Source: Peristeroidobacter soli (GTDB lineage: Bacteria; Pseudomonadota; Gammaproteobacteria; Steroidobacterales; Steroidobacteraceae). Taken from it: 64,000 nucleotides of DNA. Made by a program: the position numbers and the translations under genes. The notes below the pieces were generated by a model. That model searched no databases. It had not been told where the DNA came from and saw only the letters and a list, made by a program, of their open reading frames with translations. Location: positions 1,586,640 through 1,650,639 of the forward strand of contig NZ_ML142848.1 in NCBI RefSeq assembly GCF_004138485.1, given 5' to 3'. The first letter of the stretch is position 1. Each line of letters starts with the position of its first letter. Positions 1-64,000 of this stretch are shown in pieces.

Positions 1-2136
1 GTGGATGCGCGGGTTGCGCTCGAAGTCCTTCGGCAGCGTGCGCCGGCCGATATCCTCGATCTCGAATGCGGCGAGCCCGTCGCGATCCAGGCGAAAACGC
101 GTGTAATTGTTCGAGAACACGATGGTGCCATCAGGGGTCAACAGCTGTGCAGCAAGCGTCAATAGCTCGACGTGGTCCCGCTGCACGTCGAAGTCCTGGT
201 CCATGCGTTTGGAGCGTGAGTGCGTCGGCGGATCGATGAACATCAGATCCCAACGTCGCGATTTGTCACATTGCTCGCGCAGCCAGGCCAGGCAGTCGGC
301 CTGCACGAAGCCGTGCTCCGGGCCGGCGAGATTGTTCAAGGCCAGATTGCGCTTGGCCCATTCGAGATAAGTTCGGGACATATCCACCGTCGTCGACGAC
401 GCGGCACCGCCGCCCGCCGCATAAACAGTCGCCGTGCCCGTGTAAGCAAACAAATTCAAGAAACGTTTGCCACGCGCCAGCTCGCCGACATGACGACGCG
501 TCAGCCGGTGATCCAGAAACAGCCCGGTATCCAGATAGTCGGTGAAATTCACCGTGAACCGGTACGGCTGCTCGCGGACGATGTGATATTCGCGCTCGTT
601 ATCGAGCTTCTCGTATTGAGTACCGTCTTTCTGCTGGCGACGCTCGCGAATGAACAGGCGATCCGCGGCGAGGCCCAATTCGTGCGGAATCACGGCCAGC
701 GCTTCATTTCGGCGCGCACGCGCCGCTTTCGGCTCAATCGTCTTCGGCGGGGCGTACTCCTGCACGACGACCCAGCGGTCATCTTCGCCATTGCCGTACT
801 GGTCGATGGCGAACGCGTACTCGGGCATGTCCGCATCGTAGATGCGGTAACAATCGACGTTCTCGCGCCGCGCCCAGTCCTGCATCGTCTTGATGTTTTT
901 GCGTAAACGATTGGCGAACATCTGTGCGCCAGGCCGCTCGCGCACCTGGGCCGCATCCGGCGGCGGCTTGCGCTCACCGATGTAATCGGCAGGCGTTACC
1001 TCGAAGCGCAACAGCCGGCACTCGATGCGCCCGTTGAACAGCGTGTGCGTCCGGCGCGCATTGATGCCGACGGCTTTGGCCAGCGGCGGATTGCCCGTCA
1101 ACACTGCCGCCTTCCACCCCTCGAAGTGCTCGCGCAACTTCGCGCCCAATGTTTGATAGAGCGCCTGCAATCGATCCTGTTCACCGATGCGCTCGCCATA
1201 CGGCGGATTGGTGACCACCAGCCCGGTCGCCGCCTCGCTCTGACGCGTCAGCTGCTCCAGATCGCGTCGTTCGATATGTACAACTCCACGCAGCTTCGCG
1301 CGTTCGACGTTCTCGATCGCTGCGCGCACCGCAGTCGCGTCAGCGTCGTAGCCACGCAATGTGACTTTCCTCGTCGCCGCCGCTTCCCGGCGATCGCGAG
1401 CTTCCTGGATCAGCCGTTCCCACAACGCACGATCGTGACCGCGCCAGCGAATGAAACCGAAGTAGCTCCGCAACAGCCCGGGCGCCACGTCCAGCGCCAT
1501 CAGCGCGGCTTCGATGGGCAGCGTGCCCGAGCCGCACATGGGATCGACCAGATCGCCGCCTTGCTCGGCGATGGCGGGCCAGCCACAGCGAAGCAATACG
1601 GCCGCGGCCAGATTCTCCTTCAAAGGCGCAGCGACACCCCGGGCGCGATAGGCGCGTCGATGCAAGCTGTCGCCGGAAAGATCCAGGCTGACGGTGGCAC
1701 GATCGCGATCGAGCCGCACATCGATGCGAACATCGGGCTGCTCCAGCTGCACGGACGGACGCTCGCCGGTTCGCTCACGAAATTGATCGACGATGGCGTC
1801 CTTGGTCTTCAGCGCCCCGAAATGCGTGTGCGTGATGCCGCTCGACGAGCCGCCGAAATCGATGGCGAGCGTGCCTGTCGGATTGAGGTGTTGTTGCCAG
1901 TCGATGCTCGAGATGCCCTGATACAGCTCTTCTTGAGTCGCGGCCGGAAATGTCCCGAGAGGCAACAGCACCCGACTCGCCGTACGAGACCACAAGCACG
2001 CACGATAGGCGACTTCGAGCGAGCCTTCGGCTTGAACGCCGAGTTTGAACTCGCGCGTCTGAGTCGCGCCGCAATCCCGCAGCTCCGCGGCAGTGAGATC
2101 CGCAACGCCCGGCGGACATGAAACGAAAATTTGCAT
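1..2136 (-). CDS. rlmKL: Bifunctional 23S rRNA methyltransferase RlmKL, 3' end outside window
   Basis: Fused enzyme that makes m2G2445 (RlmL half) and m7G2069 (RlmK half) in 23S rRNA from S-adenosylmethionine. The frame is open for 712 codons from an ATG preceded by AAAGG and runs off the left edge. Seen in order: an N-terminal THUMP-type region (residues about 45-155), the RlmL SAM-binding motif DPMCGSGT near residue 198, the catalytic NPPYGER near 309, and in the second half LFAYTGTATVYAA followed by FIDPPTHSRSKRM near 634. The E. coli protein is about 700 residues, so only the last dozen or so residues should be missing here. The fused form is typical of gammaproteobacteria. Confidence 0.95.
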   Translation of the reverse strand, partial: MQIFVSCPPGVADLTAAELRDCGATQTREFKLGVQAEGSLEVAYRACLWSRTASRVLLPLGTFPAATQEELYQGISSIDWQQHLNPTGTLAIDFGGSSSGITHTHFGALKTKDAIVDQFRERTGERPSVQLEQPDVRIDVRLDRDRATVSLDLSGDSLHRRAYRARGVAAPLKENLAAAVLLRCGWPAIAEQGGDLVDPMCGSGTLPIEAALMALDVAPGLLRSYFGFIRWRGHDRALWERLIQEARDRREAAATRKVTLRGYDADATAVRAAIENVERAKLRGVVHIERRDLEQLTRQSEAATGLVVTNPPYGERIGEQDRLQALYQTLGAKLREHFEGWKAAVLTGNPPLAKAVGINARRTHTLFNGRIECRLLRFEVTPADYIGERKPPPDAAQVRERPGAQMFANRLRKNIKTMQDWARRENVDCYRIYDADMPEYAFAIDQYGNGEDDRWVVVQEYAPPKTIEPKAARARRNEALAVIPHELGLAADRLFIRERRQQKDGTQYEKLDNEREYHIVREQPYRFTVNFTDYLDTGLFLDHRLTRRHVGELARGKRFLNLFAYTGTATVYAAGGGAASSTTVDMSRTYLEWAKRNLALNNLAGPEHGFVQADCLAWLREQCDKSRRWDLMFIDPPTHSRSKRMDQDFDVQRDHVELLTLAAQLLTPDGTIVFSNNYTRFRLDRDGLAAFEIEDIGRRTLPKDFERNPRIH

Positions 2137-2296
2137 GAATAACCTTTACCCGCGCCTGCGCGCGGTCCCTCCTACTCGGAGAGAGAAAGAAATGAACGCG
2201 ACGGTCCCGCCCAAACGCAGAGAAGAAACGAGCCCACGCGCTCCCACCCGGAGAAAGAACTTAAGTAGCGCTCGGCCTGCCGGAGAGCGCCGCGAA

Positions 2297-3172
2297 TCAG
2301 CTCGCGCGCTGCCGGCCGTCGAGCGTCATGATCGGGCCGTACAACTCCGGCCGGCGATCGCGGAACACGCCCCAAGCGTTGCGATAGTTACGAATCGCAT
2401 CGAGGTCGAACGTCGCAGTGAGGATCGCCTCGCCCTCGCGCGGCGCCTGCTTCACGATCGCGCCAGTTTGATCGGCGATGAACGACGAACCGTAGTAAGT
2501 CACTTTCCAACGCTCGCCCTGCTCGGTGCCGACGCGATTGGACGCCACCAGCGGCATGATGTTGGACGCGGCATGTCCCTGCATCGCGCGCTGCCAATGA
2601 TCGCACGAGTCGATGCTCAGGTCCTGCGGCTCCGAACCGATGGCCGTCGGATAGAACAGAATCTCCGCGCCCTGCACGGCCATCGCACGCGCCGACTCGG
2701 GAAACCATTGATCCCAGCAAATCGCCACGCCGATGGTGCCGAAGCGCGTCGGCCACACCTTGAAGCCGGTGTCGCCGGGCGAGAAATAAAACTTCTCGTG
2801 ATAGCCCGGGCTCTCGGGAATGTGCGCCTTGCGATACGTCCCCAGCAGCGAGCCGTCCGCATCGACGATCGCGACCGAGTTGTAGAACGCGTTGCCGGCA
2901 CGCTCATAGACGCTGCAAGGGAGCACCACGTTCAGCTCGCGCGCCAGATCCTGGAAGCGGCGCACGGCTGGATTCTCCGCGATCGGCATCGCCACCGAGA
3001 AACACTGCGGGTTGTGCTCCTTGCAGAAATAAGGCGTCTCGAACAGCTCCTGGATCAGGATGATGTTCGCCCCCTGCCTGGCCGACTCACGCACCAGCCG
3101 CTCGGCGGTGGCGAGATTGGCCGTGCGATCCGGCGTGCTGGCGAATTGAGTGGCGGCAACAGTGGTCTTCAT
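2297..3172 (-). CDS. aguB: N-carbamoylputrescine amidohydrolase
   Basis: A 291-residue nitrilase-superfamily enzyme that hydrolyses N-carbamoylputrescine to putrescine, CO2 and ammonia in the arginine/agmatine route. The catalytic triad is visible: Glu42 in LIQELFETPYF, Lys115 in YRKAHIPESPGYHEK, and Cys152 in AICWDQWFPE. The stretch ILFYPTAIGSEPQD is characteristic of AguB rather than beta-ureidopropionase. It starts 27 bp after the stop of the PuuR-like regulator on the same strand, so the two are probably cotranscribed. A typical aguA (agmatine deiminase) is not in the window. Beta-ureidopropionase is a weaker alternative, given the omega-aminotransferase next door. Confidence 0.9.
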   Translation of the reverse strand: MKTTVAATQFASTPDRTANLATAERLVRESARQGANIILIQELFETPYFCKEHNPQCFSVAMPIAENPAVRRFQDLARELNVVLPCSVYERAGNAFYNSVAIVDADGSLLGTYRKAHIPESPGYHEKFYFSPGDTGFKVWPTRFGTIGVAICWDQWFPESARAMAVQGAEILFYPTAIGSEPQDLSIDSCDHWQRAMQGHAASNIMPLVASNRVGTEQGERWKVTYYGSSFIADQTGAIVKQAPREGEAILTATFDLDAIRNYRNAWGVFRDRRPELYGPIMTLDGRQRAS

Positions 3173-3199
3173 GACTGCTCGGGCGCTCTGAAGTAACAG

Positions 3200-3748
3200 T
3201 TAGAACGTGGGCGGCGTGCTGGCGCTGACGATCTCACAGGCCTCGTCGCCGACATTGCGGAACCGGTGCGGGACCGCGCTGGTGAAATAGTACGCGTCTC
3301 CGGGCCCGAGCACTCTGCTTTGACCCCCTACGGTCAATTCGATGTGGCCGGTCAGAATGATGCCGCCCTCCTCACCCTTGTGGCTGAGCATGTCGGCACC
3401 CGTGTCCGCCTTCGGCCGATACCGCTCGTGCATGATGGTCATGGCGCGGTGGGTCCGTTTCGCCGCCACCAGCCGCAGCTGCACGTCGCGATCGCCGATG
3501 TCCGCCAGCTCGTCGCGGGCGTAGAACACTTGGGGAGATTCCTGCAAATCCAAGGTGAAAAAATCGGCCAGCGACATCGGCACGCCGTCGAGCACCTTTT
3601 TCAGCGAGCTCACCGACGGACTGACCCGATTCTGCTCGATCAGCGAAATGGTGCCGTTGGTGACGCCGGCACGCTTGGCCAGCTCGCGCTGGGACAGCCC
3701 GTACATCATCCGGACCGCCTTCAAATGACCGCCTACATCGATGCTCAT
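3200..3748 (-). CDS. PuuR-like XRE-cupin transcriptional regulator
   Basis: A DNA-binding regulator of the XRE-cupin class. An N-terminal helix-turn-helix is seen (about residues 7-60, with GLSQRELAKRAGVTNGTISLIEQ), then a C-terminal single cupin fold (about 105-180, GDAYYFTSAVPHRF). The arrangement and length (182-187 aa) match PuuR, the putrescine-utilization repressor. I prefer the ATG at 3748, which has GAGG five bases upstream; another ATG at 3763 lacks a good ribosome site. It lies between aguB (same strand) and a divergent omega-aminotransferase, so it probably controls both in response to a polyamine or a product. The 157-bp divergent gap should hold its operator; I saw no convincing palindrome there. 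Confidence 0.85.
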   Translation of the reverse strand: MSIDVGGHLKAVRMMYGLSQRELAKRAGVTNGTISLIEQNRVSPSVSSLKKVLDGVPMSLADFFTLDLQESPQVFYARDELADIGDRDVQLRLVAAKRTHRAMTIMHERYRPKADTGADMLSHKGEEGGIILTGHIELTVGGQSRVLGPGDAYYFTSAVPHRFRNVGDEACEIVSASTPPTF

Positions 3749-3905
3749 TGGCGCCTCGTTCATCCCAAGGCGTTTAGAATAATAGACAACCTTCCCCGGC
3801 GACTAGCACTTTATTGCGCTTTTTCGCAGGAATATTTGAGGCGCGTGTTGATTTTTCTTATCATCCCACGCATTGTCGATCTCCAATCCAATTCAGGCGG
3901 TGACC

Positions 3906-5228
3906 ATGTCCTCGGCCCTCACGCGCGATGCTCTCGAAGCTTTCTGGATGCCCTTCACCGCCAACCGGCAATTCAAGAGTCAGCCGCGCTTGCTGGCCCG
4001 TGCCGAAGGGATGCATTACTGGACACCCGACGGTCGCAAAGTACTGGACGGGTGCGCCGGCCTGTGGTGCGTAAACGCGGGCCATGGCCGCAAAGAGATC
4101 ACCGCCGCGGTCGCCGAGCAGATGGCGACGCTGGATTACGCGCCGGCGTTTCAGATGGGACATCCCGCCGGCTTCGAGCTGGCGAACCGGCTGGTCAAGC
4201 TCATGCCGGGCGATCTGAATCACGTGTTCTTCACCAACTCCGGCTCGGAGTCGGTGGACACCGCGCTGAAAATCGCGGTCGGTTATCACCGCCTGAAAGG
4301 CCAGGCTTCACGCCAGCGACTGATCGGGCGCGAGAAGGGTTATCACGGCGTCGGCTTCGGCGGCATCTCCGTGGGCGGCCTGGCGAGCAATCGCAAACTG
4401 TTCGACTCGATGCTGTTGAACACCGACCATCTGCGTCACACGCTCGACATCGAACACAACGCATTCACCCGCGGCTTGCCCGAGTGGGGCGTGCACCTCG
4501 CCGACGATCTGGAGCGCCTGGTGACGTTGCACGATGCATCGAGCATCGCCGCTGTGATCGTCGAACCAATGGCGGGCTCCGCCGGCGTCATCCTGCCGCC
4601 GAAGGGTTACTTGCAGAAGCTGCGCGCGATCTGTGACAAGCACGGCATTCTGTTGATCTTCGACGAAGTCATCACCGGCTTCGGCCGCCTGGGCACTCCG
4701 TTCGGTACGCAGTACTTCGACGTGATGCCTGACATCATCACGACCGCGAAAGGCCTGACCAACGGCGCGATTCCGATGGGCGCGGTATTCGTTCGCAAGC
4801 AGATCTACGACGCCTTCATGCAGGGCCCGGACGGCATCGAGTTCTTCCACGGCTACACCTATTCCGCGCATCCGGCCGCGTGTGCCGCCGGTCTCGCGAC
4901 TCAGGAAATTTACGAGCGCGAAGGCCTGCTGACCCGTGGCGCTGAATTGGCGAAAGCGTTCGAAGACGCAGTTCACTCGCTGCGCTCGGCACCGAACGTC
5001 ATCGACATTCGCAATCTCGGCCTGGTCGCAGGCATCGAGTTGCAGACTCGCCCGGGCGCTCCGATCGGCGCGCGCGGTTACGAAGCGATGGTGAAGTGCT
5101 TCGAGAAAGGCATCTTGATTCGCATCACCGGCGACACGATCGCGCTCTCGCCGCCGTTGATCATCTCCACGGCGCAAATCGACGAGCTCGTGACTCGTCT
5201 CGGCGAAGTGCTGAAGACCATATCGTAG
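3906..5228 (+). CDS. Class III omega-aminotransferase (beta-alanine/putrescine--pyruvate type)
   Basis: A PLP-dependent class III aminotransferase moving a terminal amino group from beta-alanine, putrescine or another omega-amine to pyruvate. Family marks seen: FTNSGSESVDTALK (phosphate binding), EKGYHGVGFGG, IFDEVITGFGRLG, and the PLP lysine in TTAKGLTNGAIPMG. At 440 residues it matches the Pseudomonas beta-alanine:pyruvate transaminase length. The frame is open from a TTG at 3873, but the ATG at 3906 has AGGCGG five bases upstream and is the better start. It is divergent from the PuuR-like regulator and aguB, which favours a role in polyamine breakdown; substrate cannot be settled from sequence alone. 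Confidence 0.88.
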   Translation: MSSALTRDALEAFWMPFTANRQFKSQPRLLARAEGMHYWTPDGRKVLDGCAGLWCVNAGHGRKEITAAVAEQMATLDYAPAFQMGHPAGFELANRLVKLMPGDLNHVFFTNSGSESVDTALKIAVGYHRLKGQASRQRLIGREKGYHGVGFGGISVGGLASNRKLFDSMLLNTDHLRHTLDIEHNAFTRGLPEWGVHLADDLERLVTLHDASSIAAVIVEPMAGSAGVILPPKGYLQKLRAICDKHGILLIFDEVITGFGRLGTPFGTQYFDVMPDIITTAKGLTNGAIPMGAVFVRKQIYDAFMQGPDGIEFFHGYTYSAHPAACAAGLATQEIYEREGLLTRGAELAKAFEDAVHSLRSAPNVIDIRNLGLVAGIELQTRPGAPIGARGYEAMVKCFEKGILIRITGDTIALSPPLIISTAQIDELVTRLGEVLKTIS

Positions 5229-5258
5229 TCTCCCGCCTACGCGCTCACTTCGAGGCCA

Positions 5259-5284
5259 CGTGGTCGCTGGATGCAGCGACCACG
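5259..5284. terminator. Perfect hairpin after the aminotransferase
   Basis: An 11-bp perfect stem (arms CGTGGTCGCTG and CAGCGACCACG) with a GATG loop, 30 bp after the aminotransferase stop. There is no T-run, so it could be a weak or Rho-assisted terminator or a 3' mRNA stabiliser rather than a classic intrinsic terminator. Confidence 0.5.
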
Positions 5285-5307
5285 CAAGGTGAGATGCATC
5301 GCTCAGT

Positions 5308-8300
5308 TTGGAAAATGCCTCCTGGCCAGTCGGCGCCGCGCTTCGCAAACTACGGTTCTGCCGAAGTATTTCAGCGCCGCTGTCGAAAATTAACGTGGGT
5401 TATTCTTTGTCGATCCGTGAATGGCGTCAGTGGCTCACCACTGTGCGCGGGAGACTCGCTGCCAACAGCCTGCTCTCCTCATGGAGCATTTCGACTCGGC
5501 TGATGGTTGCGTTCGCAAGTGTCGCGGTGCTGGCAGCCGCCGCGAACTTCATCGTCGAACGCAGTACTGAGATCGTCACTCACTCGACCGAGGCCGCGCC
5601 TCCTTCGCCTCCGCCGGTCGTGCGAGAAGCTGTCGCGCCTCCGGCGCCGGTTGTCGAAGTTGCCGAGCCCGTCGAAACGTTGTCGGGCGATGCACTGATC
5701 CGTGCGATCGAGCGCTTCGATGAATCGGTTTACTCGGCCGTGCAATCCAATTCGGTCGAAGCACTGGCGCGCTATCGCCAGCTCGGCAAGGAAGTCGATC
5801 GCGCGACCGCTCGCTTCATGGAGCGGGCCGAAGCGCTCGGCGAAACCTCGTACAAGTCGCTTCCGACCGCGCTTCAACGACACAAGCGCGATGCCGATCG
5901 TTGGATCGATCTGTCGCAGAATCGTCGCAAGCTGTTGGGCGAATATTCGGAAACGCTCGAACGGATGAATGGCCGGGTGAATGCGTCCCTCGACGGCGCC
6001 TTCAAGATCTTCGGACGCGTCGTGGCTCGGCAGTCGCTGATGAAATTGAACACGAGCCTGAGCGGACTGCGCGACAGCTTCGCGGCCGCCGTGCGCTCGT
6101 TCAGCTCAACGCCGGAAATCCTGGATCCACTCGGCAAGGCCGAAGCGGTCTTCGCGCAAGCGCTGCTCGACAATGGCAAGAGCCTGCGCAGCGCAGAGGG
6201 CGATGAGTGGTTTACTGCAATGGAGCAGGACTTCGCCAAGCTGACCGCGGCGCGCCTCGGACTGATGAAGACGCATCAGGAGCTGACGAAGACCAGCAAC
6301 GGATTCGTTGAGCAGACGGCGAAGCTGCTGGCTCGGATGCCGAATGACGCGCCGGCGATTAAGAAACGCGCCGCCAAGCCGGCAGCGAGCAGTGCCCAGT
6401 CGCCGAGCAAAGGAGCAAACGCTCATCAGCTCGCCACGACACAGCCAACGCAGGCCGCGGGCGCAACTTCGCCTGCTCAAAATGCGACCGCGCCAGGACA
6501 CACATCGAACACCAGCGCGATTGCCATTACCCCTGTCGAGCCGATGCAAACGCCGCCCACGATCTCGACCGCCAAGAACGCGATGCGCGCGGCGCAGTCG
6601 TCGCAGACGATCGCTGCCGAGAGCACGAGACCGACGGCGCAGTCGTCGCAAACGATCGCTGCCGAGAGCACGAGACCGACGGCGCAGTCGTCGCAGACGA
6701 TCGCTGCCGAGAGCTCGAGACCGACGGCGCAGTCGTCGCCGACGATCGCTGCCGAGAGCGCGACATCCTCGCCCTCGCAGGCCGAGGAGCAGACTGACCG
6801 CTCTCTCGTCGCCTGGATCAGCATCGCAGTACTCGTGCTGCTGTTTTGGATCTCCATCGCCACCGTTCGCAGCGTCGTACTCCCAGTCCGCCGCCTGATC
6901 CAGGCCTCCGAAAAACTCGCCGGCGGCGAACCGTGCGCACGCGTCCCGCGCGGCGGCATCAAGGAGCTCGACTCACTCGCCGTTGCCTTCAACAACATGG
7001 CCGAGCGTCTCAGTCACGCACAGGCCGCGGCGCTCAACGCGCATCATCAGCTCGAAGAGAAAGTCGCCGAGCGCACGCGTCAATTGCAAGAACTGGCGGA
7101 AGTCGACCCGCTCACCGGCCTGCCGAATCGACGCCACCTCTTCCAACTGCTCAATGCCAGTCTGGAGCGTGCCTCGAGAACGAGCAGTCGCGTCGGCGTG
7201 CTGTTCCTCGATGTAGACAACTTCAAGAACATCAACGACAGCATCGGCCACTCATTCGGCGATCGGGTGTTACGCGGAATCGCGCAACGACTGCAGGCCG
7301 CCGCGCAGCCCTTAGGATTCGCCGCCCGCCTCGGCGGCGACGAATTCACCGTCATCTGCGAAGACGTAAACGACCTCGAGCAAATCCGCGCCGCCAGCGA
7401 ACAGATCATTCGCGCATTCCAGACCCCGCTCGACATCGACGGCCGTGAACTGATCATCGGCGTGAGCGTCGGCGCCAGCATCTATCCGGATCACGAGCAG
7501 AACGCCGAAGCCCTGCTGATCGCCGCCGACACAGCACTGTTCCACACGAAATCCCTGGGCCGCGGCCGTGCAAGCATGTTCACGCCGGAGCTGCTGGCCG
7601 GCGCGTCCAACAAATTCCGCATCGAGCAGGACCTGCGCCGCGCGATCGAGCGCAACGAGTTCGAGCTGTTCTTCCAGCCCGAGGTCAGCATCGAGGATCT
7701 GCAGACTCAGCTGGTCGAAGCACTGATCCGCTGGCGCACGCCCGATGGTCGATATATTCCGCCGGGCGAGTTCCTCAGCGTCGCTGAAGAATCCGGCCTC
7801 ATCATGGAGATCAGCGATTGGGTGTTGCGGACCGCGATTCGCGCCGCCGCCGAGTGGCATCGCGGGCCGTGGCCGCAGGCGCGAGTCGCGATCAACGTCT
7901 CGCCGCGACAGCTGCTGGACTATGGATTCGTCGACCGCGTGCGCGAACTGCTCGCTGAATTCGACGTGCCACCTCGCTGTATCGAGATCGAGCTGACCGA
8001 GTCGGTATTGCAGACCGGCCCCGCCACGATCGAACAGCTACATCGCTTGCGTGCGCTCGGCGTAGCCATCGCACTCGATGACTTCGGCACCGGCTATTCG
8101 TCGCTCTCCTCGCTGGAACGCTTGCCGCTGACTCGCGTCAAACTCGACCGCAGCCTGATCGAAAGCATCGACACCAACCTGCGCTCGCGCTCCATCGTCC
8201 GCGCGATAATCGACATGTGCAACGGCCTCGGCCTGCAAGTGACCGCCGAAGGATTGGAACGCGCCGAGCAGTTCGAGCGCTTCCTCGGCTGCCAGAATCT

Positions 8301-8472
8301 TTCGCTACAGGGATATCTGTTGTCACGCCCCGTCGCGATGGACCAGATCTTCACGGCGATGGCCAGCGCCGCGCAGCGCGCGCAAGAGCTGGTGCTGCTC
8401 TCCAAGCCCAATGCAGTCGCCAACGTGATCAAACAATTGCCCGGCCCGTCCGGCAAAGCGGCGAGCGCCTAA
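5308..8472 (+). CDS. Membrane-bound diguanylate cyclase/phosphodiesterase (HAMP-GGDEF-EAL)
   Basis: A 1054-residue cyclic-di-GMP enzyme. Order seen: a transmembrane helix near residues 62-84, a long helical and then Ala/Pro/Thr-rich periplasmic region, a second transmembrane helix from about 498, a HAMP segment, GGDEF (RLGGDEF near 674-680) and EAL (EALIRW from about 804, then NVSPRQ, ELTES, DDFGTGYSS and QGYLLSRP). Both catalytic signatures are intact, but the inhibitory RxxD site upstream of GGDEF is absent (QPLG instead). The region before the second membrane helix holds four 45-bp repeats. An alternative start is GTG at 5395, which keeps both membrane helices; no strong ribosome site marks either. 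Likely monocistronic. Confidence 0.92.
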   Translation: MENASWPVGAALRKLRFCRSISAPLSKINVGYSLSIREWRQWLTTVRGRLAANSLLSSWSISTRLMVAFASVAVLAAAANFIVERSTEIVTHSTEAAPPSPPPVVREAVAPPAPVVEVAEPVETLSGDALIRAIERFDESVYSAVQSNSVEALARYRQLGKEVDRATARFMERAEALGETSYKSLPTALQRHKRDADRWIDLSQNRRKLLGEYSETLERMNGRVNASLDGAFKIFGRVVARQSLMKLNTSLSGLRDSFAAAVRSFSSTPEILDPLGKAEAVFAQALLDNGKSLRSAEGDEWFTAMEQDFAKLTAARLGLMKTHQELTKTSNGFVEQTAKLLARMPNDAPAIKKRAAKPAASSAQSPSKGANAHQLATTQPTQAAGATSPAQNATAPGHTSNTSAIAITPVEPMQTPPTISTAKNAMRAAQSSQTIAAESTRPTAQSSQTIAAESTRPTAQSSQTIAAESSRPTAQSSPTIAAESATSSPSQAEEQTDRSLVAWISIAVLVLLFWISIATVRSVVLPVRRLIQASEKLAGGEPCARVPRGGIKELDSLAVAFNNMAERLSHAQAAALNAHHQLEEKVAERTRQLQELAEVDPLTGLPNRRHLFQLLNASLERASRTSSRVGVLFLDVDNFKNINDSIGHSFGDRVLRGIAQRLQAAAQPLGFAARLGGDEFTVICEDVNDLEQIRAASEQIIRAFQTPLDIDGRELIIGVSVGASIYPDHEQNAEALLIAADTALFHTKSLGRGRASMFTPELLAGASNKFRIEQDLRRAIERNEFELFFQPEVSIEDLQTQLVEALIRWRTPDGRYIPPGEFLSVAEESGLIMEISDWVLRTAIRAAAEWHRGPWPQARVAINVSPRQLLDYGFVDRVRELLAEFDVPPRCIEIELTESVLQTGPATIEQLHRLRALGVAIALDDFGTGYSSLSSLERLPLTRVKLDRSLIESIDTNLRSRSIVRAIIDMCNGLGLQVTAEGLERAEQFERFLGCQNLSLQGYLLSRPVAMDQIFTAMASAAQRAQELVLLSKPNAVANVIKQLPGPSGKAASA
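6592..6771 (+). repeat. Four in-frame 45-bp tandem repeats
   Basis: Copies begin at about 6592, 6637, 6682 and 6727; each encodes a 15-residue unit close to AQSSQTIAAESTRPT. The last copy is degenerate. The repeats form a low-complexity stalk in the periplasmic part of the GGDEF/EAL protein just before its second membrane helix, so copy number may vary between strains. Confidence 0.9.
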
Positions 8473-8475
8473 ACA

Positions 8476-8507
8476 AAGAGCCCCGCACCTTTCGATGCGG
8501 GGCTCTT
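8476..8507. terminator. Bidirectional intrinsic terminator
   Basis: A 12-bp perfect stem (AAGAGCCCCGCA / TGCGGGGCTCTT) with an 8-nt loop, lying between the convergent GGDEF/EAL gene (stop at 8472) and the porin gene (stop at 8541). A and T tracts flank the arms, so it can serve both strands. Confidence 0.85.
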
Positions 8508-8540
8508 CATTCAAACAAACGTCAGCCTGAGAGCTGTCGT

Positions 8541-9251
8541 TTAGTTCTTGCTCCACGGGAAGGTGGTAGCGACCGTGAACACCACGCGGCCTTCGTTGTT
8601 GAAGGCGTCGCTGCGCACGACGACGTCGCCGTCCGTATCGACATACTTCAACGCGAGATTGAAGTTGCCGACGGTGTAGCCGACGCCGAGCGAATAATCG
8701 ATCTGCTTGTCGCCGAACACGTCATCCCAATAATCGCCCCAGCTGTAACCCACGTGCGCCAGGACCGAGAAATTCTGCGGCAGCGGGAACGTGCCGTTGG
8801 CTTCCAGGTAGAAGGCCGAGGTATCGCCGGCCGTGCTGTCGCCGCCGAAATCGTTCGAGTACCACAGCTTGCCCTTGAACCAGTCCTTGCTGATGCTGCC
8901 GTAGGCTTCGAGATAGTTGAAATCGCTCTCGTCCGGATAGGTGTAGTACACCACACCCACGTCGTAACCCAGGCCGCTTTCGCTCTCGCCGGCAAAGCCC
9001 GTGTACACGTCGACTTCCAGATCCACATCGACGCCAGGACCGAAATCGACGTTGCTACCCCAGGCACCGACGTACCAGCCGCCGTCGGAGGCATAGTCGA
9101 TGCTGCCCTGAATGGCAGGATCCTTGGCTGATTGGCTGTTGCCGCGGAAGTCGTAGTCGTTGGTCAAAGTCCAGGTCGATGACACACCGGCGTTGGCCAC
9201 CGTCGCTGCCCCCAGCAATCCAAACGCCGCCAGAATCCTGAAATTTCGCAT
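8541..9251 (-). CDS. TorF family putative porin
   Basis: A 236-residue outer-membrane beta-barrel protein of the TorF (gcw_chp) family. It has a clear signal peptide (MRNFRILAAFGLLGAATVANA, cleaved after ANA). The mature part opens with VSSTWTLTNDYDFRGNSQS, the family hallmark, and continues in alternating aromatic/polar strands to a C-terminal ...VATTFPWSKN. Substrate unknown. A good ribosome site (AGGGGAG) precedes the ATG. A perfect inverted repeat lies 28-47 bp upstream of the start and may be an operator. Appears monocistronic and ends at a bidirectional terminator. Confidence 0.85.
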   Translation of the reverse strand: MRNFRILAAFGLLGAATVANAGVSSTWTLTNDYDFRGNSQSAKDPAIQGSIDYASDGGWYVGAWGSNVDFGPGVDVDLEVDVYTGFAGESESGLGYDVGVVYYTYPDESDFNYLEAYGSISKDWFKGKLWYSNDFGGDSTAGDTSAFYLEANGTFPLPQNFSVLAHVGYSWGDYWDDVFGDKQIDYSLGVGYTVGNFNLALKYVDTDGDVVVRSDAFNNEGRVVFTVATTFPWSKN

Positions 9252-9555
9252 GGGTCTCCCCTTTGTGGTGAGAAAGAAACATACCGTACTTGGTATGTCG
9301 TTGAAGTTTACTTTAATTGGCCAGATTTACGTGAATCTGCGGCAAAAAAGCCACATGTGCGTCCCATAGTCATAATGCAGCAAGCATGCCAGGGCATTTC
9401 GAGCCGCGCGGGAGCACCGGCCGGTGGCCAGAGCTGGTCAACCAGCCAGCAACGGCGCGGGCTGTATATCAAAGGCTCGCGACCGGACGATGAGAGCCAG
9501 TGCTCACTGATGGGGCGCGGCGCCCCAGCTTGGAGCATCCCTGCCCGGCTTTGCA
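9252..9555. other. Intergenic region, porin to cupin
   Basis: About 300 bp without a supportable gene. Besides the inverted repeat at 9279-9298 it holds short GC-rich dyads but no convincing ORF, RNA or repeat. Confidence 0.6.
9279..9298. promoter_or_regulatory. Perfect inverted repeat upstream of the porin
   Basis: Arms ACATACC and GGTATGT are separated by 6 bp (GTACTT). It lies in the 5' region of the TorF porin gene, where a repressor or activator site would be expected. No regulator could be assigned. Confidence 0.4.
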
Positions 9556-9924
9556 CTATGCCGGCTCGTAGATCACATAGAGCTTGGCGGTGGGCTCGAG
9601 CACTTCCCAAACCCCGTTGAAACCCGCGGGAATGACGAAGGAAGCGCCGGCGGAAAAGGTCCATCCGCGACCCGACTCGTGCTCGATGCGCACGCGGCCG
9701 CGAGTGATGTAGCAGAACTCGTTCTCGGAATAACGCACGCGCCACTTGCCCGGCGTGCTCTCCCAGACACCGGCGAAGAAACGGCCGGTGCTATCGCTGA
9801 AGTAGTTGCGCGCGACCTGCTCGGGGTTACCGGCGAGCAAACGATCGGCGGGCGGCTTGGAATGCGTGGTCTCGGGAGCCGTGGCGCCGAAGTCCACGAT
9901 CAACGAACTGGCGATTTCGGACAT
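9556..9924 (-). CDS. Small cupin-domain protein (EutQ-like, DUF861)
   Basis: A 122-residue single-domain cupin. Seen: GVWESTPGKWRVRYSENEFCYITRGRVRI (cupin motif 1 region) and GWTFSAGASFVIPAGFNGVWEV (motif 2). This resembles the cupin_3 family, whose members bind small carboxylates or metals; many have no known reaction. The frame stays open to 9960, but the ATG at 9924 (MSEIASS) fits the family start better. Neighbours do not define its role. It could be a sugar- or amino-acid-related isomerase or a sensor. Confidence 0.75.
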   Translation of the reverse strand: MSEIASSLIVDFGATAPETTHSKPPADRLLAGNPEQVARNYFSDSTGRFFAGVWESTPGKWRVRYSENEFCYITRGRVRIEHESGRGWTFSAGASFVIPAGFNGVWEVLEPTAKLYVIYEPA

Positions 9925-10114
9925 CACGATACTCGCTAGGCACATCTGAGGAACCCGCACTGTAGGAGCTGAGAGGGGCCATGGCTACTGCAGAAGCCGT
10001 TAAGAAGCGGCTGGCGCCGCTTTGTCCAATTGTCGAAAGCGGCCAAGGCCCTTCGACACGCCCGGCAAAAGACGCGACTTTTGCCGGGCTTCGCGGTCGT
10101 TATTGCGGACGAAC

Positions 10115-10819
10115 TCACTCGCTACGCGCCACCGCCGTGGTGGCCGTGGGCCGAATGGACAGACTCACCCGACGCTCCCAGGCATACGCCTCCAGATCTC
10201 CCTTCGGCGCCGTGGTCAGATCCGAGCCATGCGCAGACAACTGAATCTGCTCCGGCGCGGCACCACCCCGAATCAACGCTTCCCTCACAGCGTTCGCGCG
10301 CTCCAGCGACAGCTCGAGATTCTTCTCGGACTTGCCGCGCGGATCGGCGAAACCATGCAGCTGCACTTCCAGCTGGCCATGCAGCGCCAGCAACTTGCCG
10401 AGATCCTCCAACTTGCCCACCACGTCGGCATCCATGTTCGCGTCGTTCGTACGGAACAACACGTCGGCATGCAGACGCTCGGCGAGCGCATCGAGCATTT
10501 CGTCACCGCCAGTACGCTCACTCGCCTTCGCCAGCGCGATGCGCGTATTGATCAGCTCCTGCTCGAGCTTCTGAGACTGCTCTTCCATCTGTTTGGCATG
10601 CAGCTGAGCACGATTCGTCGTGCCGACGCTGTCGCCGAGAATGCCGCCGACCATGAAGCCCACCGCCGCACCGATCGGGCCACCGACGATGGCACCCGCC
10701 GCCGCGCCGCTGAACATGCCGACGCCTTCTTCCTTCGTGAGCTTGTTCTTTTCACCCGCGTGAGCCGCACTAGCACTCATCGCCAGCGCCACCGCAGTCA
10801 CCAACACTTTCTTGAACAT
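10115..10819 (-). CDS. OmpA-family protein with glycine-zipper segment (PdsO-like)
   Basis: A 234-residue envelope protein. A signal peptide (to about residue 22, SAAHA) is followed by a glycine-zipper stretch (SGAAAGAIVGGPIGAAVGFMVGGILGD), a short coiled coil, and a C-terminal OmpA-type peptidoglycan-binding domain (about 110-225; LHGFADPRGKSEKNLELSLERANAVREAL). The architecture recalls PdsO, the OmpA-like protein that accompanies proteobacterial sortases, but no sortase is visible here, so that name is tentative. A strong ribosome site (GAGGAG) precedes the ATG. Likely anchors the outer membrane to peptidoglycan. Confidence 0.8.
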   Translation of the reverse strand: MFKKVLVTAVALAMSASAAHAGEKNKLTKEEGVGMFSGAAAGAIVGGPIGAAVGFMVGGILGDSVGTTNRAQLHAKQMEEQSQKLEQELINTRIALAKASERTGGDEMLDALAERLHADVLFRTNDANMDADVVGKLEDLGKLLALHGQLEVQLHGFADPRGKSEKNLELSLERANAVREALIRGGAAPEQIQLSAHGSDLTTAPKGDLEAYAWERRVSLSIRPTATTAVARSE

Positions 10820-11002
10820 AGTCGCACTCCTCGCCGAACCCCGTCGTTGCTCCCCTCTTGGGAGGCGGGTGACGTTTGCCCGTGAGTGCTATTCAAAGCC
10901 CGGATGCGGACGCAATCCGGGGCGGGGCATGGCGAGGTGAGGAAGGAGTGTGGCGAATTGTGGCGGGAGGTTGCTCCGCCCTTTCTTATTCTCACCCATG
11001 AA

Positions 11003-11776
11003 TCACAGGTTGCTGGTGAGGTGACCGCCGTCGACCACCAGCGTCGCGCCATTCATGTAGCTCGACGCATCGGAGGCCAGCAACAACAACGGCCCTTCCA
11101 ACTCTTCGAGCTCGCCGAGCCGGCGCAACGGCATGCGCTTGATCATCGCCAAACCACCGTCGGTATCGAAGAACTCTTTGTTGATGTCGGTCGCGAAATA
11201 GCCCGGCGCGATGCCATTCACTCGAATGTTGAACCGCGCGAGCTCCAGCGCCATCGATCGCGTGAGCTGCGTGAGACCCGCCTTCGATGCGGCGTACGGC
11301 GCGATCTGCCCCGCCTGCCTGAAACTCAGAATCGATTCGATATTGATGATGCTGCCGCCCTTACCGTCCGCTTTCATGCGACGCGCGACTTCAGTGGCGA
11401 CCAGAAACGCGCCCCGCAAATTCACATTCACCACGGCATCGAAATCTTCCGCGGTCTGCTCGAGCAGCGGCTTGCCGATCGACACGCCGGAGTTATTCAC
11501 GAGCACATCGATGCGCCCGAGCGACTGCTCGATCGCCTGCACGGCCTGGCGTATCGACGCGCTGTCGGACACATCGAGCTTGGTGGTCGCCGCCGCTCCA
11601 CCCGCGCTTCGAATCTCCGCCGCCAGCGACTCCAGCGCATCCACGCGCCGCGCCGCCAACCCCACTTTCGCCCCCTCACTCGCAAGCACCCGCGCGAAAT
11701 GAGCGCCGAAGCCGCTCGACGCACCGGTAATCAACACAACTTTGCCCCGCACGGAAAACCGCTGGCTGCTGGTCAT
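11003..11776 (-). CDS. SDR family oxidoreductase
   Basis: A 257-residue classical short-chain dehydrogenase/reductase, NAD(P)-dependent. Seen: the cofactor motif TGASSGFG, NNSG (structural NNAG variant), the catalytic Ser in NIESIL, and Tyr/Lys in YAASK with the normal 13-residue Ser-Tyr spacing; the C-terminal GATLVVDGGHL is typical. The start at 11776 has AGGGAGAGG just upstream, so the longer frame to 11812 is probably not used. Overall it resembles glucose/ribitol-type or 3-oxoacyl reductase-like SDRs; substrate cannot be predicted and neighbours give no help. Confidence 0.85.
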   Translation of the reverse strand: MTSSQRFSVRGKVVLITGASSGFGAHFARVLASEGAKVGLAARRVDALESLAAEIRSAGGAAATTKLDVSDSASIRQAVQAIEQSLGRIDVLVNNSGVSIGKPLLEQTAEDFDAVVNVNLRGAFLVATEVARRMKADGKGGSIINIESILSFRQAGQIAPYAASKAGLTQLTRSMALELARFNIRVNGIAPGYFATDINKEFFDTDGGLAMIKRMPLRRLGELEELEGPLLLLASDASSYMNGATLVVDGGHLTSNL

Positions 11777-11949
11777 GGCCTCTCCCTTTTGAGTCGCCCA
11801 GGACTGTAGCAAACCACGCTTGCGGAAAATCGATCTGAAGTGACGCCTTCATGGCACCGGCGACCGGCCGCCGTCGAGCGAATTCACGGCCACTTATCGG
11901 GCAAAGCCGGCATTTTCGCCCCAAAAAACGCATTTCCCGGCCGCTCGTC

Positions 11950-11978
11950 TTGACACCCCGGACGCCCCCCTGGAGAAT
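11950..11978 (+). promoter_or_regulatory. Probable sigma-70 promoter of tRNA-Met
   Basis: A consensus -35 box TTGACA (11950-11955), a 17-bp spacer and GAGAAT as -10 (11973-11978) sit about 60 bp before the tRNA gene. The -10 is imperfect but spacing and -35 are ideal. Confidence 0.5.
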
Positions 11979-12038
11979 CGCCGCCCCCGCTTCTCGGGAA
12001 CCGCCTTCCGCGCGGCGCCCATTGTCGGAAAACGGCTT

Positions 12039-12115
12039 GGAAAGGTAGCTCAGCCGGTTAGAGCACAGCACTCATAATGCTGGGGTCGAGGGTTCGAGTC
12101 CCTCCCTTTCCACCA
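12039..12115 (+). tRNA. tRNA-Met (anticodon CAU)
   Basis: A full cloverleaf of 77 nt with encoded CCA. Acceptor stem GGAAAGG/CCTTTCC, D arm GCTC/GAGC, anticodon stem CAGCA/TGCTG around the loop CTCATAA (anticodon CAT), T stem GAGGG/CCCTC with TTCGAGT loop. The D loop and the GGGTC variable region look like elongator tRNA-Met; tRNA-Ile2, which also has CAT, is less likely. Its 3' end is the attachment site of the adjacent genomic island, and the gene remains intact. Confidence 0.95.
12093..12108 (+). repeat. attL core (tRNA 3' end)
   Basis: The 16-bp sequence TTCGAGTCCCTCCCTT recurs exactly at 33049-33064. Past the core the two copies stay similar (TTCCACCAT here, TCCATCAT there). The position in the T arm/acceptor of the tRNA is typical of tyrosine-integrase targets. 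Confidence 0.88.
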
Positions 12116-12130
12116 TATATTTCCCTTAGC

Positions 12131-12181
12131 ATTCCGCGAGTTACGCATTCGTAGCGTGGCGCCAGTGCCAATCCAGTGCCA
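12131..12181 (+). promoter_or_regulatory. Left-end candidate integrase arm sites
   Basis: Holds a 20-bp block (12131-12150) matching 33010-33029 at 16 of 20 positions. It is followed by two direct copies of CCAGTGCCA (12162-12170, 12173-12181) spaced one helical turn apart; the same paired 9-mer occurs near the right end (32943-32963). Such paired sites beside both cores look like integrase or excisionase arm-binding sites. Confidence 0.55.
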
Positions 12182-12279
12182 GCGCCGCTTTGGGACGGGA
12201 AGGGACGGTGGGGGTCGTCGAATTCCAGCCCTGGCTCGGACCCGGTTAGCAGTGGCATTGGCGGCCTCGCCTCCATCGC

Positions 12280-13449
12280 TCAGCGAATCGCCTCGATGTC
12301 CTCCGACTGGGAGCCGTCGATCCAGGTGGCATACACATCGAGCATCGTCTGCACACTGTGGCCGTGCTGCTTGGCCACCCACAGCAGATTCTTGCTGAGC
12401 ATCAGATTCCAGCTCACGAACGAGTGCCGCGCGTTGTATGGCTCGCGGTAACGGCCCTTCACCGTCATGGACAGCGTCCAGCGCCACCGGTCGTAGCAAT
12501 ACCTGAGAAGGCGGATTGGCTTGCCATTCGCGCGGAAGAACAGATGGTCGTGTTTGATCTTTCCTGCCAGCTTCATGCGCTCTCTCAATACGAGCTGGCG
12601 CTTGAGCACTTCGATTGCACGCGGACATAGCTCGACGATGCGATCGACGCCGGTCTTGGTGCGATCCTTGTCGCGGTTCATCACCCGAGCCTTGGTGACC
12701 TTGAGCTTGCCCTGCGTGAGATCGCAATCCTGGACCAGCAGTGCGATTTGCTCCGAGGGACGCAGGCCCGTAAAGAAACGAAACTCGTCGTAGTTGCCTT
12801 GCGCCTCACCCCAGTCGCGGTGAATCGCGGCGATGAGCGCTTCAGCCTCGTAGATCGAGAATGGCTCCGGCGCCGGGCGATCTTTCTTCGTCAGGCGGAA
12901 GCACTTGAGTGAGGACGCTGGGTTGCTCTTCCCGGGATGATCGCGATACCCATATTCGAACGCGCAGCGGATGACGCTCACGACGTTGTTGTGGGTCTTC
13001 TTCGAGATCTCCAACTTCGCATCCACGATTTTCGCCAGCGTCGAGTACTTCACCTCCTCGAAGATCTGGTTGCCGATGACAGGCCGCCAGGTCGACTCGA
13101 GAATCTTGCGATAACTCTCGACCGTCGCGAACGCCAGATCCGTCTTCGACATTCGCGCTTCGTTGTGAGCCATGAACTCATCGAAGACCTGGTTGCAGGT
13201 TCGCGGCTTTTGGACGGGGGCGAACGTGTCGAGATCGCGGAACTCCGGGAACTCCTCGGCGAACACGAACGTGCCGAGCGCGATTCGGCGCTTGATCTCT
13301 TTGAGTTGGACGTGAGCGCGCCGCAGGTTTGCTTCAGATGGGATGCGTTTGAGTGTGGGCCGGTAGCGCCGGCCCTGATACTCGAAGTCGAACTGGATGC
13401 GGTCCGGGCCTTTCGCTCGCACTCCAACGGTTAGCGACTTTCGACCCAT
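12280..13449 (-). CDS. int: Tyrosine recombinase/integrase of the island
   Basis: A 389-residue site-specific recombinase. N-terminal arm- and core-binding regions (about 1-190) precede the catalytic domain. Visible catalytic residues: Arg230 (FTGLRPSE), a Lys near 265, Arg341 in YNARHSF (the usual box II HxxR here begins with Tyr), His364 in KQHGHS and the nucleophile Tyr373 in MLDVYATW. It lies 165 bp from the tRNA-Met gene and is transcribed toward it, the normal layout for integrases that target tRNA 3' ends. Its start overlaps the end of the excisionase reading frame by 19 bp, so the two should be cotranscribed. Confidence 0.93.
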   Translation of the reverse strand: MGRKSLTVGVRAKGPDRIQFDFEYQGRRYRPTLKRIPSEANLRRAHVQLKEIKRRIALGTFVFAEEFPEFRDLDTFAPVQKPRTCNQVFDEFMAHNEARMSKTDLAFATVESYRKILESTWRPVIGNQIFEEVKYSTLAKIVDAKLEISKKTHNNVVSVIRCAFEYGYRDHPGKSNPASSLKCFRLTKKDRPAPEPFSIYEAEALIAAIHRDWGEAQGNYDEFRFFTGLRPSEQIALLVQDCDLTQGKLKVTKARVMNRDKDRTKTGVDRIVELCPRAIEVLKRQLVLRERMKLAGKIKHDHLFFRANGKPIRLLRYCYDRWRWTLSMTVKGRYREPYNARHSFVSWNLMLSKNLLWVAKQHGHSVQTMLDVYATWIDGSQSEDIEAIR

Positions 13450-13665
13450 CGGTGGTAGCCCTGCATGTCGATCATGATGTGACCATCCGGCGCATGCCGC
13501 CAGACTTTGCCCTCCTGCCAGTCACCGCGCTCGATCTTTCTCTCCATGGCTTTGACGGTGTAGCCGGTGAGCAGATGCGCGACGGGAAGCAAGACGTAGC
13601 GGGCGGGGTGCGAGAACCATCCTCTCTGTTGTGGCGATAGCAATCTCATTGAGCACAGCAGACAT
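13431..13665 (-). pseudogene. Excisionase (xis), frameshifted in a G/C run
   Basis: An ATG at 13665 with a near-perfect ribosome site (GGAGG, 9-nt spacing) opens a frame reading MSAVLNEIAIATTERMVLAP. The conserved excisionase body (ARYVLLPVAHLLTGYTVKAM, then KIERGDWQEGK, APDGHIMIDMQGYHRWVE) continues only in the next frame. Removing one base from the four-G run at 13605-13608 joins them into one protein of about 77 residues. The gene length of 235 bp is 3n+1, as expected for one extra base. Either xis is inactivated, the base is a sequencing error, or expression uses slippage. A shorter ATG at 13649 reads through the body but has no ribosome site. Confidence 0.7.
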
Positions 13666-13866
13666 GGCGAGTTACCTCCACGATGTGTTTGCGGCTGAAT
13701 TACTGGTGCCGCGCCTGATGCGGCAAAACATTCCAAGAAAGATTCTGTCGGTTGCACTATCCATGATGACCTCACCATTGTTCCGAGCGCCTGGAGCCCC
13801 GTTTTCACGAGTACAGACTTGTTCAAGCGCGCACCGAAGTCACTACCGAGTTTCGCGGAAAATTCG

Positions 13867-13878
13867 GCCGATATCGGC
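13867..13878. promoter_or_regulatory. Operator-like palindrome 1
   Basis: A 12-bp perfect palindrome GCCGATATCGGC. It shares the GCCGATA half-site with the larger palindrome 18 bp away. Confidence 0.55.
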
Positions 13879-13896
13879 GGTAAAAGACAGCCCGCT

Positions 13897-13920
13897 GTTT
13901 CGCCGATATATCGGCGAAAC
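13897..13920. promoter_or_regulatory. Operator-like palindrome 2
   Basis: A 24-bp perfect palindrome, half-site GTTTCGCCGATA and its complement. It sits about 50 bp past the stop of the XRE regulator and upstream of xis-int, so it is the natural candidate for the binding site of that regulator. Confidence 0.65.
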
Positions 13921-13972
13921 TCGCCATCGTTCAGGCTTGCCTCTCGCATACTCCGTTGCGCCTCCGCGAACG

Positions 13973-14398
13973 TCACCCGACCACCTGCGGTCGAGCGGCG
14001 GTCGACTTGTTGTGCTCCTCCAGCACGTCGAGGATCCGAACCACGAAGCGCTGCTGCGTTTTTGACAGTGCCTGCAGCCGCTCCGCGTGGCGCATCGCTT
14101 TCGGCGAAAGACGCCGATTCCTGACCGGCGGTTCTGGCGCGAAGCCGAGGAATTGGTCGATGTTGAGACGGAACAGCTTTGCGAGCCGTTCGAGAATGAG
14201 GACGGAGATCCGCCGCTCGCCGATTTCGTAAGCGAACACCGCTTGCTGAGAAACACCGAGCGCGCGTGCCAGCTCCGCTTGCGTCATCCCTCGTGACTTG
14301 CGCAGCTGCGTGACGCGCTTTCCAAGCGCTGCGAAGTAGGCGCGACTTTCTCTTTTGATCTGCGGCGACTTAGGTGATGCGGATTGCGCGTCGCTCAT
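13973..14398 (-). CDS. XRE-family repressor-like regulator
   Basis: A 141-residue protein with a helix-turn-helix of the cI/XRE type at about residues 26-80 (QLRKSRGMTQAELARALGV then SQQAVFAYEIGERRISV) and a short helical C-terminus. There is no peptidase domain, so it is not a self-cleaving repressor. AGGA lies 7 nt before the ATG. It is the third gene of a rightward-to-leftward operon and ends at the palindrome-bearing control region of xis-int, so it probably decides whether the island excises. Confidence 0.85.
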   Translation of the reverse strand: MSDAQSASPKSPQIKRESRAYFAALGKRVTQLRKSRGMTQAELARALGVSQQAVFAYEIGERRISVLILERLAKLFRLNIDQFLGFAPEPPVRNRRLSPKAMRHAERLQALSKTQQRFVVRILDVLEEHNKSTAARPQVVG

Positions 14399-14416
14399 GT
14401 TCGCGTCCTGCTCGCT

Positions 14417-14719
14417 CTACGCCCCATCACCGGGGCCTGCACCACCCGAGGCTGCCTTGCTGGGTGGTGGACCGAACTCGCCAGCCTTGAAGCGTCTGAC
14501 GATCTTCTCCAACGCATCGACCGACTCTGCAATCAGCCTCGCGATGACCTTCGCGACGTCGGCGTGCATCGTTCCATCATCGTCATCTGAGTAAAGCAGG
14601 ACGTCGTAAAGGCACCTGGCCATCCCCTGTACCTGCATGAGGTTGGCTCGCTCCGCTTCGATCAGTTCTTCGAGAGAGCGGCCGGCGGGAAGTGCTTCGT
14701 ATGTTTCCTTCTCCGCCAT
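14417..14719 (-). CDS. Small hypothetical protein of the island
   Basis: A 100-residue acidic, helical protein with no domain I recognise. The middle (DVLLYSDDDDGTMHADVAKVIARLIAESVDALEKIVRRF) looks like two amphipathic helices and the tail is Gly/Pro-rich. AGAGG lies 9 nt before the ATG. It is 6 bp from the upstream gene and 18 bp from the XRE regulator, so cotranscription is very likely. Similar small proteins are common in proteobacterial integrative elements; no function can be given. Confidence 0.65.
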   Translation of the reverse strand: MAEKETYEALPAGRSLEELIEAERANLMQVQGMARCLYDVLLYSDDDDGTMHADVAKVIARLIAESVDALEKIVRRFKAGEFGPPPSKAASGGAGPGDGA

Positions 14720-14725
14720 GAGTTG

Positions 14726-15076
14726 TTACCTCTTGCGGAGCGGTGAACTACACAACCGCTCGATGGCTTCTGCGCCACCAAGTAGTCGTTCGTGGAGCGC
14801 CGCCTGCCCTTCGTGACATTGCTGAGCCGCGTCGCGAAGGCCGTCAGCGACGAAGAGCGCCTCGGTGACGTCGTCGTTCGCTGCTTCGCCAGTGCTTGAG
14901 CTTGCGAAGAACTTGCTGCGGGTCATGAGGATCGCGTGTATCAGCAGGCGGGTGCGCCGGAGCGATGCCACGTCACCCTGGGATCGGCACCATGCCTCGA
15001 TCTGTCGGACGCTGGCCAGCAGCGAATTGAGGCCCATGCTGAGGACGACCATGTCTTCGCGGGTGGCGCGGGTCAT
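14726..15076 (-). CDS. Small hypothetical protein of the island
   Basis: A 116-residue helical protein of unknown function, first gene of the operon that ends with the XRE regulator. The ATG at 15076 has GAGG 8 nt upstream; an upstream ATG at 15118 is possible. Sequence is rich in Leu, Arg and Ala (MGLNSLLASVRQIEAWC then LLIHAILMTRSKFF). No motif is recognised. Confidence 0.6.
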   Translation of the reverse strand: MTRATREDMVVLSMGLNSLLASVRQIEAWCRSQGDVASLRRTRLLIHAILMTRSKFFASSSTGEAANDDVTEALFVADGLRDAAQQCHEGQAALHERLLGGAEAIERLCSSPLRKR

Positions 15077-15642
15077 GGCTCGTACCTCGCGCGAGGCGCG
15101 CTGACCTGGCCGGAACAATTGTTAGGAGATACCGGCGAGTAGTTGCAAACGCATTCTCGCCGCCGGTTCATGGCCGCGCCCTACCCGATGAAGTTCGGTG
15201 GAGCACGGCAACGCCGCTTGTTCTGTGAGATATACGCGCACCTACCCGCAAAAGCGCCGGGTGCGCCATAATGAAGGTAGCCATAACTGCCTCTCGTAAA
15301 GGCGTTGTGGTTAGGCCCTCGTCGGTGTGCCAACACCGGCGGGGGCCGCCCTACGCGGATGCGATCCGCGGGGACACACTATTCCTATAGCGGATCACAA
15401 GTCCAGCGTCTTGACCCGCCTGAAATGCCAGGTGATTCGTCCGGTCGGACAGGGATTTAACAGCACCGCGAAACGGACGACCAAACCGCGCCTGGAGCGG
15501 CGAGGAGCATAAAGCGCGTAGTCCGAATTACGGCCAGAAGAGGGACGTGAACGATGCTCCGGTCCGCACATCCGCAGGGATCAATCGGCACCAATTCTTA
15601 CTATCAGATCAAGACGCGCGAGCACCAACGTGACGGTGCGAA
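15077..15642. other. Long intergenic region with tandem hairpins
   Basis: About 560 bp between the operon of the XRE regulator and the 3' end of the AlbA_2 gene. No ORF here looks protein-like. It contains two strong hairpins (15314-15347, 15354-15370) and should also hold the promoter of the leftward operon. Confidence 0.6.
15314..15370 (+). ncRNA. Candidate structured RNA, two tandem hairpins
   Basis: The first stem has 15 consecutive pairs (two G-U if read on +), arms 15314-15328 and 15333-15347, loop GCCA. The second is CGCGGAT-GCG-ATCCGCG at 15354-15370. Position in an integrative element and the CGGTGT/ACACCGG core recall phage C4-type antisense RNAs, but this is from memory. A terminator for the leftward AlbA_2 operon is the main alternative; no T-run was seen. 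Confidence 0.4.
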
Positions 15643-16920
15643 CTACAGGAGCTGTCGTTGGCTGTACGACACCTCAATCATCGACTTCATCTCTTGCGGC
15701 GTCAGCTTCACGCTGGTGCCGCCGTGGCGAATGTAGGCTACTTTGGTTTTGACGAGGAAGTTGATCTCAGGGGATTTGACGACTGTCACGACGACCAGTT
15801 GGGTGTCCGCAACGCTAGCAACTTTCACTTCGAAGCATTGGTTATCCTTCAGCGCCTCGCGAAGGTGGGTGCGGACGGCCTGAGCATAGGCCGCAATGGC
15901 TGAATCCGCGTCATCGCCGCGGCGGACGGCATGGCCTGCGACACCTTCGATCTCTCCTTCCTTGCTGACGCCGATAAAGAGCGTGCCGCCTTTCTGGTTT
16001 GAGAAGGCACAGACCGTTTTCTCCAGCTGGGATGCCTTGTCGTTCGCAAGGTCCACCGAGGGTTTGAACTCGCATATCTCGCTCTCGCCGCCGAGTATAA
16101 GAGCCAGTCGCTCCTGTTCACGCGCCGCTTCCTGCGGAGTGGGCGCGTACTTATAGGGCCAGTGAGTTGTTGAAATGAAGTCGATCAGCGCGTTCCCGTT
16201 CGTGAGCAGCCACAGCTCCACCTCCGTGATCGCCCTATCATCGATTGTGGCGCCCGCGTCGGCCGCGATGTCGATCACCTTGCCATTGACTTTGCCCACT
16301 AGGCGCACTGGAACAACCGCCCCCGTAATCGCGATACGGCCGTCCGCGAAGGAGATAGCTCCGCGCCTGTCCGCCACTTCGATGGTGAACTCGCCACGAT
16401 CAAGTCCGTCGCGCGGATTGAGCCCAAGGAACGCCTTGGCGTGGTGCTCGGCGGAGGGCTGGTAGGGCTGATCGAAGGCGATCAGCTGGCTTTCGGAGAA
16501 GACAGCATTGGACTCAACGTTCGCCCGAAAGCGCCTGGCTGGCATGCCGGTCTTGGTGGCATGGCTCGGAACGATCTCCTCGCGCCAACGCACTGGCGAG
16601 GTAGCGGGCAGGCAGACAGCCGGAAGATCCGGTGCAATCTCTAGCCCCTCGGCACTCGCCAGCATCTCGAGAAGCTGCTTAAGGGTGATGTTGTTGAAGG
16701 CCTTGCTGACGAAAACAAACGCTGGGTAGTCCTGCCGCGCATCACCGTCTATCTTGCCTCCTAGGAGGCATTGGCCGATGCAGTATCTCCAGTCGGCATC
16801 CTGCTGCCGCGTGTAGATGACACGGACGTATGCCGCGCCCTGCACCTCGTAGACGTCGAGAGCCTTAGCTGCACTGTCAAGGTCGGCGGGTGAATGGAGG
16901 TAGCGCTGTGTTGTAATCAT
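15643..16920 (-). CDS. AlbA_2 (Schlafen-type) domain protein
   Basis: A 425-residue protein. The C-terminal part (about 270-400) carries the AlbA_2 signature: GGESEICEFKPSVDL, then KTVCAFSNQKGGTLFIGV, later VVKSPEINFL and VAYIRHGGTSVKL. AlbA_2 domains bind nucleic acid or ATP and recur in anti-phage and regulatory proteins. The N-terminal 270 residues show no family I recognise. It is last on the strand after the OLD nuclease, helicase and IS-split gene, 55 bp beyond the split gene, so it is probably part of the same defence operon. The IS insertion upstream may cut its transcription. Confidence 0.75.
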   Translation of the reverse strand: MITTQRYLHSPADLDSAAKALDVYEVQGAAYVRVIYTRQQDADWRYCIGQCLLGGKIDGDARQDYPAFVFVSKAFNNITLKQLLEMLASAEGLEIAPDLPAVCLPATSPVRWREEIVPSHATKTGMPARRFRANVESNAVFSESQLIAFDQPYQPSAEHHAKAFLGLNPRDGLDRGEFTIEVADRRGAISFADGRIAITGAVVPVRLVGKVNGKVIDIAADAGATIDDRAITEVELWLLTNGNALIDFISTTHWPYKYAPTPQEAAREQERLALILGGESEICEFKPSVDLANDKASQLEKTVCAFSNQKGGTLFIGVSKEGEIEGVAGHAVRRGDDADSAIAAYAQAVRTHLREALKDNQCFEVKVASVADTQLVVVTVVKSPEINFLVKTKVAYIRHGGTSVKLTPQEMKSMIEVSYSQRQLL

Positions 16921-17707
16921 GGCTCGTCCTTTGATCTTTGATCAGTGTCCTGCCGCTCGCACCAACCTTGCGTGCTCACGAAACCGTCACCAGCCGCAGC
17001 ACACGTTCGGCGGGCCTGTATTCGAGGGCGACGACCATGCGCTCCGGATGCCCGTCCTGCCTGGGGAACTCAAGCATGATGTTGAACTTGCTGAGCTGGT
17101 GCGTGGGCTTATCGACCCACTCCATATTGTAGAGATAGCTCATCCGCAGCTTCTCGCGGATCGCCGCCTCTAGTTCAGCCTTGGTTGATTCGGCAAGGCC
17201 GGCCTTCTTAAGCTTTCCAAACTTCGCGGTCTTCAGATACCTCTCGAACTTGGCGTCCTCGATGACAACTGTGAACTCCTTGAGCGGAGCCACCATCTCG
17301 GACATCGCCCGCAACCCGATCTCAAGATCGTCGTCCGACTCCTCCATGAGCATCCTCTCGGGCTTGTAGGACAAAAAGACGCTGAAGTATATCGATTGGA
17401 GGCTCCTCAGACGGAGACCGAGCGCCATGTAGTCGTGGAGATGCAGGTTGTGGTTCTCGGTGTTCGGTCGGTCATCCTCATGTCCGAGGATGACCGTATC
17501 GCCCTGTTTGATCACTAGGTTGGCGAGGTGCATCGACACAAAAGTCTTCGCCAGACTCGCGTAAGTGCAAGGGACGTAACCGAGATAGGCCTGGTGCGCC
17601 CGCAGGCTATTGTCGATGGCGGCAACGCTGCTTTCAGAGAGGTTTGATCGTCCCCCGATTTCGTGGAGACCACCAAAAGGTGGACAATACGAAGTTGGAG
17701 GTTGGAA

Positions 17708-18007
17708 GTGTCAGAGCAGAAAACGAGAAGGCAATACAGCGACGAGTACAAGTCGGAGGCGGTGCGTTTGGTGCGGGAGTCCGGCAAGCCGCTGTCGCAG
17801 GTCGCGCGCGAGCTTGGACTCAACGACAACATGCTGCATCGATGGTCACGGGAAGAACGCGGCGCTCAGGCGGCGGGCAAGACGCGAGGTGAGGTCAAGG
17901 TCGATCAGGAGGAGCTGGCTCGATTGCGTCGAGAGCTGGCGCGGGTGACCGCGGAACGCGATTTTTTAAAGCGAGCGGCGGCGTTCTTCGCGAAGGACGT
18001 GAAATGA
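17708..18007 (+). CDS. IS3-family transposase OrfA
   Basis: A 99-residue DNA-binding subunit: helix-turn-helix (YKSEAVRLVRESGKPLSQVA then ELGLNDNMLHRW) followed by a leucine-zipper coiled coil (EELARLRRELARVTAERDFLKRAAAFF). The GTG at 17708 has GGAGG 6 nt upstream and is preferred over the in-frame ATG at 17663, which lies almost inside the terminal repeat. The run TTTTTTAAAG shortly before the stop could support frameshifting into orfB, as in many IS3 elements. Confidence 0.9.
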   Translation: MSEQKTRRQYSDEYKSEAVRLVRESGKPLSQVARELGLNDNMLHRWSREERGAQAAGKTRGEVKVDQEELARLRRELARVTAERDFLKRAAAFFAKDVK

Positions 18008-18867
18008 AGTTCCGAGCCATCCGGGACAACATTGGCCGATTTTCTGTGAGTTTGATGTGCTCAGCGCTCGGCGTATCGGTCTCCGGCTATTACGCTTGGC
18101 GAGATCGACCAGCGAGCTCGCGGATGCGGGCCAATGAGCAGCTGCTGGAGCAGATTCGCGAAGCTCATCAGCGTTCACGGGGCACCTATGGCAGCCCGCG
18201 GATCACGCACGAGTTGAGGGCCCGTGGCCATCGCGTCGGCGAGAACCGTGTCGCTGGATTGATGAGAACAGCCCAGATACGCGCCAAGAGCGCTCGCAAG
18301 TGGCGTGCGACGACGCAATCCAAGCATCGATGGCCGGTGGCGGAGAATACGCTGGATCGAGCGTTCAACGTCGCCCAGCCCAATCGCGTGTGGGCCGGGG
18401 ACATCAGCTACGTGTGGACCGCTCAAGGCTGGCTGTATCTGGCCGTGGTACTCGATCTGTACTCCCGAGCAGTGATTGGCTGGGCGATGGGCGAACGTCT
18501 GACTGCGGATCTAGCGACGCAGGCGCTGACGATGGCCCTGTGGCGTCGCAAGCCGCATCGCGGACTGCTGCATCACTCGGACCGTGGAGTCCAATACGCG
18601 GCCGGAGACTATCAGCGACTGCTTGCCACGCACGGTATCGACTGCTCGATGAGCCGCAAGGGTAACTGCTGGGACAACGCAGTGGTCGAAAGCTTCTTTC
18701 ACACGTTGAAAGTCGAACTCGTGCATCAGCGTCGCTATCTCACGCGAGATGAAGCACGCCAGGACATCTTCGAATGGATCGAGGTGTTCTACAATCGGCA
18801 ACGGCGTCACTCTACGCTCGGCTATCGTTCACCGGCCGAGTTCGAGACGATGGATCAAGTCGCTTAG
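18004..18867 (+). CDS. IS3-family transposase OrfB (DDE)
   Basis: A 287-residue transposase with an intact DDE triad: Asp133 (WAGDISYVW), Asp193 (HHSDRGVQY) and Glu229 (AVVESFFHTLK), plus the usual YNRQRRHSTLGYRSPAEFE end. It overlaps orfA by 4 bp (ATGA). The element looks able to move. Confidence 0.95.
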   Translation: MKFRAIRDNIGRFSVSLMCSALGVSVSGYYAWRDRPASSRMRANEQLLEQIREAHQRSRGTYGSPRITHELRARGHRVGENRVAGLMRTAQIRAKSARKWRATTQSKHRWPVAENTLDRAFNVAQPNRVWAGDISYVWTAQGWLYLAVVLDLYSRAVIGWAMGERLTADLATQALTMALWRRKPHRGLLHHSDRGVQYAAGDYQRLLATHGIDCSMSRKGNCWDNAVVESFFHTLKVELVHQRRYLTRDEARQDIFEWIEVFYNRQRRHSTLGYRSPAEFETMDQVA

Positions 18868-19422
18868 CGATGTCTCCGCGATCTCGGGGGAAGATCAGTT
18901 GTTGACGTAGAGGACATAGCAGAAGCAGGGATGCTTGAAGTTCAGGTCCTTGGCGACAACCGCTGAACGCCGAAGCAGTGCGCGTGCGATCTGGTCCCGA
19001 TCATCGATCAGCTCACCACCGAGAATGCTGTGTGTAGTTCTGGGATCGAGCGCCTTGAAAAGCGCGTCGGCACACTCCACGCCCGGAGCGAACTTATTCT
19101 CGCAGCGTTGTTCATCGAAAAGAAACGCCGCCTCGTGCTTCGTCGATTGCGGCGTCAGGGCGCTTCGCAAAGACGCGTAATCGATGCGCTTCGCACGAAG
19201 GACGTCGAGGAGGTCACTATGGAAGCGCTGAATTTCACGGAAGGTTCGCGCATCGGTCCAGGCACAGTGTTCCCGCATAACCGGAAGCATTACGTTGCCG
19301 CGAGCGTTGAGTGTGTGGATGCAAGCCATGATCGACTCACTTGCCAAAACGAATTTCTATTCGCGGCCGGCGGCTTAACCTGCAAGTCCGCAGAGGATAA
19401 GCAATCGCGGACACAGCTTCCT

Positions 19423-20568
19423 CTATGGACTCCATATCTGCGCGCCGGTAACGACGCTGCCGCCCTTGTAACAGAACGCCACGCTGTATTTCGCACGAGT
19501 GATGGCGACATAGAGTTTGTTGCGCGATTCGTCAGTCTTCGCCTTCTTGAAGGCCGTGGTGTCTCCGCACAGAAACTTTGCATGGGGATCAGGCGGAATG
19601 ATCAGCACCCGCTCGAACCCCATGCCCTTCGACTCCCCGAAATTGTACGCGGCGCGGCCGTCGCATAGTGCTTCCTCCGTCTGCCGGTTCCGGCGCAGGA
19701 TAACGGGGTTGTATGTTTCTATGTATTCCTTCATGCGAGCTGCCGGGACAGCGAAGATGCCCTGATGGCCAGCGTGCTCCGGTGGCACAACAGTGATCTG
19801 CGATTTCGTGGGGCTATACAACCCATCACTCGCATGCAGCCGGTCTGCCAAATCGCAGATGCTCTGAATGCAGCGCCAACTGATGGCGAGGTCATCGATC
19901 GCGAAGCCCATGGCCGTAAATTCTGCGAGTTTTTCGGCGCTTGTCTGCGGCTTCTTTGATGTTTCCGACGTTTCGTAGATCGACTGCCGGAAATCGCCCA
20001 CGCAGTCGAACTCCGCGATGCTGGCCTCCAGCATCGCGCGGACCACTGCGAAATCCCAGCCGACGAGGTCTTGTATCTCATCGATAAAGACAGCGTCGTA
20101 GATCTCCGCAAGCCTATGCGCAGGCTTGCCGCCGCTTTGCTGATGAACTCTGGCGGCCAGCTTTGCCAGATAGTAGGTATGCGCATCGTTGCCCCTTGTC
20201 ACGTAGTGACGAGGATTCCAGTGGTCGCCGATCTTTTCCGTACGCCCTCTGATGTAGAACGTCTTGCCTTCCACCAGATGCGGGTTTCTAGAATCGAAGG
20301 CGATTCCCGAGACCCGCTTATCGAGAACGCAGCGCTGATAGGGCCGGATCATGTCCTCGAGCAGAAAAGAGAACCACCCCTTCACGACAATGTTCTCCGG
20401 CTGGAACTTATTGATGCGGCAGATCGCCCGCACAAGCTCGAACTGGTTGTTGATCGTGTAGGTGAGCAGGAGCACCTTACGGCCATGAGAGGCCCGTTTG
20501 AGCGCTTCCTTGGCTATCCGCTCGGACTTTCCGGCACCGGCGCTCGCGAGAAGAAGCTTACGCGCCAA
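19423..20568 (-). CDS. Short UvrD-like helicase (GajB-like)
   Basis: A 381-residue superfamily 1 helicase. Motifs seen: I ASAGAGKS (Lys14), II FIDEIQD (163-167), III VGDFRQS, IV-like ISWRCIQS, VI YVAITRAKYSVAF. It is much shorter than UvrD and lacks room for the large 1B/2B insertions, as in Gabija GajB. The start is a TTG at 20568 that overlaps the end of the OLD nuclease by 11 bp; no ATG lies before motif I, so coupling to the upstream gene is probable. The pairing with an OLD/TOPRIM nuclease supports a Gabija-like role. Confidence 0.82.
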   Translation of the reverse strand: MARKLLLASAGAGKSERIAKEALKRASHGRKVLLLTYTINNQFELVRAICRINKFQPENIVVKGWFSFLLEDMIRPYQRCVLDKRVSGIAFDSRNPHLVEGKTFYIRGRTEKIGDHWNPRHYVTRGNDAHTYYLAKLAARVHQQSGGKPAHRLAEIYDAVFIDEIQDLVGWDFAVVRAMLEASIAEFDCVGDFRQSIYETSETSKKPQTSAEKLAEFTAMGFAIDDLAISWRCIQSICDLADRLHASDGLYSPTKSQITVVPPEHAGHQGIFAVPAARMKEYIETYNPVILRRNRQTEEALCDGRAAYNFGESKGMGFERVLIIPPDPHAKFLCGDTTAFKKAKTDESRNKLYVAITRAKYSVAFCYKGGSVVTGAQIWSP

Positions 20569-22216
20569 AGCTCACGGCCTTCTTCAGGTAGTCGGGATAC
20601 TTGATGGTCTCTGCCGTATCGAAGATGCGCATCGCAGAATCGACCTTCTTCTTCGGTCCGCCATCTGTCAGGTACCAACCTGTCAGGAATGCGCGCTTGC
20701 CCGCCAAGTCGGCGCATGCGGCATATTCACCGGCATACGTCTTTCCGGACAGCATCACCTTAGCCAGTATGTCGAGTGAAGCGACGTTCTCGCCGTTTGC
20801 GGCAACCAGCGCCGGTTCCAGGGAACGCTCGTCATTGTTCTCCGGCGAAAAGCATTCAATGAAGTCGCAGCCGTCGTAATCTTCCTTCTTCCACTCAACA
20901 ATATTTTTCTGGTAATCGCCGTCGTTGTCTTTCACGACACGCACCGAATGCTTCAGCGCTTTTGCGATATCGAGATAGACCTTAAAGCCGATGCCGCGCA
21001 CGACGATGATGTCGATACCATCTTCTTCAGGCAGGCGACCATTAGCTGCGAGGTAGATTTTCTTCAGTACAAGCTCGTCGGAGGGACCCTCGACCAAGAT
21101 CACTCTCTGCGACAGTACGAGGCGCAGCGTGTCGTACCCCGGCAACCGTTTCAGCGTCTTGATCGTGCCCGCATCTATGTTCTTCAGCTTTTCGTATTTT
21201 TTTGACAGCAGGCACAGCTTCTCGATGCTGAGCTTGTTAAGTACATAGGAGCTGTGCGTCGTGAGGAAAATCTGTTTGCCCGCGTTTTTCTTTTCAATGT
21301 AGGAGACCAACTGGATCAGGTTGATGTGCGAAAGATGGTTCTCTGGCTCCTCGAGCATCACCACATCGACGTCCTTGGCCCTGTTCTGGATGGCGACCTT
21401 GATCTGTATCTGGTTCTGCTCTCCCTTGCCAATATGCGCGAAGGAGATGTCATCGACAGCGAGCGCGAGGTTGCTGTCCCAGCTGCCGGAAGGCGTGATA
21501 TCGGCTACGATTTCCAGTTTTTTCGTGCTCAGCTCGTTAGCTGCATTCAGCTGCGCGTTAATCGCCTTCACATCGCCCTTTTCATTGAACTCGATCTTCA
21601 GATGGCGGTAGGTCAGGTTGAGCATGGGGCGCGCATGCTTGTCGACCGATGCGTTGATGATACTGTTGATATAGCGCGAGCGCCCCATCGTGGGGTGCAG
21701 GCGCGTCGGATCGACGAAGAGGCAGCCGATCGGCTTCGCCACCTGCGCGAGCGGTTTCCAGGCAAAGCTCATCCACTCGATCTTGTACAACTCGAACGGC
21801 ACTGTCAGGACCTTGCCCGACGTGGCAAATGGCGCGTAGTACGGCGTGAGTTCGGGATTAAAGAGCATCTTCAGGGAGATGCCTTGCGTGTCGGCACCCT
21901 CGCTGTTGTTGTTCCCCTTCAGCTCGGGATCTCCCTCGACGTACGCCTCGATCAGAAGTTCGGGCAGCGAGGTCTGTGACAGATCACCCTTGATGTACTT
22001 TTCCATGCAGGCGCTATTGAAGAGCTCCGCCATGACTTCTGGCGAGAGCGGCCTGCCGCGATGACAGTAGTTCAGGCACAGCTCGATCGCTTCCAGGACC
22101 GAGCTTTTCCCGCATTCGTTATCGCCGACGAGAATATTGATGTCGTCGTTGAACTCGAAAGTCTCGTCCGCGAACTTCTTAAAATTCTTGACGCGGAGCT
22201 TCTTGATGCGCTTCAT
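20558..22216 (-). CDS. OLD-family ATPase/TOPRIM nuclease (GajA-like)
   Basis: A 552-residue protein with an N-terminal ABC/RecF-type ATPase and C-terminal TOPRIM nuclease. Seen: Walker A GDNECGKSS (31-39), the Walker B region VVMLEEPENHLSH with FLTTHSSYVL, and TOPRIM residues Glu376 (LVEGPSDE) and Asp430/432/434 (KDNDGD). I chose the ATG at 22216 because MKRIKKLRVKNFKKF is the normal family N-terminus; the frame is open to 22312. Length and order with the following helicase match GajA of the Gabija system, which nicks DNA when nucleotides are depleted. PARIS AriA/AriB has a different split and fits less well. Confidence 0.88.
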   Translation of the reverse strand: MKRIKKLRVKNFKKFADETFEFNDDINILVGDNECGKSSVLEAIELCLNYCHRGRPLSPEVMAELFNSACMEKYIKGDLSQTSLPELLIEAYVEGDPELKGNNNSEGADTQGISLKMLFNPELTPYYAPFATSGKVLTVPFELYKIEWMSFAWKPLAQVAKPIGCLFVDPTRLHPTMGRSRYINSIINASVDKHARPMLNLTYRHLKIEFNEKGDVKAINAQLNAANELSTKKLEIVADITPSGSWDSNLALAVDDISFAHIGKGEQNQIQIKVAIQNRAKDVDVVMLEEPENHLSHINLIQLVSYIEKKNAGKQIFLTTHSSYVLNKLSIEKLCLLSKKYEKLKNIDAGTIKTLKRLPGYDTLRLVLSQRVILVEGPSDELVLKKIYLAANGRLPEEDGIDIIVVRGIGFKVYLDIAKALKHSVRVVKDNDGDYQKNIVEWKKEDYDGCDFIECFSPENNDERSLEPALVAANGENVASLDILAKVMLSGKTYAGEYAACADLAGKRAFLTGWYLTDGGPKKKVDSAMRIFDTAETIKYPDYLKKAVSFGA

Positions 22217-22518
22217 CCCTTTTCGTTCCGTGTTGTTTTTGTGCGCAGATTTGGCTCGCCGCGAAGTATACGCCAGTGCGGGCGAATGCTGCACGGGCGG
22301 CATCATATCCATCCGCCTCGATATTGATGCTCGTCCGGCTCAATGATCAGCTGGTTTGCAGTAACCATGTCAATCAAGTTGGGACCGGCTTTACTTGAGT
22401 GATGCCGGGATCTTCTAGCGCCCCCCCCGATGTTCGCTGGCGGAAGTAGGGCGCGTCCGCTTCGGGTATATACTCGACACCCCACGCAGACGTAGCGCAG
22501 GTTCACGGTACGTTCACA
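22217..22518. other. Intergenic region upstream of the GajA-like gene
   Basis: Between the relaxase stop and the GajA-like gene. No ORF is convincing. It carries a run of eight Cs (22421-22428) and should hold the defence operon promoter; a TTGACA reads on the minus strand near 22371-22376 without a clear -10. Confidence 0.5.
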
Positions 22519-23517
22519 CTAGCGAACCAGCGGCTTGTCTTTCGACCGAACCTGGTGCAGATGCTCGATCAGCTCGTGCGCCAACCATCCCTTCTCTGTG
22601 CGCGGCGGCGGCATTCGGTTGACGAATCTCTCCACAGCATCCGCGAGTTGATGCTGTCCCTCAACGAGCAGCCGACCCCGAATGGCATTCCATCCGCTCA
22701 CAACATCCTTTCTCGTCTGCTGCAGCCGCGCAGCGCCCGATCCATCCAGTGAGCCCGCTTTCAGTTCCCGAGCAACCTCATGCACTCGCGCAGCGATGCG
22801 TGACGACTCGCCCCGCTGAGCCGCTCTGAAAATCGAATCCAGCTTCGGCGCTCGGCTCTGCCCGCGAACGCTTCGCTCGGTCGCATTCGCCTCGACCCCA
22901 TGCGCCCGCAGGTGGCGCGCAAACTCCTGGCGCCAGTGCCGCAGCGTAGCCTTGTGGATATTGAGTCGCACGCCGGATTCACTGACCGCCTTCACGACCA
23001 CATGAACATGCGGGTGGGGCTCATCCGTATGCAGCACCGTCGCGTATCGATGCTGGAGCCCAAACTCCTCTCGGGCGAAGTCGCGGACGGCGGCGAGCAC
23101 CTTCTTGGGTGGCGTGCCGGCCGGCATGGAGAAGATCAGCTTGTGGACTAGCTTCGGTGCGGCCCGCCGATTCGTAGCGGACAGCGCCGGGCGCTCTCGA
23201 TCTTCGTCCAGGTCCAAGTCCCAATCCTGGATCAGGTGCCGCCCAACGCCCCGGCCGCTCAAACGCTCGCCGTCGTCCGTCTCGATCTCTAGGTCACCCC
23301 GCCGGCCGATGTAGTTGAAATGGGCGTTGACGCCATGGCTGGTACTGGCACCACCGCCGCCGGTCACCTTCACCATCACCTCAGGCGCGTGACCCACCGT
23401 GCGGGCGATTAGCGCAACCTCCGTGGGAGACAACCGGTCCCGCTGTGCCGGTCCTCGGCGAGCGTAGCTCGTCAGATCCCATATGGCTCCGCCACGATCA
23501 AGATCGAACGGTCTCAT
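22519..23517 (-). CDS. MOB_P-type relaxase/mobilization nuclease
   Basis: A 332-residue relaxase that would nick oriT and pilot the single strand in conjugative mobilization. Seen: HGVNAHFNYIGRRG (about 61-74) and the metal-binding histidine motif HPHVHVVVK with His168, 170 and 172. The catalytic tyrosine is not assigned with certainty; Tyr18 or Tyr69 are candidates. It overlaps the preceding mobC by 20 bp, so the two are cotranscribed away from the oriT region. Short compared with plasmid TraI/MobA, since no primase or helicase is attached. Confidence 0.85.
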   Translation of the reverse strand: MRPFDLDRGGAIWDLTSYARRGPAQRDRLSPTEVALIARTVGHAPEVMVKVTGGGGASTSHGVNAHFNYIGRRGDLEIETDDGERLSGRGVGRHLIQDWDLDLDEDRERPALSATNRRAAPKLVHKLIFSMPAGTPPKKVLAAVRDFAREEFGLQHRYATVLHTDEPHPHVHVVVKAVSESGVRLNIHKATLRHWRQEFARHLRAHGVEANATERSVRGQSRAPKLDSIFRAAQRGESSRIAARVHEVARELKAGSLDGSGAARLQQTRKDVVSGWNAIRGRLLVEGQHQLADAVERFVNRMPPPRTEKGWLAHELIEHLHQVRSKDKPLVR

Positions 23518-24049
23518 GGCCGGCCCTCCAGGCGCGTGAATTGGCCCTGATCAGATCCTTGGTGTGGTCGCGCATCGCCTCGCATACCTTGAGCATCATC
23601 CGGAGATCCTCTCGGCCAGGTCCTGCCAAGCCCGTTTGATGATGAGCCAGGCGAGTCAGCTGGTTGAGGTTGCGGCCGATCGCGCCCAGCTCGGCGACGG
23701 ATCGCTTGAGCGCCATCAACTCCGCTTTGGGCAGCGGAGCCAGGGCCCGTAGGTGAGCCCGGACCAGGACTGAGACATAGGTGGCCGCCGGCATCTGTCG
23801 AGCTGCGGCTCGTTCCATGAGTAACAGCTGGTCTTCTTGATGCAGCCGGACATACAGCCGCGCCGCTCGCAATCGCCGCTCTGGCGATCTCAGAACATCT
23901 GCGTCGGCGTGGCTCACTCGCTGCACCGTCAGCTCGATGAGCTGCTTCAACAGGGCGGACTCAGTCATCTGCTGCTGTTCCGCGAAGCTGCGGAACTTCG
24001 CTTTCGTCTCCGGCGAGACGCGAGCAGCGATGAGAGGTGAGGTGCCCAT
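23498..24049 (-). CDS. MobC-like relaxosome accessory protein
   Basis: A 183-residue protein with an N-terminal ribbon-helix-helix-like DNA-binding segment (SPLIAARVSPETKAKFRSFA) and the C-terminal MobC motif AIGRNLNQLTRLAHH. MobC proteins bind oriT and open the strand for the relaxase. The gene begins within 45 bp of the predicted nick site and overlaps the relaxase gene. Confidence 0.85.
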   Translation of the reverse strand: MGTSPLIAARVSPETKAKFRSFAEQQQMTESALLKQLIELTVQRVSHADADVLRSPERRLRAARLYVRLHQEDQLLLMERAAARQMPAATYVSVLVRAHLRALAPLPKAELMALKRSVAELGAIGRNLNQLTRLAHHQTGLAGPGREDLRMMLKVCEAMRDHTKDLIRANSRAWRAGHETVRS

Positions 24050-24070
24050 GGACTGCAGTGTTAAACAAAA

Positions 24071-24100
24071 GCGGCCGCAGGCATATCCTGCAAATCGCGC
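24071..24100 (+). other. Predicted origin of transfer (oriT)
   Basis: Contains TATCCTGC, matching the MOB_P nick consensus YATCCTGY, within a small inverted repeat (GCAGG-catat-CCTGC, 24077-24091). The cut is expected between 24090 and 24091 on the + strand. It sits just upstream of mobC and the relaxase, the normal place for oriT. Confidence 0.65.
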
Positions 24101-24168
24101 TTTTTTCGGTCGAAACGCACCCGTCTCAATCGGCAGATTCTCAGCTCCGGGTGTGCCGCGGTGGCTGA

Positions 24169-24440
24169 TGTCGGTTTCCTTTAATCATGGGACCGGCGCA
24201 ATGAATGAAGGGACTGGACCCGTAAAGATGGTACTGGTCTCCGATTAGAGGACGCGGCGTCTCGGAAGGCCCATGATTTTGATGATCTTCCCCGCCCACG
24301 ACCTGTGTTGGCTGGCATTCCGGCTAGTCCCATCTTTAAAGGGCCAGTCCCACAATTACGGGACACGCTCCAAGGGCCAACCTCTTGTTTGTGCCCGGAC
24401 CGCGTCGACTGCTCAGTCCCGTAATTAAAGGAAACCGACA
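24169..24440. repeat. Nested inverted-repeat structure
   Basis: Outer arms 24169-24195 and 24414-24440 match at 24 of 27 positions, beginning TGTCGGTTTCCTTTAAT. An inner pair near 24210-24237 and 24324-24351 shares GGGACTGG and TAAAGATGG with spacing kept. GGGAC-type words recur through the structure. Could be a MITE-like element, an accessory part of oriT, or a site for a recombinase or regulator. Confidence 0.7.
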
Positions 24441-24636
24441 CCTGAATGTGAATATTCGCGCAGAGTCTCGCCGACATGCTGAGATCGAGGAGGACGCATT
24501 TCAGAGCGGGACAGCTTTCAAACAGAGCCTCCACATGCGTTGCCGGTGCGCACGCGGTGAAGTCGCCCCCACTCCAAACGAATGGGCCGCGTGACACTTT
24601 GTGATGTTATGCGGCCCACATGCGGCAAAACTCAAC

Positions 24637-25434
24637 TTACCACCCGTAATCCGCTTTGGCGCTCTCGACCACTCTAGCTACACCTTCCAACCGATGCTCA
24701 CGCAGCGACTGGATGAACCCGTCAACGTCGGCGGGCACGAGATCCAATTCTTCCTGGTCCAGCACTGCCTGCATCGGCAGGGGCTGAGGAAGCCGAGCGT
24801 GCGCACGTGCCAGCCGCTCGCGGGCCACACAGCAGTAGCCCTGCTCCAGCTCAATCCCGAGATAGCGCCGGCCACTGACAGTGGCGGCGACCAGGGTGCT
24901 TCCTGAGCCCGCGAAGGGGTCAAGGACGAGCTGACCAGGGTGCGAGAATGCCTCGATGAGCGGCGTCAGGATCTGCACTGCCTTCTGCGTCGGGTGATCC
25001 GGATTGCCCGAATACACCCAGGGCTGAATGTCATCAATCGGCTCGGCCGGTATCTTCGGCGAGCCCTTCGCCAGCACATACGCCTGTTCGTAGCGGTAGT
25101 GGAGATAACGGGTTCGCGATGCGTAGTCTTTGGCCCAGACGATGTGACCGACTGGCCGGAACCCAGCCTGACGCCAGGCCCGGAAGAATGTGTCCACCTG
25201 GCCCCAACTGTAGAAGGAGATGCAGATGCTGTCGGGCTTTAGGACTCGATACAGATCCTTGAATGCGCCGAGGATGCGATTCGGATCATCGTCGTTCGCA
25301 ATCATCCGGCCATTGCTGTCTTGATAGTGCACGCCATACGGTGGGTCGGTGACGACGAGATCCACAAACGAATCGGGCAGCCGGCGCAGCACGCGAGTGC
25401 AATCACCCTGAAGAACTTCGTTGATCGGGAACAT
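24637..25434 (-). CDS. Orphan DNA adenine methyltransferase
   Basis: A 265-residue site-specific DNA methyltransferase. Motif IV (TDPPYG, residues 29-34) precedes motif I (LDPFAGSGST, about 175), the beta-type order seen in many N6-adenine or N4-cytosine enzymes. HPTQKAVQIL precedes motif I. The start at 25434 has GGAGG 7 nt upstream; the longer frame to 25545 is unlikely. No restriction enzyme adjoins it, so it is probably a solitary methylase protecting the island from host restriction or acting in regulation. Confidence 0.88.
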   Translation of the reverse strand: MFPINEVLQGDCTRVLRRLPDSFVDLVVTDPPYGVHYQDSNGRMIANDDDPNRILGAFKDLYRVLKPDSICISFYSWGQVDTFFRAWRQAGFRPVGHIVWAKDYASRTRYLHYRYEQAYVLAKGSPKIPAEPIDDIQPWVYSGNPDHPTQKAVQILTPLIEAFSHPGQLVLDPFAGSGSTLVAATVSGRRYLGIELEQGYCCVARERLARAHARLPQPLPMQAVLDQEELDLVPADVDGFIQSLREHRLEGVARVVESAKADYGW

Positions 25435-25791
25435 GGCGGAGCCTCCGCTTTGCATCGGCAGGATTGCCGACGCGCGTTCCCAATCACGACGCGCGCAGCG
25501 GTCAAGGATCGAAGACCGCCGCAGGCGGCGAGTGCGTCTTGGCACTCGTCCTTGACGGTGAGCACGACGTGATAGGCTGAAAGAGCAGAGGCAACCCTAC
25601 CGGTCCTTTTCGCCCTCTGGTCATTTATGGGGCACGAGATAGCATTTGCCTTCAGTAAGACCTCATTGATCGTGCGTTCATAGCGCGCCTCGAATGCCTC
25701 GTCCGATTGATTCAACGGCTCGTCGGCACTGGCAGCGTGAGGGCTGTGGCGAGGATCGCCCCGGCATTGACAATACATCCACGTCGCGCAC
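25435..25791. other. Region with a possible small ORF
   Basis: Between the methyltransferase and sensor genes. One minus-strand frame (from about 25778 leftward) includes a protein-like stretch (NQSDEAFEARYERTINEVLL) but would overlap the methyltransferase start by more than 100 bp, and no ribosome site is evident. I could not decide whether a small gene is present. Confidence 0.35.
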
Positions 25792-26898
25792 CTACTCCCT
25801 CGCCGCTCCTGCCAATAGCTCAAAAGAAAACCTGTTTGTAGCCAAAGGAACGCCGCGGATTTTCTTATTCCCCACCAGCTGGCTCGATACTCGAATTTCG
25901 GATCCGTTGGCACGCGCGACGACTTGTGCCAGATATAGCCCGACGCCTCGCCCTTCTGCCACCTGGCGCGCCCACCGCCCGCGCTGCCGCTTGTTGAATA
26001 TTGTTTGTATTTCGTCATCTTCGATGTACGGCCCTTGAGATTCGACCATCACTTCGACCGTATGCAGGCGTTCGGTGATAGCGATCCGAATTGCGCCCGA
26101 TAAGCTGTACTTGACTGCGTTACTTATCAACGCGAACGGCACGAGCTTGAAACTATCGAACACGCGAACGTTCTTGAAGCTTTGGCCGCTAAGAAAAATC
26201 CGACTCCCGGCATCACCATCCTCGCCGTCTTGGATGCGGAACACATGCGCCAGCTTCAGCAACAACCCATGCAGCGAAATAAATGACTTTCTCCCAAACG
26301 AAGCTGCCGCCGGGTTGAAGTATATAGTCAGCAAATCAAATGAATCGCTCAGGAAACCTGCCGCCTTGACGAGAGACCGGAGATCTGAGTCGGCCCTCTG
26401 AAAGCGTTCCTCATCGGTGCCTTCGGGCAGTATTTTCGCCATCAGTCTGCCAGCGATTGTATCAATCTGACGGGCAAGCCGCGCCGGATCATGCAACGGC
26501 TCTAGCATCTCTGACTGACGCCCAAGAAACTCCGAATCGATTGCATGCAGGAGCTGCTCCACAGCCGCAACCTTGCTTTTCACTTCGTCTATGCTCGCAA
26601 ACCTCCCTTTGAGGAACGGCTTCAAGACTTTATGCGCCGAATTTGGATTTCTTTCGCCCCGCAATCCGAAGAACGTGAGCCGGGCATTCCGGAGCGACAC
26701 GACCACGAAGCTCATACCGTGCTCGCAAACGGCCTCGTCGACCAGACGATCCGCACGAGCGCACTGTGGCGCGCCGCCACACTTTGATGCGCACCGAGAT
26801 GATCGCGGCATGACCGTACCGTCATATATCTTGTTCTCAACCACGAGAGGCCAAGGAAAGGACACTGCCTTCGTGTCTAGGAGATCAACGATTCGCAT
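25792..26898 (-). CDS. HATPase-domain sensor-like protein
   Basis: A cytosolic protein of about 368 residues with a histidine-kinase-type ATP-binding domain in its C-terminal half. Numbered from the ATG at 26916, the N box is FALISNAVKYS (Asn266) and the glycine box GRGVGLYLAQ (322-330). The N-terminus has a cysteine cluster (Cys42, 46, 52, 64) that might bind metal. No classical HisKA box is evident; EPLHDP near 139-144 holds a possible phospho-histidine. The start could be 26916 or 26898; both overlap the end of the receiver-domain gene, so the pair forms one operon. Similar ATPases also occur in conflict systems, so it need not be a kinase. Confidence 0.75.
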   Translation of the reverse strand: MRIVDLLDTKAVSFPWPLVVENKIYDGTVMPRSSRCASKCGGAPQCARADRLVDEAVCEHGMSFVVVSLRNARLTFFGLRGERNPNSAHKVLKPFLKGRFASIDEVKSKVAAVEQLLHAIDSEFLGRQSEMLEPLHDPARLARQIDTIAGRLMAKILPEGTDEERFQRADSDLRSLVKAAGFLSDSFDLLTIYFNPAAASFGRKSFISLHGLLLKLAHVFRIQDGEDGDAGSRIFLSGQSFKNVRVFDSFKLVPFALISNAVKYSLSGAIRIAITERLHTVEVMVESQGPYIEDDEIQTIFNKRQRGRWARQVAEGRGVGLYLAQVVARANGSEIRVSSQLVGNKKIRGVPLATNRFSFELLAGAARE

Positions 26899-27661
26899 TG
26901 CGCAACACTCGGACAATATCCCGCACTACAGACCTTTCTTCACGACCATTGATCAGAGGCCAAACGAATTTGCCGAGGATCTGCTCACTTTCAGTTCCGC
27001 TCGCACTGGCCAGAGCTATATGCTTCAGTATGCGACGTCGCGAGCGACGCGGCACTGACATGAGGGAAGCATCGAGCGCACTGGCGAGACGCGGCGGATC
27101 CAGTTTTTCTCTTAGGGATAGATCGATAACATCTCTGCATTCATTAGCTCTTAAAGGCTTTTTCTTGTAATCGTTTGCCTGTTTGAAGAACGTCGTCGCC
27201 GTTGGATCGAATGACCTGCTAGACACTGCACAAATTTGCTGACGCGGGTTCTCCTCTCGCAAGCGTGCAATCAGTTTCAATCCTCCGTTCTCAATATCAT
27301 CCTTCACCACACCGTGCATATCTAAGAAAACGACATCGTATTCCGCCAAATGATGGATATCGCTCAATCGAACACTCTTGTAGCTCTTGACGTGGTAACC
27401 GTCGCGACGGAGCTCTTCCACCGGGAAATCAGCGATGTTGTCATCAACAATCGCAACCTCTCCCACATCCTTAACTGTAGAAGAATCCCACGTTGGCATG
27501 AAACTCTCGACAAGAGCAGCAGCACTCGAATGCCCGCCGACTAGCCTGATCGCCTTCCGAAGAATCAAAGTCAACGTGAACAAAGATCCCCCTATGGTGA
27601 TGACGTTAGCCATCCAACCCAACTCTCCGAGCCATGCCCTTATTTCTCCGAAAGCGGTCAT
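26885..27661 (-). CDS. Membrane-anchored receiver-domain protein
   Basis: A 258-residue protein: one transmembrane helix (about 17-39), a linker, then a response-regulator receiver (about 68-175) with the acidic pair Asp73/Asp74 (IVDDN), phospho-acceptor Asp114 (FLDMHG), Ser near 147 and the Lys in DYKKKP. The C-terminal 80 residues are helical with no DNA-binding domain. The ATG at 27661 has GGAGG about 10 nt upstream. A membrane-tethered receiver with no transcription output is unusual; it presumably signals by protein contact to the HATPase partner or to the divergent nuclease/NTPase operon. Confidence 0.78.
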   Translation of the reverse strand: MTAFGEIRAWLGELGWMANVITIGGSLFTLTLILRKAIRLVGGHSSAAALVESFMPTWDSSTVKDVGEVAIVDDNIADFPVEELRRDGYHVKSYKSVRLSDIHHLAEYDVVFLDMHGVVKDDIENGGLKLIARLREENPRQQICAVSSRSFDPTATTFFKQANDYKKKPLRANECRDVIDLSLREKLDPPRLASALDASLMSVPRRSRRRILKHIALASASGTESEQILGKFVWPLINGREERSVVRDIVRVLRNANR

Positions 27662-28220
27662 CCGTAGCTTTCCTCCGTGATTCTTAAGCAAACGTGTCTT
27701 TGATCGAGTGTTGAGAGCCCACTCGGAAATCGCCAATGGCGGGAAGTGGGTAAAAGCCAGGCTCCGGCTCCCCAGCCGCCCGGAGGCATTGCCTCTAGCG
27801 CTCAAGCATTATTTGATCGAGTGTTTCGGTTTGCGCGCCGACAGCCAATCTCCGAGAATCTCTCCGCAGGCGGCTTTGCCGGATTATGACCATCACCGCA
27901 CCACACTAGTCTGGTACGGAATTCTCAGTTCATGGCGTTCGTGTGATGAGACTTTGTTCTCTTGTTGCGGAATTCACTATTTATCCGACCTTCCCTTACC
28001 CGCGGCCATATCCCTGAGCCAGCCTTCGCAAGTCCCGAACGAAGGCTCACAACCCGCGGCCAACCGCCGGGGTCGTGCAAACCTCAACTGTGAGGCGTCT
28101 ACGGCAGCAGCACTCCCGATGACCGGGCAAGTCGCCCATAAATTCTTTATCGATTGTCCCTTGCGCCACTGACTCGCGGGCCCGATCACAGCGACTTCGT
28201 CATCATAGAGGTGGAGCATT
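27662..28220. promoter_or_regulatory. Divergent control region
   Basis: About 560 bp between the leftward sensor/receiver operon and the rightward nuclease/NTPase operon. Several short frames exist but none is protein-like. It contains two exact copies of TTTGATCGAGTGTT (27699-27712 and 27812-27825), 113 bp apart, which could be binding sites. Both promoters should lie here. Confidence 0.5.
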
Positions 28221-28331
28221 GTGTCGGGTTGTTGTATAGATCCGGCATCTCGGGTGCATTGCCATCGCCCCATTCTCAAGGAATCGATGTTCGTCCCCAC
28301 CTGGTTTGACGATGAACTGGACAACGAGTGA
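28221..28331 (+). CDS. Possible 36-residue leader ORF
   Basis: GTG start with GAGGTGGAG 4-12 nt upstream; reads to FVPTWFDDELDNE and a TGA that overlaps the ATG of the next gene (TGATG). The overlap suggests translational coupling. It is short and unlike any family I know, so it may be a leader peptide or chance. Confidence 0.35.
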   Translation: MSGCCIDPASRVHCHRPILKESMFVPTWFDDELDNE

Positions 28332-29653
28332 TGCGGTTTCAGAAATCCCACGGGCTTACGGAATCAGAGCGCGTCCTAGCGAATCTCTGCGAGGGCTCCT
28401 TCCTGCGGCTTTGGACGTATCCCAACCTCTATAAGAAGCTCAATAAGGAGCTAGCGGATCTACTAGTAGTGTTCGGAGACGATGTGGTCATATTTTCGGA
28501 CAAGTCCTGCGTATACCCCGAAAGCGGCGATACCACGCTGGACTGGACACGCTGGTTCAGACGGGCCATCGCCGCCTCTGCACATCAAATCCAGCAGGCT
28601 GAACGATGGATTCGCGCGAATCCTGACAAGATCTTTCTCGACGCAAAATGCATACGGCAACTGCCGATTCCCATGCCGAGCAGCGACCGCATACGCATTC
28701 ATCGCGTTTGCGTGGCGACGGGTGCAGCGCACCGGTGTCTCGCCGAGACAGCCCGTCCGAGCCTCGCTCTCGACCTGTCGATCCGGGGAGACGCCATGCC
28801 GCTTACCCTGGGCCGAGTGGACGAGGTGTCCGGGCATCTGCATGTGCTCGATGAAGCAAGCCTCACTTCCGTCCTTAATGAACTCAGCACGACTGCAGAC
28901 TTCATTGCATATCTTGTTGCGAGAGAAGAACTCGTGAGCCGAGGTTTCTTTCAGTCTGCCCGAGCAGAGGTTGACGTGCTGGCAGAGTATCTGTGGCACA
29001 ACCGCTCATTCCCCGCAGTCGCAGTCCCGTACAGCTTACGCGCAGGCTTATGGGAGCAATTGCTAGCGGACCCGACGTATCAAGCCGGACGTCGTGAAAA
29101 CGCGGTGAGCGCTTTCTGGGATGGGCTCATAGAGTACGTAACCGATCACTATCTCGAAGGTAGCCTCGAGTTCGGCAATGACGTGGAGATGAGCCAGTAC
29201 GAGGCACTTGCGCGGACAATGGCAAGCGAGAATCGCTTCTATCGCCGCATACTTTCAAAATCGGTACTGGAGCGTGCAGATAAGGCTAGGGAGCGAATGA
29301 TCTCAAGTCTTCTTCCTTCAGGACAACAGGACGTCTTCTACGTCCTGCTCATTGGCCCTGGCGCACAAAGCGGTGACTATGGCGCGTATCGCACTGCCCG
29401 AGGTCAGGAGTTGCAACTCCGATGTTATGCCGCGAAGGTCGTGCGACCAGAAGCCCGCATCATCGTCGGCATCGCTCTGGATGCTCGCGGGCTAGACGGA
29501 GGCTCGGAGGATTTCGTGTTCCTAGACACTGCGAATTGGACGCCCGATGACATGGAACGTGCGGCGCGCATCCGGAACCAGCAGAAATACTTTGTCCCGG
29601 GTCGGGTCATTGAGAGCCGAATGAACGAGGATGAGTATCCCGGCGCTCACTAA
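28331..29653 (+). CDS. Conserved unknown protein, possible PD-(D/E)XK-like nuclease
   Basis: A 440-residue soluble protein. The N-terminal 120 residues look like a nuclease-type fold: NKELADLLVVFGDDVVIFSDKS, then RWFRRAIAASAHQIQQAERW and IFLDAKCIRQLPIPMP. Acidic residues followed by a beta strand ending in Asp-Lys recall restriction-endonuclease cores, but the exact triad is not proven. The rest is helical. It overlaps the following Mrr/NTPase gene by 23 bp. A GTG at 28328 is an alternative start. I recall the family as recurring in defence loci; function is unknown. Confidence 0.7.
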   Translation: MRFQKSHGLTESERVLANLCEGSFLRLWTYPNLYKKLNKELADLLVVFGDDVVIFSDKSCVYPESGDTTLDWTRWFRRAIAASAHQIQQAERWIRANPDKIFLDAKCIRQLPIPMPSSDRIRIHRVCVATGAAHRCLAETARPSLALDLSIRGDAMPLTLGRVDEVSGHLHVLDEASLTSVLNELSTTADFIAYLVAREELVSRGFFQSARAEVDVLAEYLWHNRSFPAVAVPYSLRAGLWEQLLADPTYQAGRRENAVSAFWDGLIEYVTDHYLEGSLEFGNDVEMSQYEALARTMASENRFYRRILSKSVLERADKARERMISSLLPSGQQDVFYVLLIGPGAQSGDYGAYRTARGQELQLRCYAAKVVRPEARIIVGIALDARGLDGGSEDFVFLDTANWTPDDMERAARIRNQQKYFVPGRVIESRMNEDEYPGAH

Positions 29654-32600
29654 TCCAGAGAAATACGAGAAGACTGTGGACGATCGCGAAAAGCAAATTC
29701 CAGCGCCGAAATCTTGGGTAACGTTTGAAGATCTTTGCCACTCGCTTTTCAAGACCATATGGCGAGACCCACTTGCGCAGAAGAACGCTCGCGCGGGTCA
29801 GCCTCAACACGGCGTAGACATCTTCGGCTCTCCAGGCGGCCTGTACGGGAGTTACCAGGGAGTTCAATGCAAAGGCAAGGAGGCACAGTTCGGAGCCCAG
29901 GCATCACTTACCGAGATCGAAGCAGAAATCAGAAAGGCTGAGAAATTTGCACCTACGCTTGACCACTGGATCTTCGCGACAACAGCACCGGTAGACGGGC
30001 CGCTACAACAAGAGGTGCGAAAGATCTCTCGAACGCGAAGGGAGACAGGTCGCTTCACGGTGACTGTTCTCGGCTGGGGCGACATAGAGACCTTGCTCTG
30101 CGAGCACAAGAGTGTGCTCAAGACATTCTATCCCGAACTGGCCTTTGACATCGGGACCCTGCTCGATCGGCTCCAGAGCATGCCTCACGGTTTGGAGGTT
30201 CGAGAGCTTCTTGAGACAGTCAAAGGGCTGGGCACTTCAGGCCACCTGGCCCCCGGAATCCCAGTCTCTCCATGGAGACTCATTGAGTTCGGCGCAGGTC
30301 GGGATCTGGGTCCCGCGCTCTTGGGACGCCCGCTTGGGCCAAATGACGTGGCTGCCTGCCCGAAACTGGAAGAGGTGGACACGGTCCTTGCCGAGCTTAA
30401 GAACGCATTCTATGTTCGAATCGTTGGGGAGCCGGGCGCCGGCAAGTCAATCTGCGCATTTCAGGCAGCGATGCAATTGGCTGCAGATGGTTGGTCCGTT
30501 CTTCAGCTAAGAGATCCTCGCGCTCATTCCATCAGCTTAGTCAACCCAGATTCGGATCGGCCGACACTCTTCTTCATCGACGATGCCCATCTAACTGATC
30601 CCGCTACACTAGCCTCCGCAGAAGCAGCAGCCGGCTCGAAGCGATATCTCATCTCCGCACATAATGGAATCGACCGCGAAGGACCGTTCCGGGGCTGTGT
30701 AGTTATTGATGCCAAACGCGCCGTGCGAACGATAGCGACTTCACTTCGGTCCAATCCTGCACAAACCCTTGCCGTCGTTCAACGCGCAGACGATCACGTC
30801 GGCGAGTTAATGACGTACAGTCCTATCGAAGAGCGAATTGATCATGCAGAGAGAACCGCCAAGTTCCCTTGGCAGTTCTGCTTCATTCTCGGAGGAGGGT
30901 GGCGAAGAGCAAAGCAAGCAGCAGACAAAGCGCGGGCGAAGCGCGCCGATATCGTGCTCGCCGCTGCTGCAATTCATCAGCTAGCCTCGCGAGACTCCCC
31001 CCCAACGCTCGGGAAACTGACAGAGCTTCTTGAAGTGGCGGATATCAGTGCCAGCCAAGCGCACGAAGCACTGCAATGGCTGGTAAATGAACGGTTACTA
31101 CTCGACCTAACGGACTTGCGTTGCCCTCACCAACGGTTTGCTATCGTAGTGCTCGGCCAGATCCTGGCCACGGAGGAAAAGACGGGCAGAGATCGCATTG
31201 GACGCATCCTTTGCCATGTGATAAACGACATCTCGCACCCAATCGCCGGCCTCCGTTTGCTGCTTCATGAGTTCTCTTTTTGCGGTTCTGGCCAATATTC
31301 GTGGACGCATCTAGTTCCGAACGACAGTCTCAAGCCTCTCATCGAGAGGTGCTGGAAAGCATCCGGGCCAGAGGAACGAATGTTTGCAGCGCTGCTGATC
31401 AGCGAACTCGGCATGTACAACAAGGAGTGGCCGAAAATCCTTTTTAGTGACTCTCAGAGAATCCAGGTTATCGCCACGTGGATCTCTAATCTATCTCCAC
31501 CCATCGGATATGGTTTGGCGCGACTGCTACATGCAGTTCGACACAACAACAACGATGCGCTTGCTACAAAGATCGTTGAAGCAGCAGATCCACGCACGGT
31601 GGCGGCAGCGATATCCTTGGTTACGCCGACGACGGCGTATCATCTAAGCGAGTTCTTGTCCGCCGCCAGGATTAGGGACACGACTCAATGGGGACAGAAC
31701 GTCTTGTCGATCATTGAACGTGAAGCACTCATCGGACTGGCCAAAACTTGGCCACCATCGGAAGGCGCCAGCGGATTTGCAGCATTCTGTAAGAGCCTTG
31801 TTTGGACAGACGAAGACCTGCTTCTCAACATGGTCGAGGCATTCGTTCCAATAGCCCACCAACTACTGTCAGCTGATCCGATCTCTGCATTTCGCGACCT
31901 AGATGATATTGCATGGCATGTGCTGCGGGTTCTCGATCCGCTGAAAGTCTATGTGGGACAGTATGGCCCGAAATCTCGCCATCGCAAGATCGCCGCAAAG
32001 ATGCTTGGCGGCATCAAGCCCGATCGCGTCGCTGCGCAAATCTCTTCGGCACGCCTTCGCGACTTTCAAAGTGTCTCGTTCTTGCTGTCGTTCATGGCGC
32101 GTGCGGCGCGTAAGAAATTCGAGGCGACTGCCGCAGCTATGGACTGGACCAAGATCTCTGACACCATTGGAGCACATTGGCGCGGCCTGCCCCATGATGC
32201 CGAAGTGTTTATCGCAGTCGCCTATTCGGCGACTTCTGCAAGGAATGCGGTTCTGACGATGATTGAAAACAACATGACACGCATGGAGGTGATGCCAGCA
32301 CGACTTGCTCTCATGGCACCTTCATTAGCATATAAATACGTGGAGCAAGATGGTGTCATCGGGTTGGCCCACGGCGACCATGTCCAATGGCGCTTCGGAG
32401 TTGGAGTTATCGCTTACTTCGCCAGAGATCGTTCTGATCTACTCGAACGGCTCTTGCGCCCAGCCGAAGCACCGACGTCGAGCGTCCTTTCGAACGTCCA
32501 CCCAAGCTGGTATAAAGATGCCGCTGAGTACATCGAGATCCTGTCCGAAGTAGCGCCACAGAGCATGCAGCGCGTGCTTGACGGCGTCGACGTGAGCCGA

Positions 32601-32792
32601 GCTAGAGAAGGTTGGAGTAATGCCTTAGCTGCTGACAGCGGGGCGAGGCGCACAATTGCACTGCTGGTGGAAGCCAGCTCGGGTCGCTGTGATGAGCTAG
32701 GGGATCTGGCACGTGACTTACGCCTACGCTTCCCGAAAGCCTCCCTCGCGAAGCGGAAGAAGCGTGAGCGGATATCCGAGCGTGAAGCTTGA
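29631..32792 (+). CDS. Mrr-like nuclease fused to STAND-type NTPase
   Basis: A 1053-residue protein. Residues 28-130 form an Mrr-type PD-(D/E)XK nuclease: WVTFEDLC, then QPQHGVDIFG (Asp63) and GVQCKG (Gln79-Cys80-Lys81). A P-loop NTPase follows with Walker A VGEPGAGKS (Lys272) and Walker B LFFIDDAH (Asp317-Asp318). The remaining 650 residues are helical and repeat-like, suited to a sensor. Nuclease-NTPase-repeat order is that of Avs antiviral STAND proteins, though shorter than typical Avs. GAGG directly precedes the ATG and the gene overlaps its upstream partner by 23 bp. Could also be a modification-dependent restriction protein. Confidence 0.82.
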   Translation: MSIPALTNPEKYEKTVDDREKQIPAPKSWVTFEDLCHSLFKTIWRDPLAQKNARAGQPQHGVDIFGSPGGLYGSYQGVQCKGKEAQFGAQASLTEIEAEIRKAEKFAPTLDHWIFATTAPVDGPLQQEVRKISRTRRETGRFTVTVLGWGDIETLLCEHKSVLKTFYPELAFDIGTLLDRLQSMPHGLEVRELLETVKGLGTSGHLAPGIPVSPWRLIEFGAGRDLGPALLGRPLGPNDVAACPKLEEVDTVLAELKNAFYVRIVGEPGAGKSICAFQAAMQLAADGWSVLQLRDPRAHSISLVNPDSDRPTLFFIDDAHLTDPATLASAEAAAGSKRYLISAHNGIDREGPFRGCVVIDAKRAVRTIATSLRSNPAQTLAVVQRADDHVGELMTYSPIEERIDHAERTAKFPWQFCFILGGGWRRAKQAADKARAKRADIVLAAAAIHQLASRDSPPTLGKLTELLEVADISASQAHEALQWLVNERLLLDLTDLRCPHQRFAIVVLGQILATEEKTGRDRIGRILCHVINDISHPIAGLRLLLHEFSFCGSGQYSWTHLVPNDSLKPLIERCWKASGPEERMFAALLISELGMYNKEWPKILFSDSQRIQVIATWISNLSPPIGYGLARLLHAVRHNNNDALATKIVEAADPRTVAAAISLVTPTTAYHLSEFLSAARIRDTTQWGQNVLSIIEREALIGLAKTWPPSEGASGFAAFCKSLVWTDEDLLLNMVEAFVPIAHQLLSADPISAFRDLDDIAWHVLRVLDPLKVYVGQYGPKSRHRKIAAKMLGGIKPDRVAAQISSARLRDFQSVSFLLSFMARAARKKFEATAAAMDWTKISDTIGAHWRGLPHDAEVFIAVAYSATSARNAVLTMIENNMTRMEVMPARLALMAPSLAYKYVEQDGVIGLAHGDHVQWRFGVGVIAYFARDRSDLLERLLRPAEAPTSSVLSNVHPSWYKDAAEYIEILSEVAPQSMQRVLDGVDVSRAREGWSNALAADSGARRTIALLVEASSGRCDELGDLARDLRLRFPKASLAKRKKRERISEREA

Positions 32793-32942
32793 CACCGCCG
32801 TTGGTTCTTGCGGGACTTGCGAACTAGCGACCATCTTGGTGAGATTCGCATCAGTGACCGGCGAGACTCGACGTACCAACTCGGCGAACGCTGTGGCGAT
32901 CAGAAGTGCCCGCAACGTTACGCGCGTTCTCTCCACCGAACG

Positions 32943-33029
32943 CCAGTGCCAAATCCAGTGCCAAACTCGGGGATTTTTGAGGTGTTCCGGGGATCTACAT
33001 CCAACCACAATTCCGTAACTTACGAATTC
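32943..33029 (+). promoter_or_regulatory. Right-end candidate integrase arm sites
   Basis: Two copies of CCAGTGCCA (32943-32951 and 32955-32963) and a 20-bp block at 33010-33029, all matching elements beside the left core. They lie just inside the right attachment core. Confidence 0.55.
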
Positions 33030-33048
33030 TCCGATTCGCGGTCGAGTT

Positions 33049-33064
33049 TTCGAGTCCCTCCCTT
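33049..33064 (+). repeat. attR core
   Basis: Exact 16-bp copy of the tRNA-Met 3' segment at 12093-12108. It lacks the rest of the tRNA, so it marks the far end of the island. Confidence 0.88.
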
Positions 33065-33079
33065 CCATCATCCCTCACC

Positions 33080-33428
33080 TCAAGCCGCTGATTTCAGCGA
33101 CAGCCGCAAACCCAGCGCCTTGCTGATTCTGACCACCGTCTCGAACGAGAGCTCCGAGCCAGGCGCCAGGGCTTTACACAAGCCCGCGCGAGTCATTACC
33201 CGTATCGTTCGCCAGCTTCATGATGCCTCGTGCGCGAGCGATGTCATTTAGCACCGCCGTGATATAGGCAGGATCATCAGCCGCGTCCTCCATCGCCGCT
33301 TCCAGGTAAGCGGCCATGTCCCCCTCGCTCTCGAGGTAATTCGCCGCATCCCAGCGTCGATATCCGGCGGGCAGCTGTTGTTTGGCGCGCACCTTGGCGC
33401 GGGATTTGGTTCGAGCCTTTGTTGCCAC
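33080..33428 (-). pseudogene. HigA-type antitoxin, frameshifted
   Basis: The GTG-started frame reads the family N-terminus (WDAANYLESEGDMAAYLEAA, then NDIARARGIMKLANDTG) and stops early at 33174. The missing helix-turn-helix half (TRAGLCKALAPGSELSFETV, then KALGLRL) follows in another frame up to a stop at 33080. One extra base near 33195-33200 (GGTAATGACT) explains it. Probably non-functional, in keeping with the broken toxin gene beside it. Confidence 0.75.
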
Positions 33429-33431
33429 GGG

Positions 33432-33479
33432 TCAGCCCTCCAACTCAGCCACCATCTTCAGCACGCGATAGATATCCGT
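33432..33479 (-). pseudogene. Toxin gene remnant (HigB-like C-terminus)
   Basis: The last codons of a toxin frame, DIYRVLKMVAELEG and stop, lie 3 bp before the antitoxin start, as in HigBA modules. Everything upstream is replaced by IS110-type sequence. Confidence 0.5.
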
Positions 33480-33651
33480 CGCCACGTTTGCTGATTGAAC
33501 CCAGACGCCGAATATCGCCGGAGGAATACTCCCGCGGCGTCACCCCGCGTATCCACCTCAAACGATCGGCCCGAAGCTCTCGCGATGACTGATCGAGTGC
33601 ATATATCGATCTCGACCGCTGCACACGCCCAGCCAGCCTGATGAGAATCAA
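33469..33651 (-). pseudogene. IS110-family transposase remnant
   Basis: The stretch GVTPREYSSGDIRRLGSISK, continuing RGDGYL, is the conserved C-terminal motif of IS110/IS116 transposases. Only a fragment remains, out of frame upstream, and it is fused to the toxin tail. Confidence 0.7.
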
Positions 33652-33738
33652 TCGCCTCCGCGGCAGGCCTTCACTCCTCGATCAGAACCCGGTTCCTCGC
33701 CGTAGCAGCGTTGCTCGATTGTCAGCGAAGCCGACGAA

Positions 33739-35970
33739 TCAGACCTCCCCTAGCCGAAGATGCTGGCGAAAGAACTCAGTCACGCGTTGGAACGCGTCAG
33801 TGGCGGTCTCACGCTTGACCCGCGTGTGTCCTTCATCGGTATAGCGCACCAAGGTCACCTCACGGCCTTCGGCCCGCAACACGCTGTACTGCGCGACCAT
33901 CTGCATGATCCAGGTGCTGTCGAAGTCCCCGACCAGCAACAGCATCGGAGTGGTGACATCGCGCATGCGGAAGATGGGCGAGACAGCCACGTAATCGTCG
34001 AAGTTATCGAACACGTTGCCGCCGGTGGCCGGGTCCATCCCTCGCGTGGTGCTGACAGTGAGATCCAGCGCCATGCCGATAGCATTGCTGATCCCCGACT
34101 GCACAGCCGCGGCGGCCAGCATTTTGGTCTCGGTGACGAGCATGTTCGCCAGCCAGCCGCCGTTGCTGAAGCCATAGATGCCGACGCGCGCCGGATCGAC
34201 GATGCCTTGGGCGACCAGCGCGGCGACGCCGGACTCGAAATCGTCCACCATTTTTTTCACGCCCTTCGCGCCGACGGCTTCGCTCTGATATGCCTCGCCG
34301 CGCGTGAACCAATACCTGCCGTGGGGAGTGCGAATCGCCGGTCTGAAAATCACGAAGCCTTGCGCGGCCATCAACTGGCCCGTGTCTTCCACCAGGGCGG
34401 ACAGCCTGAACCGGTCTCGCGCCTGATTCGGATACGCATCCACGATCATGGGATATCGCTCACCGCTGCGATAACCGGGCGGCAGAATGACGACGCCGTC
34501 GACCTCCTCGCCGCTTTTGTTCTTCCAGGTGATCCGCCGTTGCTCGCCCAATGCGAGCTGGGCGATCTGCGGATTGGCGTCATGGATCACCCGTGCCGGC
34601 GCATTCGGCTCGGATATCACCAGCCGCCCTTTGAACGTGCCGGATTCCGCCCAGAACGCGAGCGACCGGTCAGCGAGGAAATCGAACCCCGTCACCTGCC
34701 AATCGAAGGTCTGCGTCGGCGTAAATTTGTTGGAGCGCGGCTCGTAGGACCACACGGTATCCACGAAGCGATCACCCAAGCGAACCGTTGCACTCCCCTT
34801 GCGGCCAGCCTGCAGTTCCAGCACCGGCTGCCCCGCCGGAGTCTCGATGGAACGAGTGCGGCCACTCGCCGTCTCGATCACGGCCAGCCGGGGAAAGCCG
34901 GAAAGTTTTTTTCCTGTTTCAGTCACCGCGATCAGTCGGCCGGGATCCGACCACACCAGGGTACGAATGCGACCCAGCGGATCGGCGGGCAACAACCGCT
35001 CCCGCCCGGTGCGCACGTCATATAACGCCACGGTGCTGTTCTTGGGCGAGCCCAAGGCACCGTAAGATTCGTTGCTTTCGGTCGCGGGAGTGATGTCCGC
35101 GATGCTGGCGATGGTGCGGCCATCGGCGGACCAGGCCGGGCAGAAATACTGCGCGGCCGTGCCGGAAACAAATTTCGTTTCACCGGAGGTGGTATCCAGC
35201 ACGGCGATCCGATTGGCGATGGACTCCGGATCCCGCGTACCTTGATTCATCGCCGCGACGAATTCCGGGTCGCTGCCGAACCAGACCGTCCAGTCATCGG
35301 GTGCGCGCAATACCCCGGCGTTGGCGGCTCGATTCTTGAAGATTGCCTCCAGCGAGCTGCGTCGATCGCTGGGGTGCGATTTGACGACATACACGCCCGG
35401 CAGCGTTGCATCGACGGGTGGAAGGCCCTTGAGCGACATCGCCACGGTGACGAAGGCAATGGACCGTCCATCGGACGACCAGGAAGTCCGGTGCGGGCTG
35501 CACGCAGCCCCCAAGGTCTTGCTCTGAGTGATGCCTGTCGGCAGTGTCGTCCCCTGCACTTCCGTGTCGGCGGCCATCGTCCACACATGCAGCTGTGTGT
35601 GACCGCTCTTGCGCGAGAAGAACGCGAGCTTCTTGCCGTCCGGCGACCACTGCGGTGAATGACCATCGAGGCGCTTGAGCTCGCGCCCATCCTTGGCCTC
35701 GACGATGCGAATGCCGCCGCTCTCCTCCACCGCCAGCACCGGCCGAGTCGGATGCGCCGCGATCGCACCGACGCCTTTGATGGCGAAGGCATCATCGAGA
35801 GTGATCTGCCGCAGGCCAGCTTCATCGGCCGCGGCAGGATGTAACAGACCGGCGGCCAATCCCACCGTCAGGCAAATCTTCGTGAATACAGTCTGCATGG
35901 AAGTAGTGCTGCTGAAACGCGCTCCAGCGCGGCGGGCTGGCATCGAGTACATCTGTGTGGCGGTTTTCAT
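33739..35970 (-). CDS. S9-family (prolyl oligopeptidase-type) peptidase, exported
   Basis: A 743-residue serine peptidase. N-terminal signal-like segment (FTKICLTVGLAAGLLHPAAA), a beta-propeller of WD/TolB-like repeats (HSPQWSPDGKKLAFFS, then SWSSDGRSIAFV), and a C-terminal alpha/beta hydrolase with Ser602 (YGFSNGGW), Asp684 (GDFDST) and His715 (DEGHTR). The ATG at 35970 has AGGG 7 nt upstream; one at 35898 gives a more usual signal peptide but no ribosome site. It follows the TonB receptor by 14 bp, so it likely digests oligopeptides or amides imported by that receptor in the periplasm. Confidence 0.88.
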   Translation of the reverse strand: MKTATQMYSMPARRAGARFSSTTSMQTVFTKICLTVGLAAGLLHPAAADEAGLRQITLDDAFAIKGVGAIAAHPTRPVLAVEESGGIRIVEAKDGRELKRLDGHSPQWSPDGKKLAFFSRKSGHTQLHVWTMAADTEVQGTTLPTGITQSKTLGAACSPHRTSWSSDGRSIAFVTVAMSLKGLPPVDATLPGVYVVKSHPSDRRSSLEAIFKNRAANAGVLRAPDDWTVWFGSDPEFVAAMNQGTRDPESIANRIAVLDTTSGETKFVSGTAAQYFCPAWSADGRTIASIADITPATESNESYGALGSPKNSTVALYDVRTGRERLLPADPLGRIRTLVWSDPGRLIAVTETGKKLSGFPRLAVIETASGRTRSIETPAGQPVLELQAGRKGSATVRLGDRFVDTVWSYEPRSNKFTPTQTFDWQVTGFDFLADRSLAFWAESGTFKGRLVISEPNAPARVIHDANPQIAQLALGEQRRITWKNKSGEEVDGVVILPPGYRSGERYPMIVDAYPNQARDRFRLSALVEDTGQLMAAQGFVIFRPAIRTPHGRYWFTRGEAYQSEAVGAKGVKKMVDDFESGVAALVAQGIVDPARVGIYGFSNGGWLANMLVTETKMLAAAAVQSGISNAIGMALDLTVSTTRGMDPATGGNVFDNFDDYVAVSPIFRMRDVTTPMLLLVGDFDSTWIMQMVAQYSVLRAEGREVTLVRYTDEGHTRVKRETATDAFQRVTEFFRQHLRLGEV

Positions 35971-35984
35971 GTTCTATCCCTGGT

Positions 35985-38900
35985 TCAGAAGCGCTTCTTG
36001 ATGCCGAGCCAGTAGCTCGCCAGCCTCGGGTCACCGAACGTGCTGTAGTAACCGTTGTAGGTGTTGTTGGCGTCGAACGGCGGTTCCTTGTCGAACAGAT
36101 TCTTGATGCCCAGCGTGATGTCGGTGTCCGCGAGCACCGCGACCCTGGAATCGTCGGCGAAGCGATAGGTCGCGAACACATCGTGATAGATCTGGCTGGG
36201 CACCCGCCCGCCGTTGCCCTGCCATCGATTGATGGTCGGCGTCAGCCCCGCGACGTAGGAATCGAAATATCTGGCGGCCCAGCCGGCGGACCAGGCGCCG
36301 TGACGCCAGTTCAAGCCGATGTTGCCTTTGAGCTTGAGCGGATTGGCGCTGGTGATATTCACGTTGTTGACCGACACGCCATTGGGCAGGAACTGCTGCA
36401 CGAATTCCGTCTGCAGCGAGGCAAACACGAACGGCATGAAGGTGCCGAACGCGGTATCCCACTCATAGTCGGCCTGCAGATCGAACGCTTCGACCCGCGC
36501 CTTCGCAACGTTGATGAGCGTGCCGTCCACCGCGATGATGGGTCCGGCCCAACCGGCTGGATCGTCCGGCAGATTCGCGCCACGAGTGATGCGGTCGGGA
36601 AAATAATTGACCAGCGTCTCGACCGTGGGCGTGGTGATGATGTCGCTCTTCTTGATCTTGGTGTAGTCGAGCGACAGGCGCAGCCCGGGCACGATCGTCG
36701 GCGTGAAGATGATGCCCGCCGACCAGCTCTGCGATTCTTCCGGCGTCAGATCGGGATTGCCGCCGCTGATGTAAGACACGGTGCCGAGCGGCAAGCCGCC
36801 TCGCAGCGGATCGGTCCCCAGGCCCGGACTGACGATAGGAGCGCCGGGCACGACCTGGCCCACGCTGGGCGGCAGGAAGCCGGTGCCATAACTGGCGCGC
36901 AATGTGACATCCCGTATCGGTTGATACAGCAACGCGAAGGTCGGATCGGTGGAGGCGACTTCATTGGTGCTGCGGACGATGCCGGAGATCTCGCCACTGG
37001 GCGGGATGATGATGGTCGCATTCGATCCCCGAATGGTGTAGTCGTCGCGTCGCACGGCAAGTTGCAGCTCCAGCGACTGCACGCCAGGGAGGCTGTTGCG
37101 TGCGGATATCCAAGGCAGGCGCAGCTCCGCGTACGCGCTGCGAATCGACTGAGAGCGGCTGGGATAGAAATAGCGAACGAATTCGCCGGCGCCGCTGAAG
37201 TTGGAACTGTTGCCGGTGCCCAGCAGCTCTTCGCGATACTCCGCCAGTACCGTCAGTTGCATATCGCCGCCAGGCAGTGCCCATAGCGGCCCGGCGACAC
37301 GCCAGCTCGCGGCCTTGAGCGTCACGTCGAAATGGCCGCGTGAACCCGCGGCACTATCCAGGTAAGGCAGAAAGTCGAGCGGATAAAGCGCCGTATCTCG
37401 CAGCAGGTCCATCCTGCCATCGTTCACTGCGGCCCTCGGGCCGGACAAGTTCGATGCAAACTGACTGGCATAGTCGAATTCCGCGCGAGCCCAGGTGTAG
37501 TCGAGCGCGGTCATCCAACTGCGCGGTAGCTTGACGATCAAGCCGCCCACGAGACTGCGCTGTTCGGTTTCGGATTGCAGCCTGCGCAACTCCGACACGC
37601 TCGCGGCGGTCACCCGAATGTCCTGTTGAAACGGATTGTTCGGTGACGCCGCGGGCACCGTGTAGACGGTGTTGGCCTGGCCGATGATGGCGTCGAGATC
37701 GAAGCGCTGCCGGCTCTGCGAAGCGTTGGCCTGCAAGAATCCTCGCAGGTTCGGCGTGATCTCCTGACGCACGGTGAGCGCCAGAGATTTGAGCTGAGGA
37801 TCCTGACCCATGCGCGCATTGCGGCCGCCGACCGTCTGCGCCGAGTAAGCCGGCTGGATGTTATAAGTACCGGCCTGCCCCACCAGCGCGGCGCCACCGT
37901 CACCGGACGACAGTCCCACGTAACCGGCCGGCACATGCGTGATCGGCGAGCCGAGTGGCGTGCCATTGTCCAACACCAGATTCTCACCGGTCACGCTGCG
38001 GATGTTGGGCGTGGCGCCGAGCACCGGGTCGCCGACCAGTTCGACGGCGCGATAGTTGTTGCCACTATTGGCCAGCACGCGCTGACGGCCACGCAGCCAG
38101 AAATTGCGATCGCCGTAACTGGGTTGATCGCCTTCCATGTAAGTGCCCGCCATCATGACGTTGGTCGTGCCGCCAAACAGGTTCACTCCGGCAGCCATGT
38201 CCACCCGCTGATTCGGCGCGTCGGCGCGAACCGAGTCCTCGTATCTCACATTGACCTCGGCGCCTTCATAGTCACGACGCAAGATCACGTTGACGACACC
38301 GCCGGTGGCGCTGCCGCCGTAAATGCCTGAAGCCGTCGTCGGCAGCACTTCGATACGTTCGATGGCAGCCAGCGGAATGCCGTTGAGATCGGCTTGCGCG
38401 GCGTTGCCAAAGTTGGGGAAGCTCGGCTGCCGGCGCCCGTCGACCAGGATCAATGTCTGGGCCGCGCCCAGACCGCGCAGGTTGATGCTCGAATTGTTGG
38501 CGAATGCCGCGGCCGTCTGCTGACTCAGCAGGGTCGACTGGGTATTCATGGTCAGGCGCTGCTTGAGAAAATCTTCGATGCTCACGGCGCCCGAATGTTC
38601 GAGCTGGACCTGATCGAAAATGGTGTAGGGCTGCGGATCGTCGCGATCGCGCCGGATATCCATGTTGAGCACGCGCGACCCGGTGACCAGGATTTCCGGC
38701 ACGCCTCGCAGTGTTGGATTGATATCGCCGGCATTCGCGCGGGGCTGCAAAGGCTCCACCGCAACCGCATTGGCGGAGATCACCCGAAAGCGTAGACCAC
38801 TTCCCTGCAACAACGCTTGCAGTGCCTCGCCCACGGCGTGCTCGCCTGAAATCCCCGGAGACGTCAAACCGGTGAGATCCGCGCTCGCGGTCATCACTTG

Positions 38901-39089
38901 AATCTTGGCTTGTTCGGAGAATGTCAGCAGTGCCGCCGACAGCGACTGCGACGGAATGGTGAACGTATATCTAGCAGTCAGCTCCGTGGTGCTTGCTGCC
39001 AGCGCGCTCCCGGAGAAAACGCTAACGGGGAAAATGCTGGCGGTGGCCAGCAGGGTGCAAAGCCGAAAGTCACGTAGCGTCGCGGTCAT
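35985..39089 (-). CDS. TonB-dependent receptor with N-terminal STN domain
   Basis: A 1034-residue outer-membrane receptor. Signal peptide (to SALAA), a secretin/TonB N-terminal signalling domain (about 40-110; IPSQSLSAALLTFSEQAKIQV), then a plug (GSRVLNMDIRRDR, GLGAAQTLILVDGRRQPSF) and a beta-barrel ending in ...ASYWLGIKKRF with terminal Phe. STN-type receptors pass the ligand signal to FecR. The adjacent sigma factor and FecR genes on the same strand support this. Ligand unknown; the S9 peptidase downstream suggests peptides. Confidence 0.93.
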   Translation of the reverse strand: MTATLRDFRLCTLLATASIFPVSVFSGSALAASTTELTARYTFTIPSQSLSAALLTFSEQAKIQVMTASADLTGLTSPGISGEHAVGEALQALLQGSGLRFRVISANAVAVEPLQPRANAGDINPTLRGVPEILVTGSRVLNMDIRRDRDDPQPYTIFDQVQLEHSGAVSIEDFLKQRLTMNTQSTLLSQQTAAAFANNSSINLRGLGAAQTLILVDGRRQPSFPNFGNAAQADLNGIPLAAIERIEVLPTTASGIYGGSATGGVVNVILRRDYEGAEVNVRYEDSVRADAPNQRVDMAAGVNLFGGTTNVMMAGTYMEGDQPSYGDRNFWLRGRQRVLANSGNNYRAVELVGDPVLGATPNIRSVTGENLVLDNGTPLGSPITHVPAGYVGLSSGDGGAALVGQAGTYNIQPAYSAQTVGGRNARMGQDPQLKSLALTVRQEITPNLRGFLQANASQSRQRFDLDAIIGQANTVYTVPAASPNNPFQQDIRVTAASVSELRRLQSETEQRSLVGGLIVKLPRSWMTALDYTWARAEFDYASQFASNLSGPRAAVNDGRMDLLRDTALYPLDFLPYLDSAAGSRGHFDVTLKAASWRVAGPLWALPGGDMQLTVLAEYREELLGTGNSSNFSGAGEFVRYFYPSRSQSIRSAYAELRLPWISARNSLPGVQSLELQLAVRRDDYTIRGSNATIIIPPSGEISGIVRSTNEVASTDPTFALLYQPIRDVTLRASYGTGFLPPSVGQVVPGAPIVSPGLGTDPLRGGLPLGTVSYISGGNPDLTPEESQSWSAGIIFTPTIVPGLRLSLDYTKIKKSDIITTPTVETLVNYFPDRITRGANLPDDPAGWAGPIIAVDGTLINVAKARVEAFDLQADYEWDTAFGTFMPFVFASLQTEFVQQFLPNGVSVNNVNITSANPLKLKGNIGLNWRHGAWSAGWAARYFDSYVAGLTPTINRWQGNGGRVPSQIYHDVFATYRFADDSRVAVLADTDITLGIKNLFDKEPPFDANNTYNGYYSTFGDPRLASYWLGIKKRF

Positions 39090-39191
39090 GTCATCTCACG
39101 TCTATTTATTTGCCGAGTGATGTAGAACATCACCTCCCTGTCGTTTAGACGTGTGACGAAAATATTGTGGAAATGGTTTCGAGGGTTGCCG

Positions 39192-40220
39192 TCACGGCCG
39201 TGGCTGCAGCACGATTCGATCGGGATGCGATTCATCCACGCTCACTTTGAAAACCACTTGCACGCCCTTCAACCAGTCATCGACGCTGTCGTCGAACACT
39301 GTGCCGGTGAAGCGCAGCTCCTGCAGGCTCGGGTGTCCCAACACGATGGGCTTGCTGGTATATCGGCTCAGGCTCGCCACCACGACACGCAGAGGTTCCT
39401 CCTCGAAGCGCAGGCGGCCCCGTCGCCACACCACGTCCTGCTCGGTGTGAACGGCTTGCGGCACGGCTTGCAGGTGCCCCTGATCGAAACGAATCCGTTC
39501 GCCGGCCTTCACTCGCAACCTTGGCTCCACGTCCGCCGCGCCACTCTCGGCCAGCGCGTTGACTTCGACAACGCCCTCGGTGACGACCACCGACACCATC
39601 CCCGCCTCGCGCCGAACCGAAAACGCCGTGCCGATCGCCTTGACGCTGACCGGCCCCGCCTCGACGACGAACGGCCGCGATGGGTCATGCTCGACCCGAT
39701 AGAACACTTCGCCCTCATCGGCGATGACCAGGCGTCGCTGCGGCGAGAACTGCACGTCCACGCCCGTCAGTCCCCCCAGCTCGATGCGAGATCCATCGGA
39801 CAGCACCGCGGATTGCTGCTCTCCTCGAGCCGTCGCGATGCGTTGTTCCTCGCTACCGGTCAACCATGCCATCGCAGGATCGAAGCCGACGACCAGCAGC
39901 GCCATGGCGCACGCCGCGAAGCCAGTGATGAGCGCCCACACCGGCGGCTGGACGATTCGCCATCTCTTGGGGGAAGGCGCCGTGCCGGGTAGCAGCTCGG
40001 CCAGCTCCTCCGGCCGCGGCCAGGGCTGCGGGTCCACTTGCCCGGCGGTGTCCCAGATCTCCTGCACCGCTTCGAACGCCTCTCGATGCGCGGGGTCCGC
40101 TTCGATCCATTGCAACCATGCCAGGTGCAATTCGGAGTCCGCCTGCCGCGAACGGATGCGCAGAAACCAGTCTCCCGCTTCTTCGAACAGCGCCGTCGAC
40201 ACTTCGTGCCTGCCGCTCAT
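39192..40220 (-). CDS. FecR-family anti-sigma/transmembrane regulator
   Basis: A 342-residue inner-membrane protein. N-terminal DUF4880-like segment (FEEAGDWFLRIRSRQADSEL), a transmembrane helix (VWALITGFAACAMALLVVGF), then the periplasmic FecR domain (LSDGSRIELGGLTGVDVQF, VKAIGTAFSVRR) and a C-terminal STN-binding part (FEEEPLRVVVASLSRYTSKP). The ATG at 40220 overlaps the sigma stop (ATGA). It should hold the sigma factor until the STN receptor signals. Confidence 0.92.
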   Translation of the reverse strand: MSGRHEVSTALFEEAGDWFLRIRSRQADSELHLAWLQWIEADPAHREAFEAVQEIWDTAGQVDPQPWPRPEELAELLPGTAPSPKRWRIVQPPVWALITGFAACAMALLVVGFDPAMAWLTGSEEQRIATARGEQQSAVLSDGSRIELGGLTGVDVQFSPQRRLVIADEGEVFYRVEHDPSRPFVVEAGPVSVKAIGTAFSVRREAGMVSVVVTEGVVEVNALAESGAADVEPRLRVKAGERIRFDQGHLQAVPQAVHTEQDVVWRRGRLRFEEEPLRVVVASLSRYTSKPIVLGHPSLQELRFTGTVFDDSVDDWLKGVQVVFKVSVDESHPDRIVLQPRP

Positions 40221-40816
40221 GACGACGAACCTCCGTTGTCCTCGTGCCGCTTCCTGACTTTGTCCAGTGCCGCTCGACAGCACAGCATGCCTTGCAAGAT
40301 GTAATTCCGGACCATTCGCTCCGTGACTCCCAGACGTCCAGCGACTTCGTCGATGTCCAGGTCGGCGAAGCGATGTAATAAAAAGGCGTAGCGCGGCTTG
40401 GCGGGCAGCGACTCGAGCGCCACTGCGATCACGCGCAGTTCGTCCTCCGCGAGCGCCCTGCGGTCGGGCGAGATTTCATCCACTCGGGGATCGAAGACCG
40501 GATCTCGGTGGGCCGCCAATCGTACCGAGGCGCTCCGCAATCGATCCGTGGCAATGTTGAGCGCGGTACGGAAAAGATAGGTCCGCAAATAGCTCACGGT
40601 GCCGGGCCGATCCAACTGCAGCAGGCGTACGTAGGCCTCCTGGGCCACATCCCTCGCCTCCTGGTTGGAGCGCAGCTTGGCCCGCAGCAGTGCGATCAAT
40701 GCCGCGTTATGTTCTTCGAACAGGCGAGCGAGATCTGACCCCATCCCCGTGGGGGCGGGATCCGGTCGCTCTTCGCTGCCACTGGCCTCTTCCGGCTGTC
40801 GATTCTTTGCGCTCAT
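40217..40816 (-). CDS. ECF sigma factor, FecI-like
   Basis: A 199-residue extracytoplasmic-function sigma factor. Region 2 (LRSNQEARDVAQEAYVRLLQ, RTYLFRTALNIATDRLR) and region 4 (ALESLPAKPRYAFLLHRFAD, then VAGRLGVTERMVRNYI) are clear. The start at 40816 (MSAKNRQ) is preferred over 40849. It should direct transcription of the downstream FecR, receptor and peptidase genes in a surface-signalling loop. Confidence 0.92.
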   Translation of the reverse strand: MSAKNRQPEEASGSEERPDPAPTGMGSDLARLFEEHNAALIALLRAKLRSNQEARDVAQEAYVRLLQLDRPGTVSYLRTYLFRTALNIATDRLRSASVRLAAHRDPVFDPRVDEISPDRRALAEDELRVIAVALESLPAKPRYAFLLHRFADLDIDEVAGRLGVTERMVRNYILQGMLCCRAALDKVRKRHEDNGGSSS

Positions 40817-40886
40817 GACGCCGCAGGTTGGGAGCGGGACGCTCCTCACCTGAGTTTAGACGGCCGAGACGCGTTTTCTGGAAATG

Positions 40887-41264
40887 CTACGCGGTACTTG
40901 CCGGAACGCCTCTGTGGCTCGATACGGGCACCGTTCTCGACCGCAGCGTGACGCCCGAGACCAGCAGTGCGAGCCACTGCTGATCCTGAACTCCCGCCCG
41001 CGCCGACCAGGCCAGCCCCATCTCATCGCCTTTGACGCTCACGGACATTGGAACAGAGCCGTCCGGCAGGAGCGTCATCAGCCCGACCGCCTCTAAAGAG
41101 GCAGCGGATTCGCGAACCACCCGGAACAGCGCCCAGCCGTCGACGGCGAGGTCTTCCAACCCCCAAAGCATGGCGTAGATGGCGGCGGCCACATCGGCAC
41201 CCGGCTCATCGACACGAATCTGAATTGGGAACAGTCGCAGCAACTGTTGACGAACCGATTCCAT
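40887..41264 (-). CDS. Hypothetical protein
   Basis: A 125-residue soluble protein with no recognised family. GGGAGGG lies 10 nt before the ATG, which supports it as a gene. Composition is ordinary for this genome. It lies between the lipoprotein and ECF sigma genes on the same strand; whether it belongs to either unit is unclear. Confidence 0.55.
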   Translation of the reverse strand: MESVRQQLLRLFPIQIRVDEPGADVAAAIYAMLWGLEDLAVDGWALFRVVRESAASLEAVGLMTLLPDGSVPMSVSVKGDEMGLAWSARAGVQDQQWLALLVSGVTLRSRTVPVSSHRGVPASTA

Positions 41265-41304
41265 AGTCGATCAACCCTCCCTGTGGTAGTCGTCACGCCG
41301 CCCT

Positions 41305-41895
41305 TCATATCTCCGCGAGGATCGCCTGCTTCCTGGCGGCGAACTCTTCGTCGGTGATCAATCCCTGGTCATGCAGTCTCTTCAGTTCCTGCAGGCGAGC
41401 GCTGCGATCGGGTGTCGGGGTCGTGGCTGCCGATTCAGTCTGTACAGGAACCAGGATGGGGCCCACGCTCACCGAGCCGAACAACTCGTCAATCAGTGGC
41501 CGAATCTTGTCTGCGGTACGGCCAAATTTGTCCAGGCGCGCGCCGCCCCGGCGGGCGTCGTAGAAAGCGGAGCCGGCAACGCCCTTGGCGTCGTAAACAA
41601 GAAACGAGGCATAGTGCAGGTACACCCCCACATCCCACCGCCAGAGTGCTTTGTATTCAAGGTAGTGCGAACACTCAGCGGGCCTCTCACCGGTGTAAAC
41701 CTGGGTGGGAATGTGTTTCGCTTCGAGCTGGCGCTGGATCTCAGGCTGGAATTCGTCCATCAAAACGTCCTTGTTATCCAGCACGCACACCTGGCTGACT
41801 TGCGGCGGCTCTATCGGCGTGACCGTTTTGGTAATGGAGCATCCGGACATGCCCGCGCAGGCCGCCAGCAGAGCGAACACTCGAATCCGGCACAT
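41305..41895 (-). CDS. Lipoprotein with C-terminal SHOCT domain
   Basis: A 196-residue protein. The N-terminus is a lipoprotein signal (MCRIRVFALLAACAGMSGC, lipobox MSGC). The body (SQVCVLDNKDVLMDEFQPEI, then YLEYKALWRWDVGVYLHYAS) resembles Sbal_3080-type lipoproteins, and the last 30 residues (LQELKRLHDQGLITDEEFAA) form a SHOCT oligomerisation motif. AGGGAG precedes the ATG at 41895. Function unknown; may aid assembly of envelope complexes. Confidence 0.78.
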   Translation of the reverse strand: MCRIRVFALLAACAGMSGCSITKTVTPIEPPQVSQVCVLDNKDVLMDEFQPEIQRQLEAKHIPTQVYTGERPAECSHYLEYKALWRWDVGVYLHYASFLVYDAKGVAGSAFYDARRGGARLDKFGRTADKIRPLIDELFGSVSVGPILVPVQTESAATTPTPDRSARLQELKRLHDQGLITDEEFAARKQAILAEI

Positions 41896-42141
41896 CTGCA
41901 ACTCCCTTGCGAATATGGAAGCAGCTGACATTCTGCTCATTTCGGCGGGAGAATGCACGACCTGGCAGGTCGGCCTGCCGACCGCGACTGGAGTTATGGT
42001 GAGCGCACCGGTCCAGCTCGGCCTCTCACTGCTGTTTCCGCAGCAGCCGTGCCTCCGGATAGTGCTGTTTGCCTTCGAGCAAGGGCGTGGCCGCATCGAA
42101 CGCCACAAGCACGCCCAGCAGGATGATCACGGGCCGCATGA

Positions 42142-43164
42142 TCAGCGCCACACCTGCGAGCACACCCGCATGTAGTTGCGCCCCAGAATGTCCTCGACTG
42201 CGGACTCGGCATAGCCGTGCGTGAGCATGAGTTCGATCAGCTCGACGAGTTGTTCCGGCATGGCATAGCTGAATCCCGGCCAGGCCGGATCCTGGGCCAT
42301 TGGCCATTCCTCCGGACGGCCGCGCGCCCAGCGATTCAACGGTTCTGGCTCGAACACGATATCGAGTCCGATGCCGACGTGCGCCGGACCGATCAGTTGC
42401 ACATAGTGATCGAGATGCCGGAACAGCGTCTCGCTGCGGCACTGGGTATCGCCCAGATATTCGCTGGAGCCCGAGATCGCCACCAGCCCGCCGGTGTCCG
42501 CGCAGGCCGCGGCCTGCACATCGTCGATGTTTCGAAAGCTGGTGTGCACGGCGTTGGCATTCGAATGACTGATGACCATGGGCCGCTGCGCCATCGCCAG
42601 TGCATCCAGAGACGTCTGTCGCCCCACGTGACTCAAGTCGATGAGCATGCCGACGCGTTCGGCTTCGCGAATGAAGCGGCGACCATACGCCGTGAGCCCG
42701 CCATCGACGCGCTCCGCACAGCCGCTACCAGTGCAATTGGCGGTGTTGAAAGCCAACAGGGTCTGGCGCACGCCGAGCGCGTAGAAGGCGTCGATGAGAT
42801 TCAGGTCGCGCTCGAAACAGCGTGTGCCTTCAAATTGCATCACCACCGCGAGCTTGCCGGCACGCTTGGCAGTGGCAATGTCGTCCACCGTCTGCGCCAG
42901 CATGAGACTGGACGATCGGGCACGCAGCTCATTACGCGCCCAGCCGGTTAAACGCAGCGCCTCGGCACTGTTGTGATTGTCGCCGGCGAGTGTCAGCCCC
43001 AGCGCGGTCACGCCTGCAGCCGCAAACCGCTCCAACCGATCCCAGGTATTGCCGACGGACTCGAGACCCGGCAGATCGACCGGCCACACGTTGTCCCACA
43101 CCACACTGGACTTCAGCAATTGGCGAGCACGCTCGGCGTGCGCCGACGACGATTCAGTTTGCAC
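42142..43164 (-). CDS. M19 (renal dipeptidase-like) protein, atypical metal site
   Basis: A 340-residue TIM-barrel protein of the membrane-dipeptidase family. Conserved parts: VVMQFEG (bridging Glu), DLSHVG and VISHSNANAVH (metal His), HVGIGLDIVFEP. The usual N-terminal HxD metal pair (DGHND) is replaced by DNVWPVD (24-30), so zinc binding may be altered. The GTG at 43164 has GAGGA upstream and overlaps the permease stop by 11 bp. Coupled to an amino-acid permease and TonB receptor, it may cleave dipeptides or another amide. Confidence 0.82.
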   Translation of the reverse strand: MQTESSSAHAERARQLLKSSVVWDNVWPVDLPGLESVGNTWDRLERFAAAGVTALGLTLAGDNHNSAEALRLTGWARNELRARSSSLMLAQTVDDIATAKRAGKLAVVMQFEGTRCFERDLNLIDAFYALGVRQTLLAFNTANCTGSGCAERVDGGLTAYGRRFIREAERVGMLIDLSHVGRQTSLDALAMAQRPMVISHSNANAVHTSFRNIDDVQAAACADTGGLVAISGSSEYLGDTQCRSETLFRHLDHYVQLIGPAHVGIGLDIVFEPEPLNRWARGRPEEWPMAQDPAWPGFSYAMPEQLVELIELMLTHGYAESAVEDILGRNYMRVCSQVWR

Positions 43165-44527
43165 CAGACATCTTCCTCGATCTAAACAGCCAGGACAGCG
43201 CGGCGGCCACCACCGCAAAGAACGTGACGATCACTTCAGGCGCCAGCCATCCGCCTTCAGCGACAGCAGAAACGATGACATAGGCGGCCATGGCCGCGGC
43301 CACGACGGCGCCCACAATCACGATGCAGCGTTCGGCAAGCGTCACCGCATGCCGCCACGTTGCGATGCTGACCAGCAGATAAACCAAGCCGAAGCACATC
43401 GCTGCGACGTTGACGATAGGCACCAGGGCAGGACGGCCCGCGAGTGAGAACGTTCCGCCAATCACAGTGATCGCGACGGTCGCGAGGCGTGCGTCCCACT
43501 CTCTGCCGGTCAGCTGCATTCGCAGTTGCTTCAACACACGCACCGAGGCTGCGAAGCAGGCAATCCACGCGGAGCAGATGCCAAGCAGCCCGGACATCAG
43601 CACCAGGTTCGCAAACGTCGTGCTGGAGAGTCCATCGCGAAATGCCGTCGCTGCTGGCAACGGCGCCGTGATCAGCGTTTGCCACGGCACCACGTAAGCT
43701 GCCGCAAGCACGATGCACGCGTAGAACAAGCACGCCGCGAAGATGGAAGCACGCATCGCGCCCGCCACGTCGCTCAATCTCACGCTGTCGGCGCGTTCGT
43801 TGGAGAGAATGGCCACGACGTGAAAACCGGCGTACCACAGCGGCATCGTCGCCGTCAGAGCCAGAACGCCGTGCCATGCCGAAACGCCATCGGGAGGCTC
43901 CGGCAACAGTGGCAGCAGATTCCGAGCTTCGCCACCGAACACGCCCGCGAGACAGAACAACGCGGTGACCCCGAGCTTCACCATGACGAGGACGTTTTGT
44001 ACGCTGGCGGTGCTGGAGATGGGCTTGATATTCAGCACAGCAACGATGACAGTGCCGGTGAGCGCGATGACCACGCTGCCGACATGAACCTGCTGACCGA
44101 ACACTTGATACAACGGCTGGCCTTCCAGCGCCGGAAACAGAGTCACGAGAATCCAACCCGCCGACACCGCCTCGAAAGCAACGACGCTCAGTGTTGCCAG
44201 TGACAACGCCGCGGTGACGCAGAAAGCCGCGCCGGCGCCCAGTGAGCCCTTGACTGCACCGATCTCACCGCCCACCGCGAACAGATCTTTGCGCGCCAGC
44301 AGTGCATAGTTGGATGCCACCACTGAAACCGCGAGTGCGCCCAACACCAGCGCCACCAAGCTGCCGCCCGGCCCGGCCTGCGACAGCCACTGCCCGAGCA
44401 CAGTGATCCACCCGACGCCGACGATGGCACCGAAGCACATCATGAAAAGATGCAGTCGCGTGAGCCCTCGCCGCGGCCCGGTGCCCGCGGCGAGTAGCAG
44501 AGTCGATCGATCCGACGACTCGTTCAT
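43154..44527 (-). CDS. APC-family amino acid permease
   Basis: A 457-residue inner-membrane transporter with about 12 hydrophobic helices. The first helix carries the APC mark MMCFGAIVGVGWITVLGQWL. Other helices: FCVTAALSLATLSVVAFEAV, VHVGSVVIALTGTVIVAVLN. The start at 44527 lies one base after the TonB receptor stop, so the long frame to 44638 is not used. Cotranscribed with the receptor and the dipeptidase-like gene. Substrate probably an amino acid or small peptide derivative. Confidence 0.88.
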   Translation of the reverse strand: MNESSDRSTLLLAAGTGPRRGLTRLHLFMMCFGAIVGVGWITVLGQWLSQAGPGGSLVALVLGALAVSVVASNYALLARKDLFAVGGEIGAVKGSLGAGAAFCVTAALSLATLSVVAFEAVSAGWILVTLFPALEGQPLYQVFGQQVHVGSVVIALTGTVIVAVLNIKPISSTASVQNVLVMVKLGVTALFCLAGVFGGEARNLLPLLPEPPDGVSAWHGVLALTATMPLWYAGFHVVAILSNERADSVRLSDVAGAMRASIFAACLFYACIVLAAAYVVPWQTLITAPLPAATAFRDGLSSTTFANLVLMSGLLGICSAWIACFAASVRVLKQLRMQLTGREWDARLATVAITVIGGTFSLAGRPALVPIVNVAAMCFGLVYLLVSIATWRHAVTLAERCIVIVGAVVAAAMAAYVIVSAVAEGGWLAPEVIVTFFAVVAAALSWLFRSRKMSGAN

Positions 44528-44528
44528 T

Positions 44529-47165
44529 CTAGAAGTCCAGATTGACGCGCGCGTAAATGTACCGGCCTCGCAAATCGTTCTCGTAACTGTTGTAGTTGTT
44601 TCGATAGACGACGAACGGTACCTCGCGATCGAAAGCATTCTCCACGCCCAGGGTCAGGCGCATGGCGCGGGTCGGCAACCAGTCGACCGCACGTCCGTCC
44701 TCGCCCAATGCATAGCTGACCTGGAAATCGACCGTGGCGTAGTAAGGGATCTTGTGATCGATCGGCTCGCCGCTCACCGACAGGTCGCGGTAACTGGTCA
44801 TGAAATGATATTGCGAGGCGGCCGACCACGCGCCCTGCTCCCAGTTCAGCCCCATCAAGCCGCGCAGCTTCGGCAACGCGCCGGTGGAAAAGAAGTCGCC
44901 GGCCGACGGGTCGTACCCACCGACGATGTCGACCAGCCCGCCGTTGCCATCCTGCACTTCGAACGACGCCATGCGCGCCAGCCCCACGTCGACGCTGAGT
45001 TTTCCGACGGAGAGTTCAGGCAACGCGTAGTTCACATTCAACTCGTAGCCCGAGCTGCGGCGCTCACCGGCGTTATAGAAGTACGTCTCGACGATGACAT
45101 CCTCACCGCCGGGGCCGATGTTGGTACCGTAGGTCGCGACGCCGTTGTCCGTACCGTCGAGCACGCCCTGCGCGCTGGTGGTCCCGGGCACGAAATCGTT
45201 CTGCTGGATGCGGTAGTAATCCAGCGACACCGTCAGGCCCGGCACCGCGTGCGGCGTGAAGATCGCGCCGATGTTCACCGTCTTCGAGGTTTCCGGCTTG
45301 ATGTCGGGCGTGCCCGAGCCATAGATCAGCGCTTCGATGGGATTGCCGGTCGTTGGGTCGATCAGCACGGTGCTGTACGAAAAGTTGTAGTCGTAAGTCG
45401 CCAGCTCGAGATACGGCGCCAGGAACGCCTCGCCATAGGAAGCGCGCAGCGTCAGTTGATCGTCCAACGTCGCGAAGCGCAGCGTCGCCATCGGCGACGT
45501 GGTCGTACCGAAATCGCTGTAGTCCTCGTAGCGTGCGGCCAATGACAATTCCAACGGACTCACGTCGCTGCCGGCCCGAGGCGCGAGCAGCGGCACGCGA
45601 ACTTCCGCAAACACCGAATAAATATCGCGCGACAGATCGTATGGATCGACGGTGCCCAGGCCCGACCAGCCACCGACCACCCACAGCGGATCGTAGTCGA
45701 CCGTCACTCGCTCACGACGATACTCACCGCCCACCGCCGCTTGTACCGCGCCGGTCGGCAGATTGAACAGCGAGCCGCTGGCGCGGATATCGGCAATGTC
45801 CGAATAGAAGCCGATGTCACTACCGCGCGTGCCCAGCAGGCCGCGGTACTGCTCGTCGGTGTTACAAGCATTGCAGAACGGATTGAACGCTGTCGGGCCA
45901 CTGCGATTGACGGCCTCCGCCAGGCGCGAAGAGATGAAAGTATCATGCGACTTCTGGACGACCTCGCTGCGATACCAGGTCAGTGCCGACTCCAGCTGCC
46001 AGGTGCCGATATCGCCCCGCAATCCGCCACTCAAGCGACGCGTGGCCGCCGTGTTCTCATCGCGTTGGCGCCCCAGCTCCATCGCACGATAGCTCACGTC
46101 GGTGAGCTCCTCGCCGAACGGGTTGTAGGGATTGCTGGCGGGAATGGTGCCGACCGAGCTGAAGGAGACGGCACGCGGCGCGTTCCAGACATTCTCTTTC
46201 ATCTGGAAGTACAGGCCGGTTGCGAAGAACGTTACGGCGCCATCACCGAAGTCGTGCTCGAAATTGCCGAGCACCGTCAACCGCTCCGGATTGGAAATGA
46301 TGCTCGGATCGCCGGTCGCGAGCGTGTCGAACATATCGGTCGCGGCGTCATAAGAACGATAGTCGGCGGGATTGAGCGAGTAGTTTCCCGGGCGCACACG
46401 CGTGGGGTCGGCGATCAGATCGGGAGAACCGGCGACGCCGCCGATGCGGCCCGGGCTGCCGAGGGTGCTGCGTGCATCGAAGCCGCCAAAGCGGCGCTTG
46501 TCGCTGGTGGATGTGATGTCACGTTGGGTCGCCCTGATCTCATCCCGCGTCATGCGATTGCCGAGAAAGAAAAATCGCGAGGTGTCGGTTTCGAAACCGC
46601 CGTAGAAGTTGAGGTCCGTGGTCGCCCCGCCGCCTTGCGTGGTATCGCCGTAAGTCATGTTCGCGTGCATGCCGTCGGACGACGACTTGAGAATCACGTT
46701 CACCACACCGGCGACCGCATCGGAACCATACACAGCCGACGCACCGGATTTGAGCACTTCGACGCGCTCGACGGCATCGGCTGGAATGGCCAGCACGTTG
46801 GCAGGATCGTTGGCCGACAAGCGGCGACCATTTACCAGCACCAGCGTGTATTGCGTGCCCAAGCCACGCAGGTTGACGAAGCCCCGGCCGCCGCTGCCCT
46901 GCTCGGCCTGCGCACCGCCCGTGATCGAGGGATTGCTTGCGAGCACATCGGCCAGCGAGTTGGCGCCGGTCTTCTCGATGGCCTCAGCGGTAATCACCTC
47001 CACGGGTGCGCCGCGCTTCTCGGCGTCCAGGGAGGACACGATATTGGAGCCGGTGACGATCACCTCCTCCAGCTCGGTCGACGGCGTGTTCTGTGCCAGC
47101 GCCGTGGAAGTGCCCGCAATGGCAAGGCACAACAGCGCGGACCGGCCGCGAATCCGATGAGTCAT
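44529..47165 (-). CDS. TonB-dependent receptor
   Basis: An 878-residue outer-membrane receptor without an STN domain. Signal peptide to about residue 24 (AGTSTALA), TonB box region (ELEEVIVTGSNI), plug (RGFVNLRGLGTQYTLVLVNG, VEVLKSGASAVYGSDAVAGV) and a barrel ending ...GRYIYARVNLDF. It resembles the large family of TonB receptors with NPSITGG/RRLSA motifs found in peptide- and polymer-degrading Proteobacteria. GGAGG lies 7 nt before the ATG. First gene of a receptor-permease-dipeptidase unit. Confidence 0.93.
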   Translation of the reverse strand: MTHRIRGRSALLCLAIAGTSTALAQNTPSTELEEVIVTGSNIVSSLDAEKRGAPVEVITAEAIEKTGANSLADVLASNPSITGGAQAEQGSGGRGFVNLRGLGTQYTLVLVNGRRLSANDPANVLAIPADAVERVEVLKSGASAVYGSDAVAGVVNVILKSSSDGMHANMTYGDTTQGGGATTDLNFYGGFETDTSRFFFLGNRMTRDEIRATQRDITSTSDKRRFGGFDARSTLGSPGRIGGVAGSPDLIADPTRVRPGNYSLNPADYRSYDAATDMFDTLATGDPSIISNPERLTVLGNFEHDFGDGAVTFFATGLYFQMKENVWNAPRAVSFSSVGTIPASNPYNPFGEELTDVSYRAMELGRQRDENTAATRRLSGGLRGDIGTWQLESALTWYRSEVVQKSHDTFISSRLAEAVNRSGPTAFNPFCNACNTDEQYRGLLGTRGSDIGFYSDIADIRASGSLFNLPTGAVQAAVGGEYRRERVTVDYDPLWVVGGWSGLGTVDPYDLSRDIYSVFAEVRVPLLAPRAGSDVSPLELSLAARYEDYSDFGTTTSPMATLRFATLDDQLTLRASYGEAFLAPYLELATYDYNFSYSTVLIDPTTGNPIEALIYGSGTPDIKPETSKTVNIGAIFTPHAVPGLTVSLDYYRIQQNDFVPGTTSAQGVLDGTDNGVATYGTNIGPGGEDVIVETYFYNAGERRSSGYELNVNYALPELSVGKLSVDVGLARMASFEVQDGNGGLVDIVGGYDPSAGDFFSTGALPKLRGLMGLNWEQGAWSAASQYHFMTSYRDLSVSGEPIDHKIPYYATVDFQVSYALGEDGRAVDWLPTRAMRLTLGVENAFDREVPFVVYRNNYNSYENDLRGRYIYARVNLDF

Positions 47166-47270
47166 GAATCATCCTCCCCAAATATAGTTGTCGGCGACGT
47201 CGAGCCAGACCGAACCTAAGTCAGTGCGGGTAAACGCTCATCCGTTCGCGAGTAAGCTCGCGGGATTTTT

Positions 47271-49250
47271 TCACCGCGTCGTGAACTGCGGGGCGTCGCC
47301 AAGCACCGGCAAAGTCAGTGCCGATGCGAGATTGCCGCCGACATGGATACCGAGCCGAGGCACGGGTTGTTGCTCCATCGTGACGGTATTGCCTCGATCC
47401 GCGCCCGAGAGAGTCAGGCGCAGTTGCTCGCCCGCGTGAAATACGCGCCCCGTGGCAAGCATCGCGAATTCCAGCATGACGGGCGTCTGCGACAGCGGCT
47501 CGGCGGCGATCACATCCGACGACTGCGACGTGGGAAACGGCAGGTCGAAGTTCTTATAGGGCGCCTTGCCCAGCTTGCGATGCGAGGCGCGCAGAATGCC
47601 CTCCGCGACCAGACGCGATGCCCCGTCCTCCTTGACCGCCGACAGATACGCATACACATCTGTATCCTTGGCATTCTCGGACGACAACCACAACTTCACC
47701 GTCGGCACGCCGACCACCTGCAGATCCCGCGCGAGTGGTGGCGTGGTAAACGTCAGCGACTTCATGTCGTTGCTCGCCATGTCGATCTCATAGACCTTGC
47801 GCAGCAACCAACGCGTGCCCACTGTACCTGTCGTCGTGGTGTAGTCGACTGTCCACGGCTGACGTGTGGACTCGGATTGCGGAGCGGGCAAGAGCGAACC
47901 GTCGTTCTGAGAAAGCACGCTGCGAGCCGGCTGCGCGGATAGATATAAATCTCGCGCAACGACACCTTGCGGCGGCCACTGCTGAGCGTCGTACCATTCC
48001 GTGCGCTCGCGCGTTCTCTGCAAACCATAGTGAACGGGCGCACGCTGTTCGGCGTCGTTACGAATCCCGAGCAACCATCGATCGAACCACCGCAAAGTTT
48101 CGCGCGACACTATCAGCCCACGCTCGGCATCTCGTGGATCGTTGGGCATCGGTCCCAGGTAACCGTGCGCCCACGGCCCGTAGATCAGTTTCTTCGGCAC
48201 GTCCAGATTGGCGTACCAGTACAGCATGTCGTTCGAGTAGATGTCGTGCCAGCCGCCGAACAACAGCGCCGGCACGCCGCTGCGATTGACGCGATCGACA
48301 AGGGTGTGCAGGTTGTTCTGTCCTTGCGGCTGGTAGTGATCGATGAACGGCAGCCGGTCACGCAACACACCGAGCGTCTCGAACTCCTGCAGATGAACGG
48401 CATAACCATCGGGGTTGCCACCGCGCCGATGCTCCTCGATCGCCTGCCGAAGCAACGTCTGATCTGGATCGGCATCCACTTCGGCAATGTTGGTGATGCG
48501 CTGCTGCTGTATCGTCGTGGAGCGATTGTCGATGTCGGCCACCCTGGCGCTCCACGCACCGACCCAGCCGGCGCGATAGACACCGCCCATGGAGTACGCG
48601 CTATTCGGGCCATCGAAGAACGCGACCTGCATGGACATCGCCTTCAAAGCGCGCGGACGCTCGGCCGCAACGCGCGGCTGGATCTCAGCCAGATAGGACG
48701 CGCCAAACATGCCGACCGCGCCATTGCTCCAACGCTGGCGGCCCATCCACTCGACCAGATCGAAGCCGTCCCTGCCTTCGACATCGTCGCCCTCGTTGTA
48801 CGAGGGTCCGAAGGACGCACCGGCCCCGCGCATGTCGGCGACGACGACCGCATATCCATAGGCGAGAAACATCAGCGGACCCGAAGCGCTCGCTGGAATC
48901 TTCAAGACTCCGTTTTTATCGGCTGGCGCGTCAGCCCAGCGTACGGTGCCTCCATCTGGCCGGGGCACCGCGCGGCCATAGCGGGTGTACTCAAACAGGA
49001 TCGGAAACTTGCCACGCGCGACGCGCCCGTTTACAGCGGGCAGGTAATAGTCCACTGCGAGGCGGACACCATCGCGCGCCGGCACATAAATCGAGCGGCG
49101 GATGGCTTCGTTATAACGAAAGGGTTCATCGATGCGGTATTGGCCCAGACCGGTTTCGGCCAGGGTGCGCGGGGCCGGCACGTCGGCCATCGCTGTCGAG
49201 ACGACACAGCCGGCGAACAGCACCAGCAGAGAGATCGTAGAGAGTTTCAT
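47271..49250 (-). CDS. CocE/NonD-family hydrolase (S15-type), exported
   Basis: A 659-residue protein with a signal peptide (LLVLFAGCVVSTAMA). The alpha/beta-hydrolase part contains VVVADMRGAGAS and FGASYLAE (nucleophile Ser185); the C-terminal third (TFTTPPLARDLQVVGVPTVK) is the jelly-roll domain of X-Pro dipeptidyl-peptidase/cocaine-esterase relatives. The ATG at 49250 is chosen because the signal peptide starts there. It probably cleaves amide or ester bonds in the periplasm for the receptor unit that follows 105 bp downstream. Confidence 0.87.
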   Translation of the reverse strand: MKLSTISLLVLFAGCVVSTAMADVPAPRTLAETGLGQYRIDEPFRYNEAIRRSIYVPARDGVRLAVDYYLPAVNGRVARGKFPILFEYTRYGRAVPRPDGGTVRWADAPADKNGVLKIPASASGPLMFLAYGYAVVVADMRGAGASFGPSYNEGDDVEGRDGFDLVEWMGRQRWSNGAVGMFGASYLAEIQPRVAAERPRALKAMSMQVAFFDGPNSAYSMGGVYRAGWVGAWSARVADIDNRSTTIQQQRITNIAEVDADPDQTLLRQAIEEHRRGGNPDGYAVHLQEFETLGVLRDRLPFIDHYQPQGQNNLHTLVDRVNRSGVPALLFGGWHDIYSNDMLYWYANLDVPKKLIYGPWAHGYLGPMPNDPRDAERGLIVSRETLRWFDRWLLGIRNDAEQRAPVHYGLQRTRERTEWYDAQQWPPQGVVARDLYLSAQPARSVLSQNDGSLLPAPQSESTRQPWTVDYTTTTGTVGTRWLLRKVYEIDMASNDMKSLTFTTPPLARDLQVVGVPTVKLWLSSENAKDTDVYAYLSAVKEDGASRLVAEGILRASHRKLGKAPYKNFDLPFPTSQSSDVIAAEPLSQTPVMLEFAMLATGRVFHAGEQLRLTLSGADRGNTVTMEQQPVPRLGIHVGGNLASALTLPVLGDAPQFTTR

Positions 49251-49348
49251 GAAGGATTCGCTGCAAGTCGCGCCGCTGCGCGGAGGGATCGGAGGAACAC
49301 TGCCTCCGCTGAAGTAAGCGAGCATCCGCAGAAAGGTAACAGCGCCCG

Positions 49349-51052
49349 CTACGCTGCCTCGACCGCAAGCCCTCGGGCATGCAACAACGTCCGGAACGCG
49401 GGTTCGCGACGCAGGTTTTCCAGCATTGGCAGCGTCGGTGCGTACAGCGTCCAGGCGGCGGCATCGGTGGTGGCCACGCGAAACCATTCGATGGCGCGTT
49501 TGTTCTGGCCCAAAGCAGCCGAGGCGAGCATCGCGGCCTCGGCATAGGAAGGCGAGCCTGGCGCTCTCGCTTCCAACGTATGCAATTGTTGTAATGCTCG
49601 CTCGCGCTCGCCGAATCGGGCCAGCGCCGAAGCGAAGACCCCGCGATACAGGGGAGTGCCCGGAGACAGCTCGACCGCACGACGCCCGCGCTCGATCCCC
49701 TCGACATCGCCCAGCATCATCGCGTTCAAGCTGAAGAAGCAGTGCGCGCCCGCTGCCCGGCTGTCCAACGCCAAGGCTCGCTCCAGCTGTTCATGCGACT
49801 CCTTGAACAAGCCCGCCAGGTGCAGCAGCTGGCCGAGCTGCGCGTGGACGACGACATTCTCCGGCGCACGCGCCACCGCCAGATGCCCGACCTGGACGGC
49901 TTCCTGCACGCGGCCTTGCGAGACCAGAAAATCGGCGTACCACTGCAGGGCCACCGCGCTGGACTCATCGAGTTGAATGGCTCGCAACAGTTCACGCTCC
50001 GCGTTGGCGAAACGCAGGCGTGCGAGATTGATGAAACCGCAGGTGGAATGCGCGGCAGCGAGATCGGCATTGAGTGCCAGCGCTCGCTCGACATACGTCA
50101 TCGCACGCTGCGTGGCTGCGCCCGCATCCGCCCCGTCGTAGAACGTACTGAGGATTTCGCAGTCGGCCATGCCGACCAGCGCCGGCGCGCAGCCTGGGTC
50201 GGAGGCCAGGGCAGTCATGAACATCTCGCGCGCGGCCAGAAAACCCGCGCCGCTGCGGATCGCGACGAAGCGTTGTCCCTCGACCACCGCGCGAAAGCTG
50301 CTCGATTGGCGATACTGTGTCCACACCTGCCTGCCACTGTAACTGGCGGCGGCAAAGCGCAGCTCGGCCACGAGCCGCTCGCACAGCGCTGTCTCGGCAT
50401 CGTAGGTATCGCTGAGCGGCGCTCGCTCGCCTGACGTCCAACACACCTTGCCATCGTGCGGCGTGACCAGACGAACGTTGAACAACGCCACTGAGCCAAG
50501 CAGCCTGACTGACGATTGAATCGCCAGCGTGAACTGCTCCGGCTCATCAGCTGCAAGCGAGGCTCCACGCACACTGACTTCGAGACTCGACTCGGCTCCC
50601 AGGCTGGCAAGCAGCGTGTCACGCAGACCGGCTCCCAGCCTCAACGCCTCACCACCCTCCGACAGCATCACCGGCTCCATCACGGCGATGAGCATGCGCC
50701 CGCGCGCCTTGTGGGCAACTTGCACGAGTGCCGACGTGGATTCGCAGGGTTGATACGGCACCATGAGCACGTAGCCGGTGCCTGCCTGGGTTTGAATGAC
50801 CGGGCTGCCTGCAAAGTACGGCGCGAGTTGCCGGCGCACCGTGACGACCAGCATGGACAGCGCCTTGTCGCTGACATCGCGTTCGGGCCATAGATCGCGC
50901 AACAGGGCCTGGCGTCGCACCGGCACGTTCGGTGTGCGACCCAGCCGCATCACCAGTTCGACACCCTTGCGGCTCACCGCCAGTGGTTGACCGTCGGCTT
51001 GAATGACCCGTGCCAGCTCATCAACCAGTAACGGCCCAAGCTTGGATTTCAT
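49349..51052 (-). CDS. Winged-helix regulator with TPR domain
   Basis: A 567-residue soluble regulator. Residues about 10-105 form an OmpR/CadC-type winged helix (RRQALLRDLWPERDVSDKAL, TGYVLMVPYQP). The middle (110-240) looks TolB-N-like, and residues 290-560 are TPR repeats (AIQLDESSAVALQWYADFLV, APENVVVHAQLGQLLHLAGL). No transmembrane helix, unlike CadC. It lies directly upstream of the CocE hydrolase and TonB receptor genes on the same strand and may regulate them. Confidence 0.82.
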   Translation of the reverse strand: MKSKLGPLLVDELARVIQADGQPLAVSRKGVELVMRLGRTPNVPVRRQALLRDLWPERDVSDKALSMLVVTVRRQLAPYFAGSPVIQTQAGTGYVLMVPYQPCESTSALVQVAHKARGRMLIAVMEPVMLSEGGEALRLGAGLRDTLLASLGAESSLEVSVRGASLAADEPEQFTLAIQSSVRLLGSVALFNVRLVTPHDGKVCWTSGERAPLSDTYDAETALCERLVAELRFAAASYSGRQVWTQYRQSSSFRAVVEGQRFVAIRSGAGFLAAREMFMTALASDPGCAPALVGMADCEILSTFYDGADAGAATQRAMTYVERALALNADLAAAHSTCGFINLARLRFANAERELLRAIQLDESSAVALQWYADFLVSQGRVQEAVQVGHLAVARAPENVVVHAQLGQLLHLAGLFKESHEQLERALALDSRAAGAHCFFSLNAMMLGDVEGIERGRRAVELSPGTPLYRGVFASALARFGERERALQQLHTLEARAPGSPSYAEAAMLASAALGQNKRAIEWFRVATTDAAAWTLYAPTLPMLENLRREPAFRTLLHARGLAVEAA

Positions 51053-51092
51053 CGCCGCAACCCCTCGCCCATCGACGCGAGATGAATGTACC

Positions 51093-52175
51093 TTACTTTA
51101 CGTCCACCCAGCGTTGCGTCTCGGCACTACGATAGATGCCGAGCAGCGTGCTCAAGGCGCCTATGCCCAAATCGATGCTGCTCGGGGCCGGCTGCGCGCG
51201 GTCCAACGCATGAATGAAGGCCCGGAGCTGTCGCCCGAAGTGTTCCGGCGCGGCTCCCGCAGGCACCGTCAGCTCCCGCACCTCCCCCGGCACGGCAAGG
51301 AACAGACGGTTGGCGTAGTGAAAGATCCGAAGCGCGCCATGCGTGCCGTGGACTCGGATGAAGCTCGCCCCGGCACTCCACTCGCCGACCGCCCCGACGA
51401 AGCCCTCGTTGAGAACCCAACTGTGGCCATGACTGAACACGCCCTCCCAGGGCAGGTCGGAACTCACCGTGGACTCGTCATAGGTGAGCATGCCAAGCGC
51501 GCCGCATTCGTGCTCCAGCAGTGCGAACTCGGGTTCCATGGCCCGCCCCGTGTAATTCCCCCGCCCCAGCACGCGACGGATCGGACTGCCCAGCAGCCAA
51601 GGAAAAATATCGAGCAGATGCACGCCGTGATCGAACAGTCCGAAGCCGCCGCCACCCGGCGTGCCCTCGGGATAGTGAGCAGCCGACATCGGCACGAATT
51701 TATCCGCGCCCTGGCCGACCACTCCGCGCTCTTCGATCAAGCGCACCCGGCCAATGGTGCCGCTGGCGATCAGCTCCCGAGCCTGCATCACCGCCGGCAA
51801 ATACCGATACGACGAACCGTACATGAATTGCACGCCGTGGTGGGCGCAGGCTTCCTTCATCGCCAGCGCGTCCTGCACTCGATTGGCAATCGGCTTCTCG
51901 CACAGCACGTGGATGCCAGCCGCCGCCAGCATTTCAGTCAGCGTTCGATGCGACGCTACGGTGGATAGCACGCAGGCGATGCGCGGGCGCACCTGTTTCA
52001 GCATGCTCGCGCAGTCGAGGAATCCTGGAGCCCCTACTCGCTCGGACACTTGCCGAACACGCTCGGCGCGCGGATCGACGACAGCAACGATCTCGATCTC
52101 GGGCAGCTCACGATAGGCGGCAAGGTGGGAATCGGCCACCGCGCCGAGCCCGATGATGGCGACAGGAATACTCAT
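51093..52175 (-). CDS. Gfo/Idh/MocA-family oxidoreductase
   Basis: A 360-residue NAD(P)-dependent sugar or polyol dehydrogenase. Rossmann start PVAIIGLGAVADSHLAAY, the catalytic-region CEKPIA, and the C-terminal beta domain (GGGGFGLFDHGVHLLDIFPW). The ATG at 52175 is chosen for the GLG motif; the frame extends to 52232. It lies between the MFS/GH32 genes and the regulator, so it likely processes a sugar made or imported by that cluster. Confidence 0.88.
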   Translation of the reverse strand: MSIPVAIIGLGAVADSHLAAYRELPEIEIVAVVDPRAERVRQVSERVGAPGFLDCASMLKQVRPRIACVLSTVASHRTLTEMLAAAGIHVLCEKPIANRVQDALAMKEACAHHGVQFMYGSSYRYLPAVMQARELIASGTIGRVRLIEERGVVGQGADKFVPMSAAHYPEGTPGGGGFGLFDHGVHLLDIFPWLLGSPIRRVLGRGNYTGRAMEPEFALLEHECGALGMLTYDESTVSSDLPWEGVFSHGHSWVLNEGFVGAVGEWSAGASFIRVHGTHGALRIFHYANRLFLAVPGEVRELTVPAGAAPEHFGRQLRAFIHALDRAQPAPSSIDLGIGALSTLLGIYRSAETQRWVDVK

Positions 52176-52248
52176 GACCGCGAGCGTGAGCGAGCCGTGG
52201 TAAGCGCACATCCGCTCGCGGTAAATCTTCAACTGGTCAACGGCAGGC

Positions 52249-53646
52249 TCAGGTCCGGGCGCGCTGCATATCGGCCGGCGCCGCCAACGCCGCCGCGTAC
52301 AGAACCATCGCCGGGATGGGCATCAAACAGATCGGCGCCAGCAGCGCATAACGCAGCGATTCCACGCCCAGTCGGGAAGCCAGCAGGTCGCTCAGAAAAC
52401 CGACGAACGTCGGCCCGAGCCCGAAGCCCACGACGGAGGAGAAGAAGATCGAGATGGCTCCCGCGGTGGCGCGCATTCCCGGCGGGACGACACTATAGAG
52501 CGTCGCCACCTGCGGCCCGCTCGGCACGCTCCACAATAGCCCGGTGACAAACACCAACATGATGGAGACTCCGACCGAGGGCGCGAGCAGCGAGCCGAGC
52601 GATGCTGGAATTGCCAGGCACATACCGGCCGCGCCGAGCAGCAGCGGCAGTTTGGTATCCCGCTGCGCGCCTTTGTTCGATAACAGTCCGCCGATCAACA
52701 TTCCCAATCCCGAGCCGCAGCCCAAGCCCACGCCCAGGTACAAGCCCACCGAAGACAGGCTCAACCCGAACGAGCGCGCATAGAACGACGGCCACCATTG
52801 GGTGAGCGCGCAGTAAATGAAACCATGCATCACCGTGGACAGCATCAGCAGCTTGAACGTCCGGCATCGCCACAGGACCACGAGGGTGGCCAGAGGGCTC
52901 AGGCTTTCGTCGCGAGCCGCTTTCGTTTCTTTGACAGCAGCTTTCCTGTCGAGCACCCCGCGCGCCGGCTCACGCAACGTGAGCCTGACGATGAAGGCCA
53001 CGCCGATTCCAGGCAGTCCCAGCGCCACGCACGTCCACCGCCAGCCGATGATTTCCGACAGCGGCCCCGCCAACGCCATCCCGAGCATCATGCCGACGAT
53101 CAGACCGAACGAATGGATGGCGAATACCCCCGAGCGGCGCTCGACCGGAACGTAGTCGCACAGGATGGACTGCGCCGGAGGCAGACCGCCGGCCTCTCCC
53201 GCGCCAACGCCTACGCGCGCCATGAACAACTGCCAGAAGTTCTGCGCCGTGCCGGACAGCGCGGTCATGATGCTCCAGACCGTCAGAGAGATCGCAATGA
53301 CATTGCGCCGGATGCCTCGATCCGCATAGCGTGCGATGGGAATGCCGCAGATCGCGTAGAACAGCGCGAAGGCGAAGCCCACCAGCAGGCCGACCTGTCC
53401 ATCGGAGAGCGCCAGGTCCGCTTTGATCGATGGCAACAGCACCGACAAAGCCATCCGATCCATGTAATTGAAGACATTGACGATCGTCAGCAAGGCGATG
53501 ACGTACCAGACGTACGTCGTGGAGTAGTCTCCGGGCCGCGCCAGCAGCCGATGATCGGTTTTCGGAAGACTCTCGCTTGGATCTCTTGCGTGGCTCGCCT
53601 GGTTGGGCGAAAGCGAAGCGGACTCGACGTGAACGCTAGTAGGCAT
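52249..53646 (-). CDS. MFS transporter (spinster-like)
   Basis: A 465-residue transporter with 12 hydrophobic helices, e.g. YVIALLTIVNVFNYMDRMAL and VGLLVGFAFALFYAICGIPI, and the MFS motif ARYADRGIRR after helix 2. The family exports or imports organic acids, sugars or lipids. It overlaps the GH32 gene by 11 bp, so in this context sugar or oligofructoside uptake is a reasonable inference. Confidence 0.87.
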   Translation of the reverse strand: MPTSVHVESASLSPNQASHARDPSESLPKTDHRLLARPGDYSTTYVWYVIALLTIVNVFNYMDRMALSVLLPSIKADLALSDGQVGLLVGFAFALFYAICGIPIARYADRGIRRNVIAISLTVWSIMTALSGTAQNFWQLFMARVGVGAGEAGGLPPAQSILCDYVPVERRSGVFAIHSFGLIVGMMLGMALAGPLSEIIGWRWTCVALGLPGIGVAFIVRLTLREPARGVLDRKAAVKETKAARDESLSPLATLVVLWRCRTFKLLMLSTVMHGFIYCALTQWWPSFYARSFGLSLSSVGLYLGVGLGCGSGLGMLIGGLLSNKGAQRDTKLPLLLGAAGMCLAIPASLGSLLAPSVGVSIMLVFVTGLLWSVPSGPQVATLYSVVPPGMRATAGAISIFFSSVVGFGLGPTFVGFLSDLLASRLGVESLRYALLAPICLMPIPAMVLYAAALAAPADMQRART

Positions 53647-55201
53647 TGGTTTCCGCGAGCATCCAGGACTGAATATTCCTCACGGCCACCGGCTGATTGC
53701 CACTGAAGACTTTGATCTGAGTACTGCTCTCCAGCTCCGGATACACGAGCTGCGTCACCGCCTGCCGTCCATTGGCAAACACCTCGATAACGCAACGATC
53801 GAGGAACACATCCAATATCAAGGATTCACCGTCCGCGAGTTGCAGCGGCGCCCTCTGTGCGGAAACGCGCTCGACGAAGGCCCGGTGCGCCGGATCGGTG
53901 TCGGGATGAAAGCCCGGCTGCACCTCCTTGCCGAACAAGAACGCCGGCACGGAAACCGGAGCGGCCACGGAGGATTTCACGAAGTCGACCACCACCTGCT
54001 GTTGTGCCGGCTCGTAACGAATGACGGTCTGCTCGCGTCCATCCGGCGAGGCAAAGACCTTGATGCCGAACGGCGTGGTCGATTTTCCGCCGGCGATCTC
54101 GATCTTCAGTTCGAGCGATCGTCCCCGGGTCCGCAACGTCGTCTCGGTGTCAGGCTGCAGAACGAGGTCGCGCTCCCGCGTCTCTTGCAGTCGGATCGTC
54201 TCGATCTCTTCGGGCGGATCGATCCGCACCACTCCCGTGTCATCGAGCGACACCACTCTGGGCAAGCTCATGATGCCGGACCAACCGTAGTCCGGCAGGT
54301 GCGCCGGCTTGTTGTGCTGTGTGATCCATCCCCAGACGATGTTTCTTCCTCGCGCATCCGTGAGATGTTCGATCGAGAAAAAACTTCCCCCGGGCCAGGT
54401 CATGCGCCCGTGCCGCTCGGGCGTGAATCGATCGTCGGCGAAATCGCCGACGTAGTACTGCGCTCCCAGCGTGTGGCTGATGAACAGCAGCATCCATTTG
54501 TCGCCGACCGGAAAGAAGGCGGGACACGCCACGTCCTCGAATTCGTAGCGCATGCGGTTCTCGCCGCTGACGGCGTTCCCCAGATATTCCCATTCGCGCA
54601 GATCGCGGGACTTGAACAGCCCCGGCTTCATGCCCCCGGAGATCTGGTAGTAATAGTCCGACGCGCGGTCGTACCAGGCGCAGGGATCGAACACACTGAA
54701 GGACTCATTGGGCGGAGAATCCTCTTTCAGCGCGGGCGTCGTCAGCTTGGTCCACAGCTTCAGATCGTCATCCGCCGCGCAGGCGAGCAGATTCGCCCCG
54801 GTGCCGAAACCGTGATAGATCAGATGCGGTGTGCCTTCCTTCGACAGAAACGCGCCGCCACTGAATATTCCCTTCTCCCGATCGCCCTCCGTGAAATTCA
54901 GCATGTCCGGATAAAGCGTCCAATGCAGCAGATCGGTGCTGACCGCATGACCCCAGACATGGCCGCTATCGAAGGTAAAATCCTTCGTCGGACGCTTCTG
55001 ATAGATGAAACCGAGGTGATACTTCCCTTTCCAATAGATCGCGCCGTTGGGATCGAAGGGAAACGCATAGCCCTCCGGAGCGACAAAATGAAAGATGGGC
55101 CGGTGCGGATCGGACTGGATCAACTCTCGTATCGAGCGCGCGCTCTCGACGAGATCCAGAATACTCCGCGGTTCAGGTTGAGCGGCCATAAATTCACGCA
55201 C
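53636..55201 (-). CDS. Glycoside hydrolase family 32 (fructanase/invertase)
   Basis: A 521-residue beta-fructosidase for sucrose, inulin or levan. The three GH32 sites are present: nucleophile Asp50 in FDPNG, the stabiliser in FDP (171-173), and the acid/base Glu222 in FEDVACPAFF, the variant known from some bacterial exo-fructanases. The C-terminal third is the beta-sandwich. No signal peptide, so it is probably cytoplasmic and depends on the MFS transporter, with which it overlaps. Start GTG 55201 or ATG 55189; neither has a strong ribosome site. Confidence 0.9.
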   Translation of the reverse strand: MREFMAAQPEPRSILDLVESARSIRELIQSDPHRPIFHFVAPEGYAFPFDPNGAIYWKGKYHLGFIYQKRPTKDFTFDSGHVWGHAVSTDLLHWTLYPDMLNFTEGDREKGIFSGGAFLSKEGTPHLIYHGFGTGANLLACAADDDLKLWTKLTTPALKEDSPPNESFSVFDPCAWYDRASDYYYQISGGMKPGLFKSRDLREWEYLGNAVSGENRMRYEFEDVACPAFFPVGDKWMLLFISHTLGAQYYVGDFADDRFTPERHGRMTWPGGSFFSIEHLTDARGRNIVWGWITQHNKPAHLPDYGWSGIMSLPRVVSLDDTGVVRIDPPEEIETIRLQETRERDLVLQPDTETTLRTRGRSLELKIEIAGGKSTTPFGIKVFASPDGREQTVIRYEPAQQQVVVDFVKSSVAAPVSVPAFLFGKEVQPGFHPDTDPAHRAFVERVSAQRAPLQLADGESLILDVFLDRCVIEVFANGRQAVTQLVYPELESSTQIKVFSGNQPVAVRNIQSWMLAETNAY

Positions 55202-55281
55202 GAGGGGACGTTCTTTTAATTGACCCCCTCAGCGGGCGGCTTCATCCCCCCGGGCGATTTCGAGCCGAATCTATGTCACAT

Positions 55282-56196
55282 TCACTGCGATCCGCGGCTC
55301 GCGGCGTCCATGGCGAGCGCCAGCGCGCCCTTTACACCCGCCTGATTCCCCAACCCCGGGGCACGGAGAAATCCGTCCTCGTGAATCTCCGGCTGAACGT
55401 TGTAGCTGCCGAGCCAGTGCCGCATCCGTGCGCGCATCAACCCGAACAATCTCTCCTGCTGCATCACGCCGCCACCCAACAGAATCCGATGCGGAGACAC
55501 CGTGCTCACCAGCTGCGCGCACAATTGCCCCAGATAGTCGGCCTCGATCTCCCATATCTCATCCGCATCGGACGCCTCAGCGAGCGAGCGCCCCGTGCGC
55601 GCGACGATGGCGGGGCCGCACGCGAGTCCTTCCAGACAATCCCCGTGAAAAGGGCACACGCCGGCGAACTGCAGATCCCGCGGATGCCGACGCACGTGAA
55701 TGTGGCCCATCTCCGGGTGAGTGAGCCCGAGCAGCGGTTGTCCTTGATAGATGATTCCGACCCCGAGCCCGGTCCCGACCGTGACATAAACCAGCGACGG
55801 CAGACCCACGCCATTGCCCCAGCGTGCCTCGGCCAGCCCCGCGGCATTCACGTCAGTATCGATTCCCACCGGCTTGCCGAACTCACGGACGAGGACACCG
55901 CGCAGATCGAAATCAGACCAGCCGGGCTTCGGCGTGCTGGTGACGCGGCCATAACCCGCGGATCGCGGATTGATATTCAAAGGCCCGAAAGATGCGATGC
56001 CGTAAGCCTCGAGCTCGCCGTGTTCCGCCCGAGCGGCGCGGAAGAAATCGAACACATCGCGGAATGTCGCGACCGGATCGCGGGTCGAGAACCGCGATTC
56101 GAGGATCACGCGACCGTCGGCATCGCCGATGGCGCAGACAAACTTGGTCCCACCCGCTTCGATACCGCCAAACAATGCGTTCTTCGCCGAGCTCAT
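55282..56196 (-). CDS. ROK-family fructokinase
   Basis: A 304-residue sugar kinase that should phosphorylate fructose released by the GH32 enzyme. Motifs: GGIEAGGTKFVCAIG (phosphate), GTGLGVGI, the ROK zinc site with CPFHGDCLEGLACGPA, and LLGGGVMQQ. The ATG at 56196 has GGGG upstream. A perfect 6-bp-arm inverted repeat lies at 56210-56227, close to the start. Same strand as GH32 and MFS genes, 80 bp apart. Confidence 0.9.
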   Translation of the reverse strand: MSSAKNALFGGIEAGGTKFVCAIGDADGRVILESRFSTRDPVATFRDVFDFFRAARAEHGELEAYGIASFGPLNINPRSAGYGRVTSTPKPGWSDFDLRGVLVREFGKPVGIDTDVNAAGLAEARWGNGVGLPSLVYVTVGTGLGVGIIYQGQPLLGLTHPEMGHIHVRRHPRDLQFAGVCPFHGDCLEGLACGPAIVARTGRSLAEASDADEIWEIEADYLGQLCAQLVSTVSPHRILLGGGVMQQERLFGLMRARMRHWLGSYNVQPEIHEDGFLRAPGLGNQAGVKGALALAMDAASRGSQ

Positions 56197-56209
56197 GCGT
56201 ACCCCAGTT

Positions 56210-56227
56210 GTATCGTGACATCGATAC
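56210..56227. promoter_or_regulatory. Inverted repeat upstream of the fructokinase
   Basis: GTATCG-tgacat-CGATAC, 14 bp before the ATG. Could be an operator for the fructan genes; no regulator is nearby on the strand. Confidence 0.3.
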
Positions 56228-56312
56228 CTGCGATGTCGGTGCATACTGGAATATTAACCAGAGCTGCTTGCAAAGTCCCGGCTGAACGACCGATGACCCG
56301 CGCTTGTAGTTG

Positions 56313-57536
56313 TTATCGGGCGAAGCCGTTTCTGCGCGACGTTTCTGCCCGACCCGCGAGATATCCTTCGATCGCATCGGCGGCGGCGGTCGGACCGGGC
56401 GTCGTCGCAAAACGAGACTGCATGCGCTTCACTCGCGCCAGCATTGCTTCATCCGACGATGCGGTAGCGACCGCCTCTGCGAGTATCGCGGGCGTCACGC
56501 CTCGTTCGCGGACATAAACCCCCAACCCCAGATCGGCCATCCGGAATGCCACTTCGGAATTGAACGGGTTGAGCGAGACGGCGACCACGGGAACGCCGTG
56601 ATACAACGCTTCCAGCGTGGTCCCCATTCCTCCCTGACACAGCATCACATTCGCGAACGGCAGGATCTCGCAGTTGAACGCCGTCCGGTTGATCTCGAAA
56701 TTTCCCGGCCAGGATGCGGGCTCCGGAGTGTTCGGCGCCTTCGACACCACGACGTGATACTTCGACCCCGCGAACGCGGCGAGGCACAGTCTCAAGAAAC
56801 TGCCGTCCGTGCCCGACGTCGCCTCGGAGATCAAGATGACCGGCCGCCCCCGCTCGACTGTGTTCCGCCATGCCCCCTGCCTCGGCGTGCGGTTGTGGGT
56901 CGCGCCGACGAACACGAAGCGACCGTCGAGACTTTCGAAATCGTATTGAAATTCTCTCGGCACACAGAAGATGTTGAGATCTTCGTAGTGCCACAGCTGA
57001 TTGCTGCCTTCGAATCCGTACGTCGCCAGGAAGGCGTCGAGAAACCTGCCGAATCCGCTCATGGGCTCCGGCGTGGTACAGACACCGTCGATTCGCATCA
57101 GCGCGTTTCGATGGGCAAAGTGCGATTGCAGCTGGATCGCCGGGCAACCGAGCTGCTTCGCCAGTATCCGCCCCCCAAAGGCGAACCAGTCATAAAGAAT
57201 CAGGTCCGGAGGATTCGCCGCGTAGAACGTTTGCAACTCCGCCACTGCGGCGGCCGAGCTCGCAAGCGCCGTCGGGGCAGTCACAAATGCGAACGCGCGC
57301 CAGTACTTGATGTCGTCGGACGCGACATCCTCATAGATCTTTTCCGCATTCCTGAGCTGAGGAAACTTGAGCTCGAGCGGCGTTACACCGGCTTCGCGTA
57401 TCCGCGCGACGTAACTTTCATTCGTCGGATAGGTGACGCGATGGCCCCGCCTCACCAGTTCGGCACACACACCGAGGGCTGGAGCCACGTGCCCGCCGAT
57501 CATGGGCGTGAATACTGCGATGTGGCGCGGTTCCAT
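56313..57536 (-). CDS. UGT/MGT-like glycosyltransferase
   Basis: A 407-residue GT-B enzyme of the GT1 (macrolide/UDP-glucosyl) type. N-terminus HIAVFTPMIGGHVAPALG and the C-terminal donor site ...NVMLCQGGMGTTLEALYHGV, then PVVAVSLNPFNSEVAFRM. The ATG at 57536 has AGGAGC upstream; the frame to 57875 is not used. Such enzymes glycosylate small hydrophobic acceptors; the acceptor here is unknown. It lies 116 bp downstream of nothing else on its strand and precedes the fructokinase. Confidence 0.85.
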   Translation of the reverse strand: MEPRHIAVFTPMIGGHVAPALGVCAELVRRGHRVTYPTNESYVARIREAGVTPLELKFPQLRNAEKIYEDVASDDIKYWRAFAFVTAPTALASSAAAVAELQTFYAANPPDLILYDWFAFGGRILAKQLGCPAIQLQSHFAHRNALMRIDGVCTTPEPMSGFGRFLDAFLATYGFEGSNQLWHYEDLNIFCVPREFQYDFESLDGRFVFVGATHNRTPRQGAWRNTVERGRPVILISEATSGTDGSFLRLCLAAFAGSKYHVVVSKAPNTPEPASWPGNFEINRTAFNCEILPFANVMLCQGGMGTTLEALYHGVPVVAVSLNPFNSEVAFRMADLGLGVYVRERGVTPAILAEAVATASSDEAMLARVKRMQSRFATTPGPTAAADAIEGYLAGRAETSRRNGFAR

Positions 57537-57979
57537 GTGCTGCTCCTCTTCTCGCTGCCGCCCGGACATCGCACGGCACGTTCGTGGGGCATGGACCCTA
57601 CCCCGAGCTCCAGCGCAGTTAAACAGCATCGGTACATGCCATCGGGAAACGAGCGCCGAACGCCGGCCCCGCGCCGCTGCCGTGCGTGAAACTCGATTCA
57701 CGCACGGCAGTGACAGACCAGGATCTTTGCTAGAGGACCGTTGGCGTTCCGGCGGGAAGAATTTGCACTCCCCGGTGTCATGTCGGCCGGATTCTCGAAA
57801 GCCAAAAAACCCAACTCGGTGCTGCTCCGGAATACATTTCCTGCGTCGATGGAAATTGGCGGCCGGCCGCGGCACTCACCGCTCCATTCTCAAGAAACAG
57901 TTGAGCGATCGGACCAGGGCGCTTGATCGCCGCGCGGATGTGACTAGCCTGTGCCGCCTATCGAAAGGATTGCCCACGA
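57537..57979. promoter_or_regulatory. Divergent region with a strong hairpin
   Basis: About 440 bp between the leftward glycosyltransferase and the rightward HAD gene. It carries a 34-bp inverted repeat (57677-57710) and no supportable ORF; promoters for both directions should be here. Confidence 0.55.
57677..57710. promoter_or_regulatory. Perfect 14-bp stem inverted repeat
   Basis: Arms CTGCCGTGCGTGAA and TTCACGCACGGCAG around ACTCGA. It lies 140 bp before the glycosyltransferase start and 270 bp before the HAD gene. Too far from a stop codon to be an ordinary terminator of a visible gene; may be a binding site or RNA element. Confidence 0.5.
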
Positions 57980-58381
57980 ATGATCGCCCAGGAAAAAGTC
58001 ATCGTCTTCGATGTGGACGGCACATTGGCGGGCCGCTGCGCCACCGGCCAGTCCTATGCCGCGGTGAGCCCCGTCGCGGGTGTCGTGGAACAAATGCGTC
58101 GCCTGAAAACACAGGGCTATTGGATCATTCTGTATACCAGCCGGAATATGCGCACCTACGATGGCAACATCGGAAGAATCATGCGCCACACCGCACCCGT
58201 GCTGGTGGAATGGCTGGCTCGCCACGAGATCCCGTACGACGAGCTTCATTTCGGCAAACCCTGGTGCGGCCATCACGGTTTTTACGTGGACGACCGGGCG
58301 ATCCGTCCCCGGGAATTCGTCACGCTGAATTTCGAGCAGATCGAATCCCTCCTGCGCAGAGACCGATTGTCAGATGAATGA
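57980..58381 (+). CDS. HAD-superfamily phosphatase, polysaccharide type
   Basis: A 133-residue HAD-like hydrolase. Motif I FDVDGTLAGR with both Asp residues, motif II YTSRNM, and a late acidic motif YVDDRAI with Lys in FGKPWCG. Short HADs of this type accompany capsule and lipooligosaccharide genes. It overlaps the next gene by 8 bp, so the three downstream genes are one translationally coupled operon. Confidence 0.82.
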   Translation: MIAQEKVIVFDVDGTLAGRCATGQSYAAVSPVAGVVEQMRRLKTQGYWIILYTSRNMRTYDGNIGRIMRHTAPVLVEWLARHEIPYDELHFGKPWCGHHGFYVDDRAIRPREFVTLNFEQIESLLRRDRLSDE

Positions 58382-60014
58382 TATTGCTGTGCTCGTGCCC
58401 GGCTGGGCCCGCCTGTCACCCGATATGGAAGCCGAGACGGGCGCCAAGTATGCGGCGTTCATCCAGCTCGGCGGCGCGCCCTTGTACAAGCGCATCATTT
58501 CGCAGTACCGCTGCGATGACGCCCGCGTCCGGATCGTCTTCCTGCTGGCCCCGGACGCGCCCGAGTTCGATATCGATCCTCCGGAAAACATCGGCATCGA
58601 AGCCGTCCGGCTCAAGGCCAGCGGCAGCATCGCGGAGACGGTTCTCGCCGGACTCAGGAATATCACGTCCGGCCAGCCGGTGGTGGTCCACATGGCGGAC
58701 ACTTTGATCGACATGGACGGCGTCCCGCTCGGCGATGCCGTGTATGTGCAATCTCGTAACGACCTTTATCGCTGGACCAGCGTGTCCGTCGATGCCGGTG
58801 GACGCATCAAGATCACCAACGATCGCAATGAAATCGAGCCGGGCGGTCCCAGGCCGGTCTGTGTCGGTCTGTTTTCGTTCGAGGATGGCAAGCGCCTGGC
58901 CACCGAGCTGAGCCGGGCGTTGGAGCATGGCAGTCCCGGACACGAACCGTTCTTCGCGGCGCTCGAAAGCTACTCCGCCGCCCGACCGATGGACCTGCGG
59001 CCCATCCAGCGCTGGCTGGATTGCGGGCACGTCGATGGTTACTACGAATCGCGGCTGTCCTATCAGAACCTGCGACACTTCAATACATTGAGTTATGACT
59101 CCGTGAAGGGCAGGGTCACCAAGAAATCGTTGAACTCGGAGTCGTTTCGCAAACAGGTGCGCTGGTTCAAACAGATTCCCGATGAAGTCGCGCCGTTCAT
59201 TCCGCGGGTCTTCGAGAGCAGCGACGGCACCGAGCCGTTCATCACGATGGAGCTGTTGTCGATCCCGACGTTGGGCGATCTGCTGGTCAGCCAACGGCTG
59301 AATCTGGGGGCGTGGAACGATGTGGTCCGCTCCATTGCCTGCATTCAGGCCTGCTTCGCCGAGAAGGCCGTGAAGAATTCGCTGGCACCGCAGCTGGCGC
59401 GCGTCGTCTATGTGGACAAGACCCGTTCGCGCCTGGCGGACTTCCTTGCGCAGCACCCGTCGGCCAAGCGCCACTTTGTCCGTGTCGGCGGCGAGCAATG
59501 GTCCATCGGTCGAGTCCGGCAGACCCTGGACCGCTTCGTCGAACAGACGGGACTGCTGGAACTGGATGAGTTGACGCCGATCCACGGCGATTTTTGTTTC
59601 AGCAACCTGCTCTACGACCCCAAAGTCCGGCTGGTGAAGATGATCGACCCGCGCGGCGAATTCGGCGTGCCGGGAATTTTCGGGGATCGCCGATACGACC
59701 TCGCCAAGCTGGCCCACTCTTACGCAGGCAAGTACGACTTCATCGTGGCCGACCGGTTTTCGGTCGCCGTCGAACCGGAGGGCGGCTTGCACCTGCAGGT
59801 GCAGGCCAACGATTACTACACCCGAGTGCGATCGATCTTCGACGCGATGCTGTTGCCGGACGTTGCGCTTCGACAGCAGGTCTATGCGTTGCAGGCGCTG
59901 CTGTTTCTAAGCATGTTGCCGCTGCATGCGGATCAACCGCGCCGGCAGCTTGCGATGCTCGCGACGGGTCTGGAGCTCTATGCTCAAAGTTGGCACGCGG
60001 GAGCGCAGGGATGA
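58374..60014 (+). CDS. Nucleotidyltransferase-like and kinase-like fusion protein
   Basis: A 546-residue two-domain protein. Residues 1-230 resemble a sugar nucleotidyltransferase (VVVHMADTLIDMDGV, LYRWTSVSVDAGGRIKI), although the glycine-rich start is weak. Residues 245-530 look like an aminoglycoside/choline-kinase domain with the catalytic HGDFCFSNLLYD (Asp in HGD) and KMIDPRGEFG. Overlaps its upstream gene by 8 bp and the downstream one by 4 bp. Probably activates and attaches a phosphorylated group to a surface polysaccharide; the substrate is not predictable. Confidence 0.75.
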   Translation: MNDIAVLVPGWARLSPDMEAETGAKYAAFIQLGGAPLYKRIISQYRCDDARVRIVFLLAPDAPEFDIDPPENIGIEAVRLKASGSIAETVLAGLRNITSGQPVVVHMADTLIDMDGVPLGDAVYVQSRNDLYRWTSVSVDAGGRIKITNDRNEIEPGGPRPVCVGLFSFEDGKRLATELSRALEHGSPGHEPFFAALESYSAARPMDLRPIQRWLDCGHVDGYYESRLSYQNLRHFNTLSYDSVKGRVTKKSLNSESFRKQVRWFKQIPDEVAPFIPRVFESSDGTEPFITMELLSIPTLGDLLVSQRLNLGAWNDVVRSIACIQACFAEKAVKNSLAPQLARVVYVDKTRSRLADFLAQHPSAKRHFVRVGGEQWSIGRVRQTLDRFVEQTGLLELDELTPIHGDFCFSNLLYDPKVRLVKMIDPRGEFGVPGIFGDRRYDLAKLAHSYAGKYDFIVADRFSVAVEPEGGLHLQVQANDYYTRVRSIFDAMLLPDVALRQQVYALQALLFLSMLPLHADQPRRQLAMLATGLELYAQSWHAGAQG

Positions 60015-60751
60015 CGGTACTGATAACGATGGCTGGTTTGGGCTCTCGCTTCAGGCAAAGCGGCTACCTGCCCCCCAAGTTTCGGATCATGGCCCGCGGC
60101 CGCACTCTGATGGATTGGTCGCTGCTGTCACTGCGGGCTTTCTTCGCGGAGCGATTCGTCTTTGCCTGTCTCGATGAAGAGGATGGAGATTGGATTCGCT
60201 CGGCGGCGGCCGCGCTCGGTATCGCCGGCCCCGTCATTGCCAAACGCTCAGGCGTGAGTCGCGGGCAAGCCGAGACGGCATTCGACGCATTGAGCTACGT
60301 CGACCCGAGCCAGCCGCTGTGGATATATAACATCGATACCTGCGTTACCCCCGATGCCATGCACCCACGGGATCTAGGCACAGCGGCCGGCTGCATCCCG
60401 GTGTTCGATTGCAGCGAGCCCAACATGAGCTTTGTCCGCTATGGTTCGAGCGAGGCTGTGATCGAGATCGCGGAGAAGCGACCGATCTCGAGCTGGGCAA
60501 CGGTCGGCCTTTACGGGTTTCGTTCCGCCGCGAGCTTTGCGGAACATTACGAGTCGGCCTACGAACGGGGACGCGTAAAAATCGCGCACGGCGAACGCTA
60601 CGTTGCACCTATTTATGAGCTGATGATCAATGCCGGCGAGCGCGTCGTCGCGCCGCGCCTGAGCCCGGACGACGTCACTATTCTCGGCACGCCCGCACAG
60701 GTATTGGCTTTCGATCCGGCCGCGCAGCCGCCCTACGGCAATACTGCATGA
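60011..60751 (+). CDS. Sugar or polyol nucleotidyltransferase
   Basis: A 246-residue GT-A-type nucleotidyltransferase. The start MTVLITMAGLGSRFRQSGY, then PPKF (conserved Lys), is the pyrophosphorylase signature; WIYNIDTCV gives the metal Asp region and IAEKRPISSWATVGLYGF the middle motif. The ATG at 60011 overlaps the upstream stop (ATGA). It would make an NDP-sugar or CDP-polyol for the fusion protein and HAD phosphatase of the same operon. Confidence 0.85.
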   Translation: MTVLITMAGLGSRFRQSGYLPPKFRIMARGRTLMDWSLLSLRAFFAERFVFACLDEEDGDWIRSAAAALGIAGPVIAKRSGVSRGQAETAFDALSYVDPSQPLWIYNIDTCVTPDAMHPRDLGTAAGCIPVFDCSEPNMSFVRYGSSEAVIEIAEKRPISSWATVGLYGFRSAASFAEHYESAYERGRVKIAHGERYVAPIYELMINAGERVVAPRLSPDDVTILGTPAQVLAFDPAAQPPYGNTA

Positions 60752-60754
60752 TGC

Positions 60755-60782
60755 GTCGAGCGCGGATCTCTCCGCGCTCGAC
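60755..60782. terminator. Bidirectional terminator hairpin
   Basis: A 12-bp perfect stem (GTCGAGCGCGGA / TCCGCGCTCGAC) with a TCTC loop, exactly between the convergent nucleotidyltransferase and TonB-receptor genes. No T-run, so it is less certain than its position suggests. Confidence 0.7.
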
Positions 60783-60792
60783 TGAGCTTCGT

Positions 60793-62973
60793 TCAGTAGT
60801 GATATTCCAACTGCAGACCGATCGTACGCGGACGCAACCGGATGTGACCGTAGGCATCGGGTGTCGGGATGGGTGTGCCGTCCTCATCCGTCAGGTTGTC
60901 GACGAACAGGGCGGCGCTCCAGCCGTCCGGCGAATTCACGCCGAGGTTCAAGCGCGCCGTCAGAATGTTATCGCCGACCAACACGGTGGATTGGCCGCCG
61001 ATCAGGGCGCGCGCCTCACGCAGCGAAACATAGCTCGCGGAGGTCGACACCACGGCCTCGTAGCCCCGACTGCCCACGGGGAAGGTGTAGTCGGCTGAGA
61101 CACCCGCGGTGTATTCCGGCGAATTGGTGATGCGATCGCCCTTCTTGAATACCAGCGTGGTGCCGGAGAACACGTCCGCATCCATGGTCAGATCGTTCCA
61201 GCCGAAATTCGCCCCGAGCAGCAGGCCCTCGACGGGCCGGAAGTTCAACCCGAACTCCGCACCGAGTCCGCTGGCGGATTCGCCATTGACACCCGCACTC
61301 ACGGTGAAGGCACTGCCCGTGCCCGAGATCGCCTGAATCGTGAGTTGTTGCTGGATGTCCTGCCAGTCGATGTAGAACACCGCGACCTCGAAGCTCAACC
61401 GGTTGTCCCATACCGAGCCTTTCGAGCCGATCTCGTAGTTGATCAGATTGTCGGCATCGATCGGCGGCAGGCTGGGCGCGCTCAACAGCACGATCGGTTG
61501 CTGGCTGAAGCCACTGCGGAAGCCTTCGGCGTAGGACGCATAGGTCATCAGCGAATCGTTCCAGTGCCAGGTCACGACGGCGCGCGGCGAGACGGCATCG
61601 AACTTATCGTCCACGGTAACCAGCGTGGCGTTCGGATCCGAGGTGCGCGCGGTCTCGTGCGTCACGACCTTGTCTTCGAAGTAACGTAATCCGCCCGTGA
61701 GCTCGAGCCGATCGTCCGCCAGCCGCCGCGTCAACTCGCCGAACACCGCCACCGATTCGGAGGTATCGTAGAAGCGGTTGCCCTTCGGATTGAGGTACTG
61801 GCGCCGCCATTGGAAGAACTTGTCCTTGGCGTCGCGGTACATGGCGCCCGCCGTCCAGCGCCACGGGCCGTCGCTGGTCGAGCTGAAGGTGAACTCCTGC
61901 GAGAACACCTGCGAATCGAATTGCGAGAGCAGCAGCGTGTTGGCGAACGCCGCACCGAAAATCGCTTCGTAATCCAGCGTGGCCGCATTGGTGAAATCCA
62001 GATAGCTGGTGGCGCTGGTGAACGTCACGGCCTGGAAATCGTAGCCGACCTTCAATCCATACACATCGTAGTCGACCGCCTGGGGTTCGTTCACTCTCGA
62101 CACATAGGTGCGTCGATCGGTCGACGCGTCGCGGTTATCGAAGTCACTGCGAGAGCTCCACGCGGACAGACCGACCGAGAGCGCGTCCGTCGGCTGTGCA
62201 TTGACCTTCAGCCGCATGTTGCGAATTTCGCTGCCGTTCGCGTCCTTGCGGAACGGACGATCGATCCAGCCGCTCCAGTCCTCATACCCCACCACGGCCC
62301 GCGCCGCGAGCTTGTCCTCGATGATCGGCACGTTCACCGCCATGTCGCCGCGGAAGTTGTCGCCGCCATCTGTCGTGCTCGAGCCGGTGACGCGCGCCTT
62401 CATCCCGAAATTCTTGAGATCCGCATCCTTCGTGAGCACGCGCACCACGCCGTTCGCGCTGCTCGCGCCATACAGCGTGCCCTGCGGGCCGCGCAGCACC
62501 TCCACACGATCCAGGTCATAAGCATTCGAATCGGGCACCGGCGAATTTCTGATCATCGCGAACGGCGCCGAATCCAGATAGTAACCGACCGGGCTGGATC
62601 CCTGGTTGACACCGGGACCGCTCACGCCGCGGATCGTCAATTGGGTAGTGCCGGTGCCCGTATCGATCGTGGCCACGCCCGGGCTGCGGGTCAACGCTTC
62701 TCTCATGCCCTGCACCGAACGGTCCAGCGTGTCGCCCTCGAGCACCGAGATCGACATCGGCACATCTTGCAAGCGCTCCACCCGCTTCTGCGCCGTGACA
62801 AAAATCTCATCGATGACTTTGCCATCCTCGGTAGCCGCGCCCCGGTCGGCACCGAGCAGCGCTGGCGAGACGGACGTCAAAGCAACCACGGAACAGACGG
62901 TGGCCGCGCTCCTTGCGCCACGTATCCGAGGAATCCTTCCTGACCGTTGATTCATATGAACAGTCGAAGCCAT
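60793..62973 (-). CDS. TonB-dependent receptor
   Basis: A 726-residue outer-membrane receptor. Basic N-terminus and hydrophobic signal segment (SAATVCSVVALTSVSPALLG), TonB box (VIDEIFVTAQKR), plug (TIDTGTGTTQLTIRGVSGPG, VEVLRGPQGTLYGASSANGV), and a barrel ending ...PRTIGLQLEYHY. The ATG at 62973 has GGGGAG upstream and is preferred to 63036. The form with FVTAQKR and VLRGPQGTLYGA is common in sphingomonads and Nevskiales that take up organic or aromatic substrates. Ligand unknown. Confidence 0.92.
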   Translation of the reverse strand: MASTVHMNQRSGRIPRIRGARSAATVCSVVALTSVSPALLGADRGAATEDGKVIDEIFVTAQKRVERLQDVPMSISVLEGDTLDRSVQGMREALTRSPGVATIDTGTGTTQLTIRGVSGPGVNQGSSPVGYYLDSAPFAMIRNSPVPDSNAYDLDRVEVLRGPQGTLYGASSANGVVRVLTKDADLKNFGMKARVTGSSTTDGGDNFRGDMAVNVPIIEDKLAARAVVGYEDWSGWIDRPFRKDANGSEIRNMRLKVNAQPTDALSVGLSAWSSRSDFDNRDASTDRRTYVSRVNEPQAVDYDVYGLKVGYDFQAVTFTSATSYLDFTNAATLDYEAIFGAAFANTLLLSQFDSQVFSQEFTFSSTSDGPWRWTAGAMYRDAKDKFFQWRRQYLNPKGNRFYDTSESVAVFGELTRRLADDRLELTGGLRYFEDKVVTHETARTSDPNATLVTVDDKFDAVSPRAVVTWHWNDSLMTYASYAEGFRSGFSQQPIVLLSAPSLPPIDADNLINYEIGSKGSVWDNRLSFEVAVFYIDWQDIQQQLTIQAISGTGSAFTVSAGVNGESASGLGAEFGLNFRPVEGLLLGANFGWNDLTMDADVFSGTTLVFKKGDRITNSPEYTAGVSADYTFPVGSRGYEAVVSTSASYVSLREARALIGGQSTVLVGDNILTARLNLGVNSPDGWSAALFVDNLTDEDGTPIPTPDAYGHIRLRPRTIGLQLEYHY

Positions 62974-63269
62974 CGGAGCTCCCCATCTAGTTGTGTCGTT
63001 TGCCACCTGCTCAATATGACCGTGCTGTGACGACACCTACGCCCCCCCGGCAACAGCAAACAAATTCATTTCAGTTCGAATGGGATGACATCTCCCCGTG
63101 TGCCGATCTAGATCAAAATGGGTTCATTTTCGGCCACCGCGAGCCGGCGCATAATCCCATTCTCCAAGTCGGACACCGCGCCAATCGCGAGTGCTTTGCC
63201 GGCGCCGGCGCATGGGCGGCGCAACCGCTTTTGATTTGGGCAATAGTGGGCGCTTCGTACGCCCGATCG

Positions 63270-64000
63270 ATGCCGCCAGTGAAAGACCTGACCCGAGGCT
63301 CCATCGCCATCCACATCCTCAGCATGGCGGCGCCCGTCGCCATCAGCATGGTGGCGGGCGTTGCGTACCACCTGATCGATTTGTACTTCGTGACGCGCCT
63401 CGGCACCGAAGCGACCGCCGGCATCAATGCGGCAGGGACCGCAACGTTCATTCTCTCGGCGCTGACCCAGGTGCTGGGCACTGGCACGACCGTGCTGGTG
63501 GCTCACAGTCTGGGCCGCAAGGACGTGGCCAACACCAATCTCCTTTTCAACCAATCCATGGTCATGGCCGTGGTGTGCGGCGTCATCGCGGTGATCAGCG
63601 TGTGCCTGCTGATGCCACCGTACATGCGCGTGGTCTCTCGCGAAGCGGGCACCATCGCAGCGGGCACCAGCTATATCTACTGGGTCGCACCCGCCTATGC
63701 CCTGTTGTTTCCGATGATTGCCATGAGCTCCACGCTGCGGGGCGCGGGTGTGATCAGACCCGCGGTATTCTTCGTGTCTCTGACCGTAGTGCTGAATGCC
63801 GCGCTGGCTCCGGTGTTCATCGCCGGCTGGGGCACCGGCATTGCTTTGGGCGTGAAGGGCGCGGGCCTGGCCACCAGCGTCGCGATCTTTGTCGGCGTGC
63901 TCTGCATGGGGCTGCATTTTTCTCGCACGCAGCGACAGTTCCGCCTGGAGCGTGCGCTGATCTATCCACAACTGAAGCAATGGCGACGCATCCTCGCCAT
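63270..64000 (+). CDS. MATE-family efflux transporter, 5' part
   Basis: An open frame of 243 codons that runs off the right edge. It starts MPPVKDLTRGSIAIHILSMA and shows MATE helices in order: PVAISMVAGVAYHLIDLYFV, AAGTATFILSALTQVLGTGT, VMAVVCGVIAVISVCLLM, then ALLFPMIAMSSTLRGAGV. MATE proteins export drugs or metabolites using Na+ or H+. No strong ribosome site marks the ATG; a GTG at 63246 is possible. Confidence 0.88.
   Translation, partial: MPPVKDLTRGSIAIHILSMAAPVAISMVAGVAYHLIDLYFVTRLGTEATAGINAAGTATFILSALTQVLGTGTTVLVAHSLGRKDVANTNLLFNQSMVMAVVCGVIAVISVCLLMPPYMRVVSREAGTIAAGTSYIYWVAPAYALLFPMIAMSSTLRGAGVIRPAVFFVSLTVVLNAALAPVFIAGWGTGIALGVKGAGLATSVAIFVGVLCMGLHFSRTQRQFRLERALIYPQLKQWRRILA

What the first reader, a model, noticed from the sequence alone, without database searches (positions are those of the whole stretch)
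28221..32792. Nuclease-like protein plus Mrr/STAND fusion as a candidate undescribed defence pair
Seen: two rightward genes overlapping by 23 bp, the second with an intact Mrr-type site (Asp63, Gln79-x-Lys81), Walker A/B, and a 650-residue helical repeat region. Known: Avs proteins join nuclease, STAND NTPase and repeat sensor in this order. Inferred: infection sensing by the repeats activates DNA cleavage. The partner protein of 440 residues, with its own nuclease-like core, is not part of any Avs system I know.
Basis: partly seen in the sequence, partly recalled or inferred. Interest (0 to 1): 0.8.

Follow-up and report, generated by a model that had tools for sequence, protein, structure and literature searches.

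The report
Two defence genes sharing one island
Two neighbouring bacterial genes that look like a matched anti-virus pair are more likely two separate defence genes on one mobile DNA island: a nuclease-armed infection sensor of a known general kind, and an unstudied nuclease-like protein whose relatives also occur as lone cargo genes in phage satellites.

Summary
Both genes are real. P2 (1053 aa) is an Mrr-type nuclease / STAND NTPase / helical-repeat protein; D63, Q79, K81 and the P-loop lysine are invariant in 11 of 11 aligned sequences. Its top fold hits are SAMD9 and Avs5. It works like an Avs protein but matches no PADLOC Avs profile. P1 (440 aa) belongs to uncharacterised phrog_18195, with a predicted alpha-beta-beta-beta-alpha, PD-(D/E)XK-like start; no fold match is significant.

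The "pair" is not supported: P1 is next to P2 in 0 of 12 orthologue loci, absent from 9 of 10 P2 genomes, and 0 of 12 P1 genomes have P2 over most of its length. The 23-bp overlap depends on the start codon; 12 of 12 orthologues favour GTG 29676, leaving 22 bp.

Both genes end a probable 21-kb tRNA-Met island with integrase, relaxase and GajA. P1 relatives are lone cargo in P4-like satellites. Best reading: two separate defence genes. Left open: in four of five close-clade loci a large nuclease-like gene follows P1 (three judged by eye).

The parts
28331..29653 (+). P1, 440-aa uncharacterised protein (phrog_18195 family), PD-(D/E)XK-like N-terminus
28361..28618 (+). P1 residues 11-96: predicted alpha-beta-beta-beta-alpha core with E13, E40, D43, S56-D57-K58
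29676..32792 (+). P2, Mrr/STAND/helical-repeat protein, GTG start favoured by 12 of 12 orthologues (ORF open from ATG 29631, 1053 aa)
29676..30155 (+). P2 Mrr-type restriction endonuclease domain (D63 at 29817-29819; Q79-C80-K81 at 29865-29873)
30426..30449 (+). P2 Walker A, residues 266-273
30567..30584 (+). P2 Walker B, residues 313-318
30828..32729 (+). P2 helical repeat region (residues about 400-1033), presumed sensor
12039..12115 (+). tRNA-Met; its 3' part 12093-12108 is the probable left attachment repeat
33049..33064 (+). second copy of the 16 bp of the tRNA-Met 3' part: probable right end of the island
12280..13449 (-). tyrosine integrase next to the tRNA
20558..22312 (-). GajA (Gabija)
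19423..20568 (-). UvrD-like helicase gene next to gajA, presumably gajB (not scanned with PADLOC)
22519..24049 (-). relaxase and NikA/MobC-like mobilisation genes

Best explanation
The locus is the cargo end of a probable 21-kb tRNA-Met integrative, mobilisable island and holds two separate anti-phage genes that are adjacent and perhaps co-transcribed. P2 is a stand-alone Avs-like protein. By inference, the helical repeats bind a phage protein, the STAND NTPase then oligomerises, and the Mrr domains come together and cut DNA, phage and host, so the infected cell dies. P1 is a stand-alone nuclease-like effector of an uncharacterised family. By inference, its N-terminal PD-(D/E)XK-like domain cuts nucleic acid when the conserved C-terminal two thirds sense infection. 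Shown: genes, conserved sites, predicted folds, the tRNA repeat, separate distribution of the two families, P1 relatives as lone annotated cargo in P4-like satellites. Inferred: catalysis, triggers, co-transcription, defence activity.
For: P2: nSTAND3 in 10 of 11 members; catalytic and P-loop residues invariant in 11 of 11; Foldseek ranks 1 and 2 are SAMD9 9zjs (E 7e-8) and EfAvs5 9jap (E 2e-5); passages of PMC12931631 report nSTAND3 and SAMD9 similarity for Avs5 and nuclease effectors for Avs1-4. P2 without P1: adjacent in 0 of 12 orthologue loci, P1 present in 1 of 10 P2 genomes. E. coli P2 orthologue in a gene cluster with Hachiman, two genes away. P1: model pLDDT 86.7 with alpha-beta-beta-beta-alpha start; E13, E40 and D43 in 33 of 33 representatives that have the position; lone annotated cargo at the psu/delta end of P4-like satellites in two strains, which on the circular map (my inference) is the psu-int hotspot described in PMC9122126 (passages seen); in a satellite-like element and a lambdoid prophage. 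Island: integrase beside tRNA-Met, 16 bp of the tRNA 3' part repeated at 33049-33064.
Against: No fold match for P1 reaches significance (best PDB E 0.04, an inorganic pyrophosphatase; best viral E 0.0088), and no Pfam nuclease hit in 18 members at E 10 or in its N-terminal fragment. Five of 34 P1 representatives with the position have Arg for K58. In four of the five close-clade P1 loci (window included) a large nuclease-like gene follows P1, which could mean real partnership. L051 has P1 1.4 kb from P2. I saw no phage assay of either family in what I read.
Confidence: 0.6

Rival explanations
1. P1 and P2 form one two-gene system, P1 being a nuclease or regulator that works only with P2.
For: Same strand, 22-bp gap or 23-bp overlap. 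The promoter scan found no plus-strand site anywhere in 27600-33800, upstream of P1 either, so it says little. L051 holds both, with another gene between.
Against: P1 adjacent in 0 of 12 P2 orthologue loci; absent from 9 of 10 P2 genomes; 0 of 12 P1 genomes has P2 over most of its length.
Confidence: 0.1
2. A P1 subclade is an exchangeable module that works with varying large nuclease-repeat partners encoded just downstream: Mrr-STAND-repeat in the window, other large nuclease-like proteins in relatives.
For: Four of five close-clade loci (the window itself, L005, L006, L109; relatives about 50-57% identical to window P1) have a large downstream gene; in the three relatives I read a nuclease-like motif by eye. 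A more distant P1 locus, L111, has an Mrr_cat gene 49 bp upstream.
Against: L130 (51%) is followed by a gene I read by eye as a transposase. The L005, L006 and L109 partners got no Pfam hit whole or as fragments at E 10. Profile comparison of the L005/L006 partner with P2 found nothing. No control for the neighbours expected in defence islands was run.
Confidence: 0.2
3. P1 is not a nuclease but a degenerate fold of that type that binds nucleic acid or protein, for example a counter-phage or satellite regulatory factor.
For: Arg in place of K58 in 5 of 34 representatives; no significant nuclease match; C-terminal SEC-C pattern in 10 of 35.
Against: E13, E40, D43 in 33 of 33 that cover them; topology fits; nuclease names are the commonest among the weak viral fold hits (15 of 29 named among the 50 shown).
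Confidence: 0.25

Closest known systems
Avs/AVAST proteins (Avs1-4 nuclease effectors; Avs5 Sir2-nSTAND3)
   Same: P2 has effector - STAND NTPase - helical repeats in one chain; nSTAND3 as in Avs5; EfAvs5 is Foldseek rank 2.
   Different: Mrr-type effector joined to an nSTAND3-type NTPase; no PADLOC Avs model matches at E 1. Fold match has low TM-scores (0.23-0.27).
Mrr_cat-STAND-repeat proteins of the P4 hotspot (PMC9122126, passages)
   Same: Same three-part architecture in words: STAND NTPase with C-terminal repeats and an N-terminal Mrr_cat domain.
   Different: Their sequences sit in a supplement I could not open, so homology was not tested.
phrog_18195
   Same: P1 matches it over residues 5-399, E 1.9e-43; 18 of 18 aligned members match.
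   Different: Family of unknown function; window P1 lacks the C-terminal SEC-C pattern found in 10 of 35 representatives.
RecE / lambda-exonuclease / Cas4-type PD-(D/E)XK nucleases
   Same: Weak fold hits of the P1 model.
   Different: None significant; P1 has Ser (Phe in 5 of 34) where the usual acidic residue of (D/E)xK would stand (motif recalled).

Membership tests
Avs/AVAST (for P2) | N-terminal effector, central STAND NTPase, C-terminal repeats in one protein | tested here: met
Avs/AVAST (for P2) | match to a named Avs profile | tested here: not met
   only PDC-S73 (2 of 11 members) and PDC-M58A (1 of 11), weak
Avs/AVAST (for P2) | activation by a phage protein followed by nuclease activity | not testable with these tools
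   needs experiment
PD-(D/E)XK nucleases (for P1) | alpha-beta-beta-beta-alpha core | tested here: met
PD-(D/E)XK nucleases (for P1) | significant profile or fold match | tested here: not met
PD-(D/E)XK nucleases (for P1) | conserved acidic residues and lysine | tested here: inconclusive
   E13, E40, D43 33 of 33; K58 29 of 34, R in 5; Ser 29 and Phe 5 of 34 at position 56
constant two-gene system P1+P2 | the two genes kept together in relatives | tested here: not met
phrog_18195 (for P1) | profile match over most of the length | tested here: met

The most novel reading that the evidence does not exclude
phrog_18195 proteins are an undescribed single-gene anti-phage nuclease family, spread by P4-like satellites, prophages and plasmids, and one SEC-C-less subclade has become an exchangeable module that works with different large nuclease/sensor proteins encoded just downstream, P2 being one of them.
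Probability: 0.2. Interest if true: 0.75.

Novelty: new variant of a known kind. Interest (0 to 1): 0.5.

Why it matters
It turns a supposed pair into two testable single-gene defence candidates. P2 would widen the nuclease-STAND family with an Mrr-nSTAND3 branch that also exists in E. coli. P1 would give a function to a protein family that E. coli records call 'YecA family' or 'SEC-C' protein and that sits as cargo in P4-like satellites, where it can be assayed directly.

Tried and rejected
Rejected: constant pair. Rejected: P1 related by sequence to P2's nuclease domain; profile comparison gave nothing. Rejected: partner of L005/L006 as a relative of P2. Rejected: P1 as a defence protein of the libraries searched; PADLOC and NCBIfam gave no hit; the phage collection gave no match at 1e-5. 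Led nowhere: solved-structure sequence searches, none for P2, only SEC-C peptides above E 0.01 for P1; accession and PHROG-name search in papers (0 papers); papers joining SEC-C with defence (the SEC-C terms have 0 occurrences in each listed paper; listed were 15 of 198, 7 of 7, 20 of 482, 8 of 8); Avs/STAND listings. DefensePredictor main text searched for SEC-C and YecA: 0. Supplementary tables were not open to me, so P1 may be listed in those of PMC9122126.

Rows dropped before counting: one search found 69 P1-like ORFs. For one search, 22 loci that repeat a place or hold fragments were left out by a list of mine, and ORFs under 350 aa, which leaves 44; 35 after clustering at 90%. L006 P1, two frames in its record, is among the short pieces and not among the 35; L134 and L135 were fetched later. 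The count of 12 P2 loci takes the Klebsiella/E. coli type once: 14 plasmid records match the window at 39.2-39.4% (not compared with each other) and 21 E. coli genomes carry at least 80% of the L003 gene. L046 is cut by its contig end. Loci fetched after one search were not rescanned with the P2 profile, except as whole genomes.

Full report
The observation. P1 runs 28331-29653 (440 aa) and the P2 ORF 29631-32792 (1053 aa), both rightward. P2's Mrr site (D63, Q79-C80-K81), Walker A (266-273) and Walker B (313-318) are present; D63, Q79, K81, K272 and D317 are invariant in 11 of 11 sequences of alignment A5. The nuclease domain alone gives Mrr_cat E 0.015 in the window and Mrr_cat_2 3.3e-7 in orthologue L047. 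Pfam gives nSTAND3 above cut-off, in 10 of 11 members. The overlap of 23 bp depends on ATG 29631; 10 of 10 orthologues in A5 carry Met where the window has GTG at 29676 and both orthologues in A2 start there, so a 22-bp gap is more likely.

What P2 is. AlphaFold gives mean pLDDT 84.4, pTM 0.65, with a long almost all-helical C-terminal part. Foldseek against the PDB ranks SAMD9 (E 7e-8) and EfAvs5 (E 2e-5) first, then armadillo/HEAT-type proteins; TM-scores of these two are low (0.15-0.27). PMC12931631 (passages seen) states that Avs5 has nSTAND3 and resembles SAMD9, and that Avs1-4 have nuclease effectors. PMC9122126 (passages seen) reports STAND-repeat proteins with Mrr_cat in place of TIR in the P4 hotspot. 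PADLOC has no matching Avs model. So P2 works like an Avs protein, and is a new branch rather than a tested member of a named type.

What P1 is. No Pfam family passes, and no PADLOC or NCBIfam family matches; PHROG 18195, unknown function, 18 of 18 aligned members. The model (pLDDT 86.7) begins helix-strand-strand-strand-helix, with D43 in the second strand and S56-D57-K58 at the end of the third. In 35 representatives E13, E40 and D43 are present in 33 of 33 that cover them; K58 in 29 of 34, Arg in 5. Fold hits are weak: PDB rank 1 is an inorganic pyrophosphatase and cohesin heads also score, but of the first 15 PDB hits five are exonucleases or Cas4-type proteins (3l0a, 3h4r, 9iac, 4ic1, 3syy; SSO0001 as Cas4 is recalled), and of 29 named proteins among the 50 viral hits shown 15 are called PD-(D/E)XK, exonuclease, RecB or Cas4. 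Against: none has E under 0.001, and Pfam finds no nuclease at E 10. Ten of 35 representatives end in a SEC-C-like cysteine pattern (Pfam SEC-C in 8 of 18); window P1 does not.

Distribution. P2: relatives over the whole length in 10 genome contigs (L046 cut by its contig end), in one Klebsiella/E. coli type and in Janthinobacterium. None of these 12 has P1 next to it; in L051 a P1 lies 1.4 kb downstream on the other strand with one gene between. Other neighbours vary: HipA, SMC-like, cytochrome, TIGR02391 plus an Mrr gene. Genome-wide, 1 of 10 P2 genomes has P1 and 0 of 12 P1 genomes has P2 over most of its length; 2 have partial matches. P1 is found in 140 plasmid records, 113 of them over at least 80%, and 19 viral-collection contigs, some near-identical. 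Genomes with a match: 7 of 398 of the phylum, counting the window's own and one marginal match; 4 of 369 of the class, again counting the own genome and one seen before; 6 of 385 of another class, one marginal; 2 of 98 relatives, own included; 1 of 48 in a third class, seen before. In E. coli a chromosomal version covers at least 80% of the query in 8 of 5426 genomes, seven at 99.7% or more and one at 74%, and a plasmid version in 21 of 5426. Two of the chromosomal ones were looked at: both sit at the psu/delta end of a P4-like satellite; the integrase lies at the other end, at tRNA-Arg in the one read to its end. On the circular element that end faces int, which I take to be the psu-int defence hotspot of PMC9122126. 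In a third E. coli strain P1 lies in a lambdoid prophage, and in Klebsiella L007 between a DUF5906 gene and capsid genes on a plasmid record that looks like a phage satellite.

The close clade. Five loci: the window, and L005, L006, L109, L130 at about 50-57% identity (L006 split in two frames in its record). The window, L005, L006 and L109 are followed by large genes; L005 and L006 share one family (61% identical), L109 has another. I read nuclease-like motifs in both by eye; Pfam does not confirm them. L130 is followed by a gene I read as a transposase. This keeps an exchangeable-partner reading alive.

Surroundings. tRNA-Met 12039-12115 with an integrase beside it; 16 bp of the tRNA 3' part recur at 33049-33064, 257 bp after P2, the only shared 14-mer that one search found outside the region. 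Between them: a Schlafen/AlbA protein, a transposase with integrase core, GajA and a UvrD-like gene, relaxase and MobC-like genes, a DNA methylase, a histidine-kinase-like ATPase gene and a gene with a weak response-regulator match. G+C is 51-57% in 27-33 kb against about 63% from 34 kb on. So the two genes are the right-hand cargo of a probable 21-kb island.

Verdict. Two adjacent, probably independent, defence genes. P2 is an Avs-like protein with an Mrr effector; P1 is an uncharacterised, probably nuclease-like, satellite- and plasmid-borne defence candidate. Defence activity itself is inferred for both.

Noticed in passing
window 12093-33064: A probable 21-kb island between tRNA-Met and a 16-bp repeat of its 3' part, with integrase, relaxase, MobC-like gene and GajA.
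   Followed up: partly
window 15643-16920 (-): Protein with a C-terminal Schlafen/AlbA_2 domain in the island.
   Followed up: no
window 25792-27805 (-): Histidine-kinase-like ATPase gene and a gene with a weak response-regulator match, side by side, beside a DNA methylase gene.
   Followed up: no
L135 8959-10422; L134 3453-4916: P1 relative as the only annotated cargo gene at the psu/delta end of E. coli P4-like satellites.
   Followed up: partly
L028, L031, L114, L115, L129: P1 subfamily with F-D-R instead of S-D-K at the predicted active site, four of the five with the SEC-C pattern.
   Followed up: no
L105 6643-8900: Upstream of the E. coli P2 orthologue: a TIGR02391 gene and a restriction endonuclease gene (its counterpart in L003 has Mrr_cat); downstream a metallophosphoesterase, a HAD gene and Hachiman.
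   Followed up: no
L111 8340-10430 (-): 696-aa protein with C-terminal Mrr_cat 49 bp upstream of a P1 relative.
   Followed up: no
L006 5953-7325: P1 relative annotated as two overlapping CDS in different frames, so probably broken or a sequencing error.
   Followed up: no
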